Source: a virus
Length of the DNA: 24,712 nt
Virus record (IMG/VR): IMGVR_UViG_3300027749_000464
Coordinates: 1-24,712 of that record
Reading direction: 5' to 3' (one strand)
Positions within the stretch are counted from its first letter, which is position 1. The number at the start of each line of letters is the position of its first letter. Below are positions 1 through 24,712 of this stretch, one piece after another. Both the position numbers and the translations under genes were made by a program. The notes under the pieces are model-generated. The model was not told the origin of the DNA, ran no database searches, and saw only the letters and a list, made by a program, of their open reading frames with translations.

Positions 1-1
1 A

Positions 2-376
2 GAACCTCCAAAAGAAGTTTATGGAACTTACACAATATTGGTATTAAACTCGGATTGCCCGAACATATTAAATGTCCCAAGACCCACACCAACACCTACA
101 CCTACACTTACCCCAACAAGAACTCAAACTCCGACGCCAACTCAGACTCAAACTCCGACACCAACTTTTGACCCTTGTAAAGTGCCGACACCAACACCGA
201 CAATAACCTCAAGTCCAACTACAACACCGACTCAAACACCAACACCTTCTTCAACTTGTACCAATCCATGTGGGTGCCCTGAACCAAGTAAAACGCCAAC
301 ACCGAGTAAAACTCCTAAACCAACTCCTAGTTTGACTAGCGGTTATTGTTACCCAACACCAACACCGACCGTTTAA
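2..376 (+). CDS. C-terminal part of a Thr-Pro-rich virion-type protein (5' end outside window)
   Basis: The reading frame is open from the first complete codon at position 2, so the gene starts upstream and only its last 124 codons are seen. The visible N-terminal part (EPPKEVYGTYTILVLNSDCP) looks like the end of a beta-rich domain. The rest is a low-complexity tail of Thr-Pro dipeptides (about positions 83-370) broken by Cys-containing islands (DPCK, CTNPCGCPEP, GYCYP). Such tails are common as flexible linkers in phage surface proteins. A TTG at 38 could be read as a start, but the frame is open upstream without a stop, so a partial gene is more likely. Its stop overlaps the next start (TAATG, 374-378), suggesting translational coupling. 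The function is not recognised; a tail-fibre or surface-decoration role is inferred from composition and neighbours. Confidence 0.6.
   Translation, partial: EPPKEVYGTYTILVLNSDCPNILNVPRPTPTPTPTLTPTRTQTPTPTQTQTPTPTFDPCKVPTPTPTITSSPTTTPTQTPTPSSTCTNPCGCPEPSKTPTPSKTPKPTPSLTSGYCYPTPTPTV
83..370 (+). repeat. Thr-Pro codon repeat tract
   Basis: Imperfect ACN-CCN (Thr-Pro) codon repeats, interrupted by short Cys-containing islands, encode the tail of the first protein. This is an imperfect coding repeat, not a non-coding satellite. The island around 170-180 (gacccttgtaa) recurs exactly in the Thr-Pro insert of the tail sheath gene at 21337-21347. Confidence 0.7.
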
Positions 377-1140
377 TGATAACAATTGAGATAACAGGTG
401 CAACAGGTACAGGACCATATGACGTATATGTGTGTGATATAACATTAACATATTGTTATTTAGTCTCGTCTGCAACAACAATACCCCCAACTTATACTGT
501 GACTATCCCAATCCCCCTTGATGGTGTTTCTCAGGTTATTGTTAAATTAATTGATTCGTTAGGATGTGAAATAATTCAACTATATACGTGTTTAACTCCA
601 ACACCTACACCAACATTAACACCAACACCTACACCAACCCCAATAATTAATTGTAATTGTATTTTGTTTAACAATACCTCCGACACCGAACAGGAATTTA
701 CTTATACCCAATGTAACGGAACTATTTTTTATGGTGTGATTAACCCTTTTACAATATTATATGTTTGTGGTAAACTACCAACCTCAAATCCTAACCTTGT
801 CGTTATTGATATTTTAGGGGATTGTTTTGACGGTAGTTGTCCTATGGGGACTGTAATATGTTTTACATATTATAGTCAACCATACTTTATATCAGAATCA
901 ATCCTATATTCTGGATATTATAACGGATTCCCATATTATGTAGTAAATAGTAATTATGTTTGGTGGAACCCTAGTAACACTACATGGTATTATAGTCCTA
1001 TTTTAGGCGACAATGTTACTATTTTTTATGCCACATTATATGATGGCTCTATTACAGGGACGCCTATTGGTTCTTGGACTCCACGAGGTATTCACTCACA
1101 ATACATGTCAACCTCAACATTAGGTCCTTGTCTTAATTAA
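376..1140 (+). CDS. Virion-type surface protein: two beta domains joined by a Thr-Pro linker
   Basis: This 254-aa protein has no recognised enzymatic motif. Residues 1-73 form a beta-rich, Cys-containing domain (GPYDVYVCD near 13-21, KLIDSLGCE near 57-65). Residues 74-89 are almost pure Thr-Pro. Residues 92-254 are rich in Tyr, Asn and Cys, with a segment (CILFNNTSDTEQEFTYTQCN) of the kind I associate with repeated domains in tail or fibre proteins of uncultured phages. I chose the ATG at 376, not the in-frame codon at 346, because 376 overlaps the previous stop (TAATG) and avoids a 30-nt overlap with the Thr-Pro tail. No signal peptide or membrane segment is visible. It is probably a fibre or adhesin component; the exact role is unknown. 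Confidence 0.65.
   Translation: MITIEITGATGTGPYDVYVCDITLTYCYLVSSATTIPPTYTVTIPIPLDGVSQVIVKLIDSLGCEIIQLYTCLTPTPTPTLTPTPTPTPIINCNCILFNNTSDTEQEFTYTQCNGTIFYGVINPFTILYVCGKLPTSNPNLVVIDILGDCFDGSCPMGTVICFTYYSQPYFISESILYSGYYNGFPYYVVNSNYVWWNPSNTTWYYSPILGDNVTIFYATLYDGSITGTPIGSWTPRGIHSQYMSTSTLGPCLN
594..642 (+). repeat. Thr-Pro codon repeat (interdomain linker)
   Basis: A short tract of Thr and Pro codons encoding residues 74-89 of the 254-aa surface protein. It separates two folded-looking domains, as expected for a flexible or glycosylated linker. Confidence 0.7.
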
Positions 1141-1211
1141 AATTATTAATTGTTGATTTTACAACACCATTTAGTTTTTTTAATTATTATATATTTTTTC
1201 ATTAAAACTTT

Positions 1212-2459
1212 ATGAAGATATTTGTCCAAATCGCCTCTTATCGCGACCCTCAATTAATCCCAACAATTAAAAGTATGTTGGAAAACGCCAAAAAACCTAA
1301 GGACGTTGTTTTATCAATTTGTCGACAATATCATCCTGACGATAACTTTGATAATCTTGATGAATATAGAGACGATAAACGATTTAGGATTAAGGATGTT
1401 TTATATTCCGAATCAAAAGGTGTTTGTTGGGCAAGAAATTTAACACAAAAATTATATAAAGGGGAAGAATATACTTTACAGATAGATTCTCATATGAGGT
1501 TTGAAAAGGATTGGGACGACACCCTAATCAAAATGATTAAACAACTTCAAAAGAAAGGATTTCCTAAACCTTTATTAACAGGATACGTTTCATCTTTCGA
1601 CCCCGACAACGACCCCTCAGGCAGAGTTACAGAACCATGGAGAATGTCGTTTGATAGATTTATTCCCGAAGGAGCAGTATTCTTCTTACCTGAAACAATC
1701 CCAAATTGGAGAGAAATGAAAGAACCTGTAACGTCAAGATTTTATTCCGCCCACTTTGCCTTTACGTTAGGAAAGTTTTGTGAAGAGGTCCAACATGACC
1801 CTGAGTTTTATTTTCATGGAGAAGAAATCTCAATCGCAGTTAGAGCGTTTACCCATGGTTATGATTTATTTCATCCTCATAAAGTAGTCATTTGGCACGA
1901 ATACACTCGTAAGGGTAGAACCAAACAATGGGACGATGATAAGGAGTGGGGTAAGAAAAATGAATTGTCCCATAAAAAAAATCGACAATTATTCGGGATG
2001 GATGGCGAAGAAATTACTTTAGATTTTAGTAAATACGGATTCGGGACAGAACGAACATTAAAAGATTATGAAATATATTCAGGATTACGATTCTCAAGAA
2101 GAGCCGTCCAACAATATACATTAGACAAACATTATCCACCAAACCCACAAATATTTGAGACGGAAGAAGAATGGGAAAGTAGTTTTGCTCGTATCTTTAA
2201 ACATTGTATCGATATTGGATTTACTCAAGTACCTGAAAAAGATTATGAATTTTGGGTTGTAGCATTTCACGATGAGAAAGACGAAACCATTTTTAGAAAG
2301 GACGCGGATATCAATGAGATTAATAATATGATGAGAGACCCTGATGGGTATTGTAAAGTATGGAGAGACTTCCAAACGACACATAAACCAAAATATTGGG
2401 TTGTTTGGCCATTTAGTAAATCAAAAGGTTGGTGCGAAAGAATAACAGGTAATTTATAA
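1212..2459 (+). CDS. GT60-type glycosyltransferase (GlcNAc / Skp1 hydroxyproline GnT-like)
   Basis: This 415-aa protein matches the Pfam GlcNAc family (CAZy GT60) by eye. It opens with FVQIASYRD (4-12), has the conserved VCWARN (71-76), and carries a DxD-like metal/nucleotide-sugar site QIDSHMRF (D92-S-H94), followed by WDD. Family members include the Dictyostelium Skp1 enzyme, which moves GlcNAc from UDP-GlcNAc onto hydroxyproline; bacterial and viral members have mostly unknown acceptors. The C-terminal third (from about 300) looks like a separate module of unknown role. It is the first gene of a tight six-gene operon, with only 2 nt to the next gene. There is no Shine-Dalgarno; the leader is A/T-rich. 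The family call is good; the acceptor (virion Thr/Pro linkers or a host glycan) is inference. Confidence 0.8.
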   Translation: MKIFVQIASYRDPQLIPTIKSMLENAKKPKDVVLSICRQYHPDDNFDNLDEYRDDKRFRIKDVLYSESKGVCWARNLTQKLYKGEEYTLQIDSHMRFEKDWDDTLIKMIKQLQKKGFPKPLLTGYVSSFDPDNDPSGRVTEPWRMSFDRFIPEGAVFFLPETIPNWREMKEPVTSRFYSAHFAFTLGKFCEEVQHDPEFYFHGEEISIAVRAFTHGYDLFHPHKVVIWHEYTRKGRTKQWDDDKEWGKKNELSHKKNRQLFGMDGEEITLDFSKYGFGTERTLKDYEIYSGLRFSRRAVQQYTLDKHYPPNPQIFETEEEWESSFARIFKHCIDIGFTQVPEKDYEFWVVAFHDEKDETIFRKDADINEINNMMRDPDGYCKVWRDFQTTHKPKYWVVWPFSKSKGWCERITGNL

Positions 2460-2461
2460 AT

Positions 2462-2836
2462 ATGAAAATGCCAATTAGTGAAATATTAGATAGGTATTCT
2501 ATCGCAATATTAAAAAAAGAAAGAGCGGACGCCGAAAACTCTAAAGAAATTAATGACTTGAGATTTGAAATTGACGGATATCTCAAGGACCATTATGAAT
2601 TTATTAATCAAAAAATCAAAGATTTAATTCAAGTTAATGGTGACATTTGGGATTTGGAGTCCGACATTCGTAGAGGTAAAGAAGGGGAATTAGGTTTAGA
2701 GGAGGTTGGTCGTAGAGCAATAAAAATACGAGAATTTAATAAGACTAGAATCACCTATAAAAATGACGTTGTTGATTATTTTGGTGAAGGATATAAAGAC
2801 ATTAAAATAAATCATGTAAGTAGCGATGATAAATAA
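2462..2836 (+). CDS. DUF6165-like helical protein
   Basis: This 124-aa, almost wholly helical and highly charged protein begins MPISEILDRYSIAILKKERA. It then shows a central IWDLESDIR segment and a C-terminal RAIKIREFNKTRITYKNDV helix. That layout (start with an 'E-I/L-LD-SI-ILK-ER' helix, then 'N..IWD.E..IR', then 'I...N..R...K') resembles DUF6165, a small family often found in lipopolysaccharide or glycan loci; the match is by recollection. The biochemical role is unknown; a scaffold for glycosyltransferases is a guess from context. It starts 2 nt after the GT60 gene and overlaps the next gene by 11 nt. Confidence 0.55.
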   Translation: MKMPISEILDRYSIAILKKERADAENSKEINDLRFEIDGYLKDHYEFINQKIKDLIQVNGDIWDLESDIRRGKEGELGLEEVGRRAIKIREFNKTRITYKNDVVDYFGEGYKDIKINHVSSDDK

Positions 2837-3644
2837 AATTGTAATAACGTTAACAACCGTTCCTGAAAGGTTAATCCATCCCGTTGAGGACGGATTTAAA
2901 TTAGTTGTCCAATCGGTTTGCGAACAAAACTATAGTAACTATGAAGTTCACCTAAACCTTCCTTATGTTTATTCCGTAACGGGAGAAGAGTATCTTATTC
3001 CTGAGTGGTTGATAGGGTTCCAAAATAAATACCCTCACTTAAAGGTATTTAGGGTTGAGGACATGGGACCTCCGACCAAAGTTATACCAACCATACTTAG
3101 AGAATCGCCCGAGACATTATTAATTGTTGTAGACGATGACTTAGTGTATCATCCTGACATGGTTATTGAACATATAAAATATCATGAACAGTTACCAAAC
3201 TCAGTTATCTTATATGACGGTAGAGGGTTGGTTGGGAGTAGATACAACGACTTAAGAGATTCATGGGTAATTTGTGTAACCAAACCAACAAGAATTAGTG
3301 GTATGTTACAACATTATAAATCCGCATCATATTTTGTAAAATATTTCGAACAGGATTTCCACAACAATTTTGTCGGTAAAACAAAATCTGACGATATTCT
3401 AATAACATATTATTTTCTATTTAAAAAAATAAAAATGTATGTTGTTCCATATGAAAGAGATAATGATAAACTTACAACTTACGATAATTGGCATTCCTTC
3501 CAAGGAGTAACAACTTTTCCTGTGATTAGACATTCCAATAGTCTCGGTAATACAGGTTGTAATCACCCAAAAATATTAGAATTAGAAACTAAATTTTTCA
3601 TACCTGAAGAATTTAAGTTTATAGATAAATTACCTTTAGATTAA
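2826..3644 (+). CDS. GT-A fold glycosyltransferase
   Basis: This 272-aa protein starts with a Rossmann-like strand and loop, IVITLTTVPERL (5-16), typical of small GT-A transferases. It has a clear DxD-type metal site LLIVVDDDLVY (D103-D105). Downstream, KSDDILITYYFLFKK (about 188-202) is the expected acceptor-side acidic region, followed by a His-containing C-terminal part. It should transfer a sugar from a nucleotide-sugar donor; donor and acceptor cannot be read from sequence. The ATG overlaps the preceding gene by 11 nt and the next gene starts 3 nt after the stop, so it is co-transcribed with the rest of the sugar operon. There is no membrane segment, so it is likely cytoplasmic. Confidence 0.75.
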   Translation: MINKIVITLTTVPERLIHPVEDGFKLVVQSVCEQNYSNYEVHLNLPYVYSVTGEEYLIPEWLIGFQNKYPHLKVFRVEDMGPPTKVIPTILRESPETLLIVVDDDLVYHPDMVIEHIKYHEQLPNSVILYDGRGLVGSRYNDLRDSWVICVTKPTRISGMLQHYKSASYFVKYFEQDFHNNFVGKTKSDDILITYYFLFKKIKMYVVPYERDNDKLTTYDNWHSFQGVTTFPVIRHSNSLGNTGCNHPKILELETKFFIPEEFKFIDKLPLD

Positions 3645-3647
3645 AAA

Positions 3648-4337
3648 ATGGAATATTTTGAAAAAGTAAAATTATGGGACGATGAACATTGTGAAAAACA
3701 TGTTTGGAACCTTGCTAATAATATGAAAGAATTATTACAATCAAAAAACATAAATGAATTATATTACCTTGACATTGGAGCTAATGTAGGTAAGGTATAT
3801 GATTTAATGAGTAACGGTTATACAGTTAAAAAAGTATGGATGTATGAAGCAAGTCCAATACTTTTTGATTATTTAAAAATTAAGTACACTAATGATGAAC
3901 GAGTTGTAATAAATAATATTGCAATCTCTGATTCTGAAGGAGAAGTTAATTTTGACGAGTCCTCAATTATACATCAAGTTGAAACTAACTCCCCTGATTT
4001 AAATTTTGGGTTGTCTAAGATAGGTAATTCACCCGCACAAACTAAAGTAAAATCTAATAAGTTAAGTAATCTTATAGGTAATAATAATGAAATTTTAGAT
4101 AATGTAACATTTATTAAAATTGACACTGAAAACGTTGACTTTAATATTTTAAATGACTTGGTAACAATAATTGATAGGTTTAAAACAAAACCAATTATTG
4201 AGTTTGAGGTTAATTATCACATGGGACCAATAACTAAAGAAACTGCACAATCTATTTTAGACAAATTCTCAAACATAGGATATAAAGAATTAAAATTAGA
4301 AGATTGTTGGGGTGATGGAATTTTAATACCTGAATAA
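3648..4337 (+). CDS. FkbM-family SAM-dependent methyltransferase
   Basis: This 229-aa protein has SAM-binding motif I YLDIGANVGK (40-49), the acidic residue that should bind the ribose (MYEAS, E67), and FkbM-type features further on: VINNIAISDSEGEV (87-100), the strand VTFIKIDTENVDFNIL and the late strand KPIIEFEVN. FkbM enzymes methylate hydroxyls, often on sugars or glycolipids. Placed between glycosyltransferases, it most likely caps or decorates the sugar the operon builds. It is 3 nt downstream of the previous gene and 1 nt upstream of the next. The family is fairly sure; the substrate is inference. Confidence 0.8.
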   Translation: MEYFEKVKLWDDEHCEKHVWNLANNMKELLQSKNINELYYLDIGANVGKVYDLMSNGYTVKKVWMYEASPILFDYLKIKYTNDERVVINNIAISDSEGEVNFDESSIIHQVETNSPDLNFGLSKIGNSPAQTKVKSNKLSNLIGNNNEILDNVTFIKIDTENVDFNILNDLVTIIDRFKTKPIIEFEVNYHMGPITKETAQSILDKFSNIGYKELKLEDCWGDGILIPE

Positions 4338-4338
4338 A

Positions 4339-5025
4339 ATGAATGAAGAAATTTTAAAAATCGTTAAAGAATTTAATGAGATACCTAAAAAGTATTGGGA
4401 AACAATAAGTCTAACAGGTCCTCAACATGATTTTGAGAGAAGTAAACCTGGACCATATCTAAAAACCGCAGCAAAAATTGCAAGAATTTTAAATATGAAA
4501 ACCGTTGTTGAGATTGGTGCTACAAGATTTGCTTTATCACAAAAATGTTTAGATTATTACAATAATGAAATGAATCCATTTGTGTCACCACCATGTTGTG
4601 CTGATGGTCATGGGGGTATAATTTGGACTATAGAAGGTTTTGATGTTTATTCTTGCGACATAGACCCTAACTGTAAAACACAAGCTGAATGGTCATTTGG
4701 TAATATTAACCAACCATTTCCTGATAATTTACATTTACATATTCCTGAAGATGGGATTGAGTTTCTAAGAAACTTTGATAAAAAAATTGACGTGTTATTT
4801 TTAGATGGTTGGGACACAGGGACTCACGAATATCGTGAAAAACACCTTGAGTCATTTGAGGTCGCTAAAGATAAATTATCTGAGACCCATTTAATATTGA
4901 TTGATGATACGGATTTCAATATTGACGGGGAAGGTAAAGATGCTTTCTTATCCCCACATTTATTATCGTTAGGTTATATTTTATTATTTGACGGAAGACA
5001 AAAATTATACATTAATAAAATTTAA
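4339..5025 (+). CDS. Class I SAM methyltransferase-like protein
   Basis: This 228-aa protein has a Rossmann-type core: TVVEIGATRF (55-64) in place of the usual ExGxGxG loop, then FDVYSCDIDP (101-110) with an acidic residue at the end of strand 2, and KIDVLFLDGWDTGTHEY (149-165), resembling the DxxFxDGxH segment of Methyltransf_24-type enzymes. A final strand HLILIDDTDF (about 184-193) completes the fold. The Gly-rich loop is shorter than normal (EIGATR), so activity is less certain than for the neighbouring FkbM protein. A likely role is O- or N-methylation of a sugar in the same pathway. One nt separates it from the previous stop and 3 nt from the next start. Confidence 0.65.
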   Translation: MNEEILKIVKEFNEIPKKYWETISLTGPQHDFERSKPGPYLKTAAKIARILNMKTVVEIGATRFALSQKCLDYYNNEMNPFVSPPCCADGHGGIIWTIEGFDVYSCDIDPNCKTQAEWSFGNINQPFPDNLHLHIPEDGIEFLRNFDKKIDVLFLDGWDTGTHEYREKHLESFEVAKDKLSETHLILIDDTDFNIDGEGKDAFLSPHLLSLGYILLFDGRQKLYINKI

Positions 5026-5028
5026 GAT

Positions 5029-6702
5029 ATGTTAACATTAGTAACAGGTTTATGGGACTTAGGAAGAGGTGAACTAACTGAAGGTTGGTCAAGGTCGTAT
5101 GAAAATCATTATTTGACTAAATTTAGTGAATTACTAAAGACGGAGAATAACCTCATCATTTTTGGAGATTCCGAATTAGAAAAATTTGTGTGGGAGAGAA
5201 GAGATGATTCAAATACTCAGTTCATTAATAGAAGTTTAGATTGGTTTAAAAATAATGAATTTTATAACAACATTCAAAAAATTAGAACTAACCCTAATTG
5301 GTTTAATCAAGTTGGGTGGTTAAAAGAATCCACGCAAGCAAGGTTAGAAATGTACAATCCACTTGTTATGTGTAAAATGTTTTTATTACATGATGCAAAA
5401 ATCTTAGATAAATTCAATTCTGAGTATATGTTTTGGATTGACGCAGGATTAACTAATACTGTTAGTTCGGGATATTTTACTCATGATAAAGTAATTGATA
5501 AATTACCTAACTTAATTAATAAATTCACATTCATAACATTTCCTTACGAAACAACCTCAGAAATACACGGGTTTGAGTTTAAAAAATTATGTGAGTTATC
5601 AGGAAATAAAGTTAATAAAGTTGCTAGAGGAGGATTCTTTGGTGGACCTAAAGAGACTATAACAGAAACCAACAATTTATATTACCAATTATTAAACACG
5701 ACATTATCAAGTGGGTACATGGGAACTGAAGAAAGTATCTTTAGTATTATGTTATACAAATACCCTATGTTATTTGATTACTCGGAAATTGAAGGTAATG
5801 GTTTGGTTTGGTTATTTTTTGAGAATGTTAAAAACGGGACTTTAAATCTTAAGAATGAACTAACGGGTGGAAAGGTGATTAAAGTTGGGGATATGAGTAA
5901 AGTTGGGTTATATGTTATTGGGTTTAATAGTCCAAAACAGTTTGAGACATTAATACAATCTATGTTACAATACGATAGGAATTTTATTGACAAACCTGTA
6001 AAGTACCTATTAGATAACTCAACTGATTTATCAACCACTGAAAGGTACTTGGAACTATGTAATGAATACGGATTTGAACATATTAAAAAAGATAATATTG
6101 GTATTAGTGGTGGTAGACAATTTATTGCCGAACATTTCAGTAAAACTGATTTAGAGTTTATGTATTTCTTTGAAGACGATATGTTCTTTTATCCTAAAAA
6201 AGGTGATGTATGTAGAAACGGATTTAACAGATTTGTTGATAATTTATATACAAAATCCCTAACAATTATTAGAAACGAAAAATTAGACTTTTTAAAATTA
6301 AATTTTAGTGAATTCTATGGGGATAACTCAACACAGTTTGCATGGTACAACGTACCGCAAGTTGTTAGAGAATCAATTTGGCCTAACAATAAACGACTAC
6401 CTGTTCAAGGACTAGACCCAAATGCTCCAAAAACAAATTTTGAAATGATAAAATCATATGAGGGAGTTCCGTATGCTACAGGATACATTTTTTACTGTAA
6501 CTGGCCTCAAGTCGTGTCAAAAGAAGGTAATTATAGAATGTTTATAGAAACTACATTTCAATCACCGCACGAACAGACTCTTATGAGTTTTATGTATCAA
6601 GAGACCATTAAAGGTAAAATAAAATCAGGAATCTTATTGATGACACCTACTGAACATAACAGATTCGACTTTTACTCAAGTGATTTAAGAAAAGAATGTT
6701 AA
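5029..6702 (+). CDS. Two-domain glycosyltransferase: HtrL/YibB-like N-terminus plus GT-A C-terminus
   Basis: This 557-aa protein appears to join two sugar-related domains. Residues 1 to about 265 resemble the HtrL/YibB (WlaTC) family: opening TLVTGLWDLGRG (3-14), the Y..F..LL region, and the core YMFWIDAGLT with D138 and G140. Residues about 290-557 form a second GT-A-like unit starting VGLYVIGFNSPKQF, with a DxD-like site FFEDDMFF (E382-D384), and ending in a region with TGYIFYCNWP and SPHEQTLMSF. Each half is about the length of a stand-alone transferase, so this is probably a bifunctional enzyme adding two sugars in turn. It is the last gene of the operon and converges on the HNH gene, sharing the stop tetranucleotide TTAA at 6699-6702. 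Donors and acceptors are unknown. Confidence 0.7.
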   Translation: MLTLVTGLWDLGRGELTEGWSRSYENHYLTKFSELLKTENNLIIFGDSELEKFVWERRDDSNTQFINRSLDWFKNNEFYNNIQKIRTNPNWFNQVGWLKESTQARLEMYNPLVMCKMFLLHDAKILDKFNSEYMFWIDAGLTNTVSSGYFTHDKVIDKLPNLINKFTFITFPYETTSEIHGFEFKKLCELSGNKVNKVARGGFFGGPKETITETNNLYYQLLNTTLSSGYMGTEESIFSIMLYKYPMLFDYSEIEGNGLVWLFFENVKNGTLNLKNELTGGKVIKVGDMSKVGLYVIGFNSPKQFETLIQSMLQYDRNFIDKPVKYLLDNSTDLSTTERYLELCNEYGFEHIKKDNIGISGGRQFIAEHFSKTDLEFMYFFEDDMFFYPKKGDVCRNGFNRFVDNLYTKSLTIIRNEKLDFLKLNFSEFYGDNSTQFAWYNVPQVVRESIWPNNKRLPVQGLDPNAPKTNFEMIKSYEGVPYATGYIFYCNWPQVVSKEGNYRMFIETTFQSPHEQTLMSFMYQETIKGKIKSGILLMTPTEHNRFDFYSSDLRKEC

Positions 6703-7313
6703 GATAATATCTTATTACTTTTTTTAAGATTGTCTTCGGCCCATAGTGGTTGAAGATTTGTATAATGATATAATTTACATAGTTCTTTCTCTGTTTTAGC
6801 CGATGATAATGGTATGATATGGTCTAAATGCCAACCATAATATCCGTAATTATCCCACGACATACCATTGATAAATTTACATTCAATATAATTAATTAAA
6901 AATTCATAATCACAACCAACTAAATTAGTTGTTCTTGGGTTATTATATTTTTTATTCATTAATTCATTTATTCTTGACCTTAAACTATTTTTTAATTTAG
7001 ATATTGGATTTGAATTATAGTTGTTAATATAATTCCTTCTATGTTCTTTATTTTTTTTAACCCAATCTTTATATAGATTAGGATTATTTTCCACATAAAT
7101 TTTTCTTCTTTTTTTTATTTTTTCCGAATTTTTACTAACATAAATTTTATTTTGTTCTTTTATTTTGTCTTTATTATTTGAATAATGTGAAACCGAATTA
7201 CTATTCATACATTTTTTACATTGTCCTCTATAAATGTTAGGGTTTTTACTATGTTTATAAAACATACAAACCTCTTTTTCTTCTTGACATTTACTACATA
7301 TCTTTTTTTCCAT
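6699..7313 (-). CDS. Free-standing HNH endonuclease (homing type), copy 1
   Basis: This 204-aa protein has an N-terminal zinc-binding knuckle (C6-x2-C9 and C32-x2-C35), a long Lys/Asn-rich helical middle, and a C-terminal HNH nuclease domain: WHLDHIIPLSSAKTE (His162, Asp164-His165) followed by YTNLQPLWAEDNLKK (Asn186, Asn195). It should nick or cut double-stranded DNA, as mobile HNH genes in T4-like phages do. It closely resembles the HNH protein at 17565-18266 over the last 70 residues. Its ATG lies inside the end of a small RHH-like gene (20-nt overlap) in another frame. Its stop overlaps the converging glycosyltransferase by 4 nt. Codons are even more A/T-rich than those of the neighbours, consistent with a mobile gene. 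Confidence 0.88.
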   Translation of the reverse strand: MEKKICSKCQEEKEVCMFYKHSKNPNIYRGQCKKCMNSNSVSHYSNNKDKIKEQNKIYVSKNSEKIKKRRKIYVENNPNLYKDWVKKNKEHRRNYINNYNSNPISKLKNSLRSRINELMNKKYNNPRTTNLVGCDYEFLINYIECKFINGMSWDNYGYYGWHLDHIIPLSSAKTEKELCKLYHYTNLQPLWAEDNLKKSNKILS

Positions 7314-7449
7314 AATACTCTTTTAATAGTTTATTAACTAATGTCGATTTTTTTGTTTTTTCTTTAACCATTCGGTCAAATAAATCACGGTCTAAACTTA
7401 TTCCAAATTTAACCTTTCTGTCTTTTTCTAATTTTGTTGGTCTTGCCAT
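7294..7449 (-). CDS. 51-aa ribbon-helix-helix-like protein upstream of HNH copy 1
   Basis: A short frame reading MARPTKLEKDRKVKFGISLD at its start and ending in TAG at 7296-7294. A predicted beta strand (VKFGISL) is followed by a helix (DLFDRMVKEK), a Thr/Ser turn and a second helix (TLVNKLLKEYY). This is the arrangement of Arc/CopG ribbon-helix-helix DNA-binding proteins, which dimerise and use the strand to read DNA. Its 3' end overlaps the HNH start by 20 nt, so the two are probably co-translated. The ATG directly follows the motif ATATTTATATAAT, which also directly precedes the ATG at 15197. It may regulate the nuclease or the divergent gene at 7546. The fold call is from pattern only. 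Confidence 0.65.
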   Translation of the reverse strand: MARPTKLEKDRKVKFGISLDRDLFDRMVKEKTKKSTLVNKLLKEYYGKKDM

Positions 7450-7450
7450 A

Positions 7451-7463
7451 TTATATAAATATC
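7451..7463 (-). promoter_or_regulatory. Leader motif ATATTTATATAAT
   Basis: On the minus strand this 13-mer sits immediately before the ATG of the RHH-like gene. Exactly the same 13-mer plus ATG occurs before the SOD-fusion gene (15210-15198), and looser forms precede several other genes. It may be a phage promoter or a translation-start element; the sequence alone cannot tell which. Confidence 0.4.
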
Positions 7464-7522
7464 TCGTTTATTGTTAAAGTTTCACTAAAAACAATAATAA
7501 TATAATATTTTTGTTTTATCAA

Positions 7523-7535
7523 GTATTTATAATAA
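7523..7535 (+). promoter_or_regulatory. Leader motif GTATTTATAATAA
   Basis: This lies 10 nt before the ATG at 7546 in the 96-bp divergent region. Its core AAGTATTTATAA (7522-7533) is also found, in gene-sense orientation, before the RHH-like gene at 20307 (20352-20341). It is one member of the TATTTAT-centred family described in the findings. Confidence 0.35.
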
Positions 7536-7545
7536 AAAATAATTA

Positions 7546-8157
7546 ATGGAATTTTTTATTAAAAAAAATGCTACTTTACCAATTCTTAAACTTTCCGTGG
7601 TGAAGGATGGGAGAAGTGAGTACAACAATTTTATGAAATTGATTGAGGTATCTTCTTTGTTTTTTTCTATGGTTGATATTGAGACAGGAATCCCAAAAAT
7701 AACCTCAAGACCTGCGGGGTTTGTTGAGAAGACGTTTATAGAACCAAACGCGGAACCCGAATATTATTTGTATTATCAATTTACTAACCGAGACACAAGT
7801 AAGGTTGGTAGATATGAAGGTCAATTTATGTTGAGAAGTAGTGATGGTGTATTGATATTACCAATCAGAGAAAAACTTTATATTAATATCCAAGACTCAT
7901 TTATTGCTGACGATTTACCATATGACAGTTGTTATGTGTCTGAATTCCCTTGTTGTATTAATGGACCTGTGGTCACTCAAACAACTACGACCCCATGTCC
8001 AAGTTGTCCAACATGTCCACCACCAACACCGACACCGTTACCGACAACAACGACTACTACAATTTCTCCGACAACAACGACTACTACAACTCCAGAAGGT
8101 GGGTTAAACGTATTAGACATACCAGAAAATGATTTGAATTTCGGATTAATATTATAA
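7546..8157 (+). CDS. Virion-type protein with Cys/Thr/Pro-rich C-terminal tract
   Basis: This 203-aa protein has a beta-rich N-terminal domain (1 to about 125) beginning FFIKKNATLPILKLSVVKDG. It continues with short strands such as YYLYYQFTNRD (73-83) and GRYEGQFMLRSSDGVLILPI (88-107). The layout recalls immunoglobulin-like N-terminal domains of baseplate or fibre proteins (for example BppU-type), but the resemblance is loose. Residues about 141-183 are a low-complexity tract with a PCPSCPTCPPP stretch and runs of Thr, followed by a short C-terminal tail GGLNVLDIPENDLNFGLIL. The Cys pairs could bind metal or form disulphides. It lies 20 nt upstream of the LCIB-like gene, so the two are probably co-expressed. 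Likely a structural protein; role unknown. Confidence 0.6.
   Translation: MEFFIKKNATLPILKLSVVKDGRSEYNNFMKLIEVSSLFFSMVDIETGIPKITSRPAGFVEKTFIEPNAEPEYYLYYQFTNRDTSKVGRYEGQFMLRSSDGVLILPIREKLYINIQDSFIADDLPYDSCYVSEFPCCINGPVVTQTTTTPCPSCPTCPPPTPTPLPTTTTTTISPTTTTTTTPEGGLNVLDIPENDLNFGLIL
7977..8094 (+). repeat. Thr/Pro/Cys codon repeat tract
   Basis: ACN runs with interspersed CCN and TGT codons encode the C-terminal low-complexity tract of the 203-aa protein. The units acaacaacgactactaca occur twice (8044-8061 and 8071-8088), with ATTTCTCCG between them, suggesting a small tandem duplication. Confidence 0.6.
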
Positions 8158-8160
8158 ATA
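8153..8160 (+). promoter_or_regulatory. TATAAATA, identical to the T4 late-promoter -10 box
   Basis: This octamer lies 17 nt before the ATG at 8178 and includes the stop of the previous gene. It equals the T4 late consensus. In such AT-rich DNA it can arise by chance: the octamer also occurs at 2455-2462, overlapping a start codon. Support is therefore weak. Confidence 0.25.
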
Positions 8161-8177
8161 AATAAAAAAACAAAAAA

Positions 8178-9257
8178 ATGATACAAGGAATTAGAATAAC
8201 AAGTACAAATTTATCAGGACTAACGGCAAACGTTACTTTTTATCCCACAACTGGTGGGTCAGAAAATTTAGGGACTCAAGTAATACCATTTAACAATATT
8301 TCGGATTATCCTTATGGAACATACGAATTAAACGTTCCATTATATGATAGAACATATGAAATAATTGTACCAGCACCATTAACAGGTCAGAGTGCGTATA
8401 CTCAAACAGTAAGAACTGTTACTGTTGACGGAGGAGCCCAACCATTTTCAGGAGCCGTATTATCTGAAGTGTGGGGAACATATACAACAGAATATATTAC
8501 AAATGAAGGAATACCATCAACTGATATTGTTTTAGCTGAAGGTATTTGTTCTGATGATGTGGACGCGGCATATTTACCTGGAAATATCGGTGAATGGCCA
8601 ACAAGTATTAATTCTTTCTTAGGACCATTTATGTCAGGTGGGTTAGCAGGATATCCGTTTGTTGGTAGTGTTGGTTACGGAGCGTTTGCGAGTCACGTAG
8701 CAACAACTCTTGTCGGAACCTTATTTGTTACAAGTATGCCACACATTGGTGTGACTGAAGATGGTCGTTCAGGAAGAATGTTACGTAGAGGTAAAGCTGA
8801 TAGTATAACAGATAATACTTGTGGTGCAGTTTGGGGAGCAATTAACCAAGTTGTTAATGTTTTAACTCAAGCTCCAAGTCAAGACAATCCACCGTTTAAC
8901 GATGGTAACTATTCTTTTTGGAAATTAACGGATATTTTATGGCCGTTTCGTGAAACATTATCAGGATTCACAGGAACTAGTGAAGTGATATATAATAAAC
9001 AAATGGTTTATGCGACAGAAATAATTAGAGATGCGGCATATGATTACATTATTGCTAATTTACCAGCAGCAACAACTGGAAACACCACAAATGATGTATA
9101 TTTTTTAAGTGGTATTTTTATCAATACTGATGTTATTCCTGACAGTACATTACAATTTGAATCTTATGTTGTTGTTGATAAAGTTATGAAATATGAATTT
9201 GGTATTGGTTGGAGTGATATTACCGCAAGTTATAACACTGGATTACCAATTGACTAA
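8178..9257 (+). CDS. LCIB-type beta-carbonic-anhydrase-like domain fused to a virion-like N-terminus
   Basis: This 359-aa protein seems to have two parts. Residues 1 to about 95 (LSGLTANVTFYPTTGG near 12-27, YGTYELNVPLYDRTYEI near 46-62) look like a beta-sandwich module of phage fibre proteins. Residues about 98-345 match my memory of the LCIB/LCIC beta-carbonic anhydrase family: GICSDDVD (122-129), GLAGYPFVGSVGYGAFASHV (155-174), TSMPHIGVTEDG (185-196), MLRRGK (201-206), DNTCGA (212-217) and the late LSGIFINTD (310-318). Three candidate zinc ligands are in family order: C124, H189 and C215; D126/D127 could supply the acidic partner. Family members interconvert CO2 and bicarbonate, though some are inactive. 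An inactive, repurposed fold is possible. It is followed by a terminator and then the polymerase gene. Confidence 0.65.
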   Translation: MIQGIRITSTNLSGLTANVTFYPTTGGSENLGTQVIPFNNISDYPYGTYELNVPLYDRTYEIIVPAPLTGQSAYTQTVRTVTVDGGAQPFSGAVLSEVWGTYTTEYITNEGIPSTDIVLAEGICSDDVDAAYLPGNIGEWPTSINSFLGPFMSGGLAGYPFVGSVGYGAFASHVATTLVGTLFVTSMPHIGVTEDGRSGRMLRRGKADSITDNTCGAVWGAINQVVNVLTQAPSQDNPPFNDGNYSFWKLTDILWPFRETLSGFTGTSEVIYNKQMVYATEIIRDAAYDYIIANLPAATTGNTTNDVYFLSGIFINTDVIPDSTLQFESYVVVDKVMKYEFGIGWSDITASYNTGLPID

Positions 9258-9267
9258 TTAAAAAAAG

Positions 9268-9295
9268 AATTACTTGGTTGATAAGAGTAATTTTT
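9268..9295 (+). terminator. Probable intrinsic terminator after the LCIB-like gene
   Basis: AATTACT (9268-9274) pairs perfectly with AGTAATT (9286-9292) across an 11-nt loop, and the second arm runs into a T run (9291-9295). The stem is A/T-rich, so termination may be partial. An A run on the other side would give a T run on the opposite strand. Confidence 0.5.
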
Positions 9296-9301
9296 ACCAC
9301 T

Positions 9302-9309
9302 ATATTTAT
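9302..9309 (+). promoter_or_regulatory. Leader motif ATATTTAT before the DNA polymerase
   Basis: This member of the recurrent TATTTAT-centred motif lies just after the terminator and 60 nt before the polymerase ATG. It is well placed to start a polymerase transcript that includes the hairpin at 9323-9340. Confidence 0.35.
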
Positions 9310-9322
9310 TTACGAAGGTAAA

Positions 9323-9340
9323 TGCCGACTTAATTCGGTA
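9323..9340 (+). promoter_or_regulatory. Leader hairpin upstream of DNA polymerase (possible translational operator)
   Basis: TGCCGA (9323-9328) and TCGGTA (9335-9340) pair over 6 bp, including one G-U, around the loop CTTAAT. It ends 29 nt before the polymerase ATG and has no T run after it, so it is not a terminator. T4 polymerase gp43 represses its own mRNA by binding a leader hairpin; this could be a counterpart, but only position and shape support that. Confidence 0.3.
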
Positions 9341-9369
9341 GCTAATGAACCAACTAAATAAGTATATTA

Positions 9370-12159
9370 ATGATAAGTCAAGAAGAAATTAAAGCGTTCC
9401 TAGAAGGGAACGACCCTGAAGAGCACATCGTTGCCATTGAGTTCGATTATCTAACGGATTCAATTTATAAAATCAAAGAAATTCCTGGAAAAGGAAAAGA
9501 AATTCGTAAAGACACTTTTACCCCATTTGCTTGGGTCGGTGATTTACGTGGTTTAAATTTTTACCAATCATCTAAAGGTCTTCAGAAAGAAGCCATGTCC
9601 AAACATGGAATTATGATTGAGAAATTAGAGACCAAAGGTAATGACCGATTAGAGCAAGGGTTAAAGTATATGGTTAAATGTCTGAAAGGTTATCGACAAT
9701 TAATCCAATTTTTTAGAGAGGGTGGAGTAGACCCATGGGGGGAAAACACCAAAGACAAGATTATGATTCTACCTCCTGTAGAACAATATCTAATTTCAAG
9801 AGAGAAACGTTTATTTAAAGGATATGAAGAATACAATGACATCACCCGATTTGTATTCGACTTAGAGACGACCGCGTTAGAACCAAAAGACGGTCGTATA
9901 TTCATGATAGGAATTAAAACTAATAAAGGTTATCAGAAAGTTATTGAGTGTTCGGATGAGGATGAGGAACGCAGAGGTTTGGTCGAATTCTTTAGAATTA
10001 TTGATGAATTAAAACCAAGTATTATTGGTGGATACAATTCCGCAAACTTCGATTGGTTTTGGATATTGGAGAGGTGTAAGGCTCTTCATTTAGATATTAA
10101 AAAAATCTGTCATACCTTAAATCCGAAACAAAATTTAAGACAAACTGAAAATATGTTAAAACTTGCCAACGAGGTTGAGAGATACAATCAAGTTGGTATA
10201 TGGGGTTATAATGTTATTGATATTATCCACTCTGTAAGACGAGCCCAAGCAATTAATTCGGGTATTAAGTCCGCAGGTTTGAAGTATATTACTCAGTACA
10301 TTAAAGCTGAAGCTCCTGACCGTGTATATATATCCCATGAAGAGATTGGGTCAATGTATAAGGATAAAAATGAATATTGGTTAAATGTTAAAAACGGTAA
10401 ATACAAAAGAGCGGATAAACCCGAATTCAATGATTTAGATACACGATTTCCTGGGACATACATTAAAGTTACAGGGGACAACATTGTTGAGAGATATCTT
10501 GATGATGACTTAGAGGAAACATTATTGGTCGATGACGAGTTTAATCAAGGAACTTTTCTATTGGCTTCATTAGTACCAACAACTTATGAAAGAGTTTCAA
10601 CAATGGGTACCGCAACATTATGGAAAATGATTATGTTGGCATGGTCATATAAACATAAATTGGCCATCCCGAAGAAACAAGAAAAGACGGATTTTGTTGG
10701 TGGGTTATCAAGACTTCTAAAAGTTGGTTATTCAAGAAACGTATTAAAACTCGATTACTCTTCACTATACCCATCAATTCAGTTAGTTCATGATGTGTTT
10801 CCTGAATGTGATGTTACAGGGGCGATGAAAGGTTTATTAGCGTATTTCAGAAATAGTCGTATCATGTATAAAAACTTGGCATCCGAGTGGTATGATAAGG
10901 ATAAAAAGAAATCATTATCTTATGACCGTAAACAGTTACCTATTAAGATTTTCATTAATTCTTTATTCGGAGCGTTATCCGCACCACAAGTATTTGCTTG
11001 GGGAGACATGTTCATGGGGGAACAGATTACTTGTACAGGTAGACAATATCTTCGTCAGATGATTAAGTTCTTTATGAAGAAAGGATATACCCCTCTTGTA
11101 ATGGATACCGATGGTGTCAACTTCTCTAAACCTGAAGGGTGGGAAAATAGACGATATGTTGGTAAAGGATTAAATTGGAAAGTTAAAGAGGGTAAGGAAT
11201 ATACAGGAGATGATGCCGATGTTGCGGAGTTTAATGATTTATTCATGAGAGGTGAGATGGCGTTAGATACCGATGGGACTTGGCCGTCATGTATTAACTT
11301 GGCTCGTAAGAACTATGCGGTTATGGAGGCAAGTGGAAAAGTTAAGCTTACAGGTAACACAATTAAATCCAAAAAGTTACCATTATATATTGAGGCGTTT
11401 TTAGATAAAGGTGTTAAGATGTTGTTAGAGGGTAAAGGTCAAGAGTTTGTGGAGTGGTATTATACTTACATACAAAAAATCAACGATAAACAAATTCCGT
11501 TAATGCAAATCGCACAAAGAGCGAAAGTGAAACTGTCAATCGATGATTATAAAAAACGTTGTACACAAACAACAAAGGCGGGGTCATTAATGAGTAGGAT
11601 GGCACACATGGAATTGGCGATACAACATAAACTAAACGTTAAATTAGGGGACGTAATTCATTATGTTAATAACGGAACAAAGGCGTCCCAAGGAGATGTT
11701 CAAAAAGTTAATAAACTTAAACGAGGATGGAGTTCTGAACAACTTCAATATTATTTCTCAGACCACGGAAAATATCCTGCCGACTCAATGACATCGATGA
11801 TTCAAATCAATTGTTATAAGTTAGACCCAAAGGTTATTGAGGAAAACCCTGAAATGACGGGGGATTATAATGTTCCGAGAGCACTCACAACATTTAATAA
11901 AAGGATAGAACCATTATTGGTAGTGTTTAAAGATGAGGTACGTGATGGGTTATTAGTTACAAATCCTGAAGATAGAGGTTTCTTTACTAAAGAACAATGT
12001 ACCCTAATCAACGGAGTTCCATTTAAAGAAGGGGACCAAGATACTTTAGAAGAAGTATTAACTTTATCTGAAGGGGAAGTTAAGTATTGGGATAAGAGAG
12101 GTCTTGACCCTGACTATATTTATGAATTAGCATCTGAAGGATGGGAAGAGTTTGTTTAA
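9370..12159 (+). CDS. Family B DNA polymerase with 3'-5' exonuclease (T4 gp43-like)
   Basis: This 929-aa replicative polymerase has all the expected motifs. Exonuclease: Exo I VFDLETTAL (D164, E166), Exo II IIGGYNSANFDWF, and Exo III around YNQVGIWGYNVIDI and GLKYITQYI. Polymerase: motif A LKLDYSSLYPS (D462), motif B KIFINSLFGAL, and motif C VMDTDGVNF (D579, D581), followed by KKLPLYIEAFLDKG in the thumb region. Length is close to T4 gp43 (898 aa), and I see no intein or frameshift. Motif C has Gly where most family B enzymes have Ser (DTDS). The ATG is isolated after a 112-nt gap holding a terminator, a promoter-like motif and a hairpin. Its stop shares TTAA (12156-12159) with the converging 117-aa gene. 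It copies the phage genome in the host cytoplasm. Confidence 0.95.
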   Translation: MISQEEIKAFLEGNDPEEHIVAIEFDYLTDSIYKIKEIPGKGKEIRKDTFTPFAWVGDLRGLNFYQSSKGLQKEAMSKHGIMIEKLETKGNDRLEQGLKYMVKCLKGYRQLIQFFREGGVDPWGENTKDKIMILPPVEQYLISREKRLFKGYEEYNDITRFVFDLETTALEPKDGRIFMIGIKTNKGYQKVIECSDEDEERRGLVEFFRIIDELKPSIIGGYNSANFDWFWILERCKALHLDIKKICHTLNPKQNLRQTENMLKLANEVERYNQVGIWGYNVIDIIHSVRRAQAINSGIKSAGLKYITQYIKAEAPDRVYISHEEIGSMYKDKNEYWLNVKNGKYKRADKPEFNDLDTRFPGTYIKVTGDNIVERYLDDDLEETLLVDDEFNQGTFLLASLVPTTYERVSTMGTATLWKMIMLAWSYKHKLAIPKKQEKTDFVGGLSRLLKVGYSRNVLKLDYSSLYPSIQLVHDVFPECDVTGAMKGLLAYFRNSRIMYKNLASEWYDKDKKKSLSYDRKQLPIKIFINSLFGALSAPQVFAWGDMFMGEQITCTGRQYLRQMIKFFMKKGYTPLVMDTDGVNFSKPEGWENRRYVGKGLNWKVKEGKEYTGDDADVAEFNDLFMRGEMALDTDGTWPSCINLARKNYAVMEASGKVKLTGNTIKSKKLPLYIEAFLDKGVKMLLEGKGQEFVEWYYTYIQKINDKQIPLMQIAQRAKVKLSIDDYKKRCTQTTKAGSLMSRMAHMELAIQHKLNVKLGDVIHYVNNGTKASQGDVQKVNKLKRGWSSEQLQYYFSDHGKYPADSMTSMIQINCYKLDPKVIEENPEMTGDYNVPRALTTFNKRIEPLLVVFKDEVRDGLLVTNPEDRGFFTKEQCTLINGVPFKEGDQDTLEEVLTLSEGEVKYWDKRGLDPDYIYELASEGWEEFV

Positions 12160-12509
12160 TCAAGCTTTATCCCATCTGAGGATAGTATTAACCATACATC
12201 TTCTACAAATTGAAATTGTACACAAGACCCTTTCTCTAATAAGAGTTCTTCCCACTCCTCATCAATTAGACCAACATCAGGTTTAATTATTGTTTTAATT
12301 AAAGATTTAACCACAACATAATTATATTTTGTAGAATCCAAGACGACCTCAAAATTTTCAGAATCTCTAATAACAAGTAATAATTCTTTATTTAGTTTTT
12401 GAGTTTTTTCATGAGGTACTTCCACGCCATCTACAATAATTGTTGATGGGGTCATTCTTGTCTGATATCTGACAACATTTTTTCTTGGGGTAAAATTAAT
12501 AGTTCTCAT
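12156..12509 (-). CDS. Unknown 117-aa protein, downstream of the neck gene
   Basis: Not recognised. It is a mixed alpha/beta protein starting MRTINFTPRKNVVRYQTRMT, with a Lys/Arg-rich N-terminus, a middle part with strands (LLLVIRDSENFEVVLDST, YNYVVVKSL) and an acidic C-terminal half (LIDEEWEELLLEKG). It has no Cys pairs, signal peptide or membrane segment. Its ATG overlaps the stop of the neck gene (TAATG on the minus strand, 12511-12507), which implies translational coupling and perhaps a small partner in head-tail joining. Its stop shares TTAA with the DNA polymerase stop. A head-completion role is inferred only from position. Confidence 0.6.
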   Translation of the reverse strand: MRTINFTPRKNVVRYQTRMTPSTIIVDGVEVPHEKTQKLNKELLLVIRDSENFEVVLDSTKYNYVVVKSLIKTIIKPDVGLIDEEWEELLLEKGSCVQFQFVEDVWLILSSDGIKLD

Positions 12510-13636
12510 TAGATTACATATATTTGTCTCGGCATTGCGGTGAACTTTTTTTGTTTATTTAAGTTTTCCGCAAGTAACGCCTCTCGTTCCATAACTTTTT
12601 CTGGTTTCAATCTTGTTAACCTACCTTCGGCACCAATAAGTTCCTCGATTAATTTTGATTTTTCGTCTTTGGCTTCAGTCGCCAATGATGCGTAATCCAT
12701 AGTTAATTCACTATCAGGTGTTTTAATGTTTCCACTAAATTTACCTCTCACTCTTGATAACGCCTCTTTAGCATATGCGAAGAACCATCTACGAATCCAT
12801 ATTTGGGAAGGATTATTTAAATCAACCCAATCAATTTTATCGAAAGGAACGTCTGACGGTAATTTAATAATATCAGGATTATCTTTTAGACATTTATCTC
12901 TATCGGCACCATCAACTTCATAGTAGTGGTACCAAACCTTACCTTTGGTCATAGTACCATTACCAAAGTCAAACTTACCACCAGGTGTATTCATCAAATG
13001 AATCGCCTTTTTACCGTCAGGTAATGCGGTTATTCTATAAGTCAAATCACCCGCAATTATTCTTCTTTGGATGTTGATTTCTTGCATTCTTAATAACATG
13101 TCAAAAGCTGGCATCATAAAGTATCCTCCCGCCATTCCTCCTCCTTGAGCAAGACCACCTCCACCACCTAATCCACCGCCAGCACCTAATGCTCCGAAAG
13201 ACCATGGGTCAAACATAATATTATTTAATTCTGCGGGAGAAAACCATAAAAGTTCATTAATTTCTCTTCCTGCGGGAATTTCATACATTTGTTGATTCCT
13301 AACTAACTGTATATAATCTTTCTTTAAAACAGAATCACCGCCAGCCTGTAAACCAACGATTTTAGAATACGCGTAAGTATATCTTTCTTCGTAAGTCAAA
13401 TTTTTTGTGATAAATGCTTTAGATAACGATTGAGTGTCTAAATTAAGATTATACAATGAGGTCCATTGAGATTCGATTAACCAATCTTGGACATATTGAG
13501 AATAGTCCTCAATAGACAGTGCAAGTAATGAATCTAACATCTCATCCTCAAGTTCAACACTTCTAAGTGGTGCTCCTAACAAGTGTTTTAGTCTTGTATA
13601 TAATTGACTTCTTTCTGGTTCTGCGATAACTGCCAT
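12509..13636 (-). CDS. Neck protein, T4 gp13-like
   Basis: This 375-aa protein has the layout of T4-type neck proteins. The N-terminal segment (LYTRLKHLLGAPLRSVELED, 12-31, then DSLLALSIEDYSQYV) matches the 'LG.P...VEL.D..........A...Y' start of gp13-like proteins. The C-terminal region (WIRRWFFAYAKEALSRVRGK, followed by FSGNIKTPDSELTMDYASLATEA) matches their conserved 'AKE.LGR.R.KFSG...P..E...D...L..E' block. Residues about 148-171 are an unusual Gly-rich loop (GALGAGGGLGGGGG). T4 gp13 is about 309 aa; the extra length is mostly this loop and nearby sequence. Gp13 joins the filled head to the tail. It lies in a minus-strand operon after the SOD-nuclease fusion and ahead of an overlapping 117-aa gene. 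Confidence 0.7.
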   Translation of the reverse strand: MAVIAEPERSQLYTRLKHLLGAPLRSVELEDEMLDSLLALSIEDYSQYVQDWLIESQWTSLYNLNLDTQSLSKAFITKNLTYEERYTYAYSKIVGLQAGGDSVLKKDYIQLVRNQQMYEIPAGREINELLWFSPAELNNIMFDPWSFGALGAGGGLGGGGGLAQGGGMAGGYFMMPAFDMLLRMQEINIQRRIIAGDLTYRITALPDGKKAIHLMNTPGGKFDFGNGTMTKGKVWYHYYEVDGADRDKCLKDNPDIIKLPSDVPFDKIDWVDLNNPSQIWIRRWFFAYAKEALSRVRGKFSGNIKTPDSELTMDYASLATEAKDEKSKLIEELIGAEGRLTRLKPEKVMEREALLAENLNKQKKFTAMPRQIYVI

Positions 13637-13645
13637 GATTTGTGT

Positions 13646-13660
13646 TTATATATAAATATC
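13646..13660 (-). promoter_or_regulatory. Leader motif GATATTTATATATAA
   Basis: On the minus strand this lies 9 nt before the ATG of the neck gene (13636), overlapping the very end of the SOD-fusion frame. It belongs to the TATTTAT-centred family and would allow the neck gene to be transcribed separately from the genes upstream. Confidence 0.4.
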
Positions 13661-15197
13661 AATTTAATGTATAAATTAAATCTTCTTCAGGGAAAACATA
13701 AACTCCTTGAGTTATCTTTACCCGTTTATTACTGAAAATCAGCACTTCTTTATTTTTTTTGGTGAATACCATCCAATCAGTCGAGTACCTTTTAACTTGT
13801 CCTGTATCTAATACGATGATTTTACCTTCTTCTTGTTTGATTCGACTAAACGGTTTTATTTGAGCGGTGTTTGTCTTTCCATCAACAGTTACTTTACAGT
13901 CGATTCCACCAATCATATCCTCTTTATTACCCAATTCACCAATTTGCTCAACGTTATCGTCACCAAATTTTTTCTTTAATAAAACAACCGCATAATCTTC
14001 GGTTTTACCTCCTATATCGTGAGTAATCCCTAACGTCGCCATTAAATTTTGAAATGTCCCTGAGTGAGGGGTAAAAATTCTTGATTTATATTTATCTAAC
14101 GCGTTAACAAATTTTTTGGTTTCACTAATTTGTTCAAAAGGTTTTAACCCAATAATTTTAATTTCGGGATTACCTTCATTAACCATAACTTTGTTAATAT
14201 CCGTTAACAAAATACAAAAACAAGTATAATTGGTGTTGAGTTTATTAATCACCGACCTTCCCTCAATTTCTAAATCATAGATGCCCGACATTTGACCATC
14301 ACCATATTCGTTTTGACCATAATAGTTATCGGGATAAATTTCTTGTAGTATCTTTTCAATACCGTATCTAAAAGTATTTTTAACTTTTGGATTAATGTTA
14401 AAAACAAATCTTATCGCCTCATTCATATCTCTACCACATTTTTCTGATTTACCCTCAGATAAAACTTCTCGTAATGAAACGGTTTCATCCATTTTTTTCT
14501 TTAACCTCATCCCCAATAATTGGTTCACAAATTTCCAATTAACACACTTCCAAAAATTCTGAATATATTCATCTTTCTTATTTCTGTATTTTAAATAATA
14601 GGCGTGTTCCCATAAGTCTAAACCTAAAACAGGGTAACCCCCATTTTCAACAACATTCATTAATGGGTTATCTTGGTTTGGTGTTGAGACAATCTTTAGG
14701 GTATTACGATTAGTTAAAACTAACCAAACCCATCCTGAACCAAATCGGTCTTTACAAACCTCCTCAAATTTAATTTTAAATTTTTGGAATGTCCCGAAGT
14801 CTTTCTTTATCTTATCTAAGATATCACCATTTGGTGTTTGTGTCTTTGGAGATAACATTTTCCAAAATAATGCGTGGTTAAATGCTCCACCAGCATTATT
14901 TCTAATTGTTTTATCGTACTTACCAATTGATTTGATAATGTCTTCTAACTCTAAATCACCATAGTCTTTTTTTGATAACGAGGAATTTAATTTGTCAACG
15001 TAACCTTTATAATGTTTGTTATAATGGTACTCCATTGTTTCCGCGTCAATAAACTGTTTAAGGGATGAATAGGCGTAAGGTAATTTTTCAATTCCTATTT
15101 TTTTCATTTCAGTCAAAAAAAGTTTTTGGTTGTCTTTTTTTTCCTCTACGATTAACTGTTCTGTTATTATGTTAATCTTTTCTTGTATTTTTTTCAT
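13659..15197 (-). CDS. Mn-type superoxide dismutase domain fused to a probable PD-(D/E)XK nuclease
   Basis: This 512-aa fusion has a complete Fe/Mn superoxide dismutase at about 39-227. LPYAYSSL, EYHYNKHY (H58), NNAGGAFNHALFW (H108), GSGWVWLV and LDLWEHAYY (D194, H198) give the full metal-binding set. G104, with Q175 in PNQDNPL, is the manganese-type pattern rather than the iron-type Gln at the first site. Residues about 235-390 are unrecognised. Residues about 395-500 look like a PD-(D/E)XK nuclease core: helix TEDYAVVLLKKKFG, then MIGGIDCKV (D433), then NTAQIKPF (Q446-x-K448), with Gln in the place of the usual Glu. The N-terminus contains INIITEQ. The gene lies 17 nt downstream of the SNF2 helicase. 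The SOD call is strong; the nuclease call is moderate. Confidence 0.82.
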   Translation of the reverse strand: MKKIQEKINIITEQLIVEEKKDNQKLFLTEMKKIGIEKLPYAYSSLKQFIDAETMEYHYNKHYKGYVDKLNSSLSKKDYGDLELEDIIKSIGKYDKTIRNNAGGAFNHALFWKMLSPKTQTPNGDILDKIKKDFGTFQKFKIKFEEVCKDRFGSGWVWLVLTNRNTLKIVSTPNQDNPLMNVVENGGYPVLGLDLWEHAYYLKYRNKKDEYIQNFWKCVNWKFVNQLLGMRLKKKMDETVSLREVLSEGKSEKCGRDMNEAIRFVFNINPKVKNTFRYGIEKILQEIYPDNYYGQNEYGDGQMSGIYDLEIEGRSVINKLNTNYTCFCILLTDINKVMVNEGNPEIKIIGLKPFEQISETKKFVNALDKYKSRIFTPHSGTFQNLMATLGITHDIGGKTEDYAVVLLKKKFGDDNVEQIGELGNKEDMIGGIDCKVTVDGKTNTAQIKPFSRIKQEEGKIIVLDTGQVKRYSTDWMVFTKKNKEVLIFSNKRVKITQGVYVFPEEDLIYTLN

Positions 15198-15210
15198 ATT
15201 ATATAAATAT
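15198..15210 (-). promoter_or_regulatory. Leader motif ATATTTATATAAT
   Basis: On the minus strand the motif runs straight into the ATG of the SOD-fusion gene, giving ATATTTATATAATATG. The same 16-mer starts the RHH-like gene at 7449. The motif occupies most of the 17-nt gap after the SNF2 stop. Confidence 0.4.
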
Positions 15211-15214
15211 GAAA

Positions 15215-16990
15215 CTAACTCACATTATTAATCTTGTTCATTAACAACTCAACAAAATCACCCTTGTCTTCGATGTTATCACCCATTACGGTATCGATAA
15301 TATTTTTCTTTTTAGATAACATATCGTAGATAACACCTTCGATGGTGTTCTCAAAAATTGGGTAATAAACTGAGACACTGTTTTTTTGTCCGTAACGATA
15401 TGCCCTATCTTGAGCTTGGTCGTGGTCCGATGGAACAAACGACAAATCGTTCATAATAACCGCTTCACCAGCAGTTAATGTAATACCAACACCCGCGGCT
15501 TTTAAGTTCCCGACAAAGACTTTTATTTTGTCGTTCTCTTGAAATTGGTCAACGGCATATTGTCTTTGTGGTTTAGTACAAGACCCGTCTAAATAAACGG
15601 ATTGTTTCCCAAAGTGACTATGTATTTTTTGTAATGTATCTGTAAAATTTGTGAAAATTATGACTTTCTTATCTTGGTCAATAATGTTTTGAGCTAGCTC
15701 AATTGTATCATTTATTTTTTCTTCGGCAATGACTTGTCTAACTTTCATTAGTTTAGAAAATTGCACGGTTAATGATGAGGATTCTTCTTTTTTATTTTTA
15801 TACCAATCATAATACTCCCCCATCAGGCCTTCATATAACTTTGATTTTAATCTCAAGTAAATTGGTGAAATGATTTTATCAGGTAAATCTAACACCTCTG
15901 TTTTTAATCTTCGTAAAACTTGTCGAGAAGTCCTATCTCTCAATTCTTCCAAATTAGACGCCCCACTAACGTTCCAAATCTTACGGTTACCCGCTTTGAA
16001 TTGATACCCTTGGCAATAACGAATCGCGTATGCCATCCAATTTTGAGCAACGGGACTTTCTATTAGGAACAATAGGTTATAATAATTCATCGGTCGTGAA
16101 GTCATTGGTGTTCCTGTTAACAACCAAAGTTTGTCTACACTTTTTACAAAACTATTAACTAACTTAGTTCTTTGTGCTTGACCGTTTTGAATATAATGGG
16201 CCTCATCAATAATAATTAATTCAAAGTTACTTTTAGAGATTAAAGAATTTTCTTTATCTTTTAAATCGTAAAAATTCTTTAGGATGTCGTAATTGACAAT
16301 TACAAAATCGTGTTCCGTTGAGAAGTGTTTTCCTTCCGCAATGTAGACACTTCTATCTGTGTAGTTCTCTATTTCTCGTTGCCAATTAATCTTTAATGAT
16401 GCAGGACAAATAATTAATATTTTCTTAGCCTTTGTTTCTAACGCAGCAATAATTGTTGAGGTGGTTTTCCCCAATCCCATATCATCGGCCAAAATAAAAC
16501 GTTTTGACCCTGCTAATTTTTCTATCGCCTCTTTCTGATGGTTAAGAGGTGGTCGGTGATTATATTTTGAATAATCTATCTCCACCTTTTCTGTCTTATG
16601 AGTTTTAAGTAATGCACCTTTAGGTAACCAAAAGTCATGAATAGTCTCCCCTGAAAGAACTTTCCCCCAAACATGATAAGACTTCTCTTTTTCCGCTAAA
16701 AGTTTTTCAACCCAAACTTCTTTAGGGATTTCGGTATATAATTTTTCATCAGCAATTTTCTTTGCAAAATAGGGGTCCAAGTCAACCCATTTTTTTGCTA
16801 CCTTAGGTGAGGTTTCATGAAAATTTATAATGTATTCTGATTGTGCTCTTGTGGGATAAAACTTTTTGTTGGTTTCCTTTTGAACTTTTAATTTCAGAAT
16901 ATAATTGTTAGCACCTGAATACGTGTCAAGTATCGACAACGCTTTTTGTTCAATCAAATTGATTGTACTTCCTGTGGTAATATTATCCAA
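15215..16990 (-). CDS. SNF2-family helicase/translocase (SMARCAL1-like)
   Basis: This 591-aa protein has the SNF2 superfamily 2 motifs in order: LADDMGLGKTTS (Walker A, GKT 174-176), CPASLKINW (Ia), IIDEAHYIQN (DEAH 262-265), LLTGTPMTSRP (motif III, 291-295), IIFTNFTDTL (IV), AAGVGITLTAGE (V) and DQAQDRAYRYGQ (VI, Q525-Q535). Such enzymes move on double-stranded DNA or reanneal strands; T4 UvsW is a functional parallel, not necessarily an orthologue. About 145 residues precede the helicase core and may bind DNA. The start used is TTG at 16990: an in-frame TAA lies two codons upstream and no ATG occurs before the Walker A region. It heads the minus-strand operon and diverges from 17053 across 62 bp. 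The stop is TAG. Confidence 0.88.
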   Translation of the reverse strand: MDNITTGSTINLIEQKALSILDTYSGANNYILKLKVQKETNKKFYPTRAQSEYIINFHETSPKVAKKWVDLDPYFAKKIADEKLYTEIPKEVWVEKLLAEKEKSYHVWGKVLSGETIHDFWLPKGALLKTHKTEKVEIDYSKYNHRPPLNHQKEAIEKLAGSKRFILADDMGLGKTTSTIIAALETKAKKILIICPASLKINWQREIENYTDRSVYIAEGKHFSTEHDFVIVNYDILKNFYDLKDKENSLISKSNFELIIIDEAHYIQNGQAQRTKLVNSFVKSVDKLWLLTGTPMTSRPMNYYNLLFLIESPVAQNWMAYAIRYCQGYQFKAGNRKIWNVSGASNLEELRDRTSRQVLRRLKTEVLDLPDKIISPIYLRLKSKLYEGLMGEYYDWYKNKKEESSSLTVQFSKLMKVRQVIAEEKINDTIELAQNIIDQDKKVIIFTNFTDTLQKIHSHFGKQSVYLDGSCTKPQRQYAVDQFQENDKIKVFVGNLKAAGVGITLTAGEAVIMNDLSFVPSDHDQAQDRAYRYGQKNSVSVYYPIFENTIEGVIYDMLSKKKNIIDTVMGDNIEDKGDFVELLMNKINNVS

Positions 16991-17026
16991 AGATTAATGT
17001 TTTACCTAACAATAATGAATCTTTTA

Positions 17027-17041
17027 ATATTTATCAATAAA
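17027..17041 (+). promoter_or_regulatory. Leader motif ATATTTATCAATAAA in the divergent region
   Basis: This lies 11 nt before the ATG at 17053, inside the 62-bp gap from which the SNF2 operon runs the other way. It resembles the sheath leader ATATTTATCTATAAA (20386-20400) at 14 of 15 positions. On the opposite strand the core reads GATAAATA, close to a T4-like late box, so it could serve both directions. Confidence 0.4.
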
Positions 17042-17052
17042 AGAAAATTTAT

Positions 17053-17568
17053 ATGAGTGATTTAAGAGTACCCATAACAAGAATTGGGAAATTTTTTGGG
17101 TCCGAAGATTATGATTTGGAAATCCGATTTGGAGAAGAATGGTTGTATGGAGATATGAACTTCACCTTAGTATTATATAGAATTGATAAACAAAAAAGTA
17201 AAACAGATAACGTTTACGGAGAAACAGTGTCTGACGGTATTAAATTTTTACCTCCAATCGAATTTAAAGGACACGTTCAAATTATGGCACCTGAGAATAA
17301 AAACTTAGGTAATTCTAAAATTGAACAGTTTGAGCCAGGTAATTTAAAAGTTTCTGTGTATCAAAAACAATTGGACGAATTAGGTATTGATATTAATTTT
17401 GGTGATTATATTGGATACTACGAAACTGAGGATAGAGTTAGATATTATACGGTGAATAACGATGGAAGGGTAATATCTGATACTAAACATAGTTACGCGG
17501 GGTACAAACCGTTTTATAGAAGTATAATAGCATCGCCAGTCACAAATAATGAGTTTAGAGGGTTATGA
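17053..17568 (+). CDS. Probable neck / head-completion protein (T4 gp14-like)
   Basis: This 171-aa beta-rich protein begins MSDLRVPITRIGKFFGSEDY. It contains TDNVYGETVSDGIKFLPPIE (about 51-70), a VSVYQKQLDELGIDINFGDYIGYY-type segment (about 105-128, only paraphrased here) and a final YAGYKPFYRSIIASP. The pattern of a short acidic 'D..YGE' turn, then 'F.P....G.V', then 'GD.I.Y' resembles gp14-like neck proteins of T4-type phages, though the match is weak. Position supports it: with the gp13-like gene nearby and gp15-like and sheath genes downstream, it would keep the T4 order 13-14-15-18. Its stop overlaps the HNH start (ATGA, 17565-17568). It could instead be another head-tail connector. Confidence 0.5.
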   Translation: MSDLRVPITRIGKFFGSEDYDLEIRFGEEWLYGDMNFTLVLYRIDKQKSKTDNVYGETVSDGIKFLPPIEFKGHVQIMAPENKNLGNSKIEQFEPGNLKVSVYQKQLDELGIDINFGDYIGYYETEDRVRYYTVNNDGRVISDTKHSYAGYKPFYRSIIASPVTNNEFRGL

Positions 17569-18266
17569 TAAAAATATGTAAAATATGTAATATTGGTAAA
17601 GAATTTACCTATTTTGGTGTGGAAAAAAAATCAAAAGATGGATTAAGGTCGTCTTGTAAAGAATGTAGGAAAATTGAATCAAAAAAAAGATATACTGAAA
17701 ATAAAGAATATTTTATCCAATATAACCAATTAACTAAAGAATCTCGTAAAATTAGTAAGAAAAAATGGTATGATAATAATCGAGAAAAATCTAATATTTT
17801 ATCGTCTATCTGGTTGAAAAATAATCCTGAAAAAAAGAAAAAAAGTGCTAATGTTTATTATTTAAAAAATAAAGAAAAAATTAAAGAATATAAGAAAAAA
17901 TGGAATAAAAAAAATACAACTTATATGACTGACTACGATAAAAAAAGGAAAATAATTGACCCAATATATAAATTATGGAAAAATATTAGAACCAGAACAA
18001 ATTACTATCTTACATTAAAAAATGTAAATAAAAACAACTCGACTTATGAATTAATAGGTTTAACTCCTAACGAATTAAAAAGTCATTTAGAGAATAAATT
18101 TGTTAAAGGAATGTCTTGGGATTTAATGGGAAAACATATTCACATTGACCATATTATTCCGTTATCTTCAGCTAAAACTGAAGAAGAGATTTATAAACTT
18201 TGCCATTATACAAATCTTCAACCATTATGGGCGAAAGATAATTTAAAAAAAGGAAATAAAATATAA
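17565..18266 (+). CDS. Free-standing HNH endonuclease (homing type), copy 2
   Basis: This 233-aa protein has the same plan as the HNH gene at 7313-6699: an N-terminal knuckle (C5-x2-C8, C31-x2-C34), a Lys/Asn-rich helical middle, and a C-terminal nuclease domain with HIHIDHIIPLSSAKTEEEIY (H193, D195, H196) and YTNLQPLWAKDNLKKGNK. The last 70 residues are nearly identical in motif to copy 1; the middle parts differ. It is wedged into the structural operon: its ATG overlaps the stop of the gp14-like gene (ATGA) and its stop overlaps the next start (TAATG). That tight fit lets a mobile gene ride on its neighbours' expression. Unlike copy 1 it has no RHH partner beside it. Confidence 0.88.
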   Translation: MIKICKICNIGKEFTYFGVEKKSKDGLRSSCKECRKIESKKRYTENKEYFIQYNQLTKESRKISKKKWYDNNREKSNILSSIWLKNNPEKKKKSANVYYLKNKEKIKEYKKKWNKKNTTYMTDYDKKRKIIDPIYKLWKNIRTRTNYYLTLKNVNKNNSTYELIGLTPNELKSHLENKFVKGMSWDLMGKHIHIDHIIPLSSAKTEEEIYKLCHYTNLQPLWAKDNLKKGNKI

Positions 18267-18559
18267 TGGACATACTAATTACAGAATCACAAATAGACGT
18301 ATTACGAAGAGTACATGAAATAAGTGACCTTGTTGATTATGTTATACATCATTTGAATAATGATATTAAAAGTGGTGGTCCAGGTAATAAACCCGACAAT
18401 TTTGGAGTATATGAAAATTGGGTATCCCAAAGAGTTGGTACTATATTTATAAGTATATATCCTAATATTGATTTTAAAAGACTTGACTTTTTAAGGGTTG
18501 TGTCGGGAGCATATAATGATAAACTAAAAAGAGGGTTCAAAGACTCTAGAAAGAACTAA
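18266..18559 (+). CDS. Unknown 97-aa protein with 'ILITE' N-terminus
   Basis: Not recognised. It begins MDILITESQIDVLRRVHEIS and appears mostly helical, with a Gly/Pro turn (SGGPGNKPDN) near residues 36-45 and a basic C-terminus (KLKRGFKDSRKN). There are no metal-binding Cys pairs and no membrane segment. The first nine residues closely parallel those of the next gene (MNILITEEQ), and related LTE/ITE sequences begin other proteins here. Its ATG overlaps the HNH stop and its stop overlaps the next ATG (TAATG, 18557-18561), so it is translated with its neighbours. It could be a small virion or internal head component, by analogy with T4 proteins that carry cleavable N-terminal signals; this is inference. 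Confidence 0.6.
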   Translation: MDILITESQIDVLRRVHEISDLVDYVIHHLNNDIKSGGPGNKPDNFGVYENWVSQRVGTIFISIYPNIDFKRLDFLRVVSGAYNDKLKRGFKDSRKN

Positions 18560-19107
18560 TGAATATATTAATTACAGAAGAACAAAAGAAAATGATTCTT
18601 GAAACTGTCACAAATAAAGAAATAATTTGTGACAAGTGTGGATGGTCTTGGGATTTATCAGATGGTGGTAAAGACCCATATATTTGTCATGAATGTGGTT
18701 ACAATAACTCTGAAGAAGATTACCGAGGAAAACGTGTTATGGTTTATTATAATTTACACAAACATACTTTTTCTGTAACATATAAATCAATAGTTATATT
18801 ACATGCCGATTATGTTAAACTAAAGGATGTTGAGTTCCGAGTTAGACAAGGGGGTAAAGAAAAAGTTAGAGACGAGGAAAGAAAAAATGTTCACGCATTT
18901 GTTATTGGTAGATTAGTAGATTATTGTAAGTTCCCTTGTGACAACATCCCAAAAGAATCAAACGATAAAATAGTGACTTATGACCCATACAAATACGATA
19001 GTTTTGTTTATAAAGGGACAGAAGAACCCGTATACAAAGCCAAAGAGGTTGACATGATTAACCAAAAAAATAAATTATTCGTAATTAACGAAGTAAGAAA
19101 GTTTTAA
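18559..19107 (+). CDS. Unknown 182-aa zinc-ribbon protein with 'ILITE' N-terminus
   Basis: The protein begins MNILITEEQKKMILETV. It then has a four-Cys zinc ribbon, CDKCGWSWDLSDGG and YICHECGYNN (C24, C27, C43, C46). The rest (from about residue 55) is an alpha/beta domain with a basic stretch (FRVRQGGKEKVRDEERKN, about 94-111) and two further Cys in YCKFPCDN. The zinc ribbon suggests DNA, RNA or protein contacts. No catalytic motif is visible. It sits between the small ILITE gene (TAATG overlap) and the gp15-like gene (1-nt gap). I have an impression that this ribbon-plus-domain layout recurs in phages, but I cannot name the family. Confidence 0.6.
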   Translation: MNILITEEQKKMILETVTNKEIICDKCGWSWDLSDGGKDPYICHECGYNNSEEDYRGKRVMVYYNLHKHTFSVTYKSIVILHADYVKLKDVEFRVRQGGKEKVRDEERKNVHAFVIGRLVDYCKFPCDNIPKESNDKIVTYDPYKYDSFVYKGTEEPVYKAKEVDMINQKNKLFVINEVRKF

Positions 19108-19108
19108 G

Positions 19109-20146
19109 ATGTCGTTACCTAAAAAAATAAAGAAAGATATTCCTTTAACCGAATCTAAAACTCTTCTACCAAGAAGACGGGAGTTGGTTGATAAAATTAA
19201 TAAGGATGGAACCTATCTACCTAAATCATTACTACATGCTGATTTGGATGGTGGATTTTTAGAGTTTGTTAAGAACGAACTAAAAACCGTAATTGATGGT
19301 AAAGTAATACCAACAATTGATATTTTAGTGACTACACAGAATTGGAGTCAATTTACTGAGACGTGGAATTTACAAAATCTCGATAAGAATGTCGAACCAC
19401 CATTTATTACAACGGTAAGAGTTCCTGAAGTAAAATTTGGTACAAACCCCGCAGTACTTTATAATATCCCAAATAGACGACAATATTTTTATGCCCAAGT
19501 ACCAACATGGGATGGACAAAGAAATGGTATGGACATATACAAAATACCTCAACCCGTTCCTGTAGATATTTCATACACTGTTAAAATAGTTTGTAACAGA
19601 ATGAGAGAAATCAATGAATTCAATAAAAACGTCATAGAGAAATTTGCATCAAAACAAGCCTACCAAGTTATTAAGGGTCATTATATTCCTATTGTTATGG
19701 GTAATATCTCTGACGAATCTGTTATGGAATTGGAAAAAAGAAAATTTTATATCCAAAGTTATGAGTTCACCTTATTAGGTTTTTTAATTGATGAAAACGA
19801 ATTTGAGGTTTCACCTGCGGTTTCGAGAGTTTTACAAGTTGTTGAATTTGATACAAATACCACAAAAAGACGAGTTAAGAAAGATATTAATACAGGTGGT
19901 AATGAAATTGATGTATTGTTTGTTGTTGGTAATAATGTTAACTCACAAATATTTGATTATACCACAAATATAATAATTGCGACCCCAACTAACGTTGATA
20001 GTTTTGATGTTTATATTAACAATGATTATTATGGTTCCGATTTAACAGAAATCCAAATAAATACTGATGATAAGTTAAAATTTGTGATTGTTAAAATAGA
20101 TGTTACCTTAGAATCAATAATTAGGTTATTTGGTAACCCAATTTAA
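19109..20146 (+). CDS. Tail completion / sheath-stabilizer protein (T4 gp15-like)
   Basis: This 345-aa protein has an N-terminal tail containing PLTESKTLLPRRRELVDK (12-29). It is followed by PTIDILVTTQNWSQFTETW, VRVPEVKFGTNPAVLYNIPN, and the block PQPVPVDISYTVKIVCNRMR with EFNKNVIEKFA and YIPIVMG. The middle block (a 'P.PVDI.Y....V..........N......F' pattern leading to a flat strand) resembles gp15-like tail-completion proteins, which cap the tail and join it to the neck. The gene order before the sheath supports this. Residues from about 255 form an extra C-terminal domain (DVLFVVGNNVNSQIFDYTTN onward). The stop shares TTAA (20143-20146) with a converging small gene. A different connector role is possible. 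Confidence 0.6.
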   Translation: MSLPKKIKKDIPLTESKTLLPRRRELVDKINKDGTYLPKSLLHADLDGGFLEFVKNELKTVIDGKVIPTIDILVTTQNWSQFTETWNLQNLDKNVEPPFITTVRVPEVKFGTNPAVLYNIPNRRQYFYAQVPTWDGQRNGMDIYKIPQPVPVDISYTVKIVCNRMREINEFNKNVIEKFASKQAYQVIKGHYIPIVMGNISDESVMELEKRKFYIQSYEFTLLGFLIDENEFEVSPAVSRVLQVVEFDTNTTKRRVKKDINTGGNEIDVLFVVGNNVNSQIFDYTTNIIIATPTNVDSFDVYINNDYYGSDLTEIQINTDDKLKFVIVKIDVTLESIIRLFGNPI

Positions 20147-20307
20147 TTCTCACCGTATACGTCAGGTTTCTCCTTACACTTCTCAACTATCATTCTTTCT
20201 AAGAATCGATACATTTTAATTCCCTTCTTTTCACAATAGGTCTTTAGGATATTATGAGCCTCAATTGATATCTTTAGATTCTTTATTTTTTTTACTTTAT
20301 CGTCCAT
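20143..20307 (-). CDS. 54-aa ribbon-helix-helix-like protein
   Basis: A short minus-strand frame starting at the ATG at 20307 and ending TAA at 20145-20143, overlapping the gp15-like stop by 4 nt. It begins MDDKVKKIKNLKISIEAHNI and continues with a Lys-rich helix, a GIKMYRFLERMIVEKC helix and an acidic tail. A beta strand (NLKISI) followed by two helices is the Arc/CopG ribbon-helix-helix plan, as for the 51-aa protein at 7449, though the two share little exact sequence. A perfect palindrome (20319-20336) lies 11 nt upstream, as expected for an autoregulated RHH repressor. It may also control the divergent sheath gene. Confidence 0.65.
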   Translation of the reverse strand: MDDKVKKIKNLKISIEAHNILKTYCEKKGIKMYRFLERMIVEKCKEKPDVYGEN

Positions 20308-20318
20308 GGTAGAAAAAA

Positions 20319-20336
20319 GGTAGAATTTATTCTACC
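20319..20336. promoter_or_regulatory. Perfect palindrome GGTAGAAT-TT-ATTCTACC (candidate operator)
   Basis: Two 8-bp arms with a 2-bp centre lie just upstream of the 54-aa RHH-like gene and 94 bp before the sheath ATG. A further half-site GGTAGAA at 20308-20314 is spaced 11 bp from the first arm, about one DNA turn. RHH repressors often bind such spaced half-sites. On the minus strand the palindrome is followed by TTTTTT, so a terminator against antisense transcription is an alternative. Confidence 0.45.
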
Positions 20337-20344
20337 CAATTTAT

Positions 20345-20382
20345 AAATACTTACTACAAAGTAAAGTATTTTGGTTTTTTTT
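20345..20382 (+). terminator. Possible intrinsic terminator before the sheath gene
   Basis: AAATACTT (20345-20352) pairs perfectly with AAGTATTT (20364-20371), followed after TGG by eight T residues (20375-20382). The stem has only one G-C pair, so it may be weak. It could end plus-strand transcripts from the gp15-like gene. The same bases on the minus strand hold the leader motif of the RHH-like gene. Confidence 0.4.
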
Positions 20383-20385
20383 CTA

Positions 20386-20400
20386 ATATTTATCTATAAA
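20386..20400 (+). promoter_or_regulatory. Leader motif ATATTTATCTATAAA before the tail sheath
   Basis: Placed right after the T run at 20375-20382 and 30 nt before the sheath ATG, it is well positioned as the promoter of this highly expressed gene. It differs at one base from the motif before 17053. The leader after it is almost free of G and C, and there is no Shine-Dalgarno. Confidence 0.45.
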
Positions 20401-20430
20401 ATAAATTAACAAGCTAAAAGAAAAAAAATA

Positions 20431-23400
20431 ATGGCAACAAACAACAAAGTATTCGTGTCTCCTGGAGTGTATACCTCTGAAGTTGATTTGAGTTTTGTGG
20501 CACAAAGTGTAGGTGTTACAACTTTAGGTATTGTTGGTGAGACTCAAAAAGGTCCCGCTTTCGAACCTATCTTTATCAGAAACTTCGATGAGTTTTCATC
20601 ATATTTCGGGGGAACATCTCCTGAAAAATTCATAAACACACAAATTCCTAAATATGAAGCGGCGTATATCGCAAAGGCTTACTTACAACAATCTAACCAA
20701 TTGTTCGTAACAAGAGTATTAGGTTTATCAGGTTATGATGCGGGTCCATCTTGGTCAATCACTACAAAAGCAAACGTTAATCCAAAAACAGTTGAGTTTG
20801 ATTGTATATCAGGTGTGACTGTTGACTGTGTATTTGAATGTACGTTACCTCACGTTATTAGTTACTCAATTCCGTTTACGGGTTGTACTAATAGTGTTAA
20901 TAGTATTTCATTTACAGGACCTATTCCATCAGAAATAGTTGCTAAATTAAATTTACCGTATGAAAACTTTAATGGTAGTACTGGTACATTATATCAAGAT
21001 ATGACAAATCAAATTTTTGATATTATAAACGCAACTAATCCATATATTGCAGAAACAACTAACATTAATTATTACGGGCCTATTTCAGGTGACGTATATA
21101 ATTCACTATCACCAATTTTCACGGCAGAAACAAACGTATTTGACGTTGAGAATGTTGATGAGAGTATGATTAATTACGCGGCACCACAAAACGACCCTTG
21201 GTATTACGCTTTATTCGATAATGTAGGAAATGCGGTTTATAGTGGTTATTCTTTTTGGTCAATTGTTACGGAGTTAACGGAAGTAATTAGTACAACAACA
21301 ACAACAAGTACTTTACCGACACCAACCCCAACACCTGACCCTTGTAACCCAATTCCAACAGGAACAACAACAACTACCACATTACCTAAACCAACAAAAT
21401 GTTATACAGGTGTTTTAACAGGTCAAATCTACATATATAAAGGTGAAGCTTTCACAGACTTTGATGATTTAGTTGTTGCGACTTTACGTTCAAGAGGATT
21501 AGCAACATATGGTGCAGATAACGGAGCGGTTTATGAAGTTCCAGGTGGTGTTAATGCGTATAACGAATTTGACGGTCATAATGTACAATTAGATTGTACA
21601 GGAGCGTATTCAGGGGTAACTAAAAACCCATTCTCAACATTTGGTATTAATGTAATAGATAAAGACGGTAATCCGTTCTTCTTTGAAACGTCATTATCAA
21701 ATTCAGACAGTAAGTACATTTCTAAAGTGTTCGGACAATCTAATTTTGCAAAACCAAGAACGGTTGTTCCATTGTTTGTAGAAGAGAGATTCCAAGCATT
21801 ATTAACTTATGGATGGAGAAAAGGATATATCAGAGGTTTAAATTGTGAGTTAACGGCATTACCTGACGCAAGACAAGGTGTTGACCCAACATCAATCGCT
21901 TGGTATCTTGAAAAATACCAATCACCGACATCACCATGGGTTGTGTCTGAATTGAGAGGTACAAAAGTATATAACTTATTTAAATTTACTACGATTGCTG
22001 ATGGAGATGACGCAAACATTGAAGTTAAAATCTCAATCGCAAACATCTCATTTAACAATGGTACTTTTGACGTAATTATTAGAGATTTCTTTGACTCAGA
22101 TAATAGTCCTGTAGTTCTTGAGAAATTCACAAACTGTTCTATGGACCCTAATGATAATAGTTTTATCGCTAAAAAAATAGGTACATTAGACGGGGAATAT
22201 GCTTTGAACTCTAAATTTGTTATGATTGAACTTAACGAGGACGCTCCAATAGACGCATTACCTTGTGGATTTGAAGGCTATAACTTTAGAGAGTATGCAG
22301 GTGTTAGACCTCCATTCCCAATATATAAAACAAAATACGATTACCCAGGTGAAGTTGTTTATGACCCACCATTTGGTTTATCATCAGGAGCTGATGATGT
22401 TGTAAGAAGTGCAGGAGACAATGTTCGTAGAACTTATCTTGGTATTTCCGACACAGTTGGTTTTGACGTTGACTTCTACACATATAAAGGTAAACAATTA
22501 CCGTTAGATGTTTGTACAGATGTTTCAGGTGATGAATGGGCATATAAGACAAGAGGTTTCCACATGGATATTAACGCAAGTGGTATTACAATACCAAGTT
22601 ATTTTTCTACAAGTGGTACCCCAGCGTTCTTCGTAGGTTCGGCACCATTTACTTCAGACCCTGATAACGAAGCGAATCCGTATTACAGATTATACGCACG
22701 TAAATTCTCGTTATTATGTCACGGAGGTTTTGATGGATGGGACATCTACACTGAACACAGAACAAATGCTGATAGATTCGTATTAGGTAAGATTGGTTAT
22801 AGAAATGGGTCATGTCCTTCATTCAAATACCCAACGGCTACAGGATGGGGAGCGTTTAAACAAATCACTGTTGGTAACAACGGACAAGATTGGGCAAACA
22901 CTGACTATTACGCATACTTATTAGGACAACAAACATTCTCTAACCCTGAGGCGGTTAATATTAACGTATTCGTTACTCCAGGTATTGATTATGTAAACCA
23001 TTCTAACTTAGTAGGTGACGCAATCGAAATGATTGAGTACAACAGAGCGGATTCAGTTTATATCTGTACAACTCCTGACTACAACATGTTTGTACCGTCA
23101 ACAGGTGACCAATTAGATATGATTTATCCACAAGAAGCGGTAGACAATTTGGAAACTGCGGGTATCGACTCAAACTATACGGCAACTTATTACCCATGGG
23201 TTTTAACAAGAGATACTGTAAATAACACACAAATCTATATCCCTGCTACGGCTGAGGTGACAAGAAACTTGGCGTTAACAGATAATATCGCATTCCCTTG
23301 GTTCGCTGCGGCGGGTTACACTCGTGGTATCGTAAGTGCTATTAAAGCGAGAAAGAAACTTACCCAAGAAGATAGAGACGTTCTTTATAAAGGTAGAATT

Positions 23401-23790
23401 AACCCAATCGCAACCTTCTCTGATGTTGGAACCGTAATTTGGGGTAACAAGACTATGCAAATTAGAGAATCTGCTCTTGACAGAATCAACGTAAGAAGAT
23501 TATTGTTACAAGCTCGTAAATTAATTTCAGCGGTTTCAGTAAGACTATTGTTTGAACAAAACGATGAGAAAGTAAGACAAGATTTCTTGGATGCGGTTAA
23601 CCCTATCTTAGACGCTATTAGAAGAGACAGAGGTTTATACGATTTCCGTGTGACAGTTTCTTCGGATGTTGCTGACTTGGATAGAAACCAATTAACAGGT
23701 AAGATTTATATCAAACCGACTAAATCTCTTGAGTTCATAGACATCACGTTCTATATTACTCCAACAGGTGCATCGTTTGATAATATCTAA
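20431..23790 (+). CDS. Contractile tail sheath protein (T4 gp18-like), with Thr-Pro insert
   Basis: This 1119-aa protein has the sheath N-terminus FVSPGVYTSEVDLSFV (8-23) with TTLGIVGETQKGPAFEP, and the sheath C-terminal core. The core includes FPWFAAAGYTRGIV, KKLTQEDRDVLYKGRINPIA, WGNKTMQIRESALDRINVRR, LLEQ-type contacts, and KSLEFIDITFYI near the end. Subunits form the contractile tube around the tail and shorten it to drive infection. T4 gp18 is 659 aa, so about 460 residues are extra and lie in the middle, where surface domains are inserted in other sheaths. That middle part holds a Thr/Pro-rich tract at residues 288-322, containing TPTPTPDPCNPIP and two Thr runs. The gene is preceded by a promoter-like motif and followed by a strong terminator. 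Confidence 0.95.
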   Translation: MATNNKVFVSPGVYTSEVDLSFVAQSVGVTTLGIVGETQKGPAFEPIFIRNFDEFSSYFGGTSPEKFINTQIPKYEAAYIAKAYLQQSNQLFVTRVLGLSGYDAGPSWSITTKANVNPKTVEFDCISGVTVDCVFECTLPHVISYSIPFTGCTNSVNSISFTGPIPSEIVAKLNLPYENFNGSTGTLYQDMTNQIFDIINATNPYIAETTNINYYGPISGDVYNSLSPIFTAETNVFDVENVDESMINYAAPQNDPWYYALFDNVGNAVYSGYSFWSIVTELTEVISTTTTTSTLPTPTPTPDPCNPIPTGTTTTTTLPKPTKCYTGVLTGQIYIYKGEAFTDFDDLVVATLRSRGLATYGADNGAVYEVPGGVNAYNEFDGHNVQLDCTGAYSGVTKNPFSTFGINVIDKDGNPFFFETSLSNSDSKYISKVFGQSNFAKPRTVVPLFVEERFQALLTYGWRKGYIRGLNCELTALPDARQGVDPTSIAWYLEKYQSPTSPWVVSELRGTKVYNLFKFTTIADGDDANIEVKISIANISFNNGTFDVIIRDFFDSDNSPVVLEKFTNCSMDPNDNSFIAKKIGTLDGEYALNSKFVMIELNEDAPIDALPCGFEGYNFREYAGVRPPFPIYKTKYDYPGEVVYDPPFGLSSGADDVVRSAGDNVRRTYLGISDTVGFDVDFYTYKGKQLPLDVCTDVSGDEWAYKTRGFHMDINASGITIPSYFSTSGTPAFFVGSAPFTSDPDNEANPYYRLYARKFSLLCHGGFDGWDIYTEHRTNADRFVLGKIGYRNGSCPSFKYPTATGWGAFKQITVGNNGQDWANTDYYAYLLGQQTFSNPEAVNINVFVTPGIDYVNHSNLVGDAIEMIEYNRADSVYICTTPDYNMFVPSTGDQLDMIYPQEAVDNLETAGIDSNYTATYYPWVLTRDTVNNTQIYIPATAEVTRNLALTDNIAFPWFAAAGYTRGIVSAIKARKKLTQEDRDVLYKGRINPIATFSDVGTVIWGNKTMQIRESALDRINVRRLLLQARKLISAVSVRLLFEQNDEKVRQDFLDAVNPILDAIRRDRGLYDFRVTVSSDVADLDRNQLTGKIYIKPTKSLEFIDITFYITPTGASFDNI
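21292..21396 (+). repeat. Thr/Pro codon repeat inside the tail sheath gene
   Basis: ACA-rich and CCN codons encode residues 288-322 of the sheath, with Thr runs on both sides of a TPTPTPDPC core. The 11-mer gacccttgtaa at 21337-21347 also occurs in the first Thr-Pro gene (170-180), in the same reading context (Asp-Pro-Cys). Confidence 0.7.
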
Positions 23791-23800
23791 AAATAATTTT

Positions 23801-23840
23801 AAGACAAGTCGACATAAAACTCGACTTGTCTTTATTTATT
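23801..23840 (+). terminator. Strong intrinsic terminator after the tail sheath gene
   Basis: AAGACAAGTCGA (23801-23812) pairs perfectly over 12 bp with TCGACTTGTCTT (23821-23832), with an 8-nt loop, followed by a T-rich tail TATTTATT. It lies 11 nt after the sheath stop. This is the best hairpin in the window and should separate sheath from HAD-gene transcription. The tail also contains a TATTTAT element 12 nt before the next ATG. Confidence 0.85.
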
Positions 23841-23851
23841 AAGTAAACAAC

Positions 23852-24676
23852 ATGTTAAAACATAAAAAAAGAATTATAGAAGGTATTGATGAAGAGGGTA
23901 GCCCCGACATGAAATACTACGCCTTTGATTGGGATGATAATATTATGACCATGCCAACTAAAATACTTTTAAAAGATGAAGACGGTGATGAAGTAGGAAT
24001 GTCTACTGAAGATTTTGCCGAATATAGAATTGATATCGGTAAAAACCCTTTTGAATATGAAGGCCACACTATTGTAGGTTTTGGGGAAGAACCTTTTAAA
24101 TACTTTGGTGTAAAAGGTGATAGACAATTTATTATTGATTCTTTATTAGCCAAACCAGGTCCTGCTTGGAGAGACTTTGTTGAAGCAATTAACAACGGGT
24201 CAATTTTTTCGATAGTCACTGCGAGGGGACATACCCCAAGTGTTATTAAAGAGGCGTGTTACAATCTTATTGTATCTAACCATATGGGAATTAGTTCAAA
24301 TGAATTAGTTAAAAATTTGGAAAAATATAGGGATTTAGCTGATGAAGGTGAAATGTCTAAAAAAGACATGATTAGAGAATATCTTGATATGTGTAAGTTT
24401 TATCCTGTATCTTATGGTGAAGGTTCTGCGACCAACCCTGAAGAAGGTAAAATTAAGGCTTTAAAAGAATTCGTCCAATTTGTTAGGGAGATGGCCTCAA
24501 AGATTCACAAGAAAGCGTTTCTTAAAAACAAAGTAACTAATAATTTTGTACCTACAATAGGATTTTCAGATGATGATATAAGAAATGTTGAAAAAGTTAA
24601 ATCAGCATTTGAAAAAGAACCAGATAATATAATTAAAACCTATTCAACTGCAGGAGGAATAAAAAAAGCATATTAA
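23852..24676 (+). CDS. HAD-superfamily phosphatase-like protein
   Basis: This 274-aa protein has the four HAD motifs. Motif I is YAFDWDDNIM (nucleophile D26, D28), with Asn30 where Thr or Val is usual. Motif II is SIVTARGHTP (T123). A Lys in EEGKIKAL (K200) can serve as motif III, and motif IV is GFSDDDIRNV (D240, D241). A cap-like insertion lies between about 35 and 105. HAD enzymes remove phosphate from sugars, nucleotides or DNA/RNA ends; the substrate cannot be read here. It starts 12 nt after a TATTTAT element downstream of the sheath terminator. The N-terminus has RIIEG, another [I/L]-x-E site. The 36 nt after its stop, up to the end of the window, are A-rich and may lead into the next gene. 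Confidence 0.75.
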   Translation: MLKHKKRIIEGIDEEGSPDMKYYAFDWDDNIMTMPTKILLKDEDGDEVGMSTEDFAEYRIDIGKNPFEYEGHTIVGFGEEPFKYFGVKGDRQFIIDSLLAKPGPAWRDFVEAINNGSIFSIVTARGHTPSVIKEACYNLIVSNHMGISSNELVKNLEKYRDLADEGEMSKKDMIREYLDMCKFYPVSYGEGSATNPEEGKIKALKEFVQFVREMASKIHKKAFLKNKVTNNFVPTIGFSDDDIRNVEKVKSAFEKEPDNIIKTYSTAGGIKKAY

Positions 24677-24712
24677 CTAGGTAATTTATACTAGAAAGAT
24701 TAAAATAAAAAA

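Follow-up and report, generated by a model that had tools for sequence, protein, structure and literature searches.

An LCIB-type beta-carbonic-anhydrase domain joined to putative structural proteins in a group of phages

The DNA analysed here, hereafter called the window, is the whole 24,712-nucleotide stretch of IMG/VR virus record IMGVR_UViG_3300027749_000464, a source contig of 24.7 kb. On its plus strand lies an open reading frame (ORF) whose product combines an N-terminal beta module with a domain of the LCIB type, a divergent group of beta-carbonic anhydrases. This ORF, its parts and the two other genes most relevant to its interpretation are located as follows.

7546..8157, + strand: upstream gene with a Thr/Pro-rich C-terminus, an ORF in the same cluster as the LCIB gene
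8178-9257, + strand: LCIB-bearing ORF, ATG to stop, 359 aa
8178..8387, + strand: residues 1-70, N-terminal beta module, anchor-like and common to the phage group (predicted strands and recurrence)
8388..8465, + strand: residues 71-96, linker with one helix (predicted at 71-79, the rest little structured)
8466..9176, + strand: residues 97-333, LCIB-type beta-carbonic-anhydrase domain (Pfam PF18599, PDB matches and Foldseek)
9177..9257, + strand: residues 334-359 and the stop codon, phage-specific C-terminal tail (predicted strands and helix)
20431..23790, + strand: tail sheath gene (PHROG tail sheath, E=8e-57)

An earlier sequence-only reading of this locus had described the first 95 residues of the protein as fibre-like. 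Only about 65-70 of these residues form a beta module, with strands predicted at positions 5-7, 16-23, 29-35, 38-40, 47-53 and 58-64, and they are followed by a linker of about 26 residues. The motifs quoted by that reading are all present and in order, namely GICSDDVD (containing C124), GAFASHV (H173), TSMPHIGVTEDG (H189), DNTCGA (C215) and LSGIFINTD. The C-terminal tail is kept across the phage clade and is missing in most cellular LCIBs.

The tail sheath gene implies that the virus has a contractile tail. The sheath protein is 1119 aa long, about twice the length of its counterpart at locus L066 (576 aa), and contains a long extra region with TTTTTSTLPTPTPTP-type linkers. The Thr-rich product of the gene at 7546..8157 has no match in Pfam or PHROG, and in many relatives a homologue of this gene directly precedes either the LCIB gene or the polymerase gene. 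With a DNA polymerase gene next downstream of the LCIB ORF and glycosyltransferase-like genes on its upstream side, the context in the window is not by itself structural.

The assignment to the LCIB family, proposed from the letters alone, is borne out by profile and structure comparisons. Residues 103-333 score 93.7 bits with Pfam PF18599 (LCIB_C_CA), whose curated cut-off is 25 (E=1.3e-26), and a phmmer search of the PDB retrieved 6kfs (2e-12) and PtLCIB4 of the diatom Phaeodactylum tricornutum (5b5y, 8e-9). An AlphaFold2 monomer model built on a mixed phage and bacterial alignment (pLDDT 77, pTM 0.73), in which confidence is low at residues 129-165, part of the active-site region, superimposes on PtLCIB4 and 6kfs (E about 1e-12, TM 0.80-0.82 by target), the Foldseek values for chain A of 5b5y being an E of 1.3e-12 and a TM score of 0.82 normalised by target. 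At E<=0.001, Foldseek retrieved from the PDB only PtLCIB4, in wild-type and mutant forms, and 6kfs (TM 0.78-0.82 by target). No match to the carbonic-anhydrase domain was found by Foldseek among predicted viral proteins, where the best hit, an uncultured phage protein (E 0.04), covers 79 columns and is too short to be such a domain. PHROGs and NCBIfam hold no family for the window protein. The phage domain shares with PtLCIB4 the fold, the Cys-His-Cys positions, the Asp-Arg pair, the equivalent of His88 and the Ser after the first Cys; it differs by an identity of only about 24% and by its fusion to phage modules, which the algal proteins lack. Algal LCIBs such as PtLCIB4 serve the chloroplast CO2-concentrating mechanism (PMC9614477).

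The predicted active-site residues were located by alignment with PtLCIB4, whose numbering was fixed by the positions named in its PDB mutants (S47 and H88).

8547..8549, + strand: codon of C124, predicted zinc ligand, aligned with PtLCIB4 Cys46
8553..8555, + strand: codon of D126, Asp of the Asp-Arg pair, aligned with PtLCIB4 Asp48
8694..8696, + strand: codon of H173, aligned with PtLCIB4 His88, the residue mutated in PDB 5b5z
8742..8744, + strand: codon of H189, predicted zinc ligand, aligned with PtLCIB4 H102
8784..8786, + strand: codon of R203, Arg of the Asp-Arg pair, aligned with PtLCIB4 R116
8820..8822, + strand: codon of C215, predicted zinc ligand, aligned with PtLCIB4 C126

None of the six residues varies across 30 phage and 22 cellular sequences (52 in total), and the contexts of C124, H189 and C215 (CSD, HxG and CGA, respectively) follow the LCIB_C_CA pattern. 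The three candidate zinc ligands named earlier thus coincide with the Cys/His/Cys positions of PtLCIB4. In the alignment of the 30 phage domains, 58 of 237 columns are invariant; the probability that all six active-site residues would fall among them under random placement is about 2e-4, which, together with their identity in the 22 cellular LCIBs, excludes chance. The neighbouring R204 was rejected as a catalytic residue, its position being occupied by K, P, I or V in other sequences. S125 corresponds to S47 of PtLCIB4 and is replaced by Ala at two loci (L061 and L069). Taken together, sequence and model indicate that the domain is a true member of the LCIB family retaining all known active-site residues. 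A median dN/dS of 0.18, calculated for the domain of the window protein and 20 close relatives, indicates in addition that it is under strong purifying selection. PtLCIB3 and PtLCIB4 are reported to be constitutively active (PMC9614477). Conservation of these residues is nevertheless no proof of activity, since Chlamydomonas LCIB and LCIC keep the fold and the zinc site and yet are inactive as purified proteins (PMC5876011).

IMG/VR, queried both with the window protein alone and with an alignment, yielded 67 viral loci at 40-88% identity that encode all or part of the domain. They belong to a lineage of large, uncultivated tailed phages, with contigs reaching 272 kb; some of these loci are identical and may represent one virus sampled repeatedly. 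Exactly one copy of the domain was present in each of the 18 contigs tested. The cellular relatives, sought in 84,980 GTDB species, are stand-alone proteins of about 230 aa, mostly from Bacteroidota and Balneolota and also from Planctomycetota and others. They possess the same six residues and differ from the phage domains by the lack of N- or C-terminal phage modules, by a higher content of charged residues and by their position in the maximum-likelihood tree, where the phage domains group together on a long branch as a single clade (100/100), apart from bacterial and algal LCIBs. Such a single, long-branched clade argues for one entry into this virus group or for movement within it, and not for repeated pickup from present-day hosts. 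A hint that the hosts are Bacteroidota comes from the A-rich leaders 5' of the start codons and from short ORFs of the secreted type whose starts resemble Bacteroidota signal peptides (e.g. MKKLILTFLILSSIKSFSQK).

The sequence-only reading knew of no described phage LCIB protein, and this agrees with PHROG, with the phage collection and with the accessible literature. Neither the window protein, nor a divergent phage LCIB domain, nor two of the carriers described below gave a tblastn match in the 50,697 phage records of INPHARED; this collection therefore contains no isolated phage with the domain. A search of the accessible literature on LCIB or carbonic anhydrase in phages found nothing describing the domain. 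The LCIB family is known, and its occurrence in phages and grafting onto phage structural proteins are, as far as searched, not described.

The domain is found in at least four architectures. In the window type, it follows the beta module, which recurs in related phages both as short stand-alone ORFs and within large proteins with Pro/Thr linkers. At locus L189, the same module is fused to an unrelated domain of about 620 aa, in an ORF whose end lies about 400 bp before the same DNA polymerase gene. A second type (L068 and L069) has another, tail-fibre-like N-terminus (MAQTKDQLTALLNSNITDAL...NTFVGDQTISGSV). At locus L066, the homologue of this N-terminus is encoded by a separate upstream gene, which the LCIB ORF follows. 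Both L066 ORFs, like the LCIB ORF of L068, are flanked by neck-type genes (phrog_211) on one side and by tail sheath and tube genes on the other.

The clearest architecture is the third (L057, L059 and L070), in which a conserved protein of about 500 aa has a 273-aa LCIB domain cleanly inserted in one of its loops. Among the 77 relatives of this protein with both ends readable, the insertion is present in two, plus one partial ORF, and the other 75 have a short Gly/Ser/Thr-rich loop at the same point. The L059 contig encodes a T4-like major head protein, head protease, portal and terminase within about 5-15 kb, and from such neighbours we infer a structural role for the carrier. The structure model of a carrier devoid of LCIB (L192) was poor (pLDDT 48), and neither the 500-aa carrier nor the N-terminal module nor the fibre-like N-terminus matched a structural family in Pfam or PHROG. 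A 516-aa ORF preceding the L057 carrier, considered as gp5-like because of a DPLMLGRVRG motif, gave no profile match and is not relied on. The fourth type (L061) consists of a short N-terminus, the LCIB domain and a different C-terminal part of about 110 aa. Directly 5' of this gene (L061:1098-6026) are two tandem carbamoyltransferase genes, the second of which is fused to an HtrL_YibB-type domain; the same contig carries a GroES-like ORF at 11820-12110 and a GroEL-like ORF starting at 12103.

The proposal that the domain is fused to a virion-like module draws its support from relatives of the window, in which modules are swapped and the genes sit in structural clusters, either from neck to sheath (L066 and L068) or near head genes (L059). 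The case for display on the particle rests mainly on the grafting of the domain onto several putative structural proteins, its active site always being intact.

The presence of the gene is patchy. Among loci with at least 2.5 kb of sequence upstream of a window-type DNA polymerase gene, 7 of 60 have an LCIB gene in this interval, a lower bound since the L025 contig has it farther away. At L031 and L032, identical over the compared stretch, positions 5820-6110 bear a deletion scar joining an upstream gene with a broken frame to the last 30 or so LCIB codons. Patchiness and scar together imply that the gene has been both gained and lost, and the comparison of these loci indicates that the domain is an accessory trait among related phages.

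The composition of the domain is also distinctive. Charged residues account for 12.6% of phage LCIB domains versus 20.3% of cellular LCIBs, and the former are richer in Ser/Thr, Gly, Tyr and Trp. Within the window, the charged fraction is 14.3% in the LCIB domain, 10% in the N-terminal module and 19% in the tail sheath, as against 24-32% in the enzymes (polymerase, helicase-like, superoxide dismutase fusion and glycosyltransferase-like proteins). The low charge fits what would be expected of an exposed virion domain, which is supporting but not decisive.

From these observations, we favour, with somewhat better than even confidence, a reading in which the protein would belong to the virion and carry an LCIB-type beta-carbonic-anhydrase domain that would be mobile, accessory, displayed and probably catalytic. 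If the carriers are virion parts, the domain would be exposed at the particle surface, with tail, neck or fibre structures as the probable sites. By analogy with other LCIBs it would form a homodimer with the active site close to the interface of the subunits, and its residues predict that it could bind zinc and interconvert CO2 and bicarbonate plus a proton. The least certain step is what the enzyme would do at the host surface, where it might turn CO2 from the respiring cell into local bicarbonate and protons, so that pH or bicarbonate beside the tail would shift during adsorption or injection; alternatively, the enzyme may travel into the cell. A more specific proposal, that a particle-borne carbonic anhydrase at the tail or neck uses host CO2 as a cue or lever, the shift in pH or bicarbonate favouring adsorption, sheath firing or envelope passage on living cells, is speculative and we regard it as rather improbable. 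If true, it would amount to a catalytic, gas-dependent step in phage entry.

Two other readings keep a function for the domain and differ in where or how it would act. It could be displayed and devoid of carbonic-anhydrase activity, serving as an adhesin or scaffold for a ligand of the host surface. Vaccinia D8, whose fold is that of an alpha-type carbonic anhydrase, would then be a parallel. D8 exposes this fold on the surface of the virus particle, where it binds chondroitin sulfate and acts in adsorption, and so provides a precedent for a virion adhesin (PMC8619513). The phage domain, in contrast, is of the LCIB beta type and keeps its whole active site. The different domain borne by a sister phage (L189) on the same module and at the same position is what exchangeable binding domains would produce, and the inactive algal LCIBs demonstrate that a zinc site can be retained without activity (PMC5876011). 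However, the six residues are invariant across 40-88% identity and several carrier types, and they include the catalytic-site His and the Asp-Arg pair, which would be superfluous to a pure adhesin. A loss of catalytic residues, as would be expected of a D8-like inactive adhesin, was seen in none of the 30 phage sequences, and the strong purifying selection is unlike that of a diversifying receptor-binding tip. We therefore consider this adhesin reading unlikely. The sequence-only reading had left open whether the phage carries an enzyme or reuses the fold on its tail; this choice is now narrowed, pure structural reuse being the less likely branch because every phage member retains the complete active site.

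The intact active site is also compatible with an auxiliary metabolic enzyme acting in the infected cell, where it would provide bicarbonate for carbamoyl-phosphate, nucleotide or lipid synthesis or buffer the pH, the fused module aiding only folding or localisation. The two carbamoyltransferase genes just upstream in L061 and the DNA polymerase gene adjoining in many relatives agree with such a role, as does the existence of carbonic anhydrases in giant viruses, where they are supposed to be auxiliary genes (PMC13037468). Fusion to, or insertion in, different putative structural proteins, a location between neck and sheath genes and a fibre-like composition would nevertheless be unexpected for a soluble cytoplasmic enzyme, and the carbamoyltransferases adjoin in one context only; on balance, this seems quite improbable. 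The patchy distribution (7 of 60 polymerase loci with at least 2.5 kb upstream) and the L031/L032 scar could finally suggest a decayed or passenger insertion devoid of function, a notion contradicted by the selection signal (dN/dS 0.18), by the open frames among the 67 loci and by the invariant active site, and to which we give hardly any credence.

Enzymes associated with phage virions are usually hydrolases or lyases acting on the cell surface. An enzyme of CO2 and bicarbonate repeatedly grafted onto phage structural proteins would represent a new kind of virion enzyme and would raise the question of whether dissolved CO2 or local pH is relevant to phage adsorption or DNA entry. The family, best known for CO2 concentration in algae, would be extended to viruses of bacteria, and the many natural fusions are usable for structural and biochemical work. 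The giant-virus enzymes, such as that of vOTU6 from Karenia brevis blooms, share with the phage domain the fact of being virus-encoded carbonic anhydrases; they differ in belonging to viruses of eukaryotes and in their proposed intracellular auxiliary role (PMC13037468), and they are not known to be fused to structural proteins.

Several other features of the window and its relatives deserve mention. A 512-aa ORF on the minus strand (13659-15197) combines an Fe/Mn superoxide dismutase at residues 36-226 (NCBIfam Mn-SOD 2e-58, Pfam 7e-39 and 3e-22) with a C-terminal domain, and by these profile matches it is a second case of an enzyme domain joined to a phage protein; the ORF in the equivalent position in L036 (11509-12393, minus strand) is shorter, at 294 aa, and the dismutase part is probably missing from it. 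Many proteins of the phage group have long Pro-Thr or Thr-only linkers, among them products of the window (2-376 and 7546-8157) and of L030 (1721-3640), L188 (3-1925) and L137 (384-2345), one of these proteins also having leucine-rich repeats, and together they resemble an extensive repertoire of interchangeable surface proteins. In the window (1212-6702), L271 and L275, successive ORFs resembling genes for glycosyltransferases, methyltransferases and sugar metabolism suggest that a glycan is made or modified by the phage, perhaps on its own surface proteins. Two HNH-endonuclease-like ORFs of the window (6699-7313, minus strand, and 17565-18266, plus strand), which have Cys-x-x-Cys at the N-terminus and the motif HLDHIIPLSSA / IHIDHIIPLSSA, are probable homing endonuclease genes.
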